Source of the DNA: Methanohalophilus euhalobius | Lineage (GTDB): Archaea; Halobacteriota; Methanosarcinia; Methanosarcinales; Methanosarcinaceae | DNA length: 64,000 nt | Direction of reading: 5' to 3' | Assembly (NCBI RefSeq): GCF_900215215.1 | Contig: NZ_OBDR01000002.1 | Span: forward strand, 186,001-250,000 | In this document: positions 1 to 64,000 of the stretch, piece after piece | Layout of the letters: every line of letters starts with the position of its first letter | Position numbering within the stretch: the first letter of the stretch is position 1 | Position numbers and translations under genes: made by a program | Notes under the pieces: generated by a model | Told to the model about the DNA's origin: nothing | Seen by the model: the letters and a program-made list of their open reading frames with translations, nothing else | The model's database searches: none

Positions 1-1
1 G

Positions 2-394
2 GAAGGGGAAGAGTTCATATTTGAAGGGGAAGCTCCAGAATGCGAAAAATGCAAACTCAGGAATACATGCATGAATCTGGAAAAGGGACGCAAGTATGTA
101 GTCCGGAAAGTAAGGACAAATACCCTGCACGAATGTTTTGTTCATGAACAAGGAGCATACGTGGTTGATGTTGCAAAAGCTCCGATCATTGCTGCCATTG
201 ATTCACGCAACGCTGTCCAGGGTTCCACTATCAGCTATAAGGAACCAAAATGTGACACAGATGACCAGGAATTGTACGACCTGTTCCACCCTGCAGGAAT
301 AAAAAATGGCGATAAATGTACAGTTGCAGAAGTCATGGGAAATATTGAAAGTGACCAATGCAGCGGATATAAGAAAGTCAGACTTAGGTTTTGA
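2..394 (+). CDS. UPF0179 family protein (5' end outside window)
   Basis: The reading frame is open from base 2, so the gene begins before the window; the ATG at 71 is internal. The visible part is 130 residues. Just before that Met lies a cysteine motif C-x2-C-x5-C (CEKCKLRNTC), followed by a conserved block around LEKGRKYVVRKVR. This pattern and the size fit the archaeal UPF0179 family (about 145 residues), whose function is unknown; the cysteines suggest a bound metal or Fe-S cluster (inference). A DUF2150-like gene follows 36 bp downstream on the same strand. Confidence 0.8.
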   Translation, partial: EGEEFIFEGEAPECEKCKLRNTCMNLEKGRKYVVRKVRTNTLHECFVHEQGAYVVDVAKAPIIAAIDSRNAVQGSTISYKEPKCDTDDQELYDLFHPAGIKNGDKCTVAEVMGNIESDQCSGYKKVRLRF

Positions 395-430
395 AAAATC
401 CCTATATAATTTATAATGCGAGGGGCTAGA

Positions 431-1057
431 ATGCCAGAAACTAGTGATAAACAGATATTTCATGAATTTTATACGGAAAAGCGATGGAACAACTGGCTTC
501 AAAAAGTTGGAGAAAGCAATTTCAAGCTTGAAGAATCCGGGGATACTCCCGAGAATGATAGTGCTATTTTTGTGAACATGCAGGATGATGTGATCCTGGC
601 ATGCCTGAAGGTCATAGCTACCTGCCAGCGTGGAGAAAATTCTGTAGAAGAAACCCTTGATATCCTCTCCAGTATCGAAGAAATCGTTCTGAAAAAGGTA
701 GATTCCATATCCGAAGACACCGATATGATGATCGAATCCCTTCAGAATTCTTTGCTGGCAACATTCGTCTCCTTCGAATGTTACCTGAACGGGGACTTTG
801 ATAAGGAATCAAAAATATCCGACCTCATAAAAAGTGCAGTCGAAGCCGAACATGATGAGGATTTCGAGGCCGCCCTGGGATATGTTGCAAGGATAGGTGC
901 CCTTGTACTGGATGGCAAGGAACTTCCGGGCAAAGAAATGGAAGATATGCCCTATGGAATTGTTGCCGAATGGATGGACGGAATTGATTCCATAGAAGCC
1001 GCAATGGTAGGTACTGACAGTTACAAGGAAGACGATGGAGAATACGAAGTTGTCTGA
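431..1057 (+). CDS. DUF2150-like archaeal protein
   Basis: An acidic, mostly helical protein of 208 residues with no membrane segment or signal peptide. I chose the ATG at 431 over the one at 416 because a ribosome binding site (GAGGGG, 420-425) sits just before it. The overall sequence (KRWNNWLQKV near the N-terminus, FECYLNGDF in the middle) resembles the archaeal family DUF2150, from memory only. No catalytic motif is visible. It may share a transcript with the UPF0179 gene upstream. Confidence 0.65.
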   Translation: MPETSDKQIFHEFYTEKRWNNWLQKVGESNFKLEESGDTPENDSAIFVNMQDDVILACLKVIATCQRGENSVEETLDILSSIEEIVLKKVDSISEDTDMMIESLQNSLLATFVSFECYLNGDFDKESKISDLIKSAVEAEHDEDFEAALGYVARIGALVLDGKELPGKEMEDMPYGIVAEWMDGIDSIEAAMVGTDSYKEDDGEYEVV

Positions 1058-1163
1058 ACCTCACCCTTTTTGATCCCCTCCACCCTTATTTTTAATTAAA
1101 GTTCACCCTGCAAGATCGATCCGAATTATTTTTATGTAATCACTCATTCATAGGGAGTAACAC

Positions 1164-1193
1164 AAACACCCTACGAAAGTAAGACTGGTGTTT
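1164..1193. promoter_or_regulatory. Dyad before the F430 operon
   Basis: AAACACC (1164-1170) and GGTGTTT (1187-1193) are perfect 7-bp inverted repeats with a 16-bp spacer, 40 bp before cfbA. An AT-rich TATA-like stretch (about 1124-1136) lies upstream. The two-arm layout with a long spacer could be an operator for a dimeric regulator or the stem of an RNA hairpin in the leader; sequence alone does not decide. Confidence 0.4.
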
Positions 1194-1232
1194 TAATATG
1201 CATATTACACTGACAAAAAAGAGGTATTCCAC

Positions 1233-1628
1233 ATGAGTGAAAAAATAGGAATTCTAGCAATCGGACATGGAAGCAGACTACCCTACAACAAAGAAGTAGT
1301 TACAAACATCGCCAACACCATCGCAGAAAAACACCCTGAATATGTAATCCGTACAGGTTTCATGGAAAACTGCGGCCCCTCCGTAGAAGAAGCCATGAAA
1401 GAATTCGAGGGAACCGGAGTTACCAGGATTGCAGCAGTTCCCGTATTCCTCGCATCCGGCGTACACATCACCGAAGATATTCCTGAGATTCTCAAACTCG
1501 ACCCCCAAACAAACGAAGGAAAATTTGAGGTCGATGGCAATGAAGTTCCCGTTGTTTACGGAAAACCCCTCGGTAACCACGAAATGCTTGCAGACCTTGT
1601 CTTTGAAAGGGCAAAGGAAGTAATCTGA
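1233..1628 (+). CDS. cfbA: Sirohydrochlorin nickel/cobalt chelatase CfbA
   Basis: First enzyme of coenzyme F430 synthesis: it inserts Ni2+ into sirohydrochlorin (the family can also insert Co2+). The 131-residue length matches the short, homodimeric CbiX-S/CfbA type. The metal-binding histidines are visible in AIGHGSR near the N-terminus and in [13 protein letters not shown] around residue 75. The start ATG has a ribosome binding site (GAGGT, 1221-1225). It heads a five-gene cluster with cfbE, cfbD, cfbC and cfbB, all on the plus strand with short gaps. That context favours the nickel pathway over cobalamin synthesis. Confidence 0.93.
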
Positions 1629-1646
1629 AATAATTTATGAGACCAC

Positions 1647-2981
1647 ATGACAGCAGGACAGAGACATTTCATAGTGCTTGACCTGAATCACGGTGGCCTG
1701 TTGATAAGCAGTAAACTTGCAGGCCACGGATACAGCGTAACCGCAGTGGATGTTTACGGCACACTCCCCCCAAAAAAAATCTCTGACCTGCCTGCTGGAG
1801 TAGAGGTGGTTAGCAAGCCACCTCTGCCGGACAAAAACGCTATTATAATCACACCTGTCCATCTGGACCCCAACTATCCTGTTCTTACAAAAGCCAGATC
1901 GCAGGGAAATACCATCTATTCTCACCATTACATCACCGGCTGGATACTGCGTGAGGAGGGTATCTTCAGTCAAGCAAAAGTAATCGAGATCACCGGGGTT
2001 AAAGCCAAGACCAGTACTGCAACCCTTCTGGCCAGGATACTTTCCTTTAAGGAAGAAGTCATACTACATACAACCCGGGGCATAGAATACCTATCAGAAA
2101 ACCAACACATCATGCTCCATAAAGGTCTCAGTATAACTCCCGCAAGCATACTTGAAGTTGTTAATATTGTCAGAGAGCAGGAAATTGAGCCATCGGTTTA
2201 TGTGCTGGAAGAATCCCTGGGCACAACTGGCATGGGTGAAATGGGCATACTCACAACCCTCAGCCCTGACTACAGGATTGCTTCAAACAGCAAATGGGCA
2301 AGTGAAGCCAAATGGAAGATTATGCAACATCCTGTTGTGATAATGAATCATCAGGACACCAGCCTCATAGAAAATAACACAAAGACTGAGATCATAACAT
2401 TTGCTAACGGCAATCAAAACGCCGATCTTATCAGCAGAATATCCAAAGAAACTATCAGTATTACTTATGATGAAAAAAACATCGACTGCAAACTCCAACC
2501 CGGTTATAATCCTGAAGAATATGCAATTGCTTTTGCCGCCAGCGCATGTGCCGGCCTGCGGGCAGGAGCAGACCCGCACGACATCCAGAGAACCTTTGAA
2601 GGATTTAGTGGTTTAGAAGGAAGAATGCAACGGGTGGAGTTTCAACAAAGGAGACTCATTGATAACTCCAGTTCGGGATTGGATATTGATTCAGCAAGAT
2701 CGGCCATTGAGATGGGACTGAATAAATCTGCAAAAAACGTGCTGATTATCGGAGAACATGCCGCACAGGTATGCGAAGGCTTTGCTCCGGAAAACGTCCA
2801 GATCCTGCTTTCAGAATACAGACAGTTCCTTGACCATGTGATCCTGATAGGCAAACGCATGGAAAACTTAAGTTCACAGGATATCATTCACAGGAAAAAC
2901 CTGCAGGAAGGCCTGGAAAGTGCCCTTTCGTTAACCGACAGCGGCGACACCATTATATCCTGCGTTAAATGTTTCAGGTAA
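1647..2981 (+). CDS. cfbE: Coenzyme F430 synthase CfbE (Mur ligase-like)
   Basis: A 444-residue Mur-ligase-like protein. In the F430 pathway CfbE uses ATP to close the six-membered carbocyclic ring on seco-F430, the last step. The N-terminal part has a Rossmann-like segment ([11 protein letters not shown]). An ATP-binding loop appears around residue 116 as [10 protein letters not shown], a variant of the Mur GTNGKT loop that keeps the Lys-Thr pair. A Mur C-terminal domain begins near [11 protein letters not shown] (about residue 320), with [17 protein letters not shown] after it. The gene ends 14 bp before the cfbD start chosen here. Confidence 0.9.
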
Positions 2982-2995
2982 AAAAGAGGAGAAAA

Positions 2996-4105
2996 ATGCA
3001 GCAGAAGAACCTTTCTATCATGCATCCCCGCCCGAGTTCCATAGTCGCGGCGCTGTACACTTTGAGAGACCTTAATGTTGAAGTCGCAATCCTCCACGGG
3101 CCACCGGGTTGTTCTTTCAAGCATGCAAGATTGCTGGAAGAGGACGGGATCCGGGTTGTGACCACTGCCCTGGACGAAAACGGTTTCGTGTTCGGAGGAC
3201 ATGACCGACTTGTGGATATGTTACAGAAAGTAGAGGAAAGGTTCAGCCCGAAACGCATCGGTGTCGTCGGGACATGTGTGAGCATGATAATCGGCGAGGA
3301 ACTCCATGAAGCGGTCATGGAAGCAAATCTGGATGCCCCTGTAATCGAAGTAGAGGTCCATGCCGGCTACAATGATAACACCAAAGGAGTATTGTTTGCC
3401 CTGGAATCCGCCCTTGATGTAGGAATAATCGACAGGCAGGAATTTGAAAGACAGCAACATCTTCTCAATGAAGCCACAAATGTCGAAAAAAAATATGGAG
3501 CAGCAAGCAAAGAGTATCTTGAACCATCCCGCGGTGATGTAAAATATACTGTGGCAAAAAGAGTCATAGAAATGCTCAAAGCAGGCAAGAAAGGAATCTG
3601 CATCCTCAATGCCAAAAAAGAGACCGCCTACATGTTTGCTGATATAACGATGGCCCTGCATGAAGTGGCCGTAAAACTCGGTGTTGAGGACAACATTGTC
3701 AATTTCGCAAATCTTGATACGGAGCTTGGGTTACCCCGGGTACGCCAGCATGCAGAACATATTCTTGCAGACATGCATGATAACGTAAAAATAGATGAAA
3801 TAATAGGCGGACTGGATGAATATCCCATTGCAGGCCAGCAGGTCAGGCAACTTATAAAATCAAAATACAAAGATTTCGATTTTGCCGTGATCGCCGGTGT
3901 ACCCCATGCAATACCAATGGAAGCGCTTGAAGGCATGGAACTTATATCTATCACTAATGGACCCAGACAGGTTCATCCCCTGAAAGATATGGGGCATAAA
4001 CATGTGCTTGTGGAGATAGACCTCCATCCAAAAACACTGGGTGTGACAAATATTGTGGAATCTGAATTCGGAGCCACATTAAGGCAACTTGCCAGGGAGG
4101 AGTGA
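2996..4105 (+). CDS. cfbD: Ni-sirohydrochlorin a,c-diamide reductive cyclase, catalytic subunit CfbD
   Basis: A NifD-like protein that, with the reductase CfbC, performs the six-electron reduction and gamma-lactam ring formation giving seco-F430. I start it at ATG 2996 (369 residues) because the purine-rich site GAGGAGA lies just before it and family proteins begin near the [13 protein letters not shown] segment; an earlier ATG at 2969 would overlap cfbE. Cysteine-containing loops typical of nitrogenase-like cluster binding are visible: GPPGCSF (about residue 40) and [13 protein letters not shown] (about residue 95). cfbC follows directly. Confidence 0.92.
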
Positions 4106-4106
4106 A

Positions 4107-4904
4107 ATGAATCCACAGAAAAGGATTGCAATCTACGGTAAAGGCGGCATCGGGAAATCAAGTACTGCATCCAATGTAGCCGCTGCGTGTGCCGATGAGG
4201 GCTATAATGTCATGATCATCGGATGTGACCCCAAGAGCGATTCATCCATAACCCTCCTGGGAGGAAAACGTATCCCCACTATCCTGGATCTACTCAGGGA
4301 GGGTATGGAAATAGAAGAGGAAGACGACGTGGTTTTTGAGGGATACAAGGGAGTGAAGTGTGTAGAGGTCGGTGGACCTGAACCGGGTATAGGTTGTGCC
4401 GGCAGGGGAATCATTGTTGCAATCCAGAAACTCAAGAAGATATCCGAATCCATGAAAGAAATGGACCTTATCATTTATGATGTGCCCGGGGATATCGTAT
4501 GTGGCGGATTTGTCGCCCCGATCAGGAAAGGACTGGTCAATGAGGCCTATGTCCTTACATCCGGGGAATACATGCCCCTGTATGCAGCCAACAACATTTG
4601 CAAGGGATTGTCCCGTATAAATACGAAACTTAGCGGTGTAATCTGCAACTCACGCAGTGTCAGTCGGGAAGAGGAGATAGTTAGCAGATTTGCAAATGAA
4701 ATTGGAAGTGACCTGGTGGCCTTTATACCAAAGGAGCAGATCGTTCAGGACTGCGAAAGGGATGGCTATTCCGTGCTTGAAAAGGCGGGAGAGACACCTA
4801 TTGCCGAAGTGTATCGCAGCCTTGCAAGAAATATAATGGCCAGCGATTGTGCGGTCGATCCCGGGGCACTGACAGATGAGCGGCTCAGGGAACTTACCCG
4901 GTAA
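4107..4904 (+). CDS. cfbC: Ni-sirohydrochlorin a,c-diamide reductive cyclase, reductase component CfbC
   Basis: A NifH-like ATPase (265 residues) that passes electrons from a [4Fe-4S] cluster to CfbD. The Walker A loop [10 protein letters not shown] is at the N-terminus, and the two cluster-ligating cysteines of the NifH family are in GIGCAGRGI and PGDIVCGGF. The ATG at 4107 is preferred: GGGAGGAG precedes it, whereas the TTG at 4089 lies inside cfbD. The gene abuts cfbD (stop at 4103-4105), which suggests coupled synthesis of the two subunits. Confidence 0.93.
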
Positions 4905-4912
4905 GGAATTGT

Positions 4913-6358
4913 ATGTCCGATCAAAATCTTATGGAGATGCCCCGTCTGCTGATATCCGCAGATCGTTCTTCTTCCGGTAAAACAACAATTGTTGCCGGAA
5001 TGCTGGCAGCCCTTACTGCAAGGGGATACAGGGTACAGCCTTTCAAGGTCGGCCTGGACTACATCGATCCGAGTTATCATTCTGAAATCACTGGTCGTAA
5101 TGCCCGCAATATTGACGGCTACCTCATGGATGAGGAAGGAATTCGTGATGTGTTCACCCATGGATGTGAAACTGACAAGAAGGCAGATGTTGCCATCATC
5201 GAAGGCGTAAGGGGTCTCTATGAAGGCTTTGATAGTTTCACCGACACTGGAAGTACTGCCCAGATAGCAAAAATACTCAAATGTCCGGTAGTGCTGATAA
5301 TCAATGCCCGCAGTATCACACGTTCAGCCGCAGCCCTTGTAAAAGGTTACACCTCTTTTGATGAAAATATAAACATTGCAGGAGTAATCCTGAATAATAT
5401 CGGAAATCCCCGCCATGCAAAAAAGGCCAGTGAAGCCATTGAGCACTACACCGGGATTCCCGTACTTGGAACCATCCGCAGGGATAATGCAATGCAGATA
5501 TCCATGCGCCACCTCGGACTGATTCCGGCTCTTGAAGGACGCAGACGTATCAGTGACCTGGACCAACGAATCGGAACTATCCGGGACAGGGTGGACGAGG
5601 GGGTGGATATTGCAGAGATACTTAAAATTGCAAACTCTGCAGAACCTGTCGAAAAACCTCCAAGGAGCATGTTCACATCCCGTGACATAAACGGAAAAAG
5701 GCCTAAAATCGGTGTGGCACTTGACGAGGCATTCAATTTTTATTATTATGATAACATCGAATTGCTCCAGCTGGCAGGTGCAGACCTGGAATATTTCAGC
5801 CCGGTCCATGATGGTAAGTTACCGGATGTTGATGGATTGTATATCGGAGGAGGATATCCCGAACTTTTTGCCCCCCAGCTTCAGGACAATGAATCCCTGC
5901 GCCGGGAGATTCGGGAAGCATCCAGATCAGGAATGCCCATTTATGCAGAATGTGGTGGGCTTATGTACCTGACAGAGAAACTCACCACCGGCGTAAAAGG
6001 AAAAGGCACATACCATATGGCAGAAATGCCCGAAGCCACAACCGAAATGGTGGGAGCATTACCCGGCCACACCCTTATGGGACATACACGTGTGGTTAGT
6101 TACAATAACGGTCAAATCGTAAAGGATGCGATCATAGGCAAAAAGGGTAATACATTCAGGGGCCATGAATTCCACCACTCCGAGATAAGGGAAATCCCGG
6201 ATAGCACGGATTTTGCCATTAAACTTTCCCGGGGCATCGGAATCAAAGGTGAATGGGACGGGATGACAGTAGAAAATACACTGGGATCCTATGCACATCT
6301 GGAAGGCGTTTCCTACCGTGAATTTGCCAGGTCCTTTGTGGATTCTATACTGAAGTAA
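4913..6358 (+). CDS. cfbB: Ni-sirohydrochlorin a,c-diamide synthase CfbB
   Basis: Amidates the a and c acetate side chains of Ni-sirohydrochlorin with glutamine and ATP. The 481-residue protein has the CobB/CbiA layout: an N-terminal dethiobiotin-synthetase-like ATPase with P-loop ADRSSSGKTT (about residue 20), then a C-terminal class I glutamine amidotransferase domain with YIGGGYPE and the nucleophile-bearing AECGGLMYL (about residue 345). Family members also serve cobyrinate synthesis; placement beside cfbA, C, D and E assigns it to F430. The gene starts 8 bp after cfbC. Confidence 0.92.
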   Translation: MSDQNLMEMPRLLISADRSSSGKTTIVAGMLAALTARGYRVQPFKVGLDYIDPSYHSEITGRNARNIDGYLMDEEGIRDVFTHGCETDKKADVAIIEGVRGLYEGFDSFTDTGSTAQIAKILKCPVVLIINARSITRSAAALVKGYTSFDENINIAGVILNNIGNPRHAKKASEAIEHYTGIPVLGTIRRDNAMQISMRHLGLIPALEGRRRISDLDQRIGTIRDRVDEGVDIAEILKIANSAEPVEKPPRSMFTSRDINGKRPKIGVALDEAFNFYYYDNIELLQLAGADLEYFSPVHDGKLPDVDGLYIGGGYPELFAPQLQDNESLRREIREASRSGMPIYAECGGLMYLTEKLTTGVKGKGTYHMAEMPEATTEMVGALPGHTLMGHTRVVSYNNGQIVKDAIIGKKGNTFRGHEFHHSEIREIPDSTDFAIKLSRGIGIKGEWDGMTVENTLGSYAHLEGVSYREFARSFVDSILK

Positions 6359-6366
6359 AACCAACC

Positions 6367-6374
6367 TATAAATA
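6367..6374 (+). promoter_or_regulatory. TATA box for endA
   Basis: TATAAATA lies 23 bp before the GTG start of endA and 8 bp after cfbB. At that spacing transcription would start at or next to the start codon, so endA could have a leaderless message of its own in addition to read-through from the F430 operon. Confidence 0.5.
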
Positions 6375-6389
6375 AAAGCGAATCTCATT

Positions 6390-7478
6390 GTGCCATCGCT
6401 ATTTACTGTTTACCGGGTGCTCGGCTTGATTGGAAAATTGAAAGAAGACAGGGTTGTTGCCGGCAAAGAGGCAATTGAAGAGATATATGAAACCAGTTAT
6501 TACGGCAGGCCCAAAAAAGACAATTTAATACTCACCCTGGTTGAAGCAGCACACCTGCTTTACCGTGAGAAACTCGAAATTGAAAGTGAAGGCAAATCAC
6601 TTGGATTTGAAGAGTATTTCAAGAGTGCATCCCTGTTAAACCCAAATTTTGAACTCAAATATATTGTGTATAAGGACCTTCGAGAGCGTGGGTTTTACGT
6701 TCAGCCGGGAGTTGCGGATTTCAGAGTATATCCACGGGGTGGCAAACCCGGAAAATCCTCATCCAGAAGTTATGTGTATGTTCATTCGGAAAGAGTTGCC
6801 CTTCCTCTGTCCGTTCTTTTGAAAAATCTGGAATCAGCATGTAACGTGCACAAACAGCTCATAATTGCAGTTGTGGACGAGGAAAGCGACATTACCTATT
6901 ATGAAGTGCAGGAATCAGACCCTGCAGGTAATATGGAACAGCTGTATCCTTCACTGCATACTCCTGCAACTATGCTTGAGGATCGTGTCATTGTCTGGAA
7001 CAGCGAGGCTTCCGGTAAACTGTACGAAAATGGTTTTTATGGAAAACCCCTGGATCAAAAAAGGCTACAACTGTCCCTTGTAGAGGGGGCTTTCCTGCTA
7101 AAGAACAACATAATTGAAGTAACCACACGAAAGGATGACAACAAACTCAATTTTGATGAATTCTGCGAAAGGGCCGCGCATATCGAGCCTCTTTTCCAGA
7201 GGAAATACAGGGTATATGAAGATCTCAGGACCCGAAAACTCGTACCTAAAACCGGATTCAAGTTCGGTACACATTTCAGGGTCTACAGTGAAGTGAAGTC
7301 CCCATCAGAGATTGCCCACTCCGAATACCTGGCCCATTCGATTGGTACACAGCATGAATTTTCCCTGCCGGTTATGTCAAGGGCAATCAGGCTGGCCAAC
7401 AGTGTGCGTAAAAAAATGCTCTTTGCAATAGAAGCCGATGAAATACGTCATATTGATATTACACGTGTGAAAATGTAA
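6390..7478 (+). CDS. endA: tRNA-splicing endonuclease EndA (tandem-repeat type)
   Basis: Cuts introns out of pre-tRNAs at bulge-helix-bulge motifs. The 362-residue protein is two EndA-like repeats in a row (compare YETSYYGRPKKDNLILTLVE near residue 30 with YENGFYGKPLDQKRLQLSLV near 215), the type that works as a homodimer. The C-terminal copy keeps the catalytic layout: KFGTHFRVY with its His and Tyr, and a Lys in the final helix (VRKKMLFAI). The N-terminal copy has PGVADFRVY without the His, so it looks structural. The start is GTG at 6390, with a TATA box just upstream. Confidence 0.88.
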   Translation: MPSLFTVYRVLGLIGKLKEDRVVAGKEAIEEIYETSYYGRPKKDNLILTLVEAAHLLYREKLEIESEGKSLGFEEYFKSASLLNPNFELKYIVYKDLRERGFYVQPGVADFRVYPRGGKPGKSSSRSYVYVHSERVALPLSVLLKNLESACNVHKQLIIAVVDEESDITYYEVQESDPAGNMEQLYPSLHTPATMLEDRVIVWNSEASGKLYENGFYGKPLDQKRLQLSLVEGAFLLKNNIIEVTTRKDDNKLNFDEFCERAAHIEPLFQRKYRVYEDLRTRKLVPKTGFKFGTHFRVYSEVKSPSEIAHSEYLAHSIGTQHEFSLPVMSRAIRLANSVRKKMLFAIEADEIRHIDITRVKM

Positions 7479-7552
7479 AGACCCAAAAACACAGGCAAAT
7501 AAAAAAGACGAGCTTATTTCAATCCCGGGAACAACTCAAGCGAAGGTATAAG

Positions 7553-8566
7553 ATGAGAAATGAAAAGGATACAAAAATAGCAATCGCCCTGCTTTTTATA
7601 GCAATACTTGCAGTTGCAATTACCTATGCCCTGTATCCCTATATTGAAGCTTTTTTTGCTGCCCTGATTATTTATGTAATAATGAAACCCGCGCATGATT
7701 TGCTGACAAAAAGGCTGAAAATCAATAACCGGGCTGCCTCCATTGTATTGATCGTGCTATCCATTGTAATTATAATAATTCCCCTGTACTACCTGATAAT
7801 CCTTCTATCCCAGCAGGTAGGGCAGGTGCTGGAAATTGTAACAGTAAATATGGATATTATCTACGGGGATTTACAAAAAATAAATGAACTGGTTCCGGCT
7901 CTGGACCTGGAACAGAAAGCATCGGATCTCGTCACAACAATTGGGGGATTCGTAAGCCAGCTTGTGCTGGAAACCATTCAGAACCTGGGAAACCAGCTTA
8001 TCGGCCTGATTATAATGGTTTTCCTGTTGTACTACCTGTTTACCACGGATGATAAGACACTTAAGGACCTGACTTCCAATATAATCCCTTTCAGTGACAG
8101 CAACAAGGATAAATTGATTGGGGAAATGAAGAATATCATCCATTCCACAATAATAGCCACTTTCTTCATAGCAGCCGTGCAGGGCGGATTACTTGCATTC
8201 ACCTTTTATCTGCTTGACATCCAGGGAGCAATACTATGGGGATTCGTCACACTGATTCTTTCAATAATGCCTGTTGTAGGTGCCCCTCTTGTATGGGGCC
8301 CGGCAATTATTTTCAAAGTAATCGAAGGAGATTTGTTTGCTGCAGGTGTCATTTTTATAGCAGGAATGGTAATCAGCAACATAGATAATTTCCTGCGTCC
8401 TTATATTCAGGATAAGGTAGGTGCAATCCATCCCTTTGTTTCCCTGTTGGGAATTTTCATAGGAATATACCTATTCGGACTGGTTGGTATCGTAGTTGGG
8501 CCACTGGTTCTTTCTTCCTTCCTGCTGATGTTAAGAATGTTCTATGAGGATTACATCAAAACCTGA
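7553..8566 (+). CDS. AI-2E family transporter (PerM/TerC-like permease)
   Basis: A 337-residue integral membrane protein with about eight hydrophobic segments, two near the N-terminus (IAIALLFIAILAVAITYAL, then FFAALIIYVIMKP) and the rest in the C-terminal half. The C-terminal signature VGAIHPFVSLLGIFIGIYLF is typical of the AI-2E transporter family. Substrates are unknown for most members; some export autoinducer-2 and others act as sodium/proton antiporters, which would suit a halophile (inference). The neighbours give no clue to its role. Confidence 0.82.
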   Translation: MRNEKDTKIAIALLFIAILAVAITYALYPYIEAFFAALIIYVIMKPAHDLLTKRLKINNRAASIVLIVLSIVIIIIPLYYLIILLSQQVGQVLEIVTVNMDIIYGDLQKINELVPALDLEQKASDLVTTIGGFVSQLVLETIQNLGNQLIGLIIMVFLLYYLFTTDDKTLKDLTSNIIPFSDSNKDKLIGEMKNIIHSTIIATFFIAAVQGGLLAFTFYLLDIQGAILWGFVTLILSIMPVVGAPLVWGPAIIFKVIEGDLFAAGVIFIAGMVISNIDNFLRPYIQDKVGAIHPFVSLLGIFIGIYLFGLVGIVVGPLVLSSFLLMLRMFYEDYIKT

Positions 8567-8569
8567 TAT

Positions 8570-9229
8570 TCAATAACTGTTGACTTTTTTCCTGATGCCC
8601 CTGAACATCTGTCCTACCACATATTGAGGAGGTGTCAACTTACCCCCGGGTTTTACACGCCCTGCTTTTATCGCAGAGAGGACGGAATCCACCGATTCAT
8701 CCTCTACATCGATGTCAGTATAGGACCTGCCAACCATACATGGCTCATGAGCATCACTGCCTCCTACTTGCGGCAATCCCAGCCTTTCGGCAACTATCTT
8801 TGCCCTTGTATTGGCATAAGGGGTTAAACAACGAGAATTGAAAACTTCAACTGCATCCACATCCAGACCTTTCAGATGCCCGATCCCATGAGAGGTTTTT
8901 TTGTAGGGATGAGGTATGATTACAACCGCTCCCAGTTTACGTGCAGATTCAATCGTGGAAAATACATCCATTCCCGCAGGCACACTTTCCGATGCACCCA
9001 GCACAAGCACATGGCCTTCAACAGAACTTACTTCCTGCCCGGGGATTACCAGTATATCCGAAGCAATTTCTAAAGCCCGTCGTGCACAGGTAAAACCACC
9101 TTCAACACTGTCATGATCACATATAGCAACCCCATCCATCCCGTTTTTTTTAGCCCATTTTAGGATGGAATCAAATTGAGAATCACTATCTTTTGAAAAA
9201 CAGGAGTGCACATGCAGATCGATCAACAT
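8570..9229 (-). CDS. PHP domain phosphoesterase
   Basis: A 219-residue polymerase-and-histidinol-phosphatase domain protein. Metal-binding motifs run in order: DLHVHSCFSKDS at the N-terminus, AICDHDSVEGG (about residue 37), an Ile-Pro-His-Pro stretch (VVIIPHPYKK), and GGSDAHEP near the C-terminus. The set matches YciV/TrpH-like 5'-3' exonuclease or nucleoside-bisphosphate phosphatase proteins; the substrate cannot be told. I chose ATG 9229 over ATG 9247 because a TATA box about 27 bp upstream would place the transcript start at this codon. Confidence 0.85.
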   Translation of the reverse strand: MLIDLHVHSCFSKDSDSQFDSILKWAKKNGMDGVAICDHDSVEGGFTCARRALEIASDILVIPGQEVSSVEGHVLVLGASESVPAGMDVFSTIESARKLGAVVIIPHPYKKTSHGIGHLKGLDVDAVEVFNSRCLTPYANTRAKIVAERLGLPQVGGSDAHEPCMVGRSYTDIDVEDESVDSVLSAIKAGRVKPGGKLTPPQYVVGQMFRGIRKKVNSY

Positions 9230-9252
9230 ATAGTAAAGGCTATGCAATTTGA

Positions 9253-9262
9253 ATTTATAAAT
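9253..9262 (-). promoter_or_regulatory. TATA box for the PHP gene
   Basis: ATTTATAAAT, about 27 bp upstream of ATG 9229 on the minus strand, is a good archaeal TATA box and implies a leaderless message. Confidence 0.5.
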
Positions 9263-9285
9263 CTTTGGAGGTGGTTTCAGCCGTA

Positions 9286-10542
9286 TTACCGGAAACTTAA
9301 TCTTTTTTCGAGAGATCTGGCTTTGTGATAGACCTCATTTCTGGCCTCCACATCCATGACAACAGTATTACCATAATTTATACTGTGCACGATTCCTTCC
9401 TCAAAAAGCCAGGAAACAGCAGACATGCTTTCACCTGACATAGGCAACTCCAGGGTAAACCGTTTCCATTCAGGCAGATGGGAGTGAATAATATCCTTGA
9501 GTTCATCCAGCCCTTCACCGGTCTTTGCAGAGACCACCACTGGATTGGGAGCCAGGTAGGCGATCGATCTGAGCCGGGAGCTGAGTTCTTCGGAAGAAAG
9601 CCTGTCAGCCTTGTTGATAGCGGAGATGATTGTGGCTTTTTCGAGACGTTCCCAGAATATTTCATGGGATACGGCGAGTTTTTTCCTTATAACATCTACC
9701 GGCTCACTGATATCCACCACAAGCAGGATGATGTCCGCCCTGAATACATCTTCCAGGGTTGAGCGGAATGCATCCACCAGAAAATGGGGGAGATCTTCTA
9801 TAAATCCCACGGTGTCTGTGAGGAGGGTCCATCGGCCATTAATATTCAGATATCTTGTGGTGGGAGAAAGAGTGGTAAAAAGCATATTTTCCACCTCCAC
9901 ATTCTCATCTACCAGACTCCGGAATAATGTGCTTTTTCCCGCATTCGTATAACCTGCAAGGGACAACAGGGAAAAACCTTTGGAATGCCGGTAACCACGC
10001 AGGTTTTCACTGTCTCTCTGTCCTGTGCTGAGTTCTTTTTTAATGCGGCTTATACGTTTCTTGACATCCTGCTCATAGGAGTCCTCATAGCCTCCCAGAC
10101 CCATGAAACCGGGGCGCTCTTCCATTTTTAGCAGGGATACGATTTTCCTGGCTCTGGGAAGTTCATATTCCAGCCTGGCAAGTTCAACCTGCATACGGGA
10201 ACGCCTGGTGGTGGCCCGGCTTGCAAAAATTTCCAGGATCAATTGAAACTTATCTATTACCTCGCACTTGCACATCTCGGAGAGGTTATATACCTGGGTT
10301 ACAGAAAGGGGATTGTAGAATATTATTTTTGCAGGTTTTTGTGACAGGGCCAGCTCTGCAACCTCTTCTGCCTTACCTTTGCCTATCTGGTATTGTCGGT
10401 CAGGGTAACGGGTCTGGATCACTTCAGAGACTACATTATAATTTCCAGCCCTGGCAAGTTCCCTTAATTCAGCAAATTTGCGTTGGTTTTGCGACTCACT
10501 GCAACGGGGAATTCTCCTCTGTACAAGAATTACATCTTTCAT
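9286..10542 (-). CDS. hflX: GTPase HflX
   Basis: Ribosome-associated GTPase that splits or rescues stalled 50S/70S particles. The 418-residue length fits the family. An N-terminal HflX domain (KDVILVQRR to YNLSEMCKCEVIDKFQLILE) is followed by a helical linker (RSRMQVELARLEYELPRAR). The G domain has G1 AGYTNAGKSTLF, G3 LLTDTVGFI and G4 SAINKADRL. The start ATG at 10542 fits the family N-terminus; the longer frame to 10614 would overlap the upstream gene. A TATA-like TATAAACT (10571-10578, minus) sits about 30 bp upstream. Confidence 0.93.
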   Translation of the reverse strand: MKDVILVQRRIPRCSESQNQRKFAELRELARAGNYNVVSEVIQTRYPDRQYQIGKGKAEEVAELALSQKPAKIIFYNPLSVTQVYNLSEMCKCEVIDKFQLILEIFASRATTRRSRMQVELARLEYELPRARKIVSLLKMEERPGFMGLGGYEDSYEQDVKKRISRIKKELSTGQRDSENLRGYRHSKGFSLLSLAGYTNAGKSTLFRSLVDENVEVENMLFTTLSPTTRYLNINGRWTLLTDTVGFIEDLPHFLVDAFRSTLEDVFRADIILLVVDISEPVDVIRKKLAVSHEIFWERLEKATIISAINKADRLSSEELSSRLRSIAYLAPNPVVVSAKTGEGLDELKDIIHSHLPEWKRFTLELPMSGESMSAVSWLFEEGIVHSINYGNTVVMDVEARNEVYHKARSLEKRLSFR

Positions 10543-10573
10543 ATGGTTTAACTCTGGATTATGAAAATATAGT

Positions 10574-10981
10574 TTATAGATTATCTTTGATTGGTTCCCA
10601 TGACCGGGGATCAAGAAGTAAATTGCGACTGCTCAGGGATATATGGTGAGCGATTTCAACACCCATCCTTTCACTCAGGGATTCTGGATATTTGAAAGAT
10701 GCGGTGAACATACTGTTTGAAAGCCATTCAGGCTGGTTGAAAAGATCTCCTTCCTCTGCCACTATGATTACTCCTCCCATTCCTTCAACTGTTCTTTCAA
10801 TCATCTGTACAACATCCACAACCTCGGGTGGGTTGTCACTCACAAATGGTTTGATATTTACACCATGTATCTGTTTCACATGCCCTCCTGACACCGAAAG
10901 GGATACAGCGGCACATACCATCAGGTATCTGGAATTATGCCGATGCCGCCCTGATATATCTACAGCAATTATCCTTTTCAT
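10574..10981 (-). CDS. DUF2209-like archaeal protein
   Basis: A 135-residue protein that I assign to DUF2209 by memory of its N-terminus (MKRIIAVDISGRHRHNSRYLMVCAAVSL). That start looks like an RNase H-like fold with a leading Asp, as in the sequence AVDISG. It has no membrane segment. It lies upstream of hflX on the same strand, so they may be co-transcribed, but hflX also has its own TATA-like site inside the end of this gene. Function unknown. Confidence 0.6.
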   Translation of the reverse strand: MKRIIAVDISGRHRHNSRYLMVCAAVSLSVSGGHVKQIHGVNIKPFVSDNPPEVVDVVQMIERTVEGMGGVIIVAEEGDLFNQPEWLSNSMFTASFKYPESLSERMGVEIAHHISLSSRNLLLDPRSWEPIKDNL

Positions 10982-11190
10982 TTTTAAATTCCCGGTTATT
11001 TGAAGTATTCCGCCCTTAGTAAGATTTTTAGTAATAAAATATTTGTCTTTTTAGTATGCAGACCTTGAAGAAGATTTTTAAACATAAGTTAGATCGTTGT
11101 AGGGATAGGAGAAAAAATGCATTGTACCTTTTATTGTCTTGGATGACATGAAAAATAAGTAATTTAGTCCCATTTTTTTGCTGTCCACTA

Positions 11191-11238
11191 CCATTGATGA
11201 GCCGTGAGGAGGACTTCCTCATATTGGGAATTATTGAA
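11191..11238 (+). repeat. Imperfect 48-bp direct repeat, copy A
   Basis: Matches copy B (15566-15613) at 43 of 48 positions by hand alignment; weaker similarity continues for about 35 bp. It contains the hairpin TGAGGA-GGACT-TCCTCA. Read as codons from its ATG it gives MSREEDFLILGIIE then a stop; copy B gives MMRREKDFLIFGIIEKIRQ. Both may be remnants of the start of one mobile-element gene. Confidence 0.65.
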
Positions 11239-11336
11239 TAAAAAAACAATTGATCTGGAAGGGTCCTGTATCCATATTTCAGTACTTAGCTAATTAGAGC
11301 ATCTGAACTTAACAACACCTCCCGTTAGATTTATAT

Positions 11337-11352
11337 GCGGCGAAAGCGCCGC
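11337..11352. other. GC-rich hairpin before the transposase remnant
   Basis: GCGGCG (11337-11342), loop AAAG, CGCCGC (11347-11352): a perfect 6-bp stem, out of character with the AT-rich surroundings. It may block read-through transcription into the transposase gene, as hairpins near insertion-sequence ends often do (inference). Confidence 0.45.
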
Positions 11353-11355
11353 CAT

Positions 11356-11958
11356 ATGTCATTTCTACCATTCAGTTCAAGGACCTGTGAGAAGGTCGAA
11401 TTAAGACCAAAACACTGTATTGATACCATTCTTAAACCATTTTTCGATAATATCGGCATCAAGATAAACGGTCAACTCAGCTCCAAAGATCTATTTTACA
11501 CTGCCATATGTATGGCAGTGGATAAAAGTTCAGTTCATTCTGCATCAAAACACTATCAAGAGATTCCATGTGAGACATCTTTGAGATATCATCTCAGGAA
11601 ACTAAGTCTTGAAGAACTTATCCAGGCAAATCAAAGTATTCTGCTTCACAGTTCTGTCAGTACTCTAAAACCAGAGAAAAAGTATGAGTTTGCTATCGAA
11701 TCATCTTACAGGATGAGAAATATTGTTAAACCAAGGACATCAACAAAAGATGTAACTTTCAGATATTTCTTTACAATATTATCGTTCCTGCTCAGAAATG
11801 TATGGATATATCTCCAGAAAAAGCATTTTACAATCGTAAAACCAGGTCCAATAACCATTGATGAAGACAAGTTCAGGTTTGCCAGATTTATTTTGTTTGT
11901 TGAAGAATGGCTTAGGAGAAAGTTAAGGATTCAGCTAGTAGTGCAGTGTTTAAGGTAA
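11356..11958 (+). pseudogene. Internally deleted transposase (ISH3-like)
   Basis: About 200 residues where the family usually has near 390. The N-terminal half (LPFSSRTCEKVELRP to SLEELIQANQSILL) and the C-terminal tail (FAIESSYRMRNIVKPRTS, then TIDEDKFRFARF and VEEWLRRKLRIQ) are present and in frame. The central part that should carry the catalytic Asp residues is missing; the join is near residue 115. The tail resembles the ISH3 transposases of archaea. The product cannot be an active enzyme. No clear terminal inverted repeats were found. Confidence 0.7.
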
Positions 11959-11991
11959 TTCAATAGGGGTAGGAAAAAGATGGAGGTAAAA

Positions 11992-12978
11992 TTAGAGAAC
12001 TACTGAACTTTCTTTTTTAGTGATATCATCTACTATACAGACACCACCTATAACCTCTCTCCCTATTTTGATTGGTGAAAACCATTTGTGGTACATTCGT
12101 TTTAATCCATTTTCACTGATGCTGCAGGCACCATTGTATTCACAATATTCGCCATCAAGGCATCTTCTGTACCACTCTTCAAGTCTGCCGTCAACAGCAT
12201 CATGAAACACATTTCCGCCCTTGAGATCGTCCTCGCTGCACTGAAGCAACTTTGGAAATACTTCATTAAAATATGTTATATTTCCTTTTTTGTCAAAAGT
12301 GACAATACCAAGTGGCGCATTCTGGACAATGCTTTCGTTGAATTGTTTGAGATAAGCGATCTCATCCATCATCCTCTGATGTTCTGTAAGGTCATCTGCT
12401 ACACCAACCGCTTCTAGGACCTTTCCGTTCTTCATCAAAGGGCTGATGCTGATGTTGAAATATTTATCGTGTCCTTCGTCATCAAGGAACTTCAGCATCC
12501 CTGTGCTCTTATTCCCGTTCTTGAGATTCTCAATAATATTTTCCAGTTTTTCAGCGTCATCTTTATGAACGAAATCCAGTATATTGTGTCCAATTGTTTC
12601 ACCTGGGCTTATTTTTAGGTAGTCATAGCTCACTGGATTGACATAGGTGAAGTTTCCTGCAGGATCAATGGAGAACACAAGGTCGGGGTTTGTTTCAACG
12701 AGTGTCTGGTATTTTTCCTTTGACCTCTTAAAATCACTGATTATTCTGTCGACTTTACGGATCGCTCTTTCCTGCATTTTTTGAGTGGTGCTAATCAGAT
12801 GTTGCATTTCAGCTGATATCGAGTCGATGCTCTCCAGTTCAGGTGCATGGTCGCCCATTTCAATTGTTGCTTCTTCGATAACATCGGAAATAGAAACTCC
12901 TCTTTCCTTTGCAACTTTTTTTAACATGTCATATACAGGGGTTTTGATTGTTGTACTCGAATATCCTTCAGTCGGCAT
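11992..12978 (-). CDS. RHH-PAS-PAS one-component regulator
   Basis: A soluble 328-residue protein. Residues 8-42 (TTIKTPVYDMLKKVAKERG, then VSISDVIEEA) look like a ribbon-helix-helix DNA-binding domain. A helical linker follows, then two PAS domains: about 88-205 (PDLVFSIDPAGNFTYVNPVS) and 212-320 (APLGIVTFDKKGNITYFNEV). There is no kinase or methyl-accepting domain, so the PAS sensors probably act directly on DNA binding. Cysteines cluster in the second PAS domain (RRCLDGEYCEYNGACS), which could bind a cofactor or sense redox state. It is divergent from the DUF2193-like gene and is a natural candidate to control it. Confidence 0.72.
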   Translation of the reverse strand: MPTEGYSSTTIKTPVYDMLKKVAKERGVSISDVIEEATIEMGDHAPELESIDSISAEMQHLISTTQKMQERAIRKVDRIISDFKRSKEKYQTLVETNPDLVFSIDPAGNFTYVNPVSYDYLKISPGETIGHNILDFVHKDDAEKLENIIENLKNGNKSTGMLKFLDDEGHDKYFNISISPLMKNGKVLEAVGVADDLTEHQRMMDEIAYLKQFNESIVQNAPLGIVTFDKKGNITYFNEVFPKLLQCSEDDLKGGNVFHDAVDGRLEEWYRRCLDGEYCEYNGACSISENGLKRMYHKWFSPIKIGREVIGGVCIVDDITKKESSVVL

Positions 12979-13043
12979 ATGTGCTCCATATATTTTCTAT
13001 ATTAATATATGTATTTCTCTACTCTGAGCTATCTCCAATTAGA

Positions 13044-13096
13044 GGTATAAAATAAAGTTACATGGTATGTTTTATATGTTACGGTAAGATATACCA
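13044..13096. promoter_or_regulatory. GGTAT repeats between divergent genes
   Basis: GGTAT occurs at 13044 and 13064, and GGTAA at 13083, about 20 bp apart (two helical turns). The last pairs with ATACC (13091-13095), and TGGTAT (13063-13068) with ATACCA (13091-13096) forms a wider dyad. Regularly spaced short sites are what ribbon-helix-helix proteins bind, and the RHH-PAS gene lies next to them. Confidence 0.45.
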
Positions 13097-13157
13097 TAAA
13101 CTTTTTATTTACACAGGATATACTTTTTTATGAAACCTATTAGTGGAGGTATAGGAA

Positions 13158-14633
13158 GTGAAGAAAATATACGACAAGATGGCCAGAGAGGCCATAAATG
13201 CACAGAAGGCTGTTATAAGCACGATTAAAGATAAAAGAGGAACAGAGTTCAAAGTGACTGACGCAAAACCGTATGTGGATGCTGTCAATCAGATGTCTCC
13301 AGAGGGTGGGCAAAGCAAGGAAGTATTCGATTTGCATATTGATTCGGTCAATGCTCACTATAATGTCATGACATCCCTTACTGACACAGTTAGGCCGGAA
13401 GACGATCCCTTCGTTGAGCATTACCAGACACCCCCTGTCCTTGAAATTCTCTATGATGAAGACCCGGCATTCAGGGCATCCGTCGAGAAATTTGTTGATG
13501 CTATTGGAAAAGCTGAAGCCCTTATAGGGAAGGAATCAATAAGAAGATATGGTGGATTCTATGGTCCGACCTGTGTTGTGGATTTTGCATTCAGTCCCGG
13601 AAGTACCAGCAATGTCGTCAACAGGATTCTTCAGAACCTGGACATCCCTGATGATCACAAGCGCACAATACTCTCCTCTAAATCCTGGGGTATGAATACC
13701 TCGTACGGTATTGGTGCTCAGTTCCAGACATCTTTGGAAGAAGGCAAGACTGCTGCCGATGCAGTGAAAGATGAAATTGAAATGCTCAAAATGATATACG
13801 ATACGCCGGTGGAAGCCCAGGCACTTCTCATGGAGCAGCATGGCCACACCTCCTTCGATGTCAAAAAATATATGGAAGGATATCGGAAAAAAATGGAAGG
13901 CACTGTGAAAGCTGCAATGGATGAGGAAATCTTCTACGGAAACATAGTAACCGTTCCTGCATATGGTGTAGGAGACGTTGCGCACCACATATCTCAGTCC
14001 ATGTTCAATATGACAAAAGATGATATGACGATGGCTATCCTGGAAGCTGTCAGCGGTGTGCTCTATGACACACTAGAAAGTGCAATGGGCAAGTTCAAAA
14101 ACGAGTATTCTCCACTGACAATCGCTACCGATGCTACAGCAGGTGCTACCACTAAAATTCTCTGGATGGATGGCTTCACTACAATGATGGTCAATGATCT
14201 GCTGGTAAAGAGATTCCACAATTATGTCCTCACCAATCCTGCAAGGGATGCTGCAGCAGAGTTGCATAACGTGGATTTCATAGACCTGATCGAGAAGGGT
14301 GAGCGCATTATCGACCACAAACCAAGGGGAGCCGGATCGGTAGTCCAGGGCATACCTATTGACTACAGTGCGATCGAAAACAATGATGTGATAAATAACC
14401 CGCAGCGTTATGCATATCCTGCATGTGCGATAACTGTCCGTTTCTCCTCCCTTATGAGGCTTGCTGACTTCCCATGCCTGCTCACAAGTGAGCCTGTAAC
14501 CGCAACCCTCATGACGAATATAATTTCTCTGCATAAGGAGGACCCACACTCCCCGGCAAGGGTGTGTAAGTTCTGCACTGCAAACTACTTTGATTACAAG
14601 TGCAACTATTGCAACTGGAAGGAAGCAGTGTGA
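13158..14633 (+). CDS. DUF2193-like methanogen protein
   Basis: A 491-residue soluble protein of unknown function, assigned to DUF2193 from memory of length and overall sequence. The C-terminus has two close CxxC pairs (CKFCTANYFDYKCNYCNWKE), suggesting Zn or an Fe-S cluster. Internal features include YGGFYGPTCVVDFAFSPGS (about residue 133) and MEQHGHTSFDVKKYMEGY (about residue 226). The start is GTG at 13158, supported by GGAGG at 13145-13149. An aquaporin gene follows, and the divergent RHH-PAS regulator may control both. Confidence 0.65.
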   Translation: MKKIYDKMAREAINAQKAVISTIKDKRGTEFKVTDAKPYVDAVNQMSPEGGQSKEVFDLHIDSVNAHYNVMTSLTDTVRPEDDPFVEHYQTPPVLEILYDEDPAFRASVEKFVDAIGKAEALIGKESIRRYGGFYGPTCVVDFAFSPGSTSNVVNRILQNLDIPDDHKRTILSSKSWGMNTSYGIGAQFQTSLEEGKTAADAVKDEIEMLKMIYDTPVEAQALLMEQHGHTSFDVKKYMEGYRKKMEGTVKAAMDEEIFYGNIVTVPAYGVGDVAHHISQSMFNMTKDDMTMAILEAVSGVLYDTLESAMGKFKNEYSPLTIATDATAGATTKILWMDGFTTMMVNDLLVKRFHNYVLTNPARDAAAELHNVDFIDLIEKGERIIDHKPRGAGSVVQGIPIDYSAIENNDVINNPQRYAYPACAITVRFSSLMRLADFPCLLTSEPVTATLMTNIISLHKEDPHSPARVCKFCTANYFDYKCNYCNWKEAV

Positions 14634-14690
14634 AAAGCCTAGAGATAGTGTGCCTTCTTTGAACACTATCTTATTTTGAGAGGTGTCTTT

Positions 14691-15440
14691 ATGTCAGAAA
14701 TAAGTTTGTTCAAAAGGTCCATTGCTGAACTCATAGGTACCTATGTGCTGGTGTTCCTTGGTACCGGATCTGTAGTGACCGCTATGTTGCTGGTGCAAGG
14801 TGCGAACCGGATCCCGGAGAATTCTTTTAATGTTGGTCTAAACATCGAAGCCTGGTTTGCTATAGGCATTGCTTTTGCCATAGCGATAATTGCAATGATA
14901 TATGCATTTGGGCACATATCGGGTACACATATCAATCCTGCAGTGAGCATTGCACTGTGGGCCACAGGACGTTTTCCTGCAAAGGATATGATGGGTTACA
15001 TCGTTGCTCAGTTAATAGGCGCAAGTCTTGCATCATTTACAATTGTGGCAATTTTAGGTTCCCGTGCAGTTGATACTGGCCTGGGGGCAACTGCAATGTT
15101 CGACGGTGTCAGCTATAGTCAGGCAATACTTTGTGAAGCAGTAGCAACTTTCTTCCTGATGCTGACAATTATGGGTTCAGCTGTCGACAAAAGAGCACCA
15201 GCAGGTTTTGCAGGACTGGCAATCGGTCTTGTAGTTGCTGCGGACATAATTGTTGTTGGGAACATAACAGGATCATCGCTTAACCCTGCCCGTACTTTCG
15301 GACCGTATCTTGCCGAGTTTATGCTGGGAGGTACGAACTTCTGGTGGCAGTTCCCAATCTATATCATCGGACCAATAGTTGGAGCTTTAGTGGCTGCTTT
15401 TGTCTATGACTATGTAACAGAATTGAAAAGTTGCGAATGA
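14691..15440 (+). CDS. MIP family channel (aquaporin/glycerol facilitator)
   Basis: A 249-residue channel with six hydrophobic helices and both NPA boxes: HINPAVSIA (about residue 83) and SLNPARTFG (about residue 200), the second followed by the pore Arg. It passes water or small neutral solutes across the membrane, which fits osmotic adjustment in a halophile. I start at ATG 14691, 6 bp after GAGGTG (14679-14684); a TTG at 14676 lies in front of this site. Substrate class (water or glycerol) cannot be fixed by eye. Confidence 0.9.
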   Translation: MSEISLFKRSIAELIGTYVLVFLGTGSVVTAMLLVQGANRIPENSFNVGLNIEAWFAIGIAFAIAIIAMIYAFGHISGTHINPAVSIALWATGRFPAKDMMGYIVAQLIGASLASFTIVAILGSRAVDTGLGATAMFDGVSYSQAILCEAVATFFLMLTIMGSAVDKRAPAGFAGLAIGLVVAADIIVVGNITGSSLNPARTFGPYLAEFMLGGTNFWWQFPIYIIGPIVGALVAAFVYDYVTELKSCE

Positions 15441-15459
15441 TGTAATTCATTCTTCGTTC

Positions 15460-15518
<59 letters not shown>

Positions 15519-15565
15519 TAGTGTAACTATTCAACCTAATTTACTTCTGCCAAGCTGATTCCCCA

Positions 15566-15613
15566 TCATTGATGAGGCGGGAGAAGGACTTCCTCATATT
15601 TGGAATTATTGAA
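15566..15613 (+). repeat. Imperfect 48-bp direct repeat, copy B
   Basis: Partner of copy A at 11191-11238, same orientation. It lies between the 3' ends of the aquaporin gene and the convergent hcp gene. The hairpin of copy A is weaker here (GAGAAG/TTCCTC). Confidence 0.65.
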
Positions 15614-15660
15614 AAAATAAGACAGTTGACCCTTATGGTCCTGCCTTCATTTTTAAGAGT

Positions 15661-17280
15661 TTACTTTAAGAGTCTTGCCATATCCTCTTCTACAGTAGTG
15701 TTCGGTGTTATGTTGAACTTTTCCACCAGCACTTTCAATACATTAGGGGAAACAAATGCCGGCAGTCTCGGTCCAAGCGTGATATCCTTTATTCCAAGCC
15801 TCAGGAGAGAAAGCAATACAAGGACTGCCTTTTGTTCATACCATGCGATATTGTAGGAGATAGGTGCATCATTGACATCTTCAAATCCAAGTCTGGCCAT
15901 AAGTCCCTGTGCAATGATTACCAGTGAAAATGAATCATTACACTGTCCTGCATCCAGTACTCTGGGAATGCCGTCAATGTCCCCCAGGTTAAGTTTATTG
16001 TAGCGATATTTTGCACATCCAGCGGTAAGTATGACAGTGTCTTCGGGCAGTGCCTCTGCAAAATCTGTGTAGTACTGCCTGTCCTTGTGACGTCCGTCAC
16101 ACCCTGCCATTACAATGAACTTCTTAATTTTGCCCGCCTTGACAGCATCAACAATCTTGTCTGCATTGGACAATACGGTGTTGTAGGCAAACCCACCCGT
16201 AATGGTACCTTCTTCCAGTTGCACAGGAGGTTCACAGGCTTTTGCCTGCCCGATGATGGCAGAGAAGTCTTTCTTACCATCTTTAGGTACAATGTGTGTG
16301 GCACCATCATAACCTACGGACCCGGTAGTGTATAATCTGTCAATGTAGGTCTTCTTCGGAGGAACTATACAGTTGCTTGTCAATAATACTGGTCCGTTGA
16401 AACTCTCGAATTCCTGCTTCTGGTGCCACCATGACCCACCATAGTTGCCCACCAGGTGTTCGTACTTCTTAAACTCAGGATAGGCATTGGCAGGCAGCAT
16501 CTCACCGTGGGTATATACATCGACACCGGTTCCCTCTGCCTGATCCAATAATTGTTTCAGGTCATTCAGGTCATGCCCACTTATGAGAATTGCAGGGTTG
16601 CTTCTAGTTCCGATATTGACCTGAGTCGATTCCGGATGCCCGAATGTAGTGGTATTTGCCATGTCAAGTGCTGCCATCACATCAAAACCCTTTTCCCCGC
16701 ATCTCAGGACCAGGGAGATGAGTTCCTTTTCAGTTAGGCTGTCATCCGTGGTTGCCACAAGGCCTTTCTCAACAAATGAATTGACCTTTTTATTGGTATG
16801 TCCAAGCATCATAGCATGATGGGCATATGCTGCAATTCCTTTGATACCAAAGATCAACAATTCTCTTAATGACCGGATATCTTCATCCTCTGTTGCAAGT
16901 ATGCCGGTATTCCTGTCATTGAGGTTTTCCGGGGTCACAGTTGCTATCCCGGGCAAATTGTTCTCATCAAGTGCATTGTTATCCAGAAGTTTCTGCTTGA
17001 TCTCCTTCTGAAGCTCGAATCCCCTGTCAATACGTTCCTGAATACCGGTTGCTCTGAAATCGGTATTTGTTATGGTTGAGAACAATGCATCGAACATAAA
17101 ATCATCAGTGCTCGTCTCAGAAATGCCCGCCTTTCTTGCTTTCTGGTTGTAGAATGAAATGCTTTTAAGCACATAGATAAGATCGTCCTGAAGGTCTGCA
17201 ACTTCCCCTTTCTTACCGCACATACCATTCTTAGTGCAACCTTCCCCGTTCATTGTTTCTTCACACTGATAACAGAACAT
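15661..17280 (-). CDS. hcp: Hybrid-cluster protein (hydroxylamine reductase), copy 1
   Basis: Hcp holds a [4Fe-4S] and a hybrid Fe-S-O cluster. It reduces hydroxylamine in vitro and is linked to nitric oxide detoxification. The N-terminal cluster motif is C-x2-C-x8-C-x5-C (Cys 3, 6, 15, 21). Hybrid-cluster ligand segments are present: [46 protein letters not shown] and [10 protein letters not shown]. The start MFCYQCEE at 17280 gives 539 residues and has GGTGA before it; the longer frame to 17325 lacks support. A second copy lies at 23776-25464. Confidence 0.93.
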
Positions 17281-17312
17281 TTTATCACCTTTATTTTTAG
17301 TTATGGAATGTA

Positions 17313-17352
17313 GGTATGCAACCATTTATCTGTTTGAGATTGTGGTTGCCAC
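17313..17352. promoter_or_regulatory. Dyad in the hcp leader
   Basis: GGTATGCAACC (17313-17323) and GGTTGCCACC (17343-17352) are imperfect inverted repeats with the core GCAACC/GGTTGC. They lie between the TATA box (17388-17395) and the start codon at 17280, where a bound repressor would block transcription of hcp. Confidence 0.4.
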
Positions 17353-17387
17353 CTTGTAAGTTAACACTGATATATCTGAGATGTGAC

Positions 17388-17395
17388 TATTTATA
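17388..17395 (-). promoter_or_regulatory. TATA box for hcp copy 1
   Basis: TATAAATA on the minus strand, about 110 bp before the start codon, giving a leader of roughly 80 nt. Confidence 0.45.
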
Positions 17396-17829
17396 GAGAT
17401 AGTTTCCACTTTGATACTTCTAAAACCCACTCCTCTATAAGCTATGTTGTCACACCTACTTAAAATACCGGTGGCAAAGAATCAGATGTGATTTTATTTT
17501 CTTATATTTCGTCCTATAATAACCCCATAGTTTCCACTGGAATTTATTATTCCAAACCCAATATATGCAAATTATATAATGTATTTATTATGTACAATTG
17601 TGCTTTTGAAATTTTTTATATTATATGTGCCAAGCTCTTCCCTAATATTGTTGGAAATATAATTAGCGAAAAACAGTGGCCTGTTCTAGATTAAGTATTC
17701 ATAAAAGGTAGTTACAAGAAAAAGAATAATAATAATTAAACACCAATCTGTCACTATTATTCTGTTCATGCTTTTATCTTTTGCAAACCCCTTACTTGTT
17801 ACAATACCCGGGAGCAGGTTTTGCAAATT

Positions 17830-18930
17830 TTATTTTTTTGATGGCACCGTTAGTGTAAATGTCGTTCCTTTTCCTAATTCACTTTCCACCTTGATTTTAC
17901 CTCCATACCTTTCAACAACTTTTTTGACAATGTATAAACCAATCCCAGTATTCCCGGTACTTCCAGCCTTGAAATTTTCATCAAATATTTTGTCAAGGAT
18001 ATCTTTTTTCATCCCAGCCCCGTAATCCCTGATACTGATCTCACTATAGTCTTTGTTAGGGGATATCACAATATCCATTTTTTCTGTTTTGCCATGGTTA
18101 ATGGCATTTCGAATCAGATTGTCAATTACAGAACTGAATGCTTCATCAGCTACAATCTTACCGTAACCGCTAATATTGAACTGGATGGGGTAATTGGAAC
18201 TTACTTCTTCTATTATTTCACGGGTTTCATATACTGCAAGTTTGCCTCCTTTGGATACCGTATATTCCAGATTTTTCATGTCATTAACCAATTTTATACT
18301 GGCTTCTACAGATTTCATGACTTTGCTCAGATAAGTAAAATCGCCCTTTTTTTCTGACAGGTATGTTGCCATCTGAATCACGTTTAGATGATTCAATATG
18401 TCATGGCGCAATATTCGATTGATTACCTGTAAAATATCCTTAATTTCAGTTTGTTGAATTTCTATCTTTTTTCTTTCAGCAATAGAGTGAATTACCACTA
18501 CATACCCACTTGTTATTCCGGATTTTTCTTCAATTGCAGAAATACTGAGTTCTACAAAAAACGGTTCCTGGCTATAGGAGAAAAGTAATAGTTCTTTATG
18601 ATGTAAGGGAAATATGCTTTCCTGCTGTGATAATGTAAATACACCATTTTCAGAATTTGATGTTGTTTCTTTAAATTGCAAAACTTCATCGATTGGTTTG
18701 TTGATGATGTCCTGGTTATTACCAATAAAAGAGAATGCTTTTTGATTAACCAGTGTAATAATAAAATTCTCATCTGTCACAATTACAGGATCTGCAATAT
18801 TTTGAAGTGTGACTTTGAATCTCTCTATTTGATATTCCAGATTTTTATTTGTCTTTACAAGATCACGTTGAGTATTTACTAACTCATTATTCAACTGTGA
18901 CATCTGATCATATATTTCACTGTCATCCAT
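17830..18930 (-). CDS. Soluble PAS sensor histidine kinase
   Basis: A 366-residue cytoplasmic kinase. An N-terminal coiled coil (1-36) is followed by one PAS domain (about 37-153), a phospho-acceptor helix with RHDILNH (His176), and an ATPase domain with N box LIRNAINHG, G1 DYGAGM and G2 NTGIGLYIVKK. There is no membrane segment. The RHDI-NH acceptor form is common in methanogen and haloarchaeal kinases. It starts 74 bp after the end of a cobalamin-binding sensor-like protein on the same strand, so it is the likely output partner of that protein. No response regulator lies nearby. Confidence 0.85.
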   Translation of the reverse strand: MDDSEIYDQMSQLNNELVNTQRDLVKTNKNLEYQIERFKVTLQNIADPVIVTDENFIITLVNQKAFSFIGNNQDIINKPIDEVLQFKETTSNSENGVFTLSQQESIFPLHHKELLLFSYSQEPFFVELSISAIEEKSGITSGYVVVIHSIAERKKIEIQQTEIKDILQVINRILRHDILNHLNVIQMATYLSEKKGDFTYLSKVMKSVEASIKLVNDMKNLEYTVSKGGKLAVYETREIIEEVSSNYPIQFNISGYGKIVADEAFSSVIDNLIRNAINHGKTEKMDIVISPNKDYSEISIRDYGAGMKKDILDKIFDENFKAGSTGNTGIGLYIVKKVVERYGGKIKVESELGKGTTFTLTVPSKK

Positions 18931-19004
18931 GCCTATCCCTTCACAAGAATATACAAATCCGGCTTCTTCTGCTATGTTTATTTCAGCAACAAATCACTCA
19001 AACG

Positions 19005-20102
19005 TTATTTCCTGTCAAATAATTCATTTGCCAGCGCCACCGACTGCTTTGCATCCGGAGCATAGAGATCCGCACCCACTTTTTCCCATAATTCAGGATC
19101 GATGTTGAATGGATGTCCACCTACCATGATAGTTGTATTTTCCAGATCTTTTGAATTCCTCAATTCCTGAACCAGTGCCTTTAGCTTATGAACATTGATT
19201 GAAAGGGTAGCAGAAACAATAACAACCTGCGCATTTGTATCATTAACTGTCTGTATTATACTTTCTGCAGGCGTATTTGCTCCCAGGTAATAACTATTCC
19301 AGCCATCCATCTCAAAGAAGTCTGCAACCATTCTCACGCCCAATTCGTGTAATTCATTACCTATGCAGGTAGCCACAACGGTCCTATCCTTATTTCCCTG
19401 TGAAATCATTTCTGGATAAAGCCGGGACATAATGTGTTGAGTTGAAGCAGTAATATAGTGTTCTTTGGCAACGCTTATCACGTTGGTTTGCCAGAGTCTT
19501 CCCACTTCATATTGTGAAGGCTGGAATATATTAAGATAGATATCTTCTATAGTCGCTCCTTTTTCAAGAGCACTGAAAATTAAGTCGGATGCAGCATTCT
19601 TTTTTCCTTCAATAAGCAGGTCAATATATTTGCCTGCTAATTTACCATAATATGTATTTCGATCAATATAAGATACTGTATCATTTTCTTTTTCTTCAAA
19701 TGCCATTAACCCGGCATCTAGATATTCATGTATAATATCTGCTTCTTCCTTTGTAAACTGGTTTTCAGCAACTTTTTCGGAAACAACTTCTTTTATAATC
19801 TGAAAGTTTGTGATCAGGTATTTTTCCGGAATTCCCAGGTTATGCATAAGGACTTTGACCCATTGCATGTAATCCAGGAATAGAGGTTTACTATGAACAC
19901 AGATAGCTTCTCCCAGGTAGAATATGTGATATCTACAATCCTGCAATGACAGTTTTTTTCCTTTTTTGCCATACTTTGCAGTCAATTCGGGTTGCCGGGC
20001 ATATTGTCTTTCGACAACCTTTTCTGAAAGAGTGTTACAATTGGTATACAAAAATTGGCCCATTGATGTACATTTTTCAGGTATTGTATTACTGAGTTGC
20101 AT
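19005..20102 (-). CDS. Cobalamin-binding protein with photoreceptor-type W-x9-EH motif
   Basis: A 365-residue protein. Residues 1-135 form a helical N-terminal region of unknown family (DYMQWVKVLMHNLGIPEKYL). Residues 150-235 look like the helical cap of B12 proteins and 238-365 like the Rossmann B12 domain. The cap has Trp204, then nine residues, then Glu214-His215, the signature of CarH-type light-sensing cobalamin proteins. The Rossmann domain has E-x-H-x-x-G (Glu250, His252, Gly255), a close variant of DxHxxG in which His ligates cobalt. There is no DNA-binding domain, so the signal probably goes to the kinase encoded next. A role as a methyltransferase corrinoid protein is less likely because methyl-carrying relatives lack W-x9-EH. 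Confidence 0.75.
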   Translation of the reverse strand: MQLSNTIPEKCTSMGQFLYTNCNTLSEKVVERQYARQPELTAKYGKKGKKLSLQDCRYHIFYLGEAICVHSKPLFLDYMQWVKVLMHNLGIPEKYLITNFQIIKEVVSEKVAENQFTKEEADIIHEYLDAGLMAFEEKENDTVSYIDRNTYYGKLAGKYIDLLIEGKKNAASDLIFSALEKGATIEDIYLNIFQPSQYEVGRLWQTNVISVAKEHYITASTQHIMSRLYPEMISQGNKDRTVVATCIGNELHELGVRMVADFFEMDGWNSYYLGANTPAESIIQTVNDTNAQVVIVSATLSINVHKLKALVQELRNSKDLENTTIMVGGHPFNIDPELWEKVGADLYAPDAKQSVALANELFDRK

Positions 20103-20193
20103 ATTTTATCCCGGGGTTTTATTTCCTAATTCAGTTTAAGCGGCAATGTAGTATGGCTATAAATCTATTTTTATAAAAGAATAAGTTGGCCTT

Positions 20194-20197
20194 TTAC
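20194..20197 (+). other. Predicted IS605 target site TTAC
   Basis: TTAC directly precedes the inferred left end at 20198. AAAG (20222-20225) sits at the foot of the left hairpin. The IS608 pairing of TTAC with AAAG is the same. Confidence 0.55.
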
Positions 20198-20225
20198 GAC
20201 TAATGGGGCGTAGGGGTAGAGAAAG

Positions 20226-20245
20226 CCTATGACTTTAGTCATAGG
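20226..20245. repeat. Left-end hairpin of the IS605 element
   Basis: Perfect 8-bp stem CCTATGAC/GTCATAGG with loop TTTA, recognised by TnpA in this family. Confidence 0.75.
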
Positions 20246-20314
20246 ATGAATCGTACCCCACTCATTTAGTTAATCACAAATGTTATATAGATGTCAGACA
20301 TATAATACATTATC

Positions 20315-20716
20315 ATGGCAACAGAGAGATGGAAACATAGCAATACAACGGTGTATAACATTGGTTTTCATTTAATATGGTGTCCTAAATATAGACGCAA
20401 TGTTTTAGAAAATGAGATTGAAGCACGTTTAAAGGAACTTCTCTATAATAAAGCAGAAGAAATCGGAGTAATCATTGAAAAAATGGAAATAATGCCCGAC
20501 CACGTTCATCTATTTGTGAAAACTACACCTACAATGAGTCCTCATTGGATTGTTCAACAATTGAAGGGTTATACATCTCGTATTTTAAGACAAGAATTTT
20601 CAGAAATGAGAACTAGACTCCCGACATTATGGACTCGAAGCTACTATTGTGAATCTGTAGGTCACATTTCGGAAACAACGGTTAAAAAATACATTGAGGA
20701 ACAGAAAAATAAATGA
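20315..20716 (+). CDS. tnpA: IS200/IS605 transposase TnpA (HUH tyrosine type)
   Basis: Single-strand transposase of 133 residues, the normal length. The metal-binding HUH motif is in IMPDHVHLFVK (about residue 60) and the catalytic Tyr is in TTVKKYIEEQ near the C-terminus. The N-terminus FHLIWCPKYRRNVL is typical. The reading frame is intact, so the element may still be mobile. The last codons overlap the start of tnpB by 4 bp. Confidence 0.95.
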   Translation: MATERWKHSNTTVYNIGFHLIWCPKYRRNVLENEIEARLKELLYNKAEEIGVIIEKMEIMPDHVHLFVKTTPTMSPHWIVQQLKGYTSRILRQEFSEMRTRLPTLWTRSYYCESVGHISETTVKKYIEEQKNK

Positions 20717-21765
20717 TACTCACATACAAAATCAAGCATCATCGAGATTTTTCCGATGAACTAAAAAAGGCTAAACAAGTAGCCCACTATGTATTAGAGC
20801 ATCATCCGCATTCAGCTAAATTCAGTTCCAAAGATGTAAAACAATTCGGATTAAAATCAGTGATGAGCAATCAGATTATTCGTAAATACGGGCGTAATAA
20901 GAAGATAAAACGTGTCAATAAGGTTAAATTAACAATCCCTAAACAGGGAATCCAGTATGCCCCTGCATCACAAATTATCAAAATAACAGCATTGAAATTG
21001 GAACTTAAACATGAAATCCCCATCTACTTCGACACTATCAATCAGATTGAAGTAGATAACGAATATCTCTTTGTTTCTGTAACCCACAAAGAAAATTCAG
21101 AATATGAAGCTACAGAATGGTTAGGAGTAGACCGAAATACTACAGGTCATATAGCAGTCGTAGCATCTCCTGATACTGGAAAAATTATGAAACTCGGTAA
21201 ATCAGGACAACATATTCATGAAAAATACAAACATATCCGTAAAAATCTACAAAAGAGAGGTAAATATCGAAAAGTAAAACAACTCAAAAACCGTGAAAGT
21301 AGAATCGTCCGAGACATTAACCACAAAATTAGCAAGAAGATAGTGGGTAATGCCTATGAAAATGGCTACGGAATCAAGCTCGAAGAACTCAAGGGCATCC
21401 GTAAGAACAAGAAACAAGCAAAGTCATTCCGTTATTCCTTGAATAGTTGGTCTTTCTATCAGTTCCAAATGATGATAGAATACAAAGCCAAACTACTTGG
21501 AGTTCCTATCGCTTATATCGACCCTGCATACACTTCTCAATCATGTAGCAGATGCGGTCATATAGGGGACAGAAATGGCAAAAACTTCCAGTGTCCTTCT
21601 TGTGGACACGTTGAACATGCGGACGTTAATGCAGCTTTCAACATTGCATTATCTCCAAACATAGTTCGATTTGCTACAGAAAGTGATGTAGCAAAGGGGA
21701 ATACTGGTATCCCCAAAGCGGCAATGATTAGAAAGCAATCAACCGTAGAACCCCACGCACTTTAG
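20713..21765 (+). CDS. tnpB: RNA-guided nuclease TnpB of the IS605 element
   Basis: A 350-residue TnpB, the compact ancestor-type relative of Cas12. RuvC residues are intact: Asp140 (LGVDRNT), Glu224 (KLEELKGI) and Asp304 (HADVNAAFNI). The zinc ribbon has Cys278, 281, 294 and 297. In this family TnpB cuts DNA next to the target motif, guided by RNA from the right end of the element. The gene ends in TAG inside the right-end hairpin. It is the only TAG-terminated gene I read in the window; if TAG is decoded as pyrrolysine here, a fraction of TnpB would be extended by nine residues to TGA. Confidence 0.93.
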   Translation: MILTYKIKHHRDFSDELKKAKQVAHYVLEHHPHSAKFSSKDVKQFGLKSVMSNQIIRKYGRNKKIKRVNKVKLTIPKQGIQYAPASQIIKITALKLELKHEIPIYFDTINQIEVDNEYLFVSVTHKENSEYEATEWLGVDRNTTGHIAVVASPDTGKIMKLGKSGQHIHEKYKHIRKNLQKRGKYRKVKQLKNRESRIVRDINHKISKKIVGNAYENGYGIKLEELKGIRKNKKQAKSFRYSLNSWSFYQFQMMIEYKAKLLGVPIAYIDPAYTSQSCSRCGHIGDRNGKNFQCPSCGHVEHADVNAAFNIALSPNIVRFATESDVAKGNTGIPKAAMIRKQSTVEPHAL

Positions 21766-21782
21766 TCGTGGGAGTATGTCAG
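21630..21782 (+). ncRNA. Predicted omega (guide) RNA of the IS605 element
   Basis: By family rule the guide scaffold comes from the 3' end of tnpB through the right end, with the guide in the host DNA just past 21782. The right-end hairpin overlaps the tnpB stop as expected. The 5' boundary given is only approximate. Confidence 0.4.
21752..21772. repeat. Right-end hairpin of the IS605 element
   Basis: CCCACG (21752-21757) pairs with CGTGGG (21767-21772); inside, AC pairs with GT leaving a bulged C at 21758. The loop TTTA is shared with the left-end hairpin. Confidence 0.75.
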
Positions 21783-21877
21783 CAACAATTGAATGTAAGA
21801 GATTTTCATCCCGGGTATTATGTGGTAAATAATTATATACCTCCAGATTGCTTTTCTTTATGAGGTCTAAAAGGCAC

Positions 21878-23272
21878 ATGAATTAGGTATACAAATACGA
21901 TGTAATTATTATCGGAGCCGGACCTGCCGGGATGTTTGCAGCCAATGAACTTTCCGGTCATGGTTTGAAAATCCTGGTAATTGACAGGGGCAGAGATGTC
22001 GAAAAGAGACATTGTCCTATGGAATCCGTTCAACACTGTATGCACTGTACCCCCTGCAATATCATGTGTGGAGTTGGCGGAGCGGGGACATTTTCTGACG
22101 GGACCCTGAATTTAAGACCGGATACCGGAGGAGATCTTTTAGAATTCACTCATGATCAGGAGAAGGCATGGGAACTTGTGGATTATGTGGATAATATATT
22201 CCTGCAGTGTGGTGCCACAGAAAAAATGATCTCACCAAAGGGAGAAGATGTAGAACAACTACAACGCCGGGCTGCGTCGGTGGGAGCAAAATTCATCGAT
22301 ATAAAACAACGGCATATAGGAACAGATAACGCACCTGCTGTTATTGGGAACTTTAAAAAGAGACTTGATGAAAATGGAGTGGATTTTCTCCTGAATACTG
22401 ACGTGAAAGATCTCTGGATTGAGAACAATGTCTGCAGGGGTGTTTTTCTGAATAACGGCAGGACAATAGAATGCAGTTATACGCTTCTTGCACCCGGCAG
22501 GATTGGGGGAAAATGGGTCAATGAAATGGTTGATAAACATTCCATTGATGCCCGGTTTGCAGGTGTGGACATCGGCGTTCGTGTGGAGGTTCCTGCAATC
22601 ATAATGGATCCTGTGACCAAAATTAACCGTGATCCGAAATTCCACATCCAGACCCGCAAATATGACGATTTCATACGTACTTTCTGTACCAATGAACACG
22701 GTTTTGTTGTCAGGGAAGAGTATGAAGGATTCATTGCCATCAACGGGCATTCAATGCATGACACGGTTTCTGAGAATACCAATTTCGCATTCCTGGTACA
22801 TATCGAACTGACAAAACCCATTGAAAACACAATAAAGTATGCCAGGTCGGTGGCAAAACTGGCAACCACCATAGGAGGAGGCAAACCTGTCCTCCAGAGA
22901 ATGGGAGATCTGAGAAGAGGGCGGCGTTCCACTGAAGCGCGTCTTACAAGAAATCCGGTGGTGAATACCCTAAAAGATGTAACGCCAGGAGATATTTCAA
23001 TGGCCATGCCGCACAGAATAGTTATGGATATCATAGAGGGACTGGAAACCCTTGACAGGATCATCCCCGGTGTGGCTTGCGACTCCACCCTTCTCTATGC
23101 TCCGGAGGTCAAGTTTTATTCCATGAAAATACAGGTTGACGGGAATATGCAATCAAGTACCAGGAACCTGTTTGCAGCCGGGGACGGAGCAGGATTGTCC
23201 AGAGACATAGTTAATGCTTCTGCAACCGGAATCCTGGCGGCAAGAGGAATATTGGAAATATCCGCCCGGTAA
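21878..23272 (+). CDS. FAD-dependent dehydrogenase with in-frame TAG at codon 3 (possible pyrrolysine)
   Basis: A flavoprotein of the uncharacterised COG2509-type dehydrogenases (464 codons from ATG 21878). The dinucleotide-binding motif DVIIIGAGPAG lies upstream of the first Met after the TAG (21932), so translation must start earlier. The only standard start in frame is ATG 21878, with GAGGT at 21862-21866; its third codon is TAG (21884-21886). No ATG, GTG or TTG lies between the TAG and the GAGPAG loop. Later features are HCMHCTPCNIMCGVGGAGTFSDG, here cited as a Cys-rich stretch followed by GVGGAGTFSDG, and the C-terminal FAD loop LFAAGDGAGLSRDIV. Explanations: TAG read as pyrrolysine, a rare non-standard start, or a sequence error. 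Confidence 0.75.
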
Positions 23273-23283
23273 CAATTACAGTT

Positions 23284-23658
23284 TTAGTTCCCGGCTGTTT
23301 TTCCAACACCGCAATACTTACAATCGGAAACACTGCAAAGCGGATTGTCAAACTTCCATTTGAGACCCCATCCCTTGATTTCCTTGATTATTTCGATAAA
23401 TTCCTGTCCACTTTCACTTAACGAATAGAAGGATTTTACAGGGATGGCCGAGGAATCAATTTTCTTTTCGACAAGTCCATGTGACTCAAGTTCCTTCAGG
23501 CGGGTAGACAGCATTTTTGGTGTAATATCTCCCAACATTGCTTTGAGTTCATTGAACTGTTTCTGGTATCTATCTCCTTTATGCAATTCCAGTAGAATAC
23601 ACAGCGTCCAGCGTTTGCCAATTATGTCCATCATCTTGTAAAGGGTGCAATCTTTCAT
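23284..23658 (-). CDS. HxlR family transcriptional regulator
   Basis: A 124-residue winged-helix regulator: IGKRWTLCILLEL, TPKMLSTRLKELESHGLVEK and YSLSESGQEF are the usual HxlR blocks. An N-terminal Cys (MKDC) sits where YodB-type redox sensors have theirs, and the C-terminus adds C-x4-C-x2-C (CSVSDCKYC), enough to hold a metal or Fe-S cluster. It is divergent from the second hcp gene, with an inverted repeat between them, so it probably controls hcp in response to nitrosative or oxidative stress (inference). Confidence 0.85.
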   Translation of the reverse strand: MKDCTLYKMMDIIGKRWTLCILLELHKGDRYQKQFNELKAMLGDITPKMLSTRLKELESHGLVEKKIDSSAIPVKSFYSLSESGQEFIEIIKEIKGWGLKWKFDNPLCSVSDCKYCGVGKTAGN

Positions 23659-23681
23659 AGTATCTAGTTAGAAACCTTCTA

Positions 23682-23690
23682 TTATATAAA
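23682..23690 (-). promoter_or_regulatory. TATA box for the HxlR gene
   Basis: TTTATATAA on the minus strand, about 25-30 bp before the start at 23658, suggesting a very short leader. Confidence 0.4.
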
Positions 23691-23710
23691 CCAGTATCCT
23701 AATAATACTT

Positions 23711-23727
23711 AGTATCAAGAAGATACT
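23711..23727. promoter_or_regulatory. Probable HxlR operator
   Basis: AGTATC-AAGAA-GATACT, a perfect 6-5-6 dyad just upstream of the hcp TATA box. Further AGTATC half-sites lie at 23659 (next to the regulator's own start) and near 23693. The position suits control of both divergent genes. Confidence 0.5.
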
Positions 23728-23734
23728 TTGCTAG

Positions 23735-23742
23735 ATATAAAT
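23735..23742 (+). promoter_or_regulatory. TATA box for hcp copy 2
   Basis: ATATAAAT 41 bp before ATG 23776, overlapping the edge of the GATACT dyad region; leader about 15 nt. Confidence 0.45.
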
Positions 23743-23775
23743 GTTGCAAAATATCTATAAAGTGTGGAGGAAAAT

Positions 23776-25464
23776 ATGTTTTGTTACCAATGTGAAGAAA
23801 CAGCAAAAGGAGAAGCCTGTACAAAGGGTGGAGCATGCGGGAAATCAAATGAAGTTGCAGATCTGCAGGACCAGCTTATTTATATGCTTAAAGGTCTTGC
23901 CGCTGTCAACCAGAAAGCAAGAGACACAGTTCCCGAAAATCCGGGACTGAAAACCCGATTAATAAATGCCCTGAAAGGAAATGAGCAAGAGGAAGGAGAA
24001 CCAGAAGATTATATTGATTCCCGTTTCATGGAAGAAGCCCTTTTCTCAACAGTAACCAATGTCAACTTCAGTGCCACTGATTTCAAGAAGTGGATTCAGG
24101 ATGCATATGATAAAAGGGAACAGATTAAATCCGAACTCCAGGCACATGGAGTGGACCTGAGCGAACTTCCACAGGCTGCAACGGTCAACCCGGATGAACT
24201 TGGAAACACGGATTCAGTCAGCATCCTGGCAACTGAAAATGAAGATATCAGATCCCTGAAAGAATTACTGGTATATGGTCTAAAAGGTATGGCTGCTTAT
24301 GCATACCATGCCCGTGTGCTTGGTCACAAAGATAAAGATATTGAGGCTTTTGTTGACAGGGCACTGGTAGCCACTCTTGATGACTCCCTGTCAGTAGATG
24401 ACCTCACAGGCCTGGTGCTGGAATGTGGAAGTTTCGGTGTCAAGACAATGGCAATGCTGGATGAAGCCAATACTGCAGCCTATGGCCATCCGGAACCCAC
24501 AGAAATTAACATTGGAACCGGGAACAATCCGGGAATCCTTATCAGTGGGCATGATCTGAAGGACATGGACCAGCTCCTGAAACAGACTGAAGGCACCGGT
24601 GTCGATGTATATACCCACGGTGAGATGCTTCCTGCCAATGCCTATCCTGAATTTAAGAAGTACGAACACCTGGTGGGCAACTACGGTGGGTCATGGTGGC
24701 ACCAGAAAACCGAATTTGAAAAATTCAATGGTCCTGTACTTATGACCACAAACTGTCTTGTACCACCCAGGGATTCCTATTCAGACCGGATATTCACAAC
24801 AGCAATGGTCGGATTTGAAGGACTCAAACACATCGAAGAGAAAGAAGACGGTACAAAAGATTTCTCTGAAATCATTGAAATGGCAAAACAATCCAGACCA
24901 CCCGTACAACTGGAAAATGGCGCAATACCTGCCGGATTTGCACACAATGCCGCCCTTTCAGTTGCCGACAAGATCGTGGATGCAGTAAAAGCCGGCCAGA
25001 TATCCCGGTTTATTGTCATGGCAGGGTGTGACGGGAGACAGCACGACAGGGAATATTATACTGAATTTGCAAAACAACTGCCACAGGATGCGGTAATTCT
25101 TACAGCAGGTTGTGCCAAGTATCGGTATAATAAGCTGGACCTGGGAGACATTGGCGGTATACCCAGAGTACTGGATGCGGGCCAGTGTAATGATTCCTAC
25201 TCACTGGTTGTCATTGCCCAGAAGCTGGCTGAAGCCTTTGAACTGGATGACATAAATGATCTGCCGGTTTCCTACAATATTGCCTGGTATGAACAAAAGG
25301 CAGTCCTTGTCTTGCTTGCCCTGCTAAGTCTTGGCGTCAAGAACATTGTACTGGGGCCGAGATTGCCGGCGTTTGTTTCCCCGAATGTGTTAAACGTGCT
25401 GGTTGAAAATTTCAACATCAGCAAGAACACAACTGTAGAAAATGATCTGGGGAGGCTGCTCTAA
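23776..25464 (+). CDS. hcp: Hybrid-cluster protein (hydroxylamine reductase), copy 2
   Basis: A 562-residue paralogue of the protein at 15661-17280, with the same Cys 3, 6, 15, 21 cluster motif and the same hybrid-cluster segments ([56 protein letters not shown]). It is longer because of an insert around residues 60-80 ([18 protein letters not shown]). The start ATG 23776 follows GGAGG (23766-23770); a GTG at 23764 is the alternative. Its likely regulator is the divergent HxlR gene. A cupin gene follows 32 bp downstream. Confidence 0.93.
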
Positions 25465-25496
25465 AGCCTCCCATCCCCTCTATAGGAGAATTTAAT

Positions 25497-25835
25497 ATGC
25501 AAATCCGATACGTAAAAGATGCCGAGCAAAAAAAGAATCCGCATGGTGCAGATGTGCGAAAGATGTATGCATCAGACCATGGCCAGGCAATGCACATAAC
25601 CCTTGAACCAAAACAGTCTCTGAAAAAACATATTACTCCGGTGGATGTGTTTTTCTATATACTTGAAGGCAAGGCCAGAGTTGAAATTGGCGATGAAGCC
25701 GAGATTGTGGAGAAGGATTCAATTATTGAGAGTCCTGCAAAGATCCCACATCTGGTAGGTAACGCAGGTGGCGGAATTCTGCGTTTTTTGGTTGTGAAAA
25801 TGCAAAAGCAGGAAGAATCTACCCAACTCCTGTAA
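25497..25835 (+). CDS. Small cupin domain protein
   Basis: A single-domain cupin of 112 residues. The metal-binding barrel motifs are partly visible: KKHITPVDVFFYILEGKARVEIG (described here by its His, the YILEG turn and the Gly) and the second block PAKIPHLVGNAGGGILRFLV with its His. Cupins this small bind a metal and a small ligand; no substrate can be named. GGAGAA at 25485-25490 gives a ribosome binding site. It is probably co-transcribed with hcp and may serve the same stress response. Confidence 0.8.
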   Translation: MQIRYVKDAEQKKNPHGADVRKMYASDHGQAMHITLEPKQSLKKHITPVDVFFYILEGKARVEIGDEAEIVEKDSIIESPAKIPHLVGNAGGGILRFLVVKMQKQEESTQLL

Positions 25836-25843
25836 TTTATTTT

Positions 25844-26200
25844 TTAGATATAATATTCCACTGAAAACCTGTATATTACGTGCAACTTTTCCAGGGAGCG
25901 CACTTCTATTGATGGCATGTCACTATCAGGCGTGAAACCCGTTTCTTCAAAATCCACGAAAATGACATTGCATTTGATGTTTTCATGAAGTTTTTCCATG
26001 AAATAACTTGCTTTTTCCATAATTCTTTGGATCAGTTCCTCTATCTGGTCTTTTGTAAAGCTGTCACAGCAGGCGGGCACATATTTAACTTCAGTGCTCA
26101 AATGTTCGCGGTCATGCAGCGTCATGGAAAATCCATCAATCTGTGCTCCTTTTATTGCATAATCCCCAAGTTCAAAACTCCTGGTAATGGTATTTTTCAT
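25844..26200 (-). CDS. Unknown 118-residue protein
   Basis: I do not recognise this family. It is soluble, with an alpha/beta pattern, two adjacent cysteines (VPACCDSFT), a helix DQIEELIQRIMEKASYFMEK and an acidic loop FEETGFTPDSDMPS. A strong ribosome binding site (GGAGGGT) precedes the ATG at 26200. It is convergent with the cupin gene, the two ends being 8 bp apart. Confidence 0.6.
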   Translation of the reverse strand: MKNTITRSFELGDYAIKGAQIDGFSMTLHDREHLSTEVKYVPACCDSFTKDQIEELIQRIMEKASYFMEKLHENIKCNVIFVDFEETGFTPDSDMPSIEVRSLEKLHVIYRFSVEYYI

Positions 26201-26386
26201 TCTTACCCTCCTGACTTTACTATGTACGTTTTACGTTAAATTGCTTTTCAAAAGAATACAGCCTGAGCAATCCAGTTCCACTCCATGCCACAAAACCGAC
26301 TATAAATCGACAGGTTATATATTTATATAATAGAGTTCTTATATATTTTAGAGACATAATTATACACAATTTTCAGGAGATCATTT

Positions 26387-27005
26387 ATGGATTATGAGAA
26401 GATATTTTCAGACACATGGGATGTTTTCAAAGAAAACTTCATGACATACATCATTGCTACATTGGTCGCCATGATCGGTTCGATTCTTATTGTGACAATT
26501 GCCCCGCTGTTCTATGGGCTGGTTGATATGGCTGTCAGGGGCGTTAAGGGAGAGCCTATTGATTACAAAGATGTATTCAGTGGATTTGATCATTTCGTGA
26601 GAAGTTGGGGTTTCGCTATTGTGGCGGCTGTTCTGTTATTAGTTGGCTATATGCTGCTCATAATACCGGGAATTATCCTTTCCATACTGTTACTGTATGC
26701 TTTTCCGTTACTTGTCATCAGGGGCTACAGTGGAGTTGATGCCATCAAGGAAAGTATTGAAGATTGGAAAAAACAATTTCCTGGATACGGCAATCATCTC
26801 CATCATTCTCTGGATAATCAGTGCCATCGGCAGCTATGTAGTTATTGGTTCACTGATTACTACTCCGATTGTTGTGATCGCATCTGTGGTAGTCACATAT
26901 CGTATGATAGAAAATAATGATACCGCATATACCTATGTGGCAGATTTTGAAGAAATTGATGATACCTCATCTGATACAAATGAAGGGGTACAGAGGCCCC
27001 TTTAA
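26387..27005 (+). pseudogene. DUF4013-like membrane protein gene split by a frameshift
   Basis: The first frame (from ATG 26387) gives a membrane protein up to YSGVDAIKESIEDWKK; the next frame carries on with NNFLDTAIISIILWIISAIG and a natural C-terminus ending at 27005. The break lies at a run of six A (26769-26774). Removing one A restores a single protein of about 205 residues with four to five membrane helices (for example IIATLVAMIGSILIVTIAP). The first frame without the shift runs out into Cys/His-rich nonsense. Cause: a real indel, an assembly error in the homopolymer, or programmed frameshifting. Confidence 0.75.
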
Positions 27006-27182
27006 TCTTTTTTCTTTTGTTTTTTTGTGTACATAAATCTTACATACTGGTACACACAGAAGGCACTTTCAATACCATCAACATTCATCGCCATATTTTT
27101 ATAATTCACAATATTAAATAAGCATGCTTGAGGAATCGGTGACATATAACTATATTCTGGCATCTTTTGAATGGACTGAAAT

Positions 27183-27689
27183 ATGATGACATACAGGTCA
27201 ATGAAAGATAATACGTTTAAAACAGACCCGGATGGTCAGATTACAATCGATTATCTGGCCGCAATTACAATTTTTATATTTGCAATTTTTTTTGTGTTCA
27301 ATTATACTTCCGGGTTGTTTACGCCATTTAATTCTGAATCAGATGAAGTAACCCTGATTGCAGATCGTGTGGCAGTAACTATCACAGAAAAAGAAATGGG
27401 TTCTGGAGATATGACCACTACCAACCTCATTAACCGCGAAAATACGGAAACTTTTTTTTCATTGTTAAATAACAGTTATGAAACGACTTTGTCCTCTCTC
27501 GGGTTAAAAGGGGAATTTAGTAGTTATGATCTGAATATAACTCTCGAACATAATTCATCGACAATATACATGGCTGGAAAGCCACTGCCTTCTGTTGGAA
27601 ACATAGGACAAACAAAAAGAACTGTTCTTTTTGAAAATTCAGAAAACAATAATGTGCAAACCGCCACAATATCTGTCAGGGTGTGGTAA
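27183..27689 (+). CDS. Pilin-like protein 1 (DUF7287-like)
   Basis: A 168-residue protein with one N-terminal hydrophobic helix after a short polar leader: QITIDYLAAITIFIFAIFFV, then NYTSGLFTPF. That layout and the xGQxTIDY start resemble haloarchaeal DUF7287 proteins, which occur in type IV pilus-like clusters. The rest is Ser/Thr/Asn-rich and probably lies outside the cell. It is first of six tightly packed genes with the same build; the next starts 1 bp after its stop. Confidence 0.65.
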   Translation: MMTYRSMKDNTFKTDPDGQITIDYLAAITIFIFAIFFVFNYTSGLFTPFNSESDEVTLIADRVAVTITEKEMGSGDMTTTNLINRENTETFFSLLNNSYETTLSSLGLKGEFSSYDLNITLEHNSSTIYMAGKPLPSVGNIGQTKRTVLFENSENNNVQTATISVRVW

Positions 27690-27690
27690 A

Positions 27691-28299
27691 TTGGCACTGA
27701 AATTTATTTTTCGTAATGATGATTCGGCACAACTTCACACACTTGAAGCCATAATGGCAGCGATGGTAATGATCGGGGTACTCATATTTGCCGTTCAGGC
27801 AACCACAATTACTCCTTTGACATCTTCTACAGCAAATGCACATATTGAATCACAGCTATATACCCTGGGCCAGGATATGGTAATGGCACTTGATCATTCA
27901 CAATATGATCAGGATTCTCAACTCAAAAAAGAGATCATAGGGTGGAGTGGTGATGAATATGTCTGGAACGCTACTCATTACATATCCAGGACAAACAGCA
28001 GTGATACTATCAGTGGTCCGGTCAAAGAATTACTGCAGCAAACTCTGGTAGCAAAAGGAATCGGCCACAATATGGAATTTACATTCAGGCTGGATTCAGA
28101 GAATACTCTCACATCGCCTTACATATACAACGGTGACCCCTCTGATAATGCTGTGATAGTTTCAAGGAAAGTTGTACTTTCAAATAGCGATCTTGCAAAT
28201 CCCTCTTCCTTTGAGAACAGAACTTCAATTCCAGATATGGACAATACAACGGATTTCTACAATATAGTTGATGTAAAACTCACAATGTGGCGTATGTAA
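27691..28299 (+). CDS. Pilin-like protein 2 (DUF7288-like)
   Basis: A 202-residue protein. I choose the TTG at 27691, one base after the previous stop and preceded by GGTGTGG; the ATG at 27631 would overlap the previous gene. The N-terminal segment SAQLHTLEAIMAAMVMIGVL and the next block ATTITPLTSSTANAHIESQ match the haloarchaeal DUF7288 pattern (xGQAHTLEAI...TPLSAST...HIE). One membrane anchor, with the remainder external (inference). Confidence 0.65.
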   Translation: MALKFIFRNDDSAQLHTLEAIMAAMVMIGVLIFAVQATTITPLTSSTANAHIESQLYTLGQDMVMALDHSQYDQDSQLKKEIIGWSGDEYVWNATHYISRTNSSDTISGPVKELLQQTLVAKGIGHNMEFTFRLDSENTLTSPYIYNGDPSDNAVIVSRKVVLSNSDLANPSSFENRTSIPDMDNTTDFYNIVDVKLTMWRM

Positions 28300-28314
28300 A
28301 AAAGGGAGTGAATG

Positions 28315-29127
28315 ATGGATAAATCTAATGATTCAGGACAGATGTTGCTGCTCGCTGCATTTACCATAGGATTTATGGTTGTAGTTTCAACTGTAATGCT
28401 AAATAATATTATTTATGCAAGTAACATAGCCTCTGAATCAAATAATGATATAAGTTATTTTGAAGTATCCAATATTGCCCGTATGACCGATGAAGCGACA
28501 AAGGCAGCCTATTACAATGCCACCACAGGTACTTCTTTCAATCATACAGTCTTCAGTCGCTATCTCGAAAATTATTCCCGTGAAGTTACAATATTATATG
28601 CATATCAGGGAGTATCGTTTTCATTTACCAACAGTACTCTCCAGGATGCATATTTTACAAAAAACGGTTTATCCTCAGGGCAGGAGAACTGGACGATAAT
28701 CGATAATGTGAATAATACGGATAATTTCACAATGGAATTAACCGATACCAGTAATCTGGGGGATATATCAGAACCTTTCGAAGTGCATGCCTTAAATCAA
28801 TCCGGTTCATCCATCTGGTGTATGAAAATGTATGAGGAGGGGAGTAATATAAAGGTTAATGTTTCAAATCAAACCTATGAAATCGACCCGTTTTTTATAG
28901 ATCTCAAAGGCAATGAATCCTACCAGTTTGACAACAGTACAGCAGAGAAGACATACAGTTTGAAATATTTAAACTCAAGCAATGTTATTGGACTGTATTC
29001 ACTATCAGGAGAACTCGCCACCGGGGAATCATTCAGGTGTGAGAGATACAAGATGATCAATGCAACGGTGGCTATCTCTTCAAGTAAAAACAAAATCAAT
29101 GTGACCTTGCCCGTAACGGTCCCGTGA
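28315..29127 (+). CDS. Pilin-like protein 3 (DUF7261-like)
   Basis: A 270-residue protein with an N-terminal segment DSGQMLLLAAFTIGFMVVVS after a short polar start, then a large external-type region rich in N-x-S/T sites that suggests N-glycosylation. The ATG at 28315 is 6 bp after GGGAG; an ATG at 28312 is the alternative. It resembles DUF7261 proteins of haloarchaeal pilus-like clusters (moderate confidence). Confidence 0.6.
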   Translation: MDKSNDSGQMLLLAAFTIGFMVVVSTVMLNNIIYASNIASESNNDISYFEVSNIARMTDEATKAAYYNATTGTSFNHTVFSRYLENYSREVTILYAYQGVSFSFTNSTLQDAYFTKNGLSSGQENWTIIDNVNNTDNFTMELTDTSNLGDISEPFEVHALNQSGSSIWCMKMYEEGSNIKVNVSNQTYEIDPFFIDLKGNESYQFDNSTAEKTYSLKYLNSSNVIGLYSLSGELATGESFRCERYKMINATVAISSSKNKINVTLPVTVP

Positions 29128-29136
29128 GTGATTAAT

Positions 29137-29610
29137 ATGCAAAAAATATACCATGACAGGAGGGGAGTTTCTACAGCTGTTGGTTTTATATTGACATTTG
29201 TAATAACGATCATGGTATTTATGTCTGTGATGAATTCTTCCTATGTAATGATGGATCGGAATGAACATTCCGTTATGCGGGAACAATTCGAAATACATGG
29301 CAGTAGCATTGCTCTTCAGCTTACTAAGATTGATACAACAATAAACCTTACCAGAAAATCCGGAGGTAATGTTGAAGAAATACAATCCGATATTGTGTTA
29401 CCTATGAAAATAGCGGATGAATATTATTATATGCAAATTTCAAACCAAACACATGAAATAATATTTGAATCCGACGGCATTGCTGAAACCAGGGTCCAGA
29501 TACCCTATGAATTGACAACAACAGATATAGAATCCGCTACGATAAACAGTGTAACAGGTGAGCATTACTTCTTTTACAACAGTACTACGGAGATAATAGA
29601 AGTCCACTAA
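29137..29610 (+). CDS. Pilin-like protein 4 (DUF7266-like)
   Basis: 157 residues. The N-terminus YHDRRGVSTAVGFILTFVIT is the classic archaeal pilin form: basic residues, a Gly-Val-Ser junction and a helix of about 20 residues. The ATG at 29137 is used; a GTG at 29128 adds three residues. The body is short and probably extracellular. It follows the third gene with a 9-bp gap. Confidence 0.62.
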   Translation: MQKIYHDRRGVSTAVGFILTFVITIMVFMSVMNSSYVMMDRNEHSVMREQFEIHGSSIALQLTKIDTTINLTRKSGGNVEEIQSDIVLPMKIADEYYYMQISNQTHEIIFESDGIAETRVQIPYELTTTDIESATINSVTGEHYFFYNSTTEIIEVH

Positions 29611-29624
29611 AAAATGGCGATCTC

Positions 29625-30407
29625 ATGCATATTGTTCCCAAAAAAATATTCAAGTCCGAAGGAGCAGTGTCAGAAGTAGTTGATACCATATTGATACTTG
29701 GAATAATGCTAATAGCCATATCTATAATAGGAGTTGCAGGTTATCCTGCTCTTCAAAATATCCAGGAGCACGGCCATACCGAAAATATAAAGCAGAGCCA
29801 TATTGTACTAGGTGAAAATATAAACAAAGTCGTTTTCGATATGGCTCCCTCACAATCAGTTGAACTAAAAATGTATGGAGGCAATGCCCTGGTCAGCGGC
29901 ACCAGTACTATCAATGTAACAATGCAGACCTGGAATTCTTCATCTGCAGGTTTGGAGAATCAAACATTCAAAAGGCAAATGCGAGAAATAAAGCATTCTT
30001 ATGAAGAAACTGCAGTAGCTTATGAAAATACGGGTGTCTGGGCAAAATATGGAAATGAAGGCACAATTATGGTCAAAAAACCCGGTTTTGTCCTTTCTGA
30101 CAACAATATGATAATACCTGTTGCTGCAGTAATGGGTTCAAATGGAATTTCGGGAGAGGGATTGATCAGAGTTATTGCAGACGGAGGGTATTCATCGGTA
30201 TTTTCTTATGAAAATGTATCATCTGTAGATATTACTGTGAAAAGTGATTATTATACTGGCTGGGAAAATTACCTGAATGAAACAATGGGTATGCAGGTAA
30301 TAAACAGAGACGAAACAAATACAACTGTACATTTAAGGAAAGAGGATTTTTCCGAAAATATAGACGTATATATAACTCATTCACCTATGAAGGTGAGAGT
30401 GGAATAA
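29625..30407 (+). CDS. Pilin-like protein 5 (DUF7289-like)
   Basis: 260 residues. N-terminal leader KSEGAVSEVVDTILILGIML is of the class III (prepilin) type. The blocks HIVLGENINKVVFDMAPSQS, YENTGVWAKYGNEG and VKSDYYTGWENYLNET also occur in altered form in the next gene, so the two are paralogues. The last of these (DYY-x-W-x-NY) is characteristic of DUF7289 proteins of archaeal pilus-like clusters. Confidence 0.65.
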   Translation: MHIVPKKIFKSEGAVSEVVDTILILGIMLIAISIIGVAGYPALQNIQEHGHTENIKQSHIVLGENINKVVFDMAPSQSVELKMYGGNALVSGTSTINVTMQTWNSSSAGLENQTFKRQMREIKHSYEETAVAYENTGVWAKYGNEGTIMVKKPGFVLSDNNMIIPVAAVMGSNGISGEGLIRVIADGGYSSVFSYENVSSVDITVKSDYYTGWENYLNETMGMQVINRDETNTTVHLRKEDFSENIDVYITHSPMKVRVE

Positions 30408-30417
30408 TGGTGGATAT

Positions 30418-31821
30418 ATGATACGAATAAGTAACCTATCCCTCTCCTGTAAGGCAGTCTCTTCTGTTATTGGTATTCTGCTCATGTTTGCTCTTACTGT
30501 GGTATCCATCAGTGCAATGATGGTTTACAGCGTCCCTGCAATTGATGAACTGAAGGATAATTCCAAATCACAAAACGTAGAACAGGCTTTTACGATTCTT
30601 GACTCCCGTATGAGTAAAGTAGCCCTCGGAGAATCTCCTCTCCAGACTACATCGTTTTCCCTCATGGGAGGCGAAGTTGGTGTTAACGGTGAATATTCCG
30701 ACAACAGTAATATAAGAATCGTCATCCAGAACACTACAAATTCTACCCCTATAGTCAATTGCTCATTGGGTACCTTTGAATATACTCTCGATGAAAGGAA
30801 GATTGCTTATGAAGGTGGTGGCGTCTGGTCAAAGTACAGGGAAAATGGCGGTTCTGTAATGGTTTCACCCCCGGAATTTCATTACAACGGGGAAACACTC
30901 ACTTTACCTATAATGACGATCAATGGCTCCTCCTCAACGTCAGGAGAAGGAGAAGTAAACATTGCCGTAACATCGGACAACAGGCCTTTTGTCTTGTATC
31001 CCAACACATCCATATCGCCGTCAAGAACAAATCCCGTGACCTCTGACAAGGTCTATATCTATATTGAAAGTGAATATTATGATGCATGGGCCAATTATGC
31101 GGAGTCAATGACCTATACCAATGCAGAAAAAGATGATGTGAATAAGACCGCAATTATTGAACTGGATGTAGTTCCCCCCATGGGAACAACAACCCTTACA
31201 AACCAGATTGAAATAGGGGCTGTTAATTCATCAAATACTCTGCCTATCTATGATTTTTATATGAATTTAGAAGCGGCTGGCAGTCAGGGCCTGAATCCAT
31301 CCAACTACGAAATAAAAGCAATTTCGGGTACAAAGACTCTGATATACAGCCTTTCCAAAAGTGGTGGTAATGACCAGTTGGAGATTGAAGTTACCTATAA
31401 GGATAAATCCGTGGGATCTGAGTATATAGAAAAATGGGAAGGGAAGGATGTATTTCAGGTAAATAACGGCGAAAGCACAGTGGATTTCCTAAATGATTCA
31501 TTTATGATGAAATATGCTCCTCCCAACCAAAATGGTGCAGACCCGGATTTTTCATGGAATTTTTCGGGAGATACAACTGAACTTCCCGATGTTGTTATCA
31601 ATAGCACAAATACATCATTTTCGCTTAATAATCTCACACAGCACTATTTGAAATTGTTGACAAAAGATGGTTCTGTGGTGTTTAATATTAATAGTCCTGG
31701 TAATAGTGATCCGGTAGATTATGACACTTCTTCAGTGACAATAGACTATGATGTGAAGGCCGGAGGAATCACTTATTTACATGTAACACAGAATGAACTT
31801 GAAATGGATATAATAAACTGA
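30418..31821 (+). CDS. Pilin-like protein 6 (DUF7289-like, long form)
   Basis: 467 residues, a longer paralogue of the gene just upstream: leader CKAVSSVIGILLMFALTVVS, then FTILDSRMSKVALGESPLQT, YEGGGVWSKYRENGG and IESEYYDAWANYAESM. The extra C-terminal half (about 240-467) is an Asn/Ser/Thr-rich beta-type region with many N-x-S/T sites and no family that I recognise; it could be an adhesive tip domain (inference). It ends the cluster and is convergent with ablB. Confidence 0.65.
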   Translation: MIRISNLSLSCKAVSSVIGILLMFALTVVSISAMMVYSVPAIDELKDNSKSQNVEQAFTILDSRMSKVALGESPLQTTSFSLMGGEVGVNGEYSDNSNIRIVIQNTTNSTPIVNCSLGTFEYTLDERKIAYEGGGVWSKYRENGGSVMVSPPEFHYNGETLTLPIMTINGSSSTSGEGEVNIAVTSDNRPFVLYPNTSISPSRTNPVTSDKVYIYIESEYYDAWANYAESMTYTNAEKDDVNKTAIIELDVVPPMGTTTLTNQIEIGAVNSSNTLPIYDFYMNLEAAGSQGLNPSNYEIKAISGTKTLIYSLSKSGGNDQLEIEVTYKDKSVGSEYIEKWEGKDVFQVNNGESTVDFLNDSFMMKYAPPNQNGADPDFSWNFSGDTTELPDVVINSTNTSFSLNNLTQHYLKLLTKDGSVVFNINSPGNSDPVDYDTSSVTIDYDVKAGGITYLHVTQNELEMDIIN

Positions 31822-31852
31822 ATGATATGGAGAATGTTTATTTAAGAGTTAC

Positions 31853-32722
31853 TCAAATACGCTTGTACCATACATTCATATTCTCAAGATTACCGGATAT
31901 ATTGGTATTTTGAACAAGTTTTCCGGTAAATTCATACCCAAGCCTTGCAAAAACAGTATTCATACCATAGGACGCGGCCCGGGCGATGGTATACAGGGTA
32001 AGGATCCCTTTCTTATCCATTTCTTTTTCCATTCTTGAGAGGAGAGAAGTGGACATCCCCATTCCCCTGAACTGAGGGAGTGTAGCAAAGTCGGTCATTT
32101 CCGCATTCCGGTTTTCAAAATCGATCTCGCAAGAGGAAAGGGCAACTATGTTACCTTTATATTCAACTGCGAAATATACAACATTATCTTCCATGGTCTT
32201 TTTCAGGTAGGCCGGGTCCTGGATAGGAAAAGGATATGTAGGAAATACTTCGGCGTAGATCTCTGCCATTGCAGGTACATCCGCTTCCGTACACATCCGT
32301 ATCAGGAAACCTTCGGGTAATTCAGGATTCATGATGTCTCCTGCCTTATCTTTGGCAGTGGAGATAATCCGGTCATCCTCAACCTGTGTGTCTTCCTGCC
32401 TGTTCCCTGTGAAATATTTACACATGAACAGGGCTTCCTTCTTGCCGGAATAGTAGCCGGGTACTCCGGCCTCCTTCACATATCCCTTTGCTTCAAAAAC
32501 ATCTCTGGAATCTGCAGGGACTTTTGCAAATATCTTGTTGTAGCCGCGTTTTTCTGCCAACCGATCCATTTCAGGTATAAGATCCGGCAGATCGCCAATA
32601 TCCAGTTTCATAAGGTAAATACGATTATTGTACGTACCGTGCTGGATCAGGGAGTTGCCTATTTTTTCGATTATATCACTCAACGTCCCTTCTCTCCATT
32701 CTTTCGGTATCTTCCGGTACAA
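31853..32722 (-). CDS. ablB: Beta-lysine N6-acetyltransferase AblB
   Basis: Acetylates beta-lysine to N-epsilon-acetyl-beta-lysine, a compatible solute of salt-stressed methanogens. The 289-residue protein has a C-terminal GNAT domain with the acetyl-CoA loop [19 protein letters not shown] (about residue 220) and an N-terminal half specific to AblB ([20 protein letters not shown]). The start overlaps the end of ablA by 47 bp, so the two are one operon. Confidence 0.92.
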
Positions 32723-33989
32723 GACTTACAACTTCATCATGATCGGCAAGCAATTTTGCAATTCCTGTAGATTTATATTCAGCTGCATCATCAAGTTTAA
32801 GCTGGAGTTTACACTCTTCACATTTACGGTCACAGTATATCGGCTCATAGGAATCCGGTTCTTTATAGGAAGTGATCACACCTTCATAGTTACGCAAAAT
32901 AACCCTGTTGGTGGACCAGGATATGAGATAGGAAGGCATGACAGGTATCTTACCTCCTCCGTGGGGAGCATCGATAACATAGGTCGGAACTGCAAAACCA
33001 CTTGTGTGGCCGATGAGGTGTTCCATTATCTCTATACCCTTGCCCACCGGAGTGCGGAAATGGGACAGGCCTTCCGAAAGGTCGCACTGGTAGAGGTAAT
33101 AAGGACGTACACGGTTTTGCACAAGTTTCTGTACAAGCTTTTTCATGATCCTGTGGCAGTCATTCACTCCTGAAAGCAACACCGTCTGGTTTCCGAGGGG
33201 GATTCCTGCATCTGCAAGTTTACGCAGGGCTTCTCTGGAAGATTCTGTTACTTCACGTGGATGGTTGAAGTGGGTATTGATCCAGAGAGGATGATGCTTT
33301 TTGAGTATTTCTACAAGATTATCAGTTACCCTGTAAGGAAGCACCACAGGCATCCTTGTACCGATACGAATTACCTCTACATGAGGTATTTCTCTCAATT
33401 GTGTCAGAATCCAGTCCAGATAAGCATCAGGCAACATAAAAGGATCTCCGCCCGAAAGCAGGACATCCCGTACCTGTGGGGTATTCCTGATGTATTCCAG
33501 TCCTTCAGAGACTGCATCTTTGGTAGGAATGGAATCCACATCTCCCACTTTTCTCTTACGTGTACAGTGCCTGCAGTACATCGAACAGGTGTTACTTATA
33601 TGGAACAATACCCTGTCCGGATACCTGTGTGTGATCCCCTCAACAGGACTATCCTCCTCCTCAGAGAGAGGATCTTCAAGGTCATCTTCATCGATGTCCA
33701 GCTCCTTTGGTGAAGGAAAAGCCTGCAGGAATATGGGATCATTCCTGAAATCATCGGTGTCTATAAGAGAGAGATAATAAGGAGTCACGGATAATGGGAA
33801 TTTTTCCAGGGTTTGTTTGAGTTTATCCTTTTCCCCGGGTTTGAATTTGATGCCAAGCAAGGTTTCAAATGTATCTATATCACCGATGGAATGCTTGAGT
33901 TGCCATCTCCAGTCCTTCCAGTTGGCAATAACAGTATCAGAATCGATTTTTTTAGCTATTTCTTTTTGTGTTTGTGTGTGCTGTGTCAT
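32676..33989 (-). CDS. ablA: Lysine 2,3-aminomutase AblA
   Basis: Radical SAM, PLP-dependent enzyme that converts L-alpha-lysine to beta-lysine, the first step of N-epsilon-acetyl-beta-lysine synthesis. The 437-residue protein has the cluster motif CSMYCRHC (C-x3-C-x2-C, about residue 136), [10 protein letters not shown] after it, and the PLP-lysine segment [10 protein letters not shown] (about residue 342). The 236 bp upstream, before subunit G of the ATP synthase, contains a TATA-like ATATATAAA near 34166-34176 (minus), which would give a leader of about 150 nt. The pair marks a halotolerant methanogen. Confidence 0.95.
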
Positions 33990-34225
33990 AAATGTACCAC
34001 ATTTTTAACTTATAATTACTTATTGAATGAATTTGCCTGCAAAAGTTGCATAAGACCATACGCACAGCTAAAAAATAACGCAGGCAAAATGAAATTAAAT
34101 AGGTATATCACCTTTGTTGAGCAAAATATCACAACTAGTAGAACCGCATGTTGTCTATTTATCGGTTTATATATAGTGGAAGAAGATATATATACTTTAC
34201 TGAATGGTTCCAATCAATTATGTAA

Positions 34226-34399
34226 TCAGATATTCAAGTAATCTGAAATCCTGAAATAAATGATAAGATAACCAAATACCAGCATCATAAGGGATATTAA
34301 CCATGCCCAGCGCAGAATACGCGCAAGGTTGTGGGGTTGTGTGATTCTAAAAAAAAGCCTGTCGGCCAGTCTAGGCCGATCAGGTGCTGCGGTAGGCAT
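34226..34399 (-). CDS. atpG: A1Ao ATP synthase-associated small membrane protein AhaG/AtpG
   Basis: A 57-residue gene. Its ATG (34397-34399) overlaps the atpD stop as TAATG, a strong sign of coupled translation. The product begins MPTAAPDRPRLADRLFFRIT, then HNLARILRWAW, and has one membrane helix, LISLMMLVFGYLIIYF. Size, position after subunit D and the single helix match AhaG, the last gene of Methanosarcina ATP synthase operons. AhaG's role in the complex is unclear in the literature I know. Confidence 0.78.
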   Translation of the reverse strand: MPTAAPDRPRLADRLFFRITQPHNLARILRWAWLISLMMLVFGYLIIYFRISDYLNI

Positions 34400-35016
34400 T
34401 ATGCCTTAATCCTCTTTAAGCGGAAGGTGTTTTCACGTTCCATCTCGTCCAGCCGGAAACGGATGAAGTCCATTGCTTCCTGCATTTCGGGAATTACTTT
34501 GAATTCAAGGGCATTAACACGCCTTTTTGTTTTCTCGATGTCGTCAAGTAACCTCTTCATAGTGGTCTCAATCTCTGCTGCAAGAATAATCTTGTCAACA
34601 AGGATCTCATATGAATCGACAGTTTCATCGATGTAGGAGCTTGTCCCGAGAATACCGTATCCCCTTTTGTTGATGGGTTTATGCACACTGGATGCTTCGA
34701 TCTTAGGGACCACCACACCCATAATATTGTGGCTTTCAAGACTTATTTCTGGTCCATCTTTGAGAGCAAGAGCAGTGGATTTTATTACCATTCTGCCCTC
34801 GACTGCCTCAGCGATCCCTATTTTTTCAGTGGCATTATCATAGGCGTCATCCAGTTCGTTCCTTACACCCTTGGCCTTGTTCAAAATCTCAAAGAATTCC
34901 AGGATAAGACCATCCCTTTTCATTTTAAGCAGCTTGTGGCCGCTCTGGGACAGTTTTATCTTTTTCTTCAGTTCAATAAGTTCGGAACGAGTTGGTTTAA
35001 CATCCTTTGTGCCCAT
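34399..35016 (-). CDS. atpD: A1Ao ATP synthase subunit D
   Basis: Central stalk subunit that turns inside the A3B3 head. The 205 residues include the family start KPTRSELIELKKKIKLSQSG, a long helical pair, and the C-terminal block RRVNALEFKVIPEMQEAMDF. It lies between atpB (17 bp upstream) and atpG. Confidence 0.95.
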   Translation of the reverse strand: MGTKDVKPTRSELIELKKKIKLSQSGHKLLKMKRDGLILEFFEILNKAKGVRNELDDAYDNATEKIGIAEAVEGRMVIKSTALALKDGPEISLESHNIMGVVVPKIEASSVHKPINKRGYGILGTSSYIDETVDSYEILVDKIILAAEIETTMKRLLDDIEKTKRRVNALEFKVIPEMQEAMDFIRFRLDEMERENTFRLKRIKA

Positions 35017-35033
35017 AGTGGATCACTCTTTGT

Positions 35034-36416
35034 TCACTCTGCATTTTGATGTGCAGGGTGATATTTATCGATATACTTGTTGTCTATCCTGGTAAGCTGT
35101 GCTTCCGGAAGCTCGGAAAGGATTTCCCATGCTATGGACAGGGTATCTTCGATATTCCTGTCCTCATCTTTTGCCTGTCTTACAAAACGGTCTTCGAAAA
35201 GATCGGCAAATTCCAGGATTCTCTGGTCTCTTTCGGAAAGGGATTCTTTACCGACGATTGCAACCAGTCCACGAAGATCACGTCCTTCAGCATATCCGGC
35301 ATACAACTGATCGGATACTGCCTTATGGTCATCTCTTGTCTTACCTTCCCCTATACCGGAGTTCATCAGACGGGAAAGGGATGGTAGCACATCGATTGGT
35401 GGGTAGATACCCTTCCTGTGAAGATCACGGGATACTACAATCTGGCCTTCGGTGATATAACCGGAAAGATCGGGTATCGGGTGGGTTATATCGTCACCAG
35501 GCATAGTCAGGATGGAAAACTGGGTTACAGATCCCTTGTTACCTTTGATTACACCTGCACGTTCATAGAGGGATGCAAGGTCAGTGTACATGTAACCGGG
35601 ATATCCACGTCTACCGGGCACTTCTTCACGGGCTGCACCCATCTGACGAAGTGCTTCACAATAGTTTGTAATATCAGTCATGATTACAAGTACATGCATA
35701 TCGTGTTCGTATGCAAGATACTCTGCTGCTGTCAGTGCCATCCTCGGGGTGATTATACGTTCGACTGCAGGGTCATCTGCAAGATTGAGGAAAACTGTCG
35801 CTCTTTCAAGAGCACCTGTCTTCTCAAAGTCTTCCATGAATGACTGGGCTTCCTCATTGGTGATACCCATTGCAGCAAACACCACAGCGAAATCTTCCTC
35901 AGAACCGGGTACTTTTGCCTGTCTTGCAATCTGAAGAGCAATCTCATTGTGTGGCAGACCTGATCCAGAGAAGATAGGAAGTTTCTGTCCTCTTACAAGA
36001 GTGTTTGTACCGTCAATCGTGGATATTCCTGTCTGGATAAATTCATCAGGTGGTCTCCTGGAAAAAGGGTTCATTGAAGCCCCATTCACATCTACCCTTT
36101 TTTCGGGGATAATTCTTGGACCGCCGTCAAGGGGTTCTCCAGACCCGGAGAGGATACGACCGAGAAGATCTTTTGCAACAGGAAGTTTGATGGTATCTCC
36201 ACTGAATACTACACCGGATTCATCATTCAGACCCTGAGTTCCTTCGAAAACCTGTACAACAACCACATCTGCGGAGGTATCAAGGACCTGACCTCTCTTG
36301 GTGGTCCCATCAGGGAGATTAATCTGAACAAGTTCCCCATATCCTACAGGCTCTGTTTTTTCAAGGAATATGAGTGGTCCTGCAATATCTACAATGGTTT
36401 TGTATTCTTTGGTCAT
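35034..36416 (-). CDS. atpB: A1Ao ATP synthase subunit B (non-catalytic)
   Basis: Nucleotide-binding but non-catalytic subunit of the head (460 residues). Blocks: [36 protein letters not shown], and [20 protein letters not shown] where the catalytic subunit has its P-loop GPFGSGKT, so the Lys is absent as expected. Overlap or near-contact with atpA (2 bp gap) supports a single operon. Confidence 0.96.
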
Positions 36417-36418
36417 TT

Positions 36419-38155
36419 TCAGTTGCCTCCAAGCTGTGTGAACTCTTCATCCATCTTTGCCATGATTGTTTCAAGGGCTGCATCAAAGTCTTCTTCATAT
36501 TTGACCTTGGCAAGTTCATCCTTGGACTCCATTTCCATGATCTTGTTGATGGGGACACCATTTTCCATTTTATCGGTTGCCTTTTCACCAAACTGCGATA
36601 CAGATTTCAGAAGTTTATACTGCCTGTCAAAGGGACAGAATGTGTCCACGGGATGGAAAGCGTTCTGCTGCAGGAAGTATTCACGAAGCATCCTGGCAAT
36701 TTCAAGGGTAAGCTGCTGGTCCTCAGGGAGTGCATCTGAACCTACGAGTTGCACGATTTCCTGAAGTTCTGCTTCTTCCTGAAGAATATCCATTGCATTA
36801 TCCCTTAGTTCATTCCAGTCGCTGCCGACATTTTCTGTAAACCAACCTGCAAGCCTGTCATTGTAAAGACTGTAACTGGTAAGCCAGTCAATTGCAGGGA
36901 AGTGTCTCTTCTGGGACAGTTTTGCATCCAGTGCCCAGAATACCTTTACGATACGCAGGGTATTCTGTGTAACCGGCTCGGAGAAGTCACCACCGGGAGG
37001 TGAGACTGCACCGATGACAGTAATGGAACCATCAAGACCTGCCAGGGAATGGACTGCTCCTGCACGTTCATAGAATTCAGAAAGCCTGGCGGACAGATAT
37101 GCTGGATATCCTTCTTCACCGGGCATTTCTTCAAGCCTGGAAGAAATTTCCCTCATTGCTTCTGCCCATCTGGAAGTTGAATCTGCCATGAGAGATACAT
37201 CATAACCCATGTCACGGTAATACTCAGCAATGGTAATACCTGTATAAACAGATGCTTCACGAGCAGCTACAGGCATATTGGATGTGTTTGCGATAAGAAC
37301 TGTACGTTCCATGAGTGGCCTTCCGGTCTTTGGGTCTTCCAGTTCCGGGAATTCATTCAGTACATCGGCCATTTCGTTTCCACGTTCTCCACATCCGATA
37401 TAAACCACAATATCAGTGTCACTCCACTTTGCAAGTTGCTGCTGTGTAACAGTTTTTCCTGATCCAAAAGGACCTGGGATAGCTGCTGTACCACCTTTTG
37501 CCACAGGGAACATCCCATCAAGGATTCTCTGTCCTGTTACAAGAGGTTTTGTTGGCGAGAGTTTCTTGTCTACCGGCCTGGGATCTCTTACAGGCCATTT
37601 CTGCATAAGGGATAGTTCAGAGCCGTCAGAGAGTACACAAACAGTTTCATCGACTACGAATTTACCACTTTTGATATCTTCTACAGTTCCTGACTTTCTT
37701 GGAGGGACCATTATCTTGTGTTCGAGATTGGGTGTTTCCTGTACGACACCGATAATATCTCCGCCTTTGACACTGTCTCCTTTGGATACTGTAGGGGTGA
37801 ATTCCCACTTCTTCTCCCTGGTAAGACCGTTTGCTGTTACTCCTCTTTCAATGAAGTCTCCCATCTTTTGCTGGAGAACTTCCAGAGGTCTCTGTATACC
37901 ATCATAAATACTTTCCAGAAGACCTGGACCCAGTTCTACTGAAAGAGGCATTCCCGTATTTGCTACAGGCTCTCCCGGTTTTATGCCGGATGTGTCTTCA
38001 TATACCTGAACTGTAGCCTTTTCACCCTCTATACGGATTACTTCACCCATCAGTCCTTCATGACCTACTTTTACCACATCATACATCTTCGGCTTGATAC
38101 CGGTGACTGTGACAACAGGTCCTGCCACTCGATAAATTTCACCATTCATTTCCAC
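36419..38155 (-). CDS. atpA: A1Ao ATP synthase subunit A (catalytic)
   Basis: Catalytic subunit (578 residues). The P-loop is [10 protein letters not shown] (about residue 234); catalytic-site blocks include [11 protein letters not shown] and [11 protein letters not shown]. The archaeal-type insert (non-homologous region) lies between about 115 and 185. No intein interrupts the gene, though A subunits are a frequent intein site. Confidence 0.97.
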
Positions 38156-38448
38156 AAATCTACACCTACCGCTTGTTTTATTTTATCCCGTAAGTTGGAA
38201 CTTTGGCCGGTTCCGCCAAGGGTTACCAATGTTGGTTCGACGGATTCACTTAAAGTGTCTCTCAAGGTTTCCGGTAGTTTATCAAAATCATTACTGTGCA
38301 TTACAAGGATGCCTACGGAGGAATCATTGAAAATTTCCTTTACCTTTTCCTCCAGGCTGTTATCATCATTGATTTCATACACTTTATGCACACCGGCTAA
38401 TCTGAAACCGGTTACAAATTGACCATCACCTACAGCTGCCAGATCCAT
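38146..38448 (-). CDS. atpF: A1Ao ATP synthase subunit F
   Basis: Small central-stalk subunit, 100 residues from ATG 38448, which overlaps the atpC stop as TGATG (a TTG at 38451 is the alternative). Family blocks: [17 protein letters not shown] and [18 protein letters not shown]. It overlaps atpA by 10 bp. Confidence 0.95.
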
Positions 38449-39521
38449 CAAATCACCAATTGATTTCTGATTATCTCGTCATCGAGGTTAACTGCCTTTC
38501 CTCTGATGATTATTCTCAGATTGTTTACTTCGTTCTTTTTATTGATCATATAATCCATGATCGGAACGATTGAAAGGGGATATTCATGTGAAAAACTGGC
38601 AGCGGACTTTATACTGTACTTGGTGAGGCTTGTTTCCAGATCGACAAGAGATTCCATATCAGGAGATGCAAAATCTGAGATCGCATCCCAGTATGGATAT
38701 TTTTCAAGTGAATTTATAAAATCTGCAAAAGGCAGAGGAACCAATGAGTTTATTTCCTTCAGACTAAGCCGGAGACCACCATCTAGAACCAGATCTTCAA
38801 GTTCACCATCTTCAACACCTTCTTTCTTCATCCTGAACATTGTTTTAATATTCTTTATGTCAATCTCAGTACGAATAAGTTTGGAGAATAATTTACGATC
38901 ACTGGACTTGGGTGTGCCAATTGCATTGAACAGCCTCTGATAATATAACTTATCAAGCTGATTTTCAATTTCAGGAAGGTTAGTCCCGTCATAATTCTTA
39001 AGAATTGGATAATAATCAGTGTTGCTGAGTGTATCTATAACATGCTCATAAGATTCCTTTTCAGCAAGTTCAGACAGGAAATTATACTTTAATTGGCCTG
39101 CAGAAACAAGGTTATCCTTGATCTCTTCAAGAGTTGCATTGTAATACTTGCCTCTGAGAATCGTTTTGATATCCCAGATGTCATAATTTTTCAGATATTC
39201 CGTGATGAGATAGTTGAGTTCACCCTCGGAAATATCAATCAATTTAGAGAATGTGACTGCAAGATTCCTGTTCAATGCATGCTCGATGAGATCTACTCCT
39301 TTAAATTTCCGCGCAAGTTCATCTACATCCTGCTTATACTGGGTTTCTCCGATAAAACGGGTAATTTCATCAAGATCCATGTTCATAAGCCGTGAATATG
39401 TCTCTTTTGGAAGCAGATTGCTCTTCATTGCACGTACGCGCGCAGTGACATAAGCATAATTTGAGCCCCCGCTACTTGTTGCAGAGGAGCTCTTATTCCG
39501 GAGTCTCTGGAAAAGCCTCAT
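38448..39521 (-). CDS. atpC: A1Ao ATP synthase subunit C
   Basis: Subunit C/d type (357 residues) that joins the central stalk to the membrane ring. All helical; blocks [20 protein letters not shown] at the start and [20 protein letters not shown] near the end are diagnostic. It lies 7 bp after atpE. Confidence 0.94.
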
Positions 39522-39528
39522 TTTGATA

Positions 39529-40080
39529 TCACCCGAATAAGATATCTGAAATCTGTTTCAGGTTCTGCTCATACACGCTGTCAAGAATTCCATCATAGGT
39601 ATAATCAAGCCTGATACTACCATCCTCATTCTCTATAACAACACCTCCAACACAATCGATGTTGCCGGCATACTCTAAGGAAGACAGTTTTTTCACCAAA
39701 TCTTCTGATTCCTTATTGGAATAGATACGGCTGCCTTTAGATTCATGATTTTCTATGATATTCTTGAGAAGTGTTTCCTGTTTATCCGCAGATAACCCTG
39801 CAATCTCATTGAATGCCTGGTTATAGGCCTTTTCAAGCACTTCTTTACGTGCATTGAGCATTGTCCTTTTGACTTCGAGATTTGCACTGGACAATTCTTG
39901 CCGTTTCATACGCTGAATTTCATCTTCCGCTTTGGCAAGACGTCTCCCTTTGATTTCTTTGGCGGATTGCTTTGCATCCTCTAGAATACGGGACGCTTCG
40001 GCATCTGCCTCTGCATTGATATCAGAGACCTTCGCCTGCGCAACATCCATGACGTCTTTGATTACTGTTTCGAGTCCCAT
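39529..40080 (-). CDS. atpE: A1Ao ATP synthase subunit E
   Basis: Peripheral stalk subunit of 183 residues from ATG 40080 (MGLETVIKDVMD). The N-terminal half is a long charged helix (DAKQSAKEIKGRRLAKAEDE) that pairs with subunit H; the C-terminal half is the globular cap domain. The longer frame to 40128 would begin without a ribosome binding site. Confidence 0.93.
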   Translation of the reverse strand: MGLETVIKDVMDVAQAKVSDINAEADAEASRILEDAKQSAKEIKGRRLAKAEDEIQRMKRQELSSANLEVKRTMLNARKEVLEKAYNQAFNEIAGLSADKQETLLKNIIENHESKGSRIYSNKESEDLVKKLSSLEYAGNIDCVGGVVIENEDGSIRLDYTYDGILDSVYEQNLKQISDILFG

Positions 40081-40135
40081 GCTCTCACACCTTAAAAAGA
40101 ATTTAAGAGCATTTTTGAATGCTCTCAAACTTCGC

Positions 40136-40366
40136 TTAGCTTATCAGCAGTGCAACGACAAGTCCGAAAATGACAATGGTTTCAGGAATTACAGTAAGGA
40201 TAAGGCCCTTACCAAAAAGTCCTTCATTTTCGGCCATGGCGCCGATAGCGGCGGCACCAATATCTTTTTCAGCAATACCGGATGCCAGTCCTGTAAGGCC
40301 AACTGCGAGTCCTGCACCAATTGCTTTAAGTCCTGCCGGATCCATTATTGCTTCTTCTCCTACCAT
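40136..40366 (-). CDS. atpK: A1Ao ATP synthase subunit K (membrane ring)
   Basis: Rotor-ring proteolipid of 76 residues with two membrane helices: LKAIGAGLAVGLTGLASGIA and ILTVIPETIVIFGLVVALLI. The ion-binding Glu is in PETIVIFG of the second helix. No residue pattern here decides between H+ and Na+ coupling with confidence. There is one hairpin only, unlike the multi-hairpin forms of some methanogens. Confidence 0.95.
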   Translation of the reverse strand: MVGEEAIMDPAGLKAIGAGLAVGLTGLASGIAEKDIGAAAIGAMAENEGLFGKGLILTVIPETIVIFGLVVALLIS

Positions 40367-40370
40367 ATTA

Positions 40371-42305
40371 TTATTCCTCCGTGTATTTTCTTATATATCC
40401 AAATGGACTGTACTTTTTGCCCCCGCCTTCATAGAATTTAGTAAAGAATTCGACATACTGAAGCCTCAAAGCATGTAGACCGGGGGCGATTATGCTTAAG
40501 GCTGTATTGAGCGCATGTCCGAATATGAATACCAATATTGCAAATACCGCTGCTATACCTCCCTGTGGCCAGATCATTTCAAAAGCGATGAGGTTCACAG
40601 TGGATGCAATATAAATTGATGAAAGGCCCACGGCTATCAAACGTGTGTATGACAGGGAGTTACTCAACAAACCGGGTAACTCAATGGGACCTTTAATACC
40701 TTCTCCTTTAGTCAGCATTATGAAACCTATCACGAATATTGCGGCGCCTACAGCAATTGGTAGGTATCCTACATATCCGAGAACTGCAAGCACAATGCCA
40801 ATCTCAACTACTATCCAGCTGCCCTTTTCAAGCATCGCTGCATTGAAGCCGTGTTTCTTTTTCTCATTGATAAAACCAAGGATATACCCCAGGTTTATGT
40901 GAGCAACACCAATGAGAGCAGTAAGCACGATAAGGGTCATTACCAGATGTGTTCTGTGTATAGGGTATGTGATCATTTCCCCACCGATAGGAGACTGGAA
41001 CAGGTTTATAGTTTCAAATCCGGCTATGAGACCGGGTTCAATTCCATGTGCCCCATGCAGGCTTGCAAGAGGGAATCCCAGAAATTCTCCATAAAGGATA
41101 CCAAAGATCAAGGTCGATACCTGACAGTATATCAATATATTCATCAGGGGTTTTATTGCATCGGAATTAAACAGTTTTTTAACTCCAAATGCCAACCCCA
41201 GAAGAATTAAAGCATAACCAATATCTCCAAGTATCATTCCATAAAACAGTGGGAAACTGATAAATATTAATGCAGTTGGATCAATTTCTTTGTATTTGGG
41301 CCTTGCGTAAAGGTTCATTATTGTTTCGAAAGGTTTTATGATCCCTGCGTTATTGTACTCTACCGGCACTTCCTCCTCTTCCTCTTCTGTAACCTCCTGC
41401 TTGGAAACAAATACTCTTCCATTAGTAGAAGATTCAAGTGTCCGGGTCATTCTGTTGTACTCATCTGATGGAACCCATCCGTCAATTACAAAAGTATGCT
41501 CTGATGTGGCAATCTTCAGAGGTGCTTCGGATTTCTGGGATTCAATGGATAGAATTTCATCACTTGCAAGTATGAAATCAGAATAACGTTCCTTTATGTC
41601 AGAAATACTCTTTTCAAGTGAAGTGATTTTCTCATTGATAGTGTTTCTTTCACTTTCTATATCAGCAATTATCTCCGAAGGAGTCCCTTCCATATTTGGA
41701 ACACGTATCTCACGAAACTCGTAATCAGCCAACATCTCAGCCACGATTTCTTCTTTGTCTTTCCTGACAAAAAGAGCAATAGTGTGTGTATTTGGATCAA
41801 ATTCGAGTTCATAATCATTTGTAATTCCAGATATTTCAGAACTGATGTCTCCCTTTACAGTACCTGCAAACACAGATAGGCTCTCATAACCTCTGTAATT
41901 TTTAAGATCTATGGGGATTGAAACAAATGGTTCGAGTTCTTTTTGGAGAGAATCCAGTTCTTTTAACCTTGTTTCATAACTGTTCTTTTTTTCGGTCTTT
42001 TCATCAAGTTCACTTTCCAGGCGAGCCAGTTTTTCATCAAGCTCTGCCCACAAAACATTTGTGTCCTGTTTTGGAACTTCTTTTGGCTTGATACCAAGAA
42101 AACTGGAAATTGACCTCAGTTGAACAAGTTTTTTGGAAACTTCCCCTGCATTCTCAAAGGGTTTCCCTATCTTGAAAGTAGAATCTTCTTCGTTATATTC
42201 TTCAATATGGAAGATATTGATATCGTGTAGCGTGTCTACTGTTTCATCCATGACTTCTTTGTGTCCGACGATAACAGCACGGGTCATACTTTTTGGCTTA
42301 AGCAT
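40371..42305 (-). CDS. atpI: A1Ao ATP synthase subunit I (a-type)
   Basis: Stator membrane subunit (644 residues). The N-terminal half is cytoplasmic with long helices (SELDEKTEKKNSYETRLKEL); the C-terminal half has seven to eight membrane helices, including the conserved region SLSYTRLIAVGLSSIYIAS with the essential Arg. The first bases overlap the end of atpH. Confidence 0.95.
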   Translation of the reverse strand: MLKPKSMTRAVIVGHKEVMDETVDTLHDINIFHIEEYNEEDSTFKIGKPFENAGEVSKKLVQLRSISSFLGIKPKEVPKQDTNVLWAELDEKLARLESELDEKTEKKNSYETRLKELDSLQKELEPFVSIPIDLKNYRGYESLSVFAGTVKGDISSEISGITNDYELEFDPNTHTIALFVRKDKEEIVAEMLADYEFREIRVPNMEGTPSEIIADIESERNTINEKITSLEKSISDIKERYSDFILASDEILSIESQKSEAPLKIATSEHTFVIDGWVPSDEYNRMTRTLESSTNGRVFVSKQEVTEEEEEEVPVEYNNAGIIKPFETIMNLYARPKYKEIDPTALIFISFPLFYGMILGDIGYALILLGLAFGVKKLFNSDAIKPLMNILIYCQVSTLIFGILYGEFLGFPLASLHGAHGIEPGLIAGFETINLFQSPIGGEMITYPIHRTHLVMTLIVLTALIGVAHINLGYILGFINEKKKHGFNAAMLEKGSWIVVEIGIVLAVLGYVGYLPIAVGAAIFVIGFIMLTKGEGIKGPIELPGLLSNSLSYTRLIAVGLSSIYIASTVNLIAFEMIWPQGGIAAVFAILVFIFGHALNTALSIIAPGLHALRLQYVEFFTKFYEGGGKKYSPFGYIRKYTEE

Positions 42306-42624
42306 AGATCGCCCTCTCGAATTCCTCCACTAGCATTGCAACAGCTTTATCAACATTGGATTCTGCGTTGCTTATCAGCTCTTCTGCATCCTTTTTGCCT
42401 TTGCTGACGATTTCTTCGTGCTCTTTCTGGAGGTCTTCCTGTGCAGATTTAAGTGCATTATTTGCAGATTTTTCTGCATCTAATTCTGCCTCTTTAATTA
42501 TTTCTCTGGCTTCTGCACGGGCACTGGCGATTTTGTCCTCCTTCTCCTTCAGGCCTGCTTCCACCTTTTTGGCAGCACTTTGTTCTGCTTCTTTTATCTC
42601 GGATAAGATTTTGTCCTTGGCCAT
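42298..42624 (-). CDS. atpH: A1Ao ATP synthase subunit H
   Basis: Peripheral stalk coiled-coil subunit of 108 residues from ATG 42624 (MAKDKILSEIKEAEQSAAKK), with GAGGAT just before it. The body is an uninterrupted heptad-rich helix that pairs with subunit E. It opens the operon; the 265 bp upstream hold a duplicated promoter-like repeat. Confidence 0.92.
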   Translation of the reverse strand: MAKDKILSEIKEAEQSAAKKVEAGLKEKEDKIASARAEAREIIKEAELDAEKSANNALKSAQEDLQKEHEEIVSKGKKDAEELISNAESNVDKAVAMLVEEFERAIYA

Positions 42625-42680
42625 GTGAATCCTCATCGCGTCTGTGATATGTTAAGCAGCGTGATTTTATGCCCCTTATA

Positions 42681-42707
42681 GCAACCTCGCATATAAGTTA
42701 TTCGGTT
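42681..42707 (-). promoter_or_regulatory. ATP synthase promoter repeat, proximal copy
   Basis: A 27-bp sequence containing CTTATATGCG on the minus strand, about 65 bp before atpH. It matches the distal copy (42785-42811) at 23 of 27 positions, and all four differences are transitions. The CTTATATG core is TATA-like. Confidence 0.5.
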
Positions 42708-42784
42708 TCAGGTGATTGCTATTGAATAATTGTAATGTTTAATCATTCGTATAGGGAGTTCAAGTTAACAGCAGATACCCATAA

Positions 42785-42811
42785 GCAACTTTGCATATAA
42801 GCCATTCGGTT
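42785..42811 (-). promoter_or_regulatory. ATP synthase promoter repeat, distal copy
   Basis: Direct repeat of 42681-42707 at a distance of 104 bp, with the same CTTATATGC core on the minus strand. It could be a second start site or a factor-binding site for the ATP synthase operon. Confidence 0.45.
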
Positions 42812-42889
42812 CTTACCGGTTCGTAACCTACCGATTATAATAATTATTCATGAAAAAACATGACTACTTTTTAGAAATATAATACAGAA

Positions 42890-44074
42890 TTATTCATTTC
42901 TTACTCTATATGGCAATATTTCATCTTTGGGTATCGTATGGATATATTTTTGTCTGAATTCAGGATTCCGCATCATGCAATAATCGGAATTGGAACGATA
43001 TGCCTGGTGTTTGCCCATATTATCCCATATTGAAGAAAGCTTTTCTTCCTTTATATTCCCAAAGGACAGCGGTGTATAAGCACAGGGCATGACCTCACCT
43101 GAAGGTGTAGCATGCATCCATCGCCTTCCGGCAAAGCAACCAAACATATCCGGACCCATGAAATACGGGAATGAAGTAACACGTGGCCCGTCTGGCCCAC
43201 TGTTCATCCGTTTTTGGAAACGTTCCATGGTCTTCACATCCTTTTGAGTGATGACTTCATCCTCATGTTCAAGCCAGCGACCCACAGCAACGATCTCATA
43301 GATGGACATCTCCTGCATGCCCATATCTGCAGCAAGACCATAGAAATCTTCAAGGTCATCGATATTATCGGGTGAGATCACCACAAACATATCTGCCAGC
43401 ATGTCAGCTCCCAGGGTGTTCTTAATACCATCAATAGCATCCCTGTATGCCCCATCCCTGCCACGAATACGGTCATGTTCCTTTTCAAAAGGACTGTCGA
43501 TGCTTATTCTCATGGCATACATGCCCGCATCCTTCAACCGCACAGCTCTGTCAGGTGTAAGGCCAAAGCCAGAAGTAAAACAGGTTGCAATGCACCGGTC
43601 TTTATCCACTGCCCTCACCATTTCGGGAAGATCCTTTCGAAGCATTGTTTCCCCGCCATCGAAAGAAATAAGGTAAGCACCAAGATCAAGGGATTGATCG
43701 ATAGCACTGTTGATCTGTTCGGTAGTTAGTTCTTCCTCAGTAAGGAAACCCGCAGCTCCGCAGTGAATACAATTATTTGGGCACCTATCGGTAATAGCTA
43801 TTGAGAATTGGTCAGGCACACGTTTTTTCATGATGGCGGCAATCTGGGAACTGATCATCCTGTTGAATGCATTGCTGGGAATCGGGGGGGCCCATGTCGA
43901 AAATATGATCTCTTCATCATTAAATGTAATGGGTTTTTCTTCCTGAAAAATACGGTTAATACGTTTCAGAATAGGTTTTGCAATGGTGGAAAGGGGACCC
44001 TCACTGGTGAGTACAACTTTATCATCTTCCACATTTGCATCAACTTTAATCATGGGTTTTTCATATACTCTCAT
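42890..44074 (-). CDS. Radical SAM/SPASM-type protein
   Basis: A 394-residue radical SAM enzyme: cluster motif CPNNCIHC (C-x3-C-x2-C, about residue 103), FDGGETMLRKDL after it, and a C-terminal SPASM-like region with cysteines in MFGCFAGRRW, VMPCAYTPLSFGNI and DYCMMRN. The first 80 residues are an extra domain (VYEKPMIKVDANVEDDKVVL). The substrate is unknown. It is the last gene of an operon with ccmD, ccmE and a prenyl synthase, which points to a membrane redox cofactor or heme-linked modification (inference). Confidence 0.78.
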   Translation of the reverse strand: MRVYEKPMIKVDANVEDDKVVLTSEGPLSTIAKPILKRINRIFQEEKPITFNDEEIIFSTWAPPIPSNAFNRMISSQIAAIMKKRVPDQFSIAITDRCPNNCIHCGAAGFLTEEELTTEQINSAIDQSLDLGAYLISFDGGETMLRKDLPEMVRAVDKDRCIATCFTSGFGLTPDRAVRLKDAGMYAMRISIDSPFEKEHDRIRGRDGAYRDAIDGIKNTLGADMLADMFVVISPDNIDDLEDFYGLAADMGMQEMSIYEIVAVGRWLEHEDEVITQKDVKTMERFQKRMNSGPDGPRVTSFPYFMGPDMFGCFAGRRWMHATPSGEVMPCAYTPLSFGNIKEEKLSSIWDNMGKHQAYRSNSDYCMMRNPEFRQKYIHTIPKDEILPYRVRNE

Positions 44075-44086
44075 AAATTCACCTTT

Positions 44087-44965
44087 TTAGCATTTCCTTG
44101 TTCCAACTTCAGAGAAAAGGCCTTTTGTGGCATAAGTGGTTATCTCATGTAATCTATTTCTGGATTGGGAAGGCGGGAAAAGATCTATTATTTCATGTGC
44201 TTCAGAAACTAGTTGTTCAACAATTTCCCTGGTTTTTGCTATTGCTTTTGAATCCGCCATATCCTGCCTGTATACATCTACCAGCGAAGGGGACATGTGT
44301 ATTGATTCCTTGTTATTTACCTTACTGGTGTATTCCAGCATATCATCAACGATTTGATAGGCAGTTCCGAGTTTATTGCCAAAGAGCCTGAATTTAGAAA
44401 CTGTATCCTCATCCGCTCCTGCAACATAGGCCCCCATCGCTGCCGAGGCAGCAAAAAGTGAAGCAGTCTTCTTTTCAATACAATTGAAATACTCAGCTAG
44501 ATTGTTGCTATTTCTTTCCAGCAAATCTACATCCATGGCCTCGCCTTCGGCCATTTCCATACCTGCCCTGCCAAATTCTATGCCTACTTCTTTACCGTAT
44601 GCAGATATTAGTTCAATGGACTTGGATATCAGGTAATCTCCCGCAAGCATTGCTGCAGGGATACCATATACTTCATGGGCGGTCTTAGCTCCCCTTCTCA
44701 ATATACCCCTGTCCAGCAGGTCATCGTGAATAAGGGATGCAGAGTGGATAAGTTCAATTGACAGAGCAGCATCAAGGGCATTTCCAATTTCACTGCCACA
44801 TATACGGGATGACAAGAGGAGAACCACAGGACGGGTCTTTTTCCCGCCGGATTGACATATGTGGGCAACTACTTTCTTCATTTTGGAACCGTGGTCAATT
44901 TCTTCCACAAAGTCAATTAGTGCTTTGTTTATACTCCGATATTCGTCCCATTTTTCAATATCCAT
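44087..44965 (-). CDS. Polyprenyl diphosphate synthase
   Basis: A 292-residue trans-prenyl chain synthase. First Asp-rich motif DDLLD in LIHSASLIHDDLLDRGILRR (about residue 78); the second site is DDMLE (QIVDDMLEYTS), with Glu in place of the last Asp. An Ala lies five residues before the first motif, as in long-chain synthases, so products longer than C20 are likely. In Methanosarcinales one such enzyme supplies the side chain of methanophenazine; assignment here is inference from its position between cytochrome c maturation and radical SAM genes. Confidence 0.85.
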   Translation of the reverse strand: MDIEKWDEYRSINKALIDFVEEIDHGSKMKKVVAHICQSGGKKTRPVVLLLSSRICGSEIGNALDAALSIELIHSASLIHDDLLDRGILRRGAKTAHEVYGIPAAMLAGDYLISKSIELISAYGKEVGIEFGRAGMEMAEGEAMDVDLLERNSNNLAEYFNCIEKKTASLFAASAAMGAYVAGADEDTVSKFRLFGNKLGTAYQIVDDMLEYTSKVNNKESIHMSPSLVDVYRQDMADSKAIAKTREIVEQLVSEAHEIIDLFPPSQSRNRLHEITTYATKGLFSEVGTRKC

Positions 44966-44993
44966 CGATTTGCCCCTTTAATATGACCATAGG

Positions 44994-45374
44994 TTATTCG
45001 GAGTATTTGGAAGGGCAACCCATGACAATTTTTTCTGCTTTAAGATTTCCCTGCCGATCTATTTTTCCTTCAATACTCAGTTCTTTACCTTCCTCAAGAT
45101 TGGGCGGCAGGTCACCGGTATATTCAACTTCAATGTACTTTTCAGGTTGCTCTATGTCCTGGAGCATGAAAGTTATATTACCGGGTTTTACATCCAGTGT
45201 TCCTTGCTTGATGGCTCCCATTGTGTTGATGTCATTCCCTTCAAAATCATCTAGATTTTCCTTAATTTCTGATACCATGTAATAAGTCTGGCCGGTATCT
45301 ATGCCCCATAAGCCCAGGATAGCAAAGGCAAATATTGTAATAACTGCAAGAATTTGTTTTTGTTTTTTATCCAT
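44994..45374 (-). CDS. ccmE: Cytochrome c maturation heme chaperone CcmE (CxxxY type)
   Basis: Carries heme covalently during c-type cytochrome assembly. The 126-residue protein has one N-terminal membrane helix (ILAVITIFAFAILGLWGI) and an OB-fold domain outside (GAIKQGTLDVKPGNITFMLQ, then EVEYTGDLPPNLEEGKELSI). The heme-binding residue is Cys in GCPSKY: C-x3-Y, the variant known from archaea and some sulfate reducers, where bacteria such as E. coli have His. ATG 45374 is used; a GTG at 45377 adds one residue. ccmD is just upstream. Confidence 0.87.
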   Translation of the reverse strand: MDKKQKQILAVITIFAFAILGLWGIDTGQTYYMVSEIKENLDDFEGNDINTMGAIKQGTLDVKPGNITFMLQDIEQPEKYIEVEYTGDLPPNLEEGKELSIEGKIDRQGNLKAEKIVMGCPSKYSE

Positions 45375-45384
45375 CACTTTCCCT

Positions 45385-45504
45385 TCATTCAGGATTTAAC
45401 CTTTCAAATTCACGAAGAAGCTGTAAACGTTTTCGAATCAGGAATATTGTATATGAAACTATTGCTATGATAACAATCAAAAATGCTGTATTCAGTGAGT
45501 CCAT
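45385..45504 (-). CDS. ccmD: CcmD-like small membrane protein
   Basis: A 39-residue gene read directly from the minus strand. The product starts MDSLNTAFLIVIIAIVSYTI, continues FLIRKRLQLLREFE and ends LNPE: one membrane helix, then a basic cytoplasmic tail. Size, topology and position 10 bp before ccmE match CcmD, which anchors heme-loaded CcmE to the CcmABC transporter. CcmD proteins share little sequence, so the call rests on layout. Confidence 0.65.
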   Translation of the reverse strand: MDSLNTAFLIVIIAIVSYTIFLIRKRLQLLREFERLNPE

Positions 45505-45590
45505 ATTTCACACCGCAACTCAATTTGCAATTAACTAGATTACCTATCTCTTATATGTGTAATGTGGTCCTGTATTCTATATATTTGATC

Positions 45591-45613
45591 AATGGTACAA
45601 TCAGTATACCATT
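45591..45613. promoter_or_regulatory. Dyad in the ahbD/ccmD divergent promoter
   Basis: AATGGTA (45591-45597) and TACCATT (45607-45613) are perfect 7-bp arms with a 9-bp spacer. They abut a TATA-like ATTATTTAAA (45611-45620), which lies about 27 bp before ATG 45641, so ahbD may be leaderless and controlled at this dyad. Confidence 0.45.
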
Positions 45614-45640
45614 ATTTAAATAAATTGAAATGACTGTGAT

Positions 45641-46702
45641 ATGACTATGTCAGAAGAACCCACTCCTCCAAGATTAATTGCCTGGGAGTTGACATCCAGA
45701 TGCAACCTTTCATGTGTGCATTGCAGAGGTGCATCCACCGACAAAGAAGCTACTGGTGAACTGGACACATTCGAGGCAAAAACATTCATTGATCAGGTCG
45801 CTTCCCTTGGGTCCCCGATATTAATTCTCAGTGGAGGTGAACCACTTGTTCGCCCTGATGTATATGAACTTGCCCACTATGGCACAAACAAAGGCCTCAG
45901 GGTGGTACTTGCCACAAACGGCACCCTCCTTGACAGGAAAACTGTAAGAAAACTCAAAGAAGCGGGAATTAAGAGAGTAAGCATAAGTCTTGATGGGGCA
46001 GACTCTGCAACCCATGATGGATTTCGGGGAGTTGAAGGCGCCTTTGACAAAGCCATGGAAGGAATTGATGCCCTGAAGACAGAAGACATGGATTTTCAGA
46101 TTAATACTACAATAACCAAAAGAAATCTGGGGGAAATCCCACGTATCCTTAAAATGGCTATTTCCCTGAACGCCGAAGCCCTCCATATTTTCCTGCTTGT
46201 GCCTACAGGCAGAGGAGAAAACCTTGCAGATGAAGAGATACCTCCGGCAGAGTATGAAAGGATACTGCGCTGGTTCTATGAACAGAAAAAGCATACTTCC
46301 CTTGAACTCAAAGCTACCTGTGCGCCCCATTATTTCCGGATAATGCGCCAGTGTGCGGAAAAAGAAGGTATGGAAGTTTCAATCAACACCCATGGTTTTG
46401 ATGCTGTGAGCAGGGGGTGTCTGGGAGGTACTGCCTTTTGTTTTGTTTCAAGTACCGGGGATGTGCAGCCCTGCGGTTACCTTCCTGCAATAGCCGGCAA
46501 TATAAGGAACCAATCTTTCGGGAAAATCTGGAACAATTCAACCCTCTTTAACGAACTCAGGGATTTCAGTCTCCTTAAGGGAAAATGCGGCAAGTGTGAA
46601 TACAAGAATGTGTGCGGCGGGTGCCGTGCCCGGGCATTTGCGGCAACCGGGGATTATCTGGAAGAAGAACCTTATTGTATCTATCATCCGCGCCAAAAAT
46701 AA
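45641..46702 (+). CDS. ahbD: Heme synthase AhbD (radical SAM)
   Basis: Converts the two propionates of Fe-coproporphyrin III to vinyl groups, the final step of the siroheme-dependent heme route. The 353-residue protein has the radical SAM motif CNLSCVHC (about residue 22), SGGEPLVRPDV after it, and a C-terminal cysteine cluster CGKCEYKNVCGGCRARAF for the second Fe-S centre. The closely related AhbC is the alternative; CGYLPAIAGNIR and the position next to ahbA/ahbB favour AhbD. It is divergent from ccmD/ccmE, which use its product. Confidence 0.85.
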   Translation: MTMSEEPTPPRLIAWELTSRCNLSCVHCRGASTDKEATGELDTFEAKTFIDQVASLGSPILILSGGEPLVRPDVYELAHYGTNKGLRVVLATNGTLLDRKTVRKLKEAGIKRVSISLDGADSATHDGFRGVEGAFDKAMEGIDALKTEDMDFQINTTITKRNLGEIPRILKMAISLNAEALHIFLLVPTGRGENLADEEIPPAEYERILRWFYEQKKHTSLELKATCAPHYFRIMRQCAEKEGMEVSINTHGFDAVSRGCLGGTAFCFVSSTGDVQPCGYLPAIAGNIRNQSFGKIWNNSTLFNELRDFSLLKGKCGKCEYKNVCGGCRARAFAATGDYLEEEPYCIYHPRQK

Positions 46703-46944
46703 AACAGGTTTATAAGTGGGTGAAAAGTCCCATTTTATTTTTGGTAGTCGATGCGGTAATTTATTGCCTTCTGTCGCTGTTTTGATTATATAGTATGTTT
46801 TCACCTATGAATCTATAATTTCGGACTGGAGTGCCATATAGAGTACTATTGTTGCAAATATTCAGATAATTTGAAAGAAAACATTATAATCCATGATTAC
46901 ATCTCGTAACCTATTCTATTCTCAAGAATAAATGTGAGTTCCCC

Positions 46945-47400
46945 ATGATCCGGCTTGATGAAATGGACAAAAAGATATTGAATGAGATCCAGCTTGAATT
47001 TCCCCTTTCCGTTAATCCCTATGCAGTACTGGCTGAAAGAATAGGTATTCCTGAAGAGGAATTGCTAAAAAGACTGGAGAGACTTAATAATCAGGGTGCT
47101 GTACGGCGTGTTGGCCCTATAATAAATACCCGCAAGATCGGGGGAACCAGTACCCTCATAGCCCTGAAAGCCCCGGATTCACAAACCCATGAGATTGGAG
47201 AAATCATTAATAAACATCCGGAAGTCTCTCACAACTATTTGCGCCCGGCGGAGTATAATATATGGTTTACCATCTCTGCAGCAAATCGTGAACGCCTTGA
47301 CACTATAATCAAACAGATTGTAGAGGAAACAGGTTGCCCTATACTTGACCTGCCCACAAAACGTCTTTTCAAGATAGGGGTGAAATTCGATGTCCGATAA
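46945..47400 (+). CDS. ahbA: Siroheme decarboxylase subunit (AhbA-like)
   Basis: With its partner it removes two acetate carboxyl groups from siroheme to give 12,18-didecarboxysiroheme. 151 residues in an AsnC/Lrp-like layout: a winged helix-turn-helix (FPLSVNPYAVLAERIGIPEE) then a ligand domain with VSHNYLRPAEYNIWF. The His-Asn-Tyr form suggests AhbA rather than AhbB (moderate). It overlaps the next gene by 11 bp. The 240 bp upstream to ahbD contains TATA-like sequence near 46708-46716 and no gene. Confidence 0.87.
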   Translation: MIRLDEMDKKILNEIQLEFPLSVNPYAVLAERIGIPEEELLKRLERLNNQGAVRRVGPIINTRKIGGTSTLIALKAPDSQTHEIGEIINKHPEVSHNYLRPAEYNIWFTISAANRERLDTIIKQIVEETGCPILDLPTKRLFKIGVKFDVR

Positions 47401-47860
47401 ACTCGATCCACTTTCGCGCAGAATCCTGGAAGTAACACAGCACGGGATTGAATTTACCCATTCCCCATTCAAAAAAATAGCAGAGGAGACGGGATTACGT
47501 GAACAGGAAATTGTAGATCGACTAAAGCAAATGCAAAATCAGGGAATCATACGTCGTTTTGGTGCATCAATAGGCCATCGTACCATCGGCATAACTGCCA
47601 ATGCCATGTGTATCTGGAATGTACCGGACGAGCGGGTGGAAGACGTAGGCAAAGTGATGTCCGGTTTTAGCGAAGTAACTCATTGTTACGAGCGACCCAG
47701 ATACCCTGATTGGCCATACAATCTTTTTACAATGGTCCATTCCTACAGTAAAAAAGACTGTGAGGAAATTGCCGGAAAAATTGCAGATGCAACCGGGATA
47801 TATGATTATCGTCTTTTGTTCAGTGAACATGAGTTCAAGAAAACAGGTGTAAGGCTGTAA
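47390..47860 (+). CDS. ahbB: Siroheme decarboxylase subunit (AhbB-like)
   Basis: Second siroheme decarboxylase subunit (156 residues), homologous to the gene before it. The ligand-domain motif is VTHCYERPRYPDWPYNLFTM; the His-Cys-Tyr and WPYNLF blocks are typical of the AhbB/NirH-like chain. The helix-turn-helix is FKKIAEETGLREQEIVDRLK. The overlapping starts make a 1:1 complex likely. Confidence 0.88.
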   Translation: MSDKLDPLSRRILEVTQHGIEFTHSPFKKIAEETGLREQEIVDRLKQMQNQGIIRRFGASIGHRTIGITANAMCIWNVPDERVEDVGKVMSGFSEVTHCYERPRYPDWPYNLFTMVHSYSKKDCEEIAGKIADATGIYDYRLLFSEHEFKKTGVRL

Positions 47861-47883
47861 CTGTAATGTGAGAGGGTCCAAGA

Positions 47884-48579
47884 ATGTATGATCGCCAATA
47901 TATGCCACTTTTTCTAGATTTATCTTTCCAGAAGATAGTGATTTTCGGAGGGGGTAGTGTAGGACAACGCAAAGCATCACTGTTTTCCAAGTTTGCTCAA
48001 GTGACCGTTATCAGTGAAGATTTTTCCGAAGAGATCCTTGCCCTGCACGAATCCAATAAAATCGATATTGTACAAATAAATGTAAATGAAATACCCTCTG
48101 ATATGATTCGCAGTTATCTGGAAGGGGCGTTTCTGGTCATACCTGCTACCAGCAACCGGGAATTAAACCTGAAAATACACCTGATAGCATCTGATATGGA
48201 TATATTCGTGAATTCCGTGGATTCTAAAGGGAATGTGATAGTCCCTTCGGTGATAAAACGCGGACCTGTAACGGTAGGTATTTCCACATTGGGCCACAGC
48301 CCTGCTCTTTCCAGATATACGCGCATAAAACTCGAACATACTATCACTCCGAATTACGCAGACATGGCACATCTGCAGGATGAATTACGCACTAATCTAA
48401 AAGAACGAATTGATAACCAGCCCCTCAGGAAACAAATTCTGTGGGATGTGCTTGAAGATGATAGGATATGGGATGCTTTTGAAGAGTCCTATGAAAAAGC
48501 GTATAATATAGCATATGATATAATGTTGGAGCACATTGGGAATCACGCAGACAAAGATTCAAAGGAGCAGCTGGATTAA
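47884..48579 (+). CDS. Precorrin-2 dehydrogenase / sirohydrochlorin ferrochelatase
   Basis: Oxidises precorrin-2 to sirohydrochlorin with NAD+, and in this family may insert iron to give siroheme. The 231-residue protein has the Rossmann loop VIFGGGSVGQRKASLF at the N-terminus, VNSVDSKGNVIVPSVIKRG in the middle and GISTLGHSPALSRYTRIKLE after it, the Met8p/CysG-N layout. It supplies sirohydrochlorin to CfbA and siroheme to AhbA/B. Confidence 0.88.
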   Translation: MYDRQYMPLFLDLSFQKIVIFGGGSVGQRKASLFSKFAQVTVISEDFSEEILALHESNKIDIVQINVNEIPSDMIRSYLEGAFLVIPATSNRELNLKIHLIASDMDIFVNSVDSKGNVIVPSVIKRGPVTVGISTLGHSPALSRYTRIKLEHTITPNYADMAHLQDELRTNLKERIDNQPLRKQILWDVLEDDRIWDAFEESYEKAYNIAYDIMLEHIGNHADKDSKEQLD

Positions 48580-48603
48580 TCACTTGAATAACGGAGGATA
48601 ACA

Positions 48604-49875
48604 TTGACTGAAATATCTAGCATGGTTATTTCCCATGCAAAGGCAACAGTGGAGGAAATGGAAGATGCCTGGCAGGGTGAAATCGAGGATATACTTTCCC
48701 AGCTAAGTTCCCATGAGCTCGTGTACGAATGCGCAGTCCTTAAGACATGCAACCGACTGGAAATGTATGTGGTATCCCCCAGAGGGAGCAGCGTACTTTT
48801 CCATTTTGCAAAAAAAATGGGTGTTTCTTCCCGCATTGTCGAATTCTATGACCATGAAGAATCCTTATACCACCTTTTAAGACTCTCCTGTGGCCTTGAA
48901 TCTATGATAATAGGAGAAGATCAAATCCTGGGACAGATAAAGGATTTGTATACCATCTCCAAAAATGCAGGCACCATGGGCAAAATACTGGAGACCGCGT
49001 TTAGCAAGGCAATCCAGGTAGGTAAAAGAGCCCGTACGGAAACCAACATCAACAGAGGTTCTGTATCTATTGCATCTGCTGCAGTGGATCTTGCCGATGA
49101 AATGTTAAAAGGCCTGCAGGGACGCAATATACTTGTAATTGGAACCGGTGAGATGGGCACTCTTGTGACCCGGGCATTATCACACAGGGACATGAATGTT
49201 GTGTATCTGGCAAACCGCACATATGAAAAGGCAAAAGTACTTGCAGATGAGTTGGGGGGTGAGGCCGTGGATTTCATGAGTCTTGATCGCTATACACAGC
49301 AGGCCGATGTCATAATCAGTGCTACATCTGCTCCCCATTATGTCCTGAAGAAAGCAACAGTGGAAAAATCCCTTAAGAACAGGAACGATAATCTTCTGCT
49401 GATAGATATCGCCAGCCCCCGGGACATAGATCCCGAAATTGAAAGCCTTCCAGGAGTTATCCTGCGTAACATCGACAACCTGAGGGTAATTAATGAGCGT
49501 AACCTCCAGATGAGAATGGAAGAGGCAAAGAAAGTTGAAACTATAATTGATGAAGAATACAAAATGCTCATAAACCAGTACAAAAGACAGAAGGCAGATG
49601 CTCTTTTGTCCGAACTTTACAGCCAGATATATACTCTGCGAAAACATGAGATGGATAGGGCTGTGAACCGGTTGGGAGCTTATCACACAATCGGGGATGT
49701 GGAATGCAAAGTCCTGGATGACCTGACAAGGGCCATAGCAAATAAGGTCCTGGCAGAGCCTACCAAGGTATTGCGTAATGCAGCTGAATACAATGATGAG
49801 GCTTTTCTTGATTCGGCCTGCAAGCTTTTTAACATCAAACCCTATGCTAAAAAAGAAAAGGAAAATTGCAAATAA
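48604..49875 (+). CDS. hemA: Glutamyl-tRNA reductase HemA
   Basis: Reduces Glu-tRNA(Glu) to glutamate-1-semialdehyde with NADPH. 423 residues. The nucleophilic Cys is in LKTCNRLEMYV (about residue 45); SCGLESMIIGEDQILGQIKD follows; the NADPH loop is VIGTGEMGTLV (about residue 180). The start codon is TTG with GGAGG at 48593-48597. The synthesis genes hemB, hemL and hemC follow in order. Confidence 0.95.
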   Translation: MTEISSMVISHAKATVEEMEDAWQGEIEDILSQLSSHELVYECAVLKTCNRLEMYVVSPRGSSVLFHFAKKMGVSSRIVEFYDHEESLYHLLRLSCGLESMIIGEDQILGQIKDLYTISKNAGTMGKILETAFSKAIQVGKRARTETNINRGSVSIASAAVDLADEMLKGLQGRNILVIGTGEMGTLVTRALSHRDMNVVYLANRTYEKAKVLADELGGEAVDFMSLDRYTQQADVIISATSAPHYVLKKATVEKSLKNRNDNLLLIDIASPRDIDPEIESLPGVILRNIDNLRVINERNLQMRMEEAKKVETIIDEEYKMLINQYKRQKADALLSELYSQIYTLRKHEMDRAVNRLGAYHTIGDVECKVLDDLTRAIANKVLAEPTKVLRNAAEYNDEAFLDSACKLFNIKPYAKKEKENCK

Positions 49876-49890
49876 GGACTTGTGATACCA

Positions 49891-50868
49891 ATGTACCCAA
49901 ATATTCGAATGCGCAGGCTCAGGAACGGAAAGATAGGCAATCTTATACGTGAAACTTCCCTGGGGGTTGATGACCTCATATATCCGATGTTTGTTGACGA
50001 AACCGCAGAATCCATAGTTGAAGTACCTTCCATGGAAGGAGTTCTGAGGTTGCCTCTTTCCGAGGTTGTCAGTGAGGCCAGGAACGTGGCGGACCTGGGT
50101 ATCAGTTCTTTAATGCTTTTCGGCATTCCTTCACAGAAGGATGAAAAGGGAAGCAGTGCTTACGGGGACAATGATATTGTCCAGCAGGCCACGCGTGCTA
50201 TCAAGGAAGAACTTGGTGACGACATGGTTGTGATTACCGATGTCTGCATGTGTGAATACACATCCCATGGCCATTGCGGTATTATTGATAATGAAACCCA
50301 TGATGTGATCAATGATGAGACTCTACCCATTTTGGGCAAGATTGCGGCAAGCCATGCCAGGGCGGGCGCAGATATGGTAGCCCCCTCGGGTATGATGGAC
50401 GGCATGGTGGGTGCAATCAGGCAATCCCTGGATCAGGAAAATTTCAGTGATGTGCCAATTATGTCCTATGCTGCAAAATACTGTTCCGCATTTTACGGCC
50501 CCTTCAGGGATGCTGCTGATTCATGCTATTGTTTCGGTGATCGCTCTACATACCAGATGGACCCTGCGAATTCTGATGAGGCCCTGAGGGAAGTAGAACT
50601 GGATATCATGGAAGGTGGCGACATCGTCATGGTAAAACCGGCTCTTCCGTACCTTGATATTATCTACCGGATAAAACAGGAGTTTGGTATGCCAACTGCG
50701 GCTTACAGTGTCAGCGGAGAATATTCCATGCTCAAGGCAGCCGCCCAGCAGGGTTGGCTGGATGAGAAAAAGGTCATGTACGAATCCCTGATGTCAATAA
50801 AAAGGGCCGGAGCGGACATGATAATTACTTACTTTGCCAAGGAAATGGCACAATTACTGAATGAATAA
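49891..50868 (+). CDS. hemB: Porphobilinogen synthase HemB
   Basis: Condenses two 5-aminolevulinate into porphobilinogen. 325 residues. Active-site segments are VCMCEYTSHGHCGII (metal-binding cysteines), SYAAKYCSAFYGPFRDAAD (first Schiff-base Lys) and DIVMVKPALPYLDII (second Schiff-base Lys). The Cys-rich form indicates a zinc enzyme. ATG 49891 is used; a GTG at 49882 sits too close to AGGA. Confidence 0.96.
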   Translation: MYPNIRMRRLRNGKIGNLIRETSLGVDDLIYPMFVDETAESIVEVPSMEGVLRLPLSEVVSEARNVADLGISSLMLFGIPSQKDEKGSSAYGDNDIVQQATRAIKEELGDDMVVITDVCMCEYTSHGHCGIIDNETHDVINDETLPILGKIAASHARAGADMVAPSGMMDGMVGAIRQSLDQENFSDVPIMSYAAKYCSAFYGPFRDAADSCYCFGDRSTYQMDPANSDEALREVELDIMEGGDIVMVKPALPYLDIIYRIKQEFGMPTAAYSVSGEYSMLKAAAQQGWLDEKKVMYESLMSIKRAGADMIITYFAKEMAQLLNE

Positions 50869-50887
50869 AATTTACTGATGTGATTAC

Positions 50888-52150
50888 ATGGTCAATCTGG
50901 AAAAATCAAAAGCAATGTTTGAAAAGGCCAGGGAATATCTCCCTGGTGGTGTTAGCAGTCCGGTACGAGCAATCAAACCCTATCCATTCTACACCGAAAA
51001 AGCTTCCGGATGCCGTATTACAGATGTTGACGGTAATGAATACATCGATTACTGCCTCGGTTACGGGCCCAATATGCTGGGTCATGCAAATCCCGTGGTC
51101 AAGCAAGCAATAAGTGATCAACTTGAAAAGGGGTGGCTCTATGGAACCCCCACAGAGTCCGAGTTCAAACTGGCCGAAAGGATTGCAGCCGTATATCCAG
51201 GCATCGATATGCTTCGTTTTGTATCCACAGGTACCGAGGCCACAATGAGTGCCCTGCGGGCAGCACGTGGTTATACAGGAAAGAACAAATTTGTTAAAAT
51301 CGAAGGCGGTTTCCACGGTGCTCACGATTCAGTACTTGTCAAAGCTGGCTCAGGTGCTTCCACATTAGGTAAACCCGACTCTCTGGGTGTACCACAGGAT
51401 TTCACCAAACATACTCTTCAGGCACCCTATAATGATATCGAAGCCATGACAGACCTGCTTGAATCAAGCGATGATATAGCAGCTGTCATCATGGAACCGG
51501 TAATGGGTAATGTCGGTCCGGTATTGCCACAGGAAGGTTATCTGGAAGAGATAAGGAAACTTACAAGGGAATATGATACTCTGCTCATATTCGATGAAGT
51601 AATAACCGGCTTCAGACTTGCAATGGGCGGTGCACAGGAGTATTATGGTGTGACACCTGACCTGACAACGCTGGGCAAAATTATCGGCGGAGGAATGCCA
51701 ATAGGGGTTTTCGGGGGCAGAAAAGATATCATCGAAATGATTGCACCTTCGGGTTCGGTATACCAGGCAGGGACTTTTAGCGGTCATCCGGCATCTGTTG
51801 CTGCAGGACATGCAGTGCTTGATGTGCTTGAGAAGGAAAATGCTCATGAGAAACTCAATACGATGGGGCAAGATGTACGCAGCAGACTTTCCGAGATGGT
51901 CACTGATAAAGGACTGGATTACAGTGTTTCAGGAGTGGGTTCCATGTTCAAGATCTTCTTTGGAGATATGCCAACAAATTATCAGGATGTACTCAAATGT
52001 GACAAGGAAGGCTATTTTAATTTCTTCCATAAAATGCTGAACCAGGGAATTTTTATACCCCCTTCCCAGTTTGAGACAAACTTCCTCTCTCTGGCACATA
52101 CCGAAGATGATCTGGAAGCGACCTTTGAAACTTATGAATCCTGCCTGTAA
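50888..52150 (+). CDS. hemL: Glutamate-1-semialdehyde 2,1-aminomutase HemL
   Basis: PLP enzyme that turns glutamate-1-semialdehyde into 5-aminolevulinate. 420 residues. Blocks: [15 protein letters not shown] at the start, [40 protein letters not shown], and the PLP Lys in [18 protein letters not shown] (about residue 263). Confidence 0.96.
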
Positions 52151-52164
52151 TAGGATGTGTTGAT

Positions 52165-53091
52165 TTGATAATTGGTACAAGGGGAAGTGACCTGGCTCTT
52201 GCACAGGCAAAGACCGTTGGTGGCCTCCTGGATAACCGGGGATTCCCCACTACCCGCAAGATTATAAAGACAAGCGGTGATACCTTCACTGACCGCCCCC
52301 TCCACGAAGTGGAAGGTGTTGGTGCCTTTGTGAGGGAACTGGATGACCGGATGCTTTCCGGGGAGATCGATATTGCAGTCCATTCGATGAAGGACCTGCC
52401 CACTGAAAGACCCGCAGAACTTTCCATCGCAGCAGTTATCGAACGTGATTCTCCTCATGACGTACTTCTCACGAATGATGGTTCAACCCTTGACGAATTG
52501 CCCGAGGAAGCGATTGTAGGGACAACATCCATGCGCAGGCGGGCCCAGTTTTTGCGCTACCGTCCGGATCTGAACGTCCAGGACCTGCGAGGTAATATAA
52601 ATACCCGTGTTAAAAAACTTGAATCCGGTACGTATGACGCAATTATACTGGCAGAAGCGGGTTTACAACGCATGGGCTGGGACATCGAATGTCATAGGCT
52701 GGACGCCGATGGTTTCTGTCCCTCAGCCAATCAGGGAACCATTGCCGTGGTTACCCTGGCAGGCAGTGAAGCGGAATTACTCTGCTCCCAGATCGATCAT
52801 GCCGAATCCCGCATCGCTACAGAGGTCGAGAGACTGGTGATCAGGGATGTGGAAGGCGGATGTATTGTACCGGTTGGTTCATTTGCAGAATTTGTGGACA
52901 ACGGCAACACGATACATATACGTGCCGAGATCTTATCCCTTGACGGAAAGCGGGATATCCGCCTGGATGAAATGATCCCGGTAGATAATTATCGAGAGCA
53001 TGCTAAAGAGCTGGGTCAAAAACTTGTTGCTCTGGGCGGAAAAGAGCTGGTAAAAGAAGCCATCTCGCAGTTGTCCCCAAAAAATGATTGA
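52165..53091 (+). CDS. hemC: Hydroxymethylbilane synthase HemC
   Basis: Joins four porphobilinogen units into hydroxymethylbilane on a dipyrromethane cofactor. 308 residues from a TTG start at 52165 (MIIGTRGSDLALAQAKTVGG). Substrate-binding Arg residues are in TTSMRRRAQFL and LRGNINTRVKKLE; the cofactor-bearing Cys is in EGGCIVPVGSFAEF (about residue 233). Uroporphyrinogen III synthase (hemD), the next enzyme, is not in the window. Confidence 0.95.
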   Translation: MIIGTRGSDLALAQAKTVGGLLDNRGFPTTRKIIKTSGDTFTDRPLHEVEGVGAFVRELDDRMLSGEIDIAVHSMKDLPTERPAELSIAAVIERDSPHDVLLTNDGSTLDELPEEAIVGTTSMRRRAQFLRYRPDLNVQDLRGNINTRVKKLESGTYDAIILAEAGLQRMGWDIECHRLDADGFCPSANQGTIAVVTLAGSEAELLCSQIDHAESRIATEVERLVIRDVEGGCIVPVGSFAEFVDNGNTIHIRAEILSLDGKRDIRLDEMIPVDNYREHAKELGQKLVALGGKELVKEAISQLSPKND

Positions 53092-53097
53092 TCATTC

Positions 53098-53997
53098 ATG
53101 AAGATAGCAGGCATAGAACTCAAAAATCCTACAATCCTGGCTTCAGGCATAATGGGAACCACAGGAGCAGCCCTTGCAAGAATGAGCCGCAACGGTGCCG
53201 GTGCAGTGGTAACCAAGTCAATTGGCCCGGTTCCCAAAAAAGGCCATAATAACCCTTCAATGGTGGAGCTGGAATGCGGATACATTAACGCGATGGGACT
53301 GCCCAATCCTTCCTACTCGGGTTTCTGTGAGGAAATCGGAATTGCGAAAAGCAAAACGGATGCACCGTTAATTGCCAGCATATTCGGCGGGAACGCTGCA
53401 GAATTTACTGAAGTTGCGAAAGGGTTGCTTTCCTCAAAGCCTGATTGCTTTGAACTTAATGTCAGCTGTCCCCATGCTGAAGGTTATGGAGCCTCGGTGG
53501 GAACTGATCCTGATCTTGTACATGAAATCACGGCCGCGGTAGTTGATGCTGTGGATGTACCCGTATGGGTGAAACTCACACCCAATGTTACGGATATTAC
53601 TTCTATTGGCAGGGCAGCAGAATCTGCAGGTGCATCGGCAGTCGTTGCTATCAATACAGTGCGAGGCATGGCCATTGATATCCATTCCGGGTATCCGATA
53701 CTCGGCAACCGTTTTGGAGGACTATCCGGTCCTGCAATAAAACCGGTGGCTGTAAAATGTGTTTATGACCTGTATGAAGTGCTTGATGTGCCCGTGATAG
53801 GAGTGGGAGGTATTACCTGCTGGGAAGACGCAATCGAAATGATGCTGGCTGGCGCAAGTGCTGTTGAGATCGGATCTGCCGTACATGAAGACACTCAAAT
53901 TTTTGAAAAAATAAGCAAAGGTATTGATACATACCTGCAAAAGTATGGATATTCAAAAGCTGAAGATATAGCAGGCCTATCACACGAGATGATCTGA
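53098..53997 (+). CDS. pyrD: Dihydroorotate dehydrogenase catalytic subunit PyrD (class 1B)
   Basis: Oxidises dihydroorotate to orotate in pyrimidine synthesis, passing electrons to PyrK. 299 residues; FMN barrel with [16 protein letters not shown] at the start, the catalytic Cys in [15 protein letters not shown] (about residue 127), and the phosphate-binding loop [18 protein letters not shown]. The stop overlaps the pyrK start as TGATG. It starts 6 bp after hemC, so it may be read with the heme operon. Confidence 0.94.
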
Positions 53998-54773
53998 TGC
54001 GTCCCATTCATTCAAAAATCACCGAAATCGTCGAAGAGTCACCCAATGTGCGTACTTTTTTCTTTGACACACAATTCGACGAAGCCATTCCCGGCCAATT
54101 CGTAATGGTCTGGGTACATGGAACCGATGAGGTCCCTATGACCCTCTCCGGTAAAAATTCCATTACAGTCCAGAAGGTAGGTGATGCCACATCCCGTATG
54201 TTCGAACTTGGAATAGGTGACCATATGGGGCTCAGGGGTCCTTTTGGCAGAGGTTTCACCATTCCCAAAAAGGGTGAAAACGTACTTTTCATTGCAGGAG
54301 GAGTAGGAGCCGCACCGATTGCTCCCCTTGCAGATATTGTAAAGGCAAGAGGAATTGAAGGCCGCACAATTCTGGGTTCCAGATGCTGTGATGAACTTTT
54401 GTTCAGGGAACGCTTTGCCTGTGGCAGGGTGGATATTACCACTGATGACGGTTCCGAAGGCAGGGGCGGTTTTGTGACCGATCAGCTGGCAGATACGAAT
54501 ACCTCTGATTATGACAGGATATATGTGTGTGGCCCGGAGATTATGATGTATAAGGTCTTTGAAATTTTGAAAGCACGCAATGTTCAGGTAAAGTCAGAGT
54601 TCAGCCTGCACAGGTATTTCAAATGTGGTATCGGAGTTTGTGGAACCTGCAGTATGGATCCCGATGGCCTGCGTGTCTGCAGGGACGGGCCTGTATTCAA
54701 TGGCGGTGAACTTGAAAAATCTGAATTTGGACATTATGAACGTGATTCTTCAGGTTGCAAATGCCATTTTTAA
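53997..54773 (+). CDS. pyrK: Dihydroorotate dehydrogenase electron transfer subunit PyrK
   Basis: FAD and [2Fe-2S] subunit that links PyrD to NAD+. 258 residues: FAD-binding region [15 protein letters not shown]-binding [16 protein letters not shown], and a C-terminal [2Fe-2S] motif [19 protein letters not shown] (C-x4-C-x2-C-x7?-C by eye; the four Cys are visible). Coupled to pyrD by start/stop overlap. Confidence 0.94.
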
Positions 54774-54776
54774 TTA

Positions 54777-55103
54777 TCAGGCAGCAAGTTTTTGTGCCTT
54801 CACCTTTTCATAGAGCAGGTTAAACAGAAAAAGCAATTCCCCTTCCAGAAAAATTATTCCTGAATTGGTCCTGTCTTCTTTTTTGGCAAAAAGGATAGTT
54901 AGTTCAAGATCTCTTTGCGCTGCCTGTTTTACCGACATGTCAAATGTATCCTTTGTACTTGAAAGGTGTTTTTCGACATTTTCTTCATCAAGATAGGTAT
55001 TTATCCATCGTACCAGTTCGGTCCGATATCTACCCGAAATCGGAATGTTATTCACATACCTGCGTACATGGTTTATTTCTTCTGTGCAGTAAAGATCGTT
55101 CAT
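54777..55103 (-). CDS. Unknown 108-residue helical protein
   Basis: Family not recognised. I start at ATG 55103 because GGGGAGT precedes it; ATG 55133 is weaker. The product is helical, with CTEEINHVRRYVNNIPISGR, WINTYLDEENVEKHLS and a hydrophobic C-terminal helix GELLFLFNLLYEKVKAQ. It is convergent with pyrK (3 bp apart) and lies at the edge of the AT-rich island. It may be a bona fide core gene or the first island gene. Confidence 0.55.
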   Translation of the reverse strand: MNDLYCTEEINHVRRYVNNIPISGRYRTELVRWINTYLDEENVEKHLSSTKDTFDMSVKQAAQRDLELTILFAKKEDRTNSGIIFLEGELLFLFNLLYEKVKAQKLAA

Positions 55104-55375
55104 ATCCACTCCCCAATAAAGTATTCTTTCCAAACAGTCAAATAAGTTATCATTGGATATTCGCAGATTAAGGTCTCAATTCTATAAAAATAATGATATT
55201 AATTTAAACCTTTATGTATATTCCATCTCAAATATAATTCTCCCATGAAATTCAGTACACAAATAAATTAGCAATTCTCAAAAATATAGATGCTTTATGA
55301 AATATTAAAATAAGACTTGTTTGCTATATAATATAAGAATTACAGATGTTTTTACAAATAAAAAGAAGTGCTTAT

Positions 55376-55915
55376 ATGGAAGACTTATTCGATGTTTAGG
55401 CAATGATTAGAAGAGAAAGGAGGCAACTCGAAGCTGATGATAATTCAGGATTAATCATTAGCTCATTGACAAAAGAACCAGTAAGATATGATTCATTTGA
55501 GGAAAGAAGTGCTTATCCTTATAATTGTGTAATAGATTTTCATTTTGTTGAGTATCAAATAAAGAATCGTTTAGTCAACAACAAATGTACCTACATAAAA
55601 AAAACACCTATAAGTAGGGAAAAAAGGTCATTCAAAAATTCAGATAGCCTAAAAAAGAAGAAGGGTTTCAGAAAAAATAATTATGTAAAGCCAACAAGCC
55701 AAAAGGACAAAATAAAAAATAATGAATTGAAATTAGATTTAGCTGATTTTATAAAATCATCCAATCATACAGCAGATAAAAATCATTTATTTTCAAGTAA
55801 TTCTGAAAATACTTCAAATACACACTGCAATATTCCAAAAAAATGTATTACCTGCAATGATAAACATAATTGCCGCCTTTTAAAGCAAGGATTTGAAGAG
55901 ATATGCAAAAGATAA
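55376..55915 (+). CDS. Unknown basic protein; in-frame TAG at codon 8
   Basis: Family not recognised. From ATG 55403 the product has 170 residues, rich in Lys, Asn and Ser, with a central low-complexity basic stretch (about 70-110) and a C-terminal C-x2-C-x5-C motif (CITCNDKHNC) plus a further Cys in EEICKR, possibly a zinc or Fe-S site. Reading back in frame there is one TAG (55397-55399) then ATG 55376 (MEDLFDV before the TAG). The TATA-like TATATAATATA (55324-55334) suits that upstream start, while ATG 55403 has no ribosome binding site. Base composition is AT-rich like the two genes that converge on it. Confidence 0.5.
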
Positions 55916-55941
55916 TTTAATTTCATTAATGAACAGCAATA

Positions 55942-56883
55942 TTATGCAAAATAATCTAATGTAACATTTTTTGATGATTTTTTATTCGAATTCAGTAACT
56001 TATTTGTGTATCCTCTAAGATCACCAGTTATTACTTCCGTATCTGGCTCTAAAATCAAACGTAGATTGCCCTGATAATGACTATCATCGGCCATATCTTC
56101 AGGAGGTTTGACAACACCCAATAAACGACCTTGTTCTTTGCAGAACTCAGCAGTTTTCATACTTCCCCCTTTACTTTTGGACTCTACAAGAACAGTTCCA
56201 AGGGATAAGCCACTTTGAATTCTATTTCTTTCAATGTATGTATACTTTTTTGCTCTTGTTCCAATAGGATATTCCGAAAGCAATATCCCACCTTTTCTGA
56301 TTATTTCTTCAGCTAATTCCTTATTGGATTTTGGACTTATTGAATCTAAACCATGAGCCAAAACAGCGGCAGTTATTCCGCCTTTTTTCAGTACACCCTT
56401 ATGCGCAGATGCATCAATTCCCAATGCAAGTCCTGATACAACATTTAGTCCTCGTTTTGCAAATTGAAATCCTAAGCATTCTGCTTTCTTTGCTCCAGAT
56501 ATAGTAGGCTTTCTTGTACCGACTATGGCGACACAATGGTCATTTAGTGCTTCAATATTACCCATAGCATGTAATAACAAAGGAGGATTTGTTATTTGTT
56601 TTAATGATTCAGGATAATTTTTGTCAAAGATCGATATAATTTGAATGCCTATTGAATTTGATTTTTCGTATATTTTGGTTGCATTATACCAAGATTTTTC
56701 AACCGTTTCAAAATCTGGAACAACAATCCGATTGTAACTTTGTTTTGCATTTTCAATTAACTGTATAATTTTATTTACATCATTTATTTTCCTTGCATCT
56801 TCTGAGGAAAGCATGGTTTGAATACTTTTATTCCCTATGCCAGAAATATTCTGCAATGTTAATATCAAGATACTAGATTTCAT
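55942..56883 (-). CDS. DprA-like (Smf/SLOG) protein
   Basis: 313 residues with a helical N-terminal region (about 1-110) and a complete DprA Rossmann-like SLOG domain: AIVGTRKPTISG (about residue 120), VVSGLALGIDASAHKG, ILLSEYPIGT, YIERNRIQSGLS, and VESKSKGGSMKTAEFCKEQG. Classic DprA loads RecA on incoming single-stranded DNA; SLOG domains also bind nucleotides in conflict systems. The start ATG overlaps the stop of the upstream gene (ATGA), so it is made together with the helicase-PRTase protein. That pairing, and an AT-rich setting away from competence genes, suggests a specialised rather than housekeeping DprA. Confidence 0.85.
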   Translation of the reverse strand: MKSSILILTLQNISGIGNKSIQTMLSSEDARKINDVNKIIQLIENAKQSYNRIVVPDFETVEKSWYNATKIYEKSNSIGIQIISIFDKNYPESLKQITNPPLLLHAMGNIEALNDHCVAIVGTRKPTISGAKKAECLGFQFAKRGLNVVSGLALGIDASAHKGVLKKGGITAAVLAHGLDSISPKSNKELAEEIIRKGGILLSEYPIGTRAKKYTYIERNRIQSGLSLGTVLVESKSKGGSMKTAEFCKEQGRLLGVVKPPEDMADDSHYQGNLRLILEPDTEVITGDLRGYTNKLLNSNKKSSKNVTLDYFA

Positions 56884-59315
56884 ATTTGATTACCAAACAT
56901 TTCATATTTTGATGTTTCACCCAATGCAAATGGGACAACAATTTTAGCTCCATTTTTATCTAAAAGTTTTCTACATATATTTAGAGAAAAGCCTTTTGTA
57001 GTGACATCATCCAACAAAAGAATCTGTTGTCCCTTGACTTTAAATCTATTGGTAATAACAAGAGAGGACATCTCTAAAGATTCTTCTTTTATTCCTCCAG
57101 CAGATTTTTTGGGAACTGTTTTTACTCTTTTTATTATATCAGTTCCATCAATTATTTGGCTTTTACATATATTACCTTTTGTATCAAAATATTCTTTATT
57201 TATTATAAATTGAGCTAGTCTACTTATACCTGTATCTGTTTCTTTTTCTTTATGAGACGGTACAATACAGAAAACAAATTTTTCAAAAACATTTAATTTA
57301 TTGATAATCAATGAATAGAAATATTTTAAAACTTCTTCCTGTGATTTGATATTAAGATTCTTGATATTTTTTAAATTTAATATACTCTTTGAAAAGCTAT
57401 CAAAATCAGGGTTGGTACCATTTCTGTAAGGTTGATAGACGCCACATACAAATATATTATGTTGTGCAACCAATAAGTTGTGTTCTTTTTTTAGAAAGAT
57501 GCTGGGCACTTCTAGTGAATACAAAGATTCTTTATGAACTTCAAAATCGGTTTTCTTATCAAAGTGATTTGCATCACTTTTTTCTAATTGCTCGATATTT
57601 TGTCCCAAATATTGACCATTAAGGACTACAAGACAATCATCGCCTTTTCCAGAATACATTTTCTCTTTAATACCGGCGTATGAAAATATATTGCTATATA
57701 ACCATCTTTTAGCAGAATATTCTTTACTATTTACAAGAGGTTGCAAGTGTTTACAATCTCCAGCCATAATATAGTGTGTCTTGTTAATTAGGCCAGATGC
57801 AAAAAGAACAGATGGTAAATTGGCCATATTTGCTTCACAGAGTATCATCACATCAAAATTATGATTAAATATCTTTGAATCTAAATAAGTATTATTAAGT
57901 GTGCAACCTATTACCGAAGCATTATTAATTATATTTTCTTCAATTCCACTAATTTTACTAGATATTGTATCAATTTGTTCTGTATATTTTAGAATTTGCG
58001 AATACGTATTCCGTTTTGCTTCTATAACAATATCAAGAGAGGGTATTTCTATATTTGGTATGTCAAATAAGTCAGCAAATTCACTTAATTCTTTTTTAAT
58101 ATTATTTTTTTTTGTAAAGTTAAAGTCTCTATTTTGTTTATATTGCTCAAGATTATCCTTATAAATATTCTTTATTTCATGCTTTCTGGATAAATTGCTA
58201 TTATCCCTGGTTATACTATCCTTTATTCTTTTAGATTTGTTTATCAAAAAAATTCTTTTAACAAAATTTTTACATTTTATTTTTTTTAAATCTTTTTCTT
58301 TTTTGAATATTGAATTAAATATTGTATTCATCTCAGAATCTAAATCTTGAATTGATTTTTCCAATTTAGAGATTTCAATTTTTGCTTGTGATTCCTTATG
58401 TTCTAGGAAATTCAATTCATCTAATTTATTAGATATTTTCTGATATTGATTTAAATCTATTTTTAGAGAATTTATTCTATTTTTAAGATATTCTATTTGA
58501 TCATGTTTTTTTTCTTTTTCTTTTTGTACAATATTTTCAAAAATAAAATCATTAATTTGTGGAATTTCTACTGGATTTCCACACTTAATTATGTTACAAT
58601 TATTATCACCATTATATTTTATATAATTATAATAATTCAGTAACATCATGTCTACTACAGAATTAGTAATAGAAACAAGTAATATTTTTTTCTTAGATTT
58701 AACTAGGTAATCAATAATTATATTTAATATTCTTGTATTATCTGTTTCTAGATGTCCACACATGAAAGTTATTTCTTTTTCAAGTGAATATGTAACTGCT
58801 TTATGTTGTGAGTGTGCAATCGATTTATCTTTATTAGTGTAGTATTTATTGTATTCATAGGGTTTATCAATTAAAGTAGAAGATGCTATATTTTCTGATT
58901 CAATTAATGAAAATAATTTCATGGAATTTTCTTCATTAAATGATAATTCTTTTAAACTTATCTGGTTAAATCTATCTAAAAGTAACTCATACAAGTTTGA
59001 TATTGAAGTTTTGATAGTAATCACTGAATCTTCAGATATCAACTTTTCTTCAAGAGAAATGTTCACTCCTTCTAAATCTGTCGATACAATTTGACCATTT
59101 AAACATCTATTGCCAACGAAAATATGAATAGGAGTGTCATCAGGCATATCAATTCTTGAATCAGTTAAAATTCTGTAAACGAAACCCTTTGAAGTTGCAG
59201 TCAGGGGATGTAACTCATGAAAGTTTAAACTGAATTCAATTTCATTATTTTTAATAGATTCAATTTCTTGGTTTAAAGCATTTTGAAAAATTAATTTAAA
59301 TTCGTTAAATTGCAT
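56880..59315 (-). CDS. Degenerate SF1 helicase fused to a phosphoribosyltransferase
   Basis: 811 residues. In order: beta-barrel-like N-terminus (about 40-100); Q-motif-like SQHKAV (169-174); a Walker A position reading GHLETDNTR (187-195) instead of GPPGTGKT; motif Ia SITNSVVD (215-222); a long coiled coil (about 262-415); Walker B position DVMILCEAN (488-496) instead of DEAS; GDCKHLQPL (519-527) where active UPF1/DNA2-like helicases have GDxxQLPP; then a ComF-like phosphoribosyltransferase (about 655-811) with an intact PRPP loop ILLLDDVTTKGFS (765-777). So the helicase core should not hydrolyse ATP, while the transferase site looks intact. Strongly AT-rich, Lys/Asn/Ile-rich. It is read together with the DprA-like gene. 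Confidence 0.75.
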   Translation of the reverse strand: MQFNEFKLIFQNALNQEIESIKNNEIEFSLNFHELHPLTATSKGFVYRILTDSRIDMPDDTPIHIFVGNRCLNGQIVSTDLEGVNISLEEKLISEDSVITIKTSISNLYELLLDRFNQISLKELSFNEENSMKLFSLIESENIASSTLIDKPYEYNKYYTNKDKSIAHSQHKAVTYSLEKEITFMCGHLETDNTRILNIIIDYLVKSKKKILLVSITNSVVDMMLLNYYNYIKYNGDNNCNIIKCGNPVEIPQINDFIFENIVQKEKEKKHDQIEYLKNRINSLKIDLNQYQKISNKLDELNFLEHKESQAKIEISKLEKSIQDLDSEMNTIFNSIFKKEKDLKKIKCKNFVKRIFLINKSKRIKDSITRDNSNLSRKHEIKNIYKDNLEQYKQNRDFNFTKKNNIKKELSEFADLFDIPNIEIPSLDIVIEAKRNTYSQILKYTEQIDTISSKISGIEENIINNASVIGCTLNNTYLDSKIFNHNFDVMILCEANMANLPSVLFASGLINKTHYIMAGDCKHLQPLVNSKEYSAKRWLYSNIFSYAGIKEKMYSGKGDDCLVVLNGQYLGQNIEQLEKSDANHFDKKTDFEVHKESLYSLEVPSIFLKKEHNLLVAQHNIFVCGVYQPYRNGTNPDFDSFSKSILNLKNIKNLNIKSQEEVLKYFYSLIINKLNVFEKFVFCIVPSHKEKETDTGISRLAQFIINKEYFDTKGNICKSQIIDGTDIIKRVKTVPKKSAGGIKEESLEMSSLVITNRFKVKGQQILLLDDVTTKGFSLNICRKLLDKNGAKIVVPFALGETSKYEMFGNQI

Positions 59316-60009
59316 TGAATCACTTTCTATTTAGATTTAGACGATTGCATGGAGTAGTGACCTACTAAAATTTTATTTTATAATTAATAACAAGCCACAA
59401 AATTGCTTTTTTGCTATAATCAGTAAATATATAATATGAAACAATCTCTAGAATAAATAAATCTTTTGTATTTTTTAGTATTGTTTGGCTATTATAATTA
59501 TATTTTTCTAATATATGCCTTATAGATATCCTCACTTTAAAATTAATTGAAACACAAATATACATGCAATACCATAAATTGATAATTTCAACTTGAATTC
59601 TTTAAGCTTATTTTTGTGAATCCTTGCCCGAAGATTCCCATATTTCCTTTACAAAACAAAAATATAATTTCACCAAATTTCTTTAATAACAGAGCTATTC
59701 ATCAAATTTACACAGCAACACTCTTTTTTGTCAAATCCTAGAAAATTACAGGGCGAATTATAATATACAGCAATTTAGTGATCATCTAAACAATACTATT
59801 TGTTCACGTTATTCCATATCAAAGACTAATTAGAATGTGTTTGTCCGACAAATAGGGTAATATCAGACAAAATAATTAGAATAGGATAATGATGAGATGA
59901 TTTGTACTCCTTGCCGGAATTGATAAGAAAAAGGATTTATATTTATACCATATCTTCCTAATTTGTCTGCCAGGATAATGCATCTCCTTATTGTTAGCAA
60001 GTGGATAAC
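59316..60009. other. AT-rich non-coding stretch between island and FAH operon
   Basis: About 690 bp. The left two thirds (59316-59820) are very AT-rich with no gene that I can support; the open frame at 59365-59565 (minus) is low complexity, though the promoter of the helicase-PRTase gene must lie here. The right end holds GACAAA/TTTGTC boxes and a TATA box that serve the next operon. Confidence 0.5.
59840..59969. promoter_or_regulatory. TTTGTC/GACAAA boxes and TATA before the FAH operon
   Basis: A 6-1-6 palindrome TTTGTC-C-GACAAA (59840-59852), CAGACAAA (59864-59871) and its reverse TTTGTCTG (59962-59969). The TATA-like TTTATATTTATA (59936-59947) lies between, so the last box sits at the probable transcript start. 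Confidence 0.45.
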
Positions 60010-60735
60010 ATGATCGGAAAATTCAAACACGGTACTGAGATATTTGAGGGTAATGTGCAGGATGAAAAGGTAATATCTCCCAGGGGAGATGTTTATAATG
60101 TTAATTCACTTGATATACTTGCGCCTTCAAGTCCTTCCAAAATTATCTGTGTGGGGTTAAATTATATTGATCACGCCAAAGAACTGGATATGGACATCCC
60201 GGATGAACCAATAATTTTCATGAAACCCCCTTCTTCTGTAATTGGCCATGGTGCAAAAATAATCTATCCTTCCTGCAGCAATCGTGTTGATTATGAAGCA
60301 GAACTTGCTGTTGTCATAGGACAGCAATGCCATGGTATTCATGCTGAAAAGGCACAAAATGTCATCGAAGGATACACATGTTTTAATGATGTAACAGCCC
60401 GTGATATTCAGCAAAGGGATGGACAGTGGACCAGAGCAAAAAGTTTTGATACTTTTTCCCCGATTGGCCCATTCATAACTCCTGTGGAAGACTTCAATGC
60501 TTCTGCAGCAAAGATTAAGTGCAGTGTTAATGGCATGACCAGACAGAATTCATCAACTTCCAGATTGATATTCGATGTTGATTTCCTGATAGAATTCATA
60601 TCCTCCGTGATGACCCTTGAAAAGGGAGATGTAATTGCCACAGGTACCCCGCCGGGTGTGGGTGAACTTAATTCAGGTGATTGCGTAGACGTAACCATTG
60701 AGGGTATAGGCACATTATCCAATGAGGTATCATAA
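60010..60735 (+). CDS. Fumarylacetoacetate hydrolase family protein
   Basis: 241 residues with the FAH catalytic-domain pattern: ICVGLNYIDHAKEL, IIFMKPPSSVIGHGAKI, VDYEAELAVVIG (metal-binding Glu residues), GYTCFNDVTARDIQQRDGQW and a C-terminal GDVIATGTPPGVGEL. Such proteins act as acylpyruvate hydrolases, decarboxylases or isomerases; the substrate is not evident in a methanogen. ATG 60010 matches the usual family start; a GTG at 60001 adds three residues. The stop overlaps the next start (TAATG). Confidence 0.87.
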   Translation: MIGKFKHGTEIFEGNVQDEKVISPRGDVYNVNSLDILAPSSPSKIICVGLNYIDHAKELDMDIPDEPIIFMKPPSSVIGHGAKIIYPSCSNRVDYEAELAVVIGQQCHGIHAEKAQNVIEGYTCFNDVTARDIQQRDGQWTRAKSFDTFSPIGPFITPVEDFNASAAKIKCSVNGMTRQNSSTSRLIFDVDFLIEFISSVMTLEKGDVIATGTPPGVGELNSGDCVDVTIEGIGTLSNEVS

Positions 60736-61034
60736 TGCTTTTTGATCAAATTTACAGGGAACTTGAATTAACTGAAAGACATCTTATCGTTCTCAGGAAG
60801 GTTATTGAGGAAGGCCCAATCGGTATCCTTAAACTTTCGGATGAAACAGAGATGCCAACCCATAAAGTAAGATATTCATTGCGAGTACTTGAGCAGGAAC
60901 ATCTCATCAAGCCTTCATCACACGGAGCAGTTGCCGGTGAGAATACGGAAAAATTCCTTGAAGATTTTGACGGACAAATAGCCGACATCATTGCAAAAGC
61001 ATCTCATATCCAGCAGATAAGAAATTCAATTTAA
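60735..61034 (+). CDS. Winged-helix DNA-binding protein
   Basis: 99 residues: a compact winged helix (RHLIVLRKVIEEGPIGILKL, then HKVRYSLRVLEQEHLIKPSS) with a short C-terminal helix (GQIADIIAKASHIQQIRN). It is translationally coupled to the FAH gene and lies 38 bp before gltX. It may autoregulate this operon through the upstream TTTGTC boxes (inference). No ligand domain is visible. Confidence 0.75.
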   Translation: MLFDQIYRELELTERHLIVLRKVIEEGPIGILKLSDETEMPTHKVRYSLRVLEQEHLIKPSSHGAVAGENTEKFLEDFDGQIADIIAKASHIQQIRNSI

Positions 61035-61072
61035 TATTTGCATAAGTTTTTACTATTATAGAGGTCAGCCAG

Positions 61073-62785
61073 ATGACATTAGAGGATGAAGATATAAAAA
61101 CGATTGAAAAATTTGCATTGCACAATGCTGTAAAATACAGACAACCCCCCCAGGTTGGCGCTGTCATGGGTCGTGTAATGGGGCAGTGTCCCCACCTGCG
61201 CCCCAAAGCCAAAGATGTTACGGCAGAAGTACAAAAAGTTATAGACCAGGTTGCAGAAGGCAACCCGGATGAATGGCAGCAGAGACTTGAGGAAGTCGCA
61301 CCTGAACTTATTGAAGAACTAAATACAAAGAAGGAACCTGAAAAGGGTCTCAAGCCCCTTGATGTTGCAGAAGGAGAAAAGGTTGTTATGCGATTTGCGC
61401 CCAATCCCAACGGGCCCGCTACCCTGGGTAGTGCAAGAGGTATGGTAATCAACTCCGAATATGTCAAAATGTATGGAGGGGATTTCATAATACGTTTTGA
61501 CGATACCGATCCCCAGACCAAGCGTCCGCTACTTGAAGCCTATGAATGGTACCTGGATGACTGTCACTGGCTGGGTATCGAACCTGACAGGGTGGTAAAG
61601 GCCTCAGACAGAATAACCCTTTACTACGAATATGCCCGCAAACTTATCGAAATGGGGCACGCTTATGTCTGTTTCTGTGACGGGGCTGATTTCAAGAAGT
61701 ATAAAGATTCATGTACCCCATGTCCTGATCGTGACAGGGACCCTGCCAAGAATCTGGAACACTGGCACAAGATGATTGAGGGTGATTACGAAGAAAAATC
61801 TGCTGTATTGCGTATCAAGACAGAAATCGACCATAAGGACCCTGCACTGAGGGATTTTGGTGCTTTCAGGATAGTAAAAGCTACACATCCCCGCCCGGAA
61901 GTGGGTGATAAATACGTAGTATGGCCCCTTCTTGACTTTGAGGGAGCAATCGAGGACCATGAACTTGGCATGACCCATATTATCCGGGGCAAAGATTTGA
62001 TGGACAGTGAAAAGCGTCAGAAGTATATCTATGATTACCTGGGTTGGGAATATCCAAAGACCACCCACTGGGGTCGCATTAAAATGCATGAATTCGGTAA
62101 ATTCAGCACCAGTGCACTCAGGAAATCTATAGAAGAGGGCGAATACACAGGCTGGGATGACCCACGGCTTCCAACAATAAGGGCAATTCGCAGACGTGGC
62201 ATCAAACCAGAGGCCCTGCGTAAATTTATGGTAGACATGGGTGTCGGGGAAACTGATGTGAGTATAAGCATGGATTCCCTTTATTCTGAAAACCGAAAAC
62301 TTATTGACTCACAGACAAAGCGTTTCTTCTTTGTCCCCGACCCTCAAAAGATTGAGATTATAGACGGAAAACACACTATTGCCACTCCACCTCTGCATCC
62401 CGTGGAAGATATGGGTAACAGGAGTATAGAGGTGGATAATATTGTTTATATTAGTGGTGAGGATGCAAAAGAACTATCTCCCGGATCTCTATTAAGACTC
62501 AAGGACCTGTACAACATTGAAATTGTATCAACCCAACCTCTCCGGGCAAAACATATTGGTGATACAATGGATGAGGTCAGAAAAAAACGCCCACCTATCG
62601 TCCAGTGGGTAGCTAAAGACAATCTGGACGTGGAAGTTTTGTCTCCCGAGGGTAGATTCACAGGATTGGGGGAATTACAAATTGCAAATGAGATAGATAA
62701 AGTTGTGCAGTTTGAGCGTTTTGGGTTCTGCAGGATAGATGATGTAAAAGAAAAGAAAGTAGTAGCCTATTTCACTCATAAGTGA
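61073..62785 (+). CDS. gltX: Glutamyl-tRNA synthetase (archaeal class I)
   Basis: Charges tRNA(Glu), and in archaea lacking GlnRS also tRNA(Gln). 570 residues of the archaeal GlnRS-like type. The HIGH-like site is APNPNGPATLGSARG (about residue 107), with the HIGH signature itself replaced by LGSA; the KMSKS-like site is KFSTSALRKSIE (about residue 342). A helical N-terminal appended domain covers residues 1-95. Its product Glu-tRNA is also the substrate of HemA, encoded in this window. Confidence 0.94.
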   Translation: MTLEDEDIKTIEKFALHNAVKYRQPPQVGAVMGRVMGQCPHLRPKAKDVTAEVQKVIDQVAEGNPDEWQQRLEEVAPELIEELNTKKEPEKGLKPLDVAEGEKVVMRFAPNPNGPATLGSARGMVINSEYVKMYGGDFIIRFDDTDPQTKRPLLEAYEWYLDDCHWLGIEPDRVVKASDRITLYYEYARKLIEMGHAYVCFCDGADFKKYKDSCTPCPDRDRDPAKNLEHWHKMIEGDYEEKSAVLRIKTEIDHKDPALRDFGAFRIVKATHPRPEVGDKYVVWPLLDFEGAIEDHELGMTHIIRGKDLMDSEKRQKYIYDYLGWEYPKTTHWGRIKMHEFGKFSTSALRKSIEEGEYTGWDDPRLPTIRAIRRRGIKPEALRKFMVDMGVGETDVSISMDSLYSENRKLIDSQTKRFFFVPDPQKIEIIDGKHTIATPPLHPVEDMGNRSIEVDNIVYISGEDAKELSPGSLLRLKDLYNIEIVSTQPLRAKHIGDTMDEVRKKRPPIVQWVAKDNLDVEVLSPEGRFTGLGELQIANEIDKVVQFERFGFCRIDDVKEKKVVAYFTHK

Positions 62786-62811
62786 AAGGCTACTTTTTAA
62801 TTTTTTAACTT

Positions 62812-63414
62812 TCAGGCTGCTGCGGAAGCATTAGCCTTTACAGGAAGAACTTCTGTCTTGCGTATTTCTACCCTTCTGATTGGATAGATGGTTTTTGTAT
62901 TCCTGTAAATATTGGCTGCAAGTTTACCGGTTACGATTTCCTCGACAATGTGTTCAAAGTCAAGTTCTGCAGCTCTTTCAAGGACGATTTTACCCATAAT
63001 TTCCCGGATTGCTCTTATCTGGCTGCTTCTTGCCCTCTTTACAGTAAATGCAATGGGCTTGATACGAAGCTTGCGTCCGTCCTTGGTTGTTACCTCAAGG
63101 TTATTGTCTATACGGGATGTCTGGCGTTTTACAATGGAACGAAGGTAATCTGTAGTGATCTCGTGACCAATGAAAGCAGTGTTTGCAGTGTCGCCGGTTA
63201 CGTTGTCGATAGCCAGACGTAGTTTGATGTTCTGTTTTGAGAAGTCATTGGTAATGTCTCCTACAGTGGTTTCGATCGTCCTTCCAACCAGTTTCTCACT
63301 ATCATCAGTAGTGGTTGTCCCAATAACGGTCCTGCCAATAAATTCAGGAGTCTCAATGTTATACCAGGTTTTGTTCTTCCATTTGTCCAGTTTTCTCTGT
63401 ACTTTTCTTGCCAA
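62812..63414 (-). CDS. rps3ae: 30S ribosomal protein eS1 (S3Ae)
   Basis: Archaeal/eukaryotic small-subunit protein. 200 residues, basic. Blocks: [20 protein letters not shown] near the start, [20 protein letters not shown] and KAIRE-type helix [15 protein letters not shown]. The start is TTG at 63414 with GGAGG before it, and the gene ends 26 bp from convergent gltX. Confidence 0.95.
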
Positions 63415-63536
63415 TAAATTTCCTCCAGTGTTAGTGTGATATTTCTCTGTCGATGATCAATGTAATTCTATAATATAGGCTATTAGTGGCCTTCTATACT
63501 AGACATGTCCATATATAAACAAATCGGTTATCCAGT

Positions 63537-64000
63537 TTAGAAGAACCTTATTCCTTCAGGCATTTCTCCAAAACGCTTCCGGAATTTTGCCGGCCAGTTT
63601 TCCGGATCCAGGCCTTTCTGTGCAAGGAAAGCCGAGGTCCACCTTTCCAGCCCAACACCCGAACATCCGGACCAGAGTTTGTCTCCCGACTGGCTTTTCA
63701 CATTAAAACCGGAAGGATATTTATCCCCGTTGACACTCACGTTCTGGAACTCAAGCCATTCGCCGTCCTCTCCCCTGTACGGCAGAGGCGCCTCATAGTC
63801 TGTAGTACCGGCACTTTGCTCATCCGATACACCTGCAAGTCCCTCCTGTGCCATGAACCATGGTGTGACCCAGGCCTTTCTCCATTCAAGGTCCAGGATT
63901 TCATTGAAGATATGCATATAGCGTTCGTGGAGCTCTTCTGAGGCTTTGACTACCTGTTCCTTTGTACCCAGCCAGACAATTTCGATACGATGGAATTCAT
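63537..64000 (-). CDS. serS: Methanogen-type (type 2) seryl-tRNA synthetase, C-terminal part
   Basis: The frame is open to the window edge, so the 5' part is missing. The visible 154 residues match the zinc-dependent SerRS of methanogens: [54 protein letters not shown] with the zinc-ligand Cys, and the C-terminus [11 protein letters not shown]. This SerRS form is largely restricted to methanogenic archaea and supports the taxonomic reading. Confidence 0.9.

Follow-up and report, generated by a model that had tools for sequence, protein, structure and literature searches.

Photoglobin, reported by Schneider et al. 2022 (as cited in PMC10151467 and PMC10979010), is described as a non-heme globin tied to B12 and signalling domains and is a predicted tandem light sensor. 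The protein described below resembles it in joining such a globin to a B12 domain, with signalling domains alongside.

Photocobilins form the closest structurally defined group. In the available portion of Zhang et al. 2024 (PMC10979010), the characterised members are bacterial, groups are already described in which the B12 domain comes first or last, a photocobilin acts in trans on a separate enzyme, and the signal output of stand-alone photocobilins is called unclear. The same portion reports that AdoCbl alone suffices for light activation of full-length AbDPcob and that AbPcob binds biliverdin weakly. His132 of CarH is a residue of its bis-His light state (PMC11796333); SasPcob has Gln at this position and, from the accessible text, a water-ligated light state (PMC11796333, PMC10979010). 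BBAG-2 globins (Rockwell et al. 2023, PMC10151467, as far as available) also place a bilin-binding globin beside a B12 protein, but there the two are distinct polypeptides accompanied by genes for heme oxygenase and bilin reductase, in contrast to the fused chain reported here, for which no heme oxygenase gene was found. Neither a methanogen photocobilin nor the kinase helix described below came up in the literature searched.

A photocobilin-type gene beside a histidine kinase gene

The window, a 64,000-nucleotide stretch of Methanohalophilus euhalobius DNA, contains two genes on the same strand, 74 bp apart:

19005..20102, minus strand: photocobilin-type protein, 365 aa, N-terminal globin and C-terminal B12-binding domain
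17830..18930, minus strand: histidine kinase, 366 aa, arranged as helix, PAS, DHp and HATPase

The coordinates bear out the sequence-only reading, which had the PAS histidine kinase start 74 bp after the B12 gene and in the same orientation. Its assignment to a methanogen also held, as the window encodes CfbC and CfbD (F430 synthesis) and another part of the genome encodes MtaC, each scoring above its curated cut-off; the expectation that such a gene is rare among methanogens was supported in the genomes sampled. A hybrid-cluster protein (hydroxylamine reductase) gene lies beyond the kinase on the same strand. Judged by sequence, one is also near the pair in G006, and none was present within 11 kb around the pair in G007. 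The middle gene at the G006 locus (L140) had no Pfam match at E 0.01, the best being Utp12 at E 0.035, under the cut-off. A sigma-70 promoter scan, uninformative for an archaeal host, found 15 sites versus 12.6 expected.

The following features were assigned to the photocobilin-type protein:

19683..20066, minus strand: phycobiliprotein-type globin domain, residues 13-140 (Pfam, AF2 model, VIA)
19938..19940, minus strand: Asp55, aligned with SasPcob Asp270, a biliverdin contact (numbering from the available part of PMC10979010)
19860..19862, minus strand: Trp81, aligned with SasPcob Trp296, a biliverdin D-ring and corrin contact (same numbering)
19014..19655, minus strand: B12-binding domain, residues 150-363, with four-helix cap (158-228) and Rossmann part (241-351) (Pfam; VIA)
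19491..19493, minus strand: Trp204, the adenosyl-stacking Trp of light-type domains
19458..19463, minus strand: Glu214-His215
19338..19355, minus strand: E250-L-H252-E-L-G255, with His252 the predicted lower cobalt ligand

A light-type B12 domain closest to photocobilins

W204, E214-H215 and E250-L-H252-E-L-G255 stand exactly where the earlier reading had put them, and its proposal that W-x9-EH is conserved in homologues proved correct: among 85 photocobilin-type rows, Trp and both His residues (215 and 252) occur in all and Glu214 in 84. This alignment includes the window and near-identical pairs; duplicates of the window gene (L002 and L009) were removed and L010 was cut before its stop codon prior to alignment. 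Three of 1724 unrelated ORFs of 100 aa or more contain W-x9-EH. All 29 rows of other B12 proteins lack it, and four rows carry the near-miss W-x9-E-Y; five of these 29 are from this genome and the rest from relatives, L014 and L035 being one protein and L033 a fragment of photocobilin itself. A chance motif is ruled out by the conservation in 85 rows and the absence from the 29. The GxxH element of SignatureFinder is loosely matched, reading N249-E-L-H252, with Gly at that position in 42 of 85 rows and Asn in 8.

The best-matching solved sequences were the photocobilins 8J2W, 8J2X and 8J2Y (E 3.2e-21 for 8j2w/8j2x versus 1.8e-6 for TtCarH, 5c8a). The full-length model has a pLDDT of 94. Compared by VIA, the B12 domain gave Z 25.9 against 8j2w (rmsd 1.9 over 208 residues, 28% identity); photocobilins spanned 25.5-25.9, followed by the light-sensing CtMerR domain as next non-photocobilin (22.2), and the CarH B12 domain reached about 18-21. 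The Foldseek order differs, in that the B12 domain of CtMerR leads and SasPcob comes seventh.

The gene product is likely a photocobilin/photoglobin in which the globin precedes the B12 domain, instead of a CarH lacking MerR, because its first 140 residues constitute a phycobiliprotein-type globin whose Asp55 and Trp81 match the biliverdin-contacting Asp and Trp of SasPcob. With SasPcob (8J2W/8J2X) and AbDPcob (8J2Y) it shares the light-type B12 domain with Trp, Glu-His and cobalt His, and the globin with Asp and Trp touching biliverdin; it differs from them in having the globin ahead of the B12 domain, a separate histidine kinase partner with a coupling helix, and a methanogen host with no biliverdin source found. 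CarH and LitR share W-x9-EH, E-x-H-x-x-G and the B12-domain fold, but the window protein has no MerR DNA-binding domain, Gln for His132, and a globin. The earlier interpretation stands for a light-type B12 domain in place of a methyltransferase corrinoid protein, the missing MerR domain (a globin occupies the N-terminus instead) and the kinase link, and fails for CarH as the model: photocobilins are nearer by sequence and VIA, and a CarH minus MerR was rejected on that closeness and the bilin-type globin. The NCBIfam CarH score was 55.9 bits (cut-off 400). The bis-His ligation it had proposed to look for is unlikely, because the CarH His132 position is Gln205 here, as in SasPcob; His occupies it in 9 of 85 rows.

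A phycobiliprotein-type globin domain

The globin domain scored 20.7 bits with Pfam Phycobilisome, just below the cut-off of 22.2. Modelled alone with AF2 and compared by Foldseek, it matched phycobiliproteins or their derivatives, by title, in at least 48 of the 50 PDB rows listed (probability 1.00); the best E among these rows was 1.6e-3, with none at E <= 0.001. VIA comparison with smURFP gave Z 16.5. A heme globin or protoglobin identity was set aside, with Pfam Protoglobin at only E 0.1 and 13 bits. The bilin-type globin in the first 140 residues had been overlooked in the sequence-only reading.

Asp55 is conserved in 64 of 75 aligned rows and Trp81 in 72, the remaining three being gaps. 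Both residues are present in the window copy, its two congeners and two other carriers of the window's family. Many Methanomicrobiales-type copies have lost one or both, with the B12 residues still present.

The partner kinase and its proposed coupling helix

The kinase carries the following features:

18817..18924, minus strand: coupling helix, residues 3-38, SQLNNELVNTQRDLVKTN
18478..18825, minus strand: PAS domain, residues 36-151
18403..18405, minus strand: His176, predicted phospho-acceptor, invariant in 55 aligned partner kinases
17836..18138, minus strand: HATPase_c domain, residues 265-365 (90 bits)

No response-regulator domain was matched in a domain search of the chain. Partner kinases have a common helix, LNNELVNxQRELxKxN, whose columns reach a conservation of 0.66 against 0.51 for the ATPase domain in alignment A2, which comprises the kinase of the window plus 54 of 58 listed partner kinases without motif selection (L142, L080, L106 and L109 left out). 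Invariance in alignment A4 (32 of 34 helix stretches; L082 and L142 left out) is partly circular because a regex preselected its rows. Two further alignments, A1 (53 rows) and A3 (51 rows), were hand-chosen from loci. The LNNELVN helix also occurs on non-kinase partners, four with GGDEF, and a verrucomicrobial contig (L058) joins photocobilin, helix and kinase in fused chains.

Strong helix matches were found in 20 of 688 sampled genomes (6 of 392 from the archaeal phylum, 14 of 296 Bacteroidota), each no more than 0.7 kb downstream from a gene of photocobilin type. The matches in the window, G006, G007, G080, G082 and G333 are by construction, because A4 contains their helices (one G333 copy); absence elsewhere is not. 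Ten of 16 globin-bearing carriers in the archaeal sample lack kinase and helix, and 2 of 14 in Bacteroidota lack the helix, on the assumption that helix and photocobilin counts share one draw of 392 and one of 296 genomes (equal sizes, equal handles).

A kinase occupies the +1 position of the photocobilin-type gene in 51 of 84 non-redundant cases and the -1 position in 6 of 83. This set was reduced from 93 genes above 110 bits to 85 at 80% identity, the window row being dropped as a near-copy of G006; eight of the 85 genes encode fewer than 300 aa, two loci contribute two genes each, and uncalled-gene loci (L048, L064, L094, L095, L110, L112, L113, L117, L156 and L157) are excluded. Kinases also lie downstream of globin-less B12 proteins (L158 and L159). 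The link to the kinase is real, conserved across phyla and fused in one contig, and gene order, the specificity of the helix and the fusion all speak for the sensor-kinase pairing. Conservation of the helix need not imply contact, since the operon may be co-inherited.

In a quick tree, the window's family, with five copies, lay close to a copy from Spirochaetaceae (SH-aLRT 97), and Methanomicrobiales-type copies formed their own clade. For the G genomes, both group labels, Methanosarcinaceae and Methanomicrobiales-type, are inferred, the latter from tree clustering with named records. A tree joining all these methanogen copies was not rejected and scored higher (p-AU 0.659), so we make no claim of independent origin for the two groups. 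The best reading is of a photocobilin-kinase system that is sporadic and decayed in one congener.

Pigment supply

Searched with PF01126 only, heme oxygenase was absent from all 24 archaeal genomes and present in 3 of 16 bacterial genomes, leaving 37 of 40 without a match; the 24 may be 23, as L056 and G333 are apparently the same genome, three of them (G162, G224 and G255) have a B12-domain match only, and many of the bacterial genomes are metagenome assemblies, possibly incomplete. The archaeal carriers thus have no known biliverdin source. For anaerobic heme opening, no HutW/ChuW-type protein exceeded the cut-off in 21 genomes, nine of which gave weak radical-SAM matches. CobA-type adenosyltransferase was likewise absent from all 21, in a search that covered the CobA type; in controls it was present in Methanosarcina acetivorans and absent from M. 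jannaschii. With neither a PF01126 match nor a CobA-type enzyme in the archaeal genomes searched, no source was found for either pigment, so light sensing is a proposal.

Heme b synthase exceeded the cut-off in 5 of 21 genomes, all in the window's family (window gene 45641-46702); four further genomes scored 305-314 bits against a cut-off of 500. Retention of the bilin residues does not simply track this enzyme, since G333 keeps Asp and Trp with no match near the cut-off.

Discussion

We consider it probable that the pair comprises a photocobilin-type sensor and a dedicated histidine kinase driven by B12-based light sensing. From the conserved residues and fold, the B12 domain would hold an adenosylated cobamide in base-off form, His252 serving as the lower ligand and Trp204 and Glu214-His215 surrounding the adenosyl group. 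The globin would pack on the B12 domain and could hold a linear tetrapyrrole at Asp55/Trp81, an occupancy that is doubtful, which would widen the wavelengths sensed. Light would then break the Co-C bond to give water-ligated Co(III) and a dimer change, as in SasPcob and not as the bis-His state of CarH. The LNNELVN helix at the kinase N-terminus may read the sensor state and alter His176 autophosphorylation, in either direction, and the kinase would hand its phosphate to a putative response regulator.

Within this explanation, a sensor that perceives light through its cobamide, the globin serving as a shield or as a binder of a non-bilin ligand, is a possible sub-case, though we lean against it. 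The 37 of 40 genomes without PF01126 heme oxygenase point this way, as do the Methanomicrobiales-type copies that keep the B12 residues after losing Asp55 and/or Trp81, and both the activation of full-length AbDPcob by AdoCbl alone and the weak biliverdin binding of AbPcob offer parallels (PMC10979010, available portion). Against it, both residues are retained in most bacterial relatives and in all five copies of the family, namely those of the window, two congeners and two further carriers. We regard as rather unlikely a cobamide-status sensor that reports the adenosyl, methyl or cob(II) state, or corrinoid supply, to the kinase, light not being the natural signal. Such a sensor would suit a methylotroph dependent on corrinoid methyl transfer, whose proteins the organism has (MtaC above cut-off), would agree with the lack of a bilin source and CobA-type adenosyltransferase in the genomes searched, and would fit an anaerobe's habitat where light may be scarce. 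However, the adenosyl-stacking Trp and Glu-His are kept across photocobilins and absent from the five other aligned B12 proteins of the genome, and the bilin-contact Asp and Trp, neither of which a pure corrinoid sensor needs, are kept in the window and four other family copies.

A redox or oxygen sensor that reads the cobalt redox state appears very improbable. It would be tied to the hybrid-cluster gene past the kinase, also seen in G006, but the 11 kb around the G007 pair holds no such gene, the recurrent neighbour across phyla is a kinase, and the light-type residues are retained. The chance that the protein is the corrinoid component of a methyltransferase is close to negligible. MtbC was its top NCBIfam score (60.5 bits), ahead of CarH and pyl_corrinoid (54.7), and by fold the methylamine corrinoid protein 3ezx, at Z 22.0, is level with CtMerR and above CarH (about 21); yet the MtbC and pyl_corrinoid scores fall far under cut-offs of 350 and 215.3, while the true corrinoid proteins L001 and L004 exceed a corrinoid cut-off. 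Photocobilins are also clearly ahead by VIA, the 29 other B12-protein rows lack W-x9-EH, and the protein has an additional globin domain and a kinase as constant partner.

A bolder extension of the preferred photocobilin-kinase reading, which we hold to be unlikely, is that a strictly anaerobic methanogen has a two-component pathway responsive to light, with a globin tetrapyrrole that comes not from heme oxygenase but is an anaerobic bilin or other open-chain tetrapyrrole, and with LNNELVN as a portable helix that plugs photocobilins into kinases and diguanylate cyclases. If real, the preferred photocobilin-kinase pair would itself amount to light perception by a strict anaerobe, in which no known route was found to one of the two pigments, B12 and bilin. 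A photocobilin in a methanogen where no heme oxygenase was found raises the question of what occupies the bilin site, and the methanogen copy that of whether its host responds to light or to corrinoid state. The recurring kinase partner, short helix and natural fusions offer a concrete, testable coupling element for photocobilins, and the LNNELVN helix could serve in building kinases controlled by green or red light.

Gene pair and domain make-up

The two genes that the sequence-only reading had paired as a CarH-like B12 light sensor and a PAS histidine kinase were recovered with the same ends, strand and 74-bp spacing:

19005-20102 (-), photocobilin-type B12 protein, 365 aa, with the B12 domain at residues 158-351
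17830-18930 (-), histidine kinase, 366 aa

The motifs W204-x9-E214-H215 and E250-L-H252-E-L-G255 were also present as described. The B12 domain of that reading held, and an N-terminal globin had been overlooked (Pfam Phycobilisome, residues 18-130; E 4.4e-4, 20.7 bits, below the cut-off of 22.2). The protein is a member of a described family with a described domain order, as PMC10979010 already places the B12 domain at either end among photocobilins.

Among solved sequences, phmmer found SasPcob (8j2w, 8j2x; E 3.2e-21) and AbPcob (8j2y) nearest, with CarH behind (1.8e-6). A second alignment, weak and not significant alone, paired residues 52-92 with the bilin globin at the C-terminus of SasPcob. 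Chain numbers differ from those of the paper by six, a shift anchored on Trp61; allowing for it, this alignment equates D55 with SasPcob Asp270 and W81 with Trp296, both named as biliverdin contacts in PMC10979010. The full-length AlphaFold2 model was confident (pLDDT 94.3, pTM 0.89). With VIA, the modelled B12 domain matched 8j2w best (Z 25.9, rmsd 1.9, 208 residues), followed by CtMerR (22.2), a methylamine corrinoid protein (22.0) and CarH (about 21); Foldseek gave another order, in which CtMerR led, the corrinoid protein came fifth and SasPcob was in seventh place. When the globin was modelled alone (pLDDT 90), the 50 structural matches listed included at least 48 phycobiliproteins or derivatives, judged by title, the remaining two being an R-phycoerythrin antibody complex and a 'bacterial fluorescent protein'. 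Probabilities were 1.00 and the best E value 1.6e-3, with none at or below 0.001 among the listed matches; VIA gave Z 16.5 against the biliverdin protein smURFP.

Conservation of light-type and bilin residues

Across 85 aligned photocobilin-type proteins, the window copy included, W204, H215 and H252 never vary and 84 sequences have E214, so that W-x9-EH is indeed conserved in homologues. The motif occurred in 0/29 other B12-protein sequences from this genome and its relatives, and in 3/1,724 unrelated ORFs as a chance level. Four B12 proteins from relatives in the same family (L013, L015, L028 and L037) carry W-x9-E-Y at this site; this half of the motif may be the sign of another group of B12 proteins outside the methyltransferases. 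Of the 75 sequences with letters in the globin region, 64 have Asp at position 55 and 72 have Trp at position 81, the other three being gaps. The residue after Trp204, corresponding to CarH His132, is Gln in the window and in 56/85 sequences. Because SasPcob likewise has Gln there and a water-ligated light state (PMC11796333 and PMC10979010), the bis-His ligation proposed earlier as a test is ill-suited to this protein.

Recurrent pairing with a kinase and a candidate coupling helix

Neighbours were counted for 85 non-redundant photocobilin-type genes, with denominators of 84, 83 and 79 according to position. A histidine kinase followed immediately on the same strand in 51/84, came directly before in 6/83 and was the second gene after in 15/79. 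In G006 and G007, a small gene intervenes; at L140:6132-6626 and L141:4434-4967, in two congeners, it encodes 164 and 177 aa of unknown family. This gene was probably lost in the window, because just 74 bp is present there.

The 55 aligned partner kinases are dissimilar overall (mean column identity 19%); HATPase_c is found in 55/55, which follows from how they were selected. In the window kinase, N14, N15, L17, R22 and L24 stand in columns that are at least 90% conserved and belong to one helix, residues 3-38, with consensus LNNELVNxQRELxKxN. The mean share of the top residue was 0.66 in this helix, 0.51 in the ATPase domain and 0.40 in the phospho-acceptor helices.

A model of the helix matched 71 of 1,082 genes in the loci, and 61 of these directly follow a called photocobilin-type gene. 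Among the other ten, two come after the photocobilin with a single gene intervening, two form one gene with it, two are placed after an uncalled or broken photocobilin and four have a globin-less B12 protein nearby. The helix is present in 52/57 kinases directly after a photocobilin-type gene; nine helix genes fail the same kinase test, four of them with GGDEF. On a verrucomicrobial contig (L058), the divergent genes 1407-5252 and 5935-8535, about 680 bp apart, each encode photocobilin, helix and kinase as a single chain.

In the 392-genome archaeal sample, the helix occurs in six genomes, precisely the set in which a globin-bearing photocobilin has a kinase no more than one gene away (at both copies in G333); helix and kinase are both missing at the other 10 globin-bearing carriers. 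A kinase adjoins a globin-less B12 match in G162, G224 and G255, with no helix at the sample's threshold. Among 296 Bacteroidota genomes, of which 38 match at all, 14 have the helix; in each, its strong match lies downstream of a photocobilin-type match, at a distance of at most 0.6 kb. The preceding photocobilin gene is interrupted by a stop in G654, which has an additional weak helix match (22.5 bits) elsewhere, and in G555 the B12 part alone matches. The helix is present in 12 of the 14 Bacteroidota genomes whose globin-bearing match is unbroken (G542 and G653 lack it).

In the bacterial partners examined, an N-terminal stretch precedes helix and kinase core; the window kinase lacks this stretch and continues from the helix into a PAS domain. 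The stretch of L055 (L055:7011-7430) had no family match in a Pfam scan. By eye, the N-terminal ~140 aa are similar in the L055, L068, L114, L061, L067, L053, L101 and L107 partners, kinases and GGDEF proteins alike, often starting C-x3-G-x-I and ending NNEQ-N-x2-R, and are possibly an undescribed PAS-like domain. Apart from the kinase core, what stays constant in these partners is the helix, which makes it the leading candidate for a coupling site between photocobilin and kinase; operon co-inheritance is a weaker but possible cause of its conservation.

Distribution and surroundings

Full-length copies were found in 5/111 genomes of the window's family, 3/8 in its own genus and two in a second genus. 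An even sample of the phylum gave matches in 19/392 genomes, 16 with the globin part. A scan of genome contigs confirmed 95 bacterial copies, with 80 loci retained, some B12-domain only, in widespread carriers including Chloroflexota, Bacteroidota, Ignavibacteriota and Paenibacillus. The congener G004 (L012/L156) holds only a broken remnant, matching in two reading frames and ending near residue 80-81. The gene is an accessory one of sporadic occurrence, and at least one congener has lost it.

The photocobilin gene has a mobile element about 95 bp upstream of its start, with no blastn match to this element in the corresponding regions of G006 (L140) and G004 (L156):

20198-21894, IS200/IS605-type element
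20315-20716, Y1 transposase
20713-21765, TnpB-like

Hybrid-cluster-protein-like genes flank the region at 15661-17325 and 23764-25464, the second judged by eye; the first scores above the hydroxylamine reductase cut-off, and a similar gene lies near the G006 pair. In the Methanomicrobiales-type loci L148, L149, L150 and L151, whose photocobilins have no kinase partner, a ~385-aa gene is found upstream of the photocobilin, at a distance of one to three genes; that of L149 encodes a radical SAM/SPASM protein, and the others share its starting sequence.

Host and pigment supply

The host had been called a methanogen, and a methylotrophic methanogen is well supported by gene content, as CfbC and CfbD in the window and the methanol corrinoid protein MtaC elsewhere in the genome all exceed their cut-offs. 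Heme oxygenase (PF01126) was found in 0/24 archaeal genomes, 3/16 bacterial genomes and 3/14 control genomes; the archaeal set may hold 23 different genomes, and three of its members match in the B12 domain alone. No HutW/ChuW-type enzyme exceeded its cut-off in 21 genomes. Heme b synthase did so in 5/21, all in the window's family (the window's own at 45641-46702), and four further genomes scored 305-314 bits against a cut-off of 500. A search confined to CobA/BtuR-type adenosyltransferase (PF02572) was negative in all 21 archaeal carriers, despite the corrinoid dependence of methylotrophic methanogens; controls were positive for Methanosarcina acetivorans and negative for M. jannaschii.

Proposed mechanism and alternatives

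A limited literature search returned no report of photocobilin-kinase coupling in trans through a conserved helix, or of a methanogen photocobilin host in which no heme oxygenase was found. Both are apparently new, with priority uncertain because a 2022 photoglobin paper, whose abstract reportedly mentions gene neighbourhoods, may cover them.

On balance, we favour the pair as a light sensor with its kinase, in line with its domains and key residues, the repeated association with a kinase, the specificity of the helix and the natural fusions. The photocobilin-type protein would bind an adenosyl-cobamide; light would cleave it and change the dimer, the signal would pass via the helix to the predicted phospho-acceptor His176, and the phosphate would then move on to a regulator. 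A sensor of corrinoid status would have this same architecture, and we regard it as unlikely. Within the light-sensor-kinase reading, a B12-only variant, concerning the globin, is a tentative possibility. Methanomicrobiales-type copies often have Asp55 and Trp81 altered and retain the B12 residues. Because of this pattern, B12 sensing appears to be the conserved core of the family, and the bilin site may be optional, or occupied by something unknown.

Follow-up and report, generated by a model that had tools for sequence, protein, structure and literature searches.

Introduction

DprA homologues have been reported as antitoxins in the toxin-antitoxin systems ShosTA, PsyrTA, and RqlHI, and E. 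coli carrying a pair of DprA and phosphoribosyltransferase (PRTase) genes is protected from T7 and lambda (PMC9122126). According to a 2025 review, ShosT has phosphoribosyltransferase and pyrophosphatase activity, upsets purine metabolism, and alters nucleotide pools, and ShosA is a DNA-binding antitoxin (PMC12593503). RqlH toxicity is caused by its PRTase domain, which is insufficient alone and needs the helicase part of the protein; Walker A and Walker B mutants of RqlH are still toxic, and the DprA-like RqlI binds RqlH via the PRTase and restrains the toxin (PMC4670107). The helicase version mentioned in a 2017 survey is of SF2 only (PMC5512222), and in the literature searched we found no description of an SF1 helicase-PRTase fusion accompanied by DprA.

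Here we analyze such a gene pair within a 64,000-nucleotide stretch of Methanohalophilus euhalobius DNA (hereafter the window). The module is related to ShosTA and of a known kind; what is new is its combination with an N-terminal helicase part.

A coupled gene pair on a small insertion

The locus consists of two open reading frames (ORFs) on the minus strand, and ORF calling returned them exactly as an earlier note on this DNA had described: an 811-aa ORF (59,315–56,880) whose TGA overlaps the ATG of a 313-aa ORF (56,883–55,942) by 4 nt (ATGA). Profiles, alignment, and fold mark the first product as a fusion of a degenerate SF1 helicase half of Mokosh type to a ShosT-type PRTase, while profiles and a solved structure mark the second as a ShosA-type, DprA-like protein and antitoxin candidate. 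The pair occupies an AT-rich insertion of ~4.75 kb (55,165–59,910, boundaries within about 10 bp) that sits between two divergent genes. In five congeners the site is empty and the flanking genes are adjacent; congener identity is 91–95% up to about 55,151–55,160 and again from 59,911, with ~22–34 bp between. GC content is 27% in the insertion versus 43% in the rest of the window, so the block does differ, as the earlier note held, from the flanking heme, pyrimidine, and gltX genes (confirmed as hemB, hemL, hemC, pyrD, pyrK, and archaeal gltX). The operon was acquired recently on a small genomic insertion, in which we saw neither terminal repeats nor an integrase. An assembly chimera is unlikely, with the ORF continuous and the composition uniform.

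The island holds no other defence genes, no competence genes, and no HAD gene. Its remaining ORF (170 aa, 55,403–55,915, plus strand), which has a Cys-rich C-terminus, is a doubtful gene for which searches found neither a family nor relatives.

The PRTase domain and its DprA-like partner

The ShosT-type PRTase domain covers aa 606–804 (56,904–57,500, minus strand) and contains the PRPP loop DDVTTKG (aa 769–775; 56,991–57,011, minus strand), both Asp residues of which are invariant among 11 relatives. Its Pfam match to Pribosyltran is weak and sub-threshold (0.0013), and PADLOC assigned it to ShosT (7.3e-16) and more weakly to PsyrT (1.7e-7). In Foldseek, the C-terminal part of the predicted structure matched solved ShosT (8zvd, 2.9e-4; 8zvc, 7.7e-4) and also HGPRTs. 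The 313-aa partner scored against Pfam DNA_processg_A at 2.9e-61 and against PADLOC's ShosA at 1.5e-69, with PsyrA weaker (1.7e-33), and it matches solved ShosA (PDB 9vzo). The earlier note could place the pair in no named defence system, but by these matches it does belong with one, ShosTA, with PsyrTA/RqlHI more distant.

ShosTA and the present operon have in common a C-terminal PRTase with a PRPP loop, an adjacent coupled DprA-like gene, the best profile scores, and the fold match. However, solved ShosT (PDB 8zvb) has an N-terminal HAD-like domain where our protein has an SF1 helicase half, and Pfam found no HAD domain in the 811-aa protein. The HAD-like domain is not universal in ShosTA, in that PRTase-only forms match PADLOC's shorter ShosT model. 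PsyrTA/RqlHI resemble our locus in that a DprA-like gene follows a helicase-PRTase fusion, but their helicase is RecQ-type (SF2), full-length, and active, whereas ours is AAA_11/UPF1-like. Since the PsyrT profile covers only the PRTase end (PADLOC match limited to positions 473–686), the helicase parts of PsyrTA and the 811-aa protein are unrelated.

A module for DNA uptake or repair, akin to ComF/DprA and unconnected with defence, would account for the NCBIfam dprA cutoff being just passed (193.1 vs 191.15), for a weak ComF match, and for the appearance of ComF in the Foldseek list. Yet the ShosT and ShosA models fit much better, the ComF score of 27.8 bits lies below the membership cutoff of 233.6, and the insertion is accessory, absent from congeners, and free of competence genes. 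We regard this reading as highly improbable.

The earlier note had also proposed a nucleotide signal, produced or consumed by the PRTase and read by the DprA-like protein, with the dead helicase sensing nucleic acid. In other families, nucleotide binding is known for SLOG/DprA folds, which speaks for this proposal, as does the suggestion that PRTases are signal makers in Ter-type systems (PMC7824862). In the studied relatives, however, the DprA-like protein is reported as an antitoxin (PMC4670107, PMC9122126, PMC12593503) working either by attachment to the PRTase toxin or via DNA (PMC4670107, PMC12593503), and we found no signal reported in the literature on them. A signaling role is improbable on this evidence.

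Recurrence of the PRTase and of the DprA pairing

An alignment search with the PRTase found ShosT-type domains in 19 of 238 genomes of the host's class and in 11 of 393 genomes drawn across the phylum. Most of the other archaeal ShosT-type proteins are stand-alone (about 185–290 aa), several with DprA directly after, and among all these genomes only the window's domain sits in an 816-codon open frame. The PRTase-DprA pair without helicase recurs in the host's class, in archaeal relatives, and on one Bacteroidota plasmid. The earlier note had allowed that pairing with DprA might prove not to recur: this is so for the helicase and DprA, but not for the PRTase and DprA. In five relatives (L015, L016, L020, L021, and L025) the PRTase occurs without DprA or with a truncated one, a poor fit with constitutive toxicity.

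Among viral contigs, the PRTase alignment scan gave two loci, one of which adjoins DprA (IMG/VR contig). The DprA scan gave 20 loci, with a PRTase nearby, as judged by a regular-expression screen, only at L140/L141, where it is fused to a HAD-like domain; the ShosT-related L140 protein matches HAD_2 and aligns to residues 21–431 of solved ShosT. Searches of plasmids and phages with tblastn returned PRTase-only or helicase-only matches. No second helicase-PRTase fusion was found in the host's class (helicase alignment and two further searches), and none was confirmed in protein scans of genome contigs or viral contigs. Because the fusion is a singleton in these searches, whose coverage of bacteria was shallow, conservation cannot tell whether its helicase part matters.

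A degenerate helicase half of Mokosh type

The N-terminus of the 811-aa protein is, by profile, alignment, and fold matches, a degenerate UPF1-like SF1 helicase half of Mokosh type, Mokosh being a phage-defence family distinct from ShosTA. It matches Pfam AAA_11 at 1.9e-19, and the N-terminal part of an AlphaFold2 model of moderate quality (pLDDT 66, pTM 0.37, alignment of seven sequences) matched Dna2, IGHMBP2, and Sen1 in Foldseek (E 9e-11 to 3e-8), in keeping with the UPF1-like scaffold described in the earlier note. Its closest helicase relative, L028 (27% identity over 576 aa, E 2e-52), comes from another class of the same phylum and is a complete SF1 helicase of 1055 aa with AAA_11, AAA_12, and PLDc_2 domains. 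L028 scores as Mokosh MkoA/MkoC in PADLOC and adjoins MzaB- and MzaC-like genes and a cytosine methylase. Further homologues are likewise Mokosh-like, with L067 and L069 coming from the host's class and L071 and L073 carried by plasmids of cyanobacteria and Bacillota.

Two features that precede or interrupt the helicase core are common to this family. A beta-rich N-terminal domain (aa 1–165; 58,821–59,315, minus strand), delimited by the L028 alignment and by strands in the model, is shared by the intact helicase-PLD relatives and the 811-aa protein. The long coiled coil claimed for the protein is real, an antiparallel hairpin (aa 259–416; 58,068–58,541, minus strand) with predicted helices at aa 259–345 and 351–416; since intact relatives carry the same insertion, it is inherited from the helicase family.

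The catalytic motifs, whose degenerate forms and positions in the earlier note were confirmed along with the PRPP loop, distinguish our protein from the rest. Walker A reads GHLETDNTR (aa 187–195; 58,731–58,757, minus strand) in place of GPPGTGKT, Walker B reads CEAN (aa 493–496; 57,828–57,839, minus strand) in place of DEAS/DEAG, and motif III reads GDCKHLQPL (aa 519–527; 57,735–57,761, minus strand), with Q changed to H. All intact homologues covering these regions keep GPPGTGKT, DE, and GDxxQ, which are lost only in the 811-aa protein; a broken copy, L068, is missing the Walker A stretch and keeps motifs II to IV. Homology to the helicase-PLD family stops at "QY" (aa 568–569), immediately before the "RM" of motif IV, and directly after it comes a linker of low model confidence (aa 570–605; 57,501–57,608, minus strand). 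The protein is without helicase motifs IV (RM) through VI, RecA2 (the second RecA domain), and the PLD domain (present in L028 and L067), and has the ShosT PRTase in their place. Thus it shares with Mokosh MkoA/MkoC a homologous N-terminal domain, coiled-coil insertion, and RecA1 core, but differs in the absence of catalytic motifs, RecA2, and PLD nuclease, and it drew no Mokosh match from PADLOC. Intact-motif homologues, which the earlier note had named as possible evidence for decay in this one protein, do exist for the helicase part, but they carry PLD rather than a PRTase. A dead helicase joined to a live-looking PRTase and coupled to a DprA-like gene, with the flavor of a conflict system, is a supported description of the locus.

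Retained module or relic

The helicase part contains no stop in 590 codons, compared with 60 and 100 stops in the other two sense frames, and its three-periodic codon-position pattern is like that of the PRTase and DprA parts. Neutral simulations, which were stopped once Walker A kept at most three of its eight residues, had by then gathered a mean of 25 stops (5th percentile 11, minimum 3). The open helicase reading frame is not due to chance, and the observed zero against 25 expected neutrally indicates that the frame is held by selection. A held frame alone does not single out the helicase part, however, because the downstream PRTase and dprA need the frame as well.

This leaves a plain ShosTA operon with baggage to be weighed, in which a decaying Mokosh-type helicase was accidentally fused in frame to an intact shosT and persists as a functionless remnant, its frame maintained solely by the need to translate the PRTase and the coupled dprA. 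The singleton status of the fusion, its degenerate motifs, the truncation right before motif IV, and the fact that archaeal ShosT proteins are mostly stand-alone, at ~190–200 aa, all fit such an origin. Against it, 569 homologous codons are open with a composition like that of the partner genes, and the helicase core fold is recognizable to AlphaFold2 and Foldseek. About 60% of the family-invariant residues outside the motifs (24/39 up to aa 569) are moreover retained. Retention within the motifs is similar (11/21), so these counts do not separate the two classes and give no sign that catalysis alone was selectively lost. A useless leader of 600 aa would also be costly where an internal start could substitute (candidate TTG/GTG starts for a stand-alone PRTase occur at aa 570–615, without a clear ribosome-binding site), yet selection on the PRTase frame could itself explain the openness. 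On balance we consider a functionless remnant rather unlikely.

Proposed function

We consider it probable that the locus is a ShosTA-type toxin-antitoxin operon whose PRTase toxin carries a non-motor, helicase-derived sensing or regulatory module; an abortive-infection role is probable as well. A non-motor module is favored because of the parallels with RqlH/RqlI and, by analogy, with AddB/RecC, whose inactivated SF1 helicase domains scan ssDNA sequences (PMC4824097). Like our protein, AddB/RecC have an SF1 fold without motor motifs, and there the fold recognizes ssDNA (PMC4824097); the likeness is drawn as an analogy only. Speaking against our reading are the lone occurrence of the fusion, the similar retention of motif and non-motif residues, the missing HAD-like domain, the relatives with a truncated DprA or none, the lack of further defence genes on the island, and the shallow alignment and low pTM of the structure model.

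By comparison with its relatives, the C-terminal PRTase would be the toxin, using PRPP and disturbing purine nucleotide pools, and the translationally coupled DprA-like protein would act as antitoxin, probably as an ssDNA-responsive partner. With the P-loop lost and the second RecA domain deleted, the helicase half is predicted to neither hydrolyze ATP nor translocate; its most likely activity is binding, to nucleic acid or to a partner, and it may position or restrain the PRTase. The toxin could then be set free when DprA is lost or when intermediates of viral replication arise. The narrower idea that a captured, dead Mokosh-type helicase serves as a nucleic-acid sensor gating the PRTase of an archaeal ShosTA toxin is one that we put forward tentatively, as a possibility.

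Were this sensor reading true, the helicase-PRTase plus DprA logic would have arisen a second time, independently of the RecQ version in PsyrTA/RqlHI, and one defence family would be cannibalizing another. The fusion could also serve as a naturally occurring test case for the RqlH result, in which PRTase toxicity depends on the helicase part but not on its ATPase. If the helicase part is functional, a dead defence helicase would be reusable without its motor, and the DprA-checked PRTase toxin would be a modular effector that has repeatedly gained N-termini (HAD-like, RecQ, and SF1 pseudo-helicase).

Accessory domains of archaeal ShosT systems

Some archaeal shosT-dprA pairs are followed by a gene for a HAD-family phosphatase (loci L017, L018 and L056), and at L098 and L099 HAD and PRTase are fused in one protein (HAD_2 match in L098, 6.6e-40). 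Both arrangements resemble the solved ShosT structure, whose N-terminus is HAD-like, suggesting that HAD is a split third component of these systems in some archaea. Archaeal ShosT proteins at L056 (5542-6420), L023 (5251-5991) and L058 (4743-5774) also carry short, mutually dissimilar N-terminal extensions that looked, by eye only, helix-turn-helix-like, Cys-rich, or hydrophobic and possibly membrane-associated; Pfam returned only PRTase-type domains for these three.

Loss and possible mobility

In related genomes, five loci (L015, L016, L020, L021 and L025) encode an intact ShosT-type PRTase of ~193 aa, while DprA is absent or reduced to a 67-aa remnant (L015, 5220-5423). If the PRTase were constitutively toxic, such orphan toxins lacking an antitoxin would be hard to account for.

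Within the island of the window, a 170-aa ORF (55403-55915, + strand) with a Cys-rich C-terminal end had no family match and no relatives among 100 related genomes. It may not be a gene, because its codon-position GC pattern differs from that of the remaining island genes.

Several further ShosT copies of the host's phylum contain stop codons (L088, L091 and L096), and system decay is therefore common. On an IMG/VR viral contig (L100), a ShosT-type PRTase and DprA-like gene adjoin integrase-like genes, an arrangement consistent with prophage carriage of the pair.
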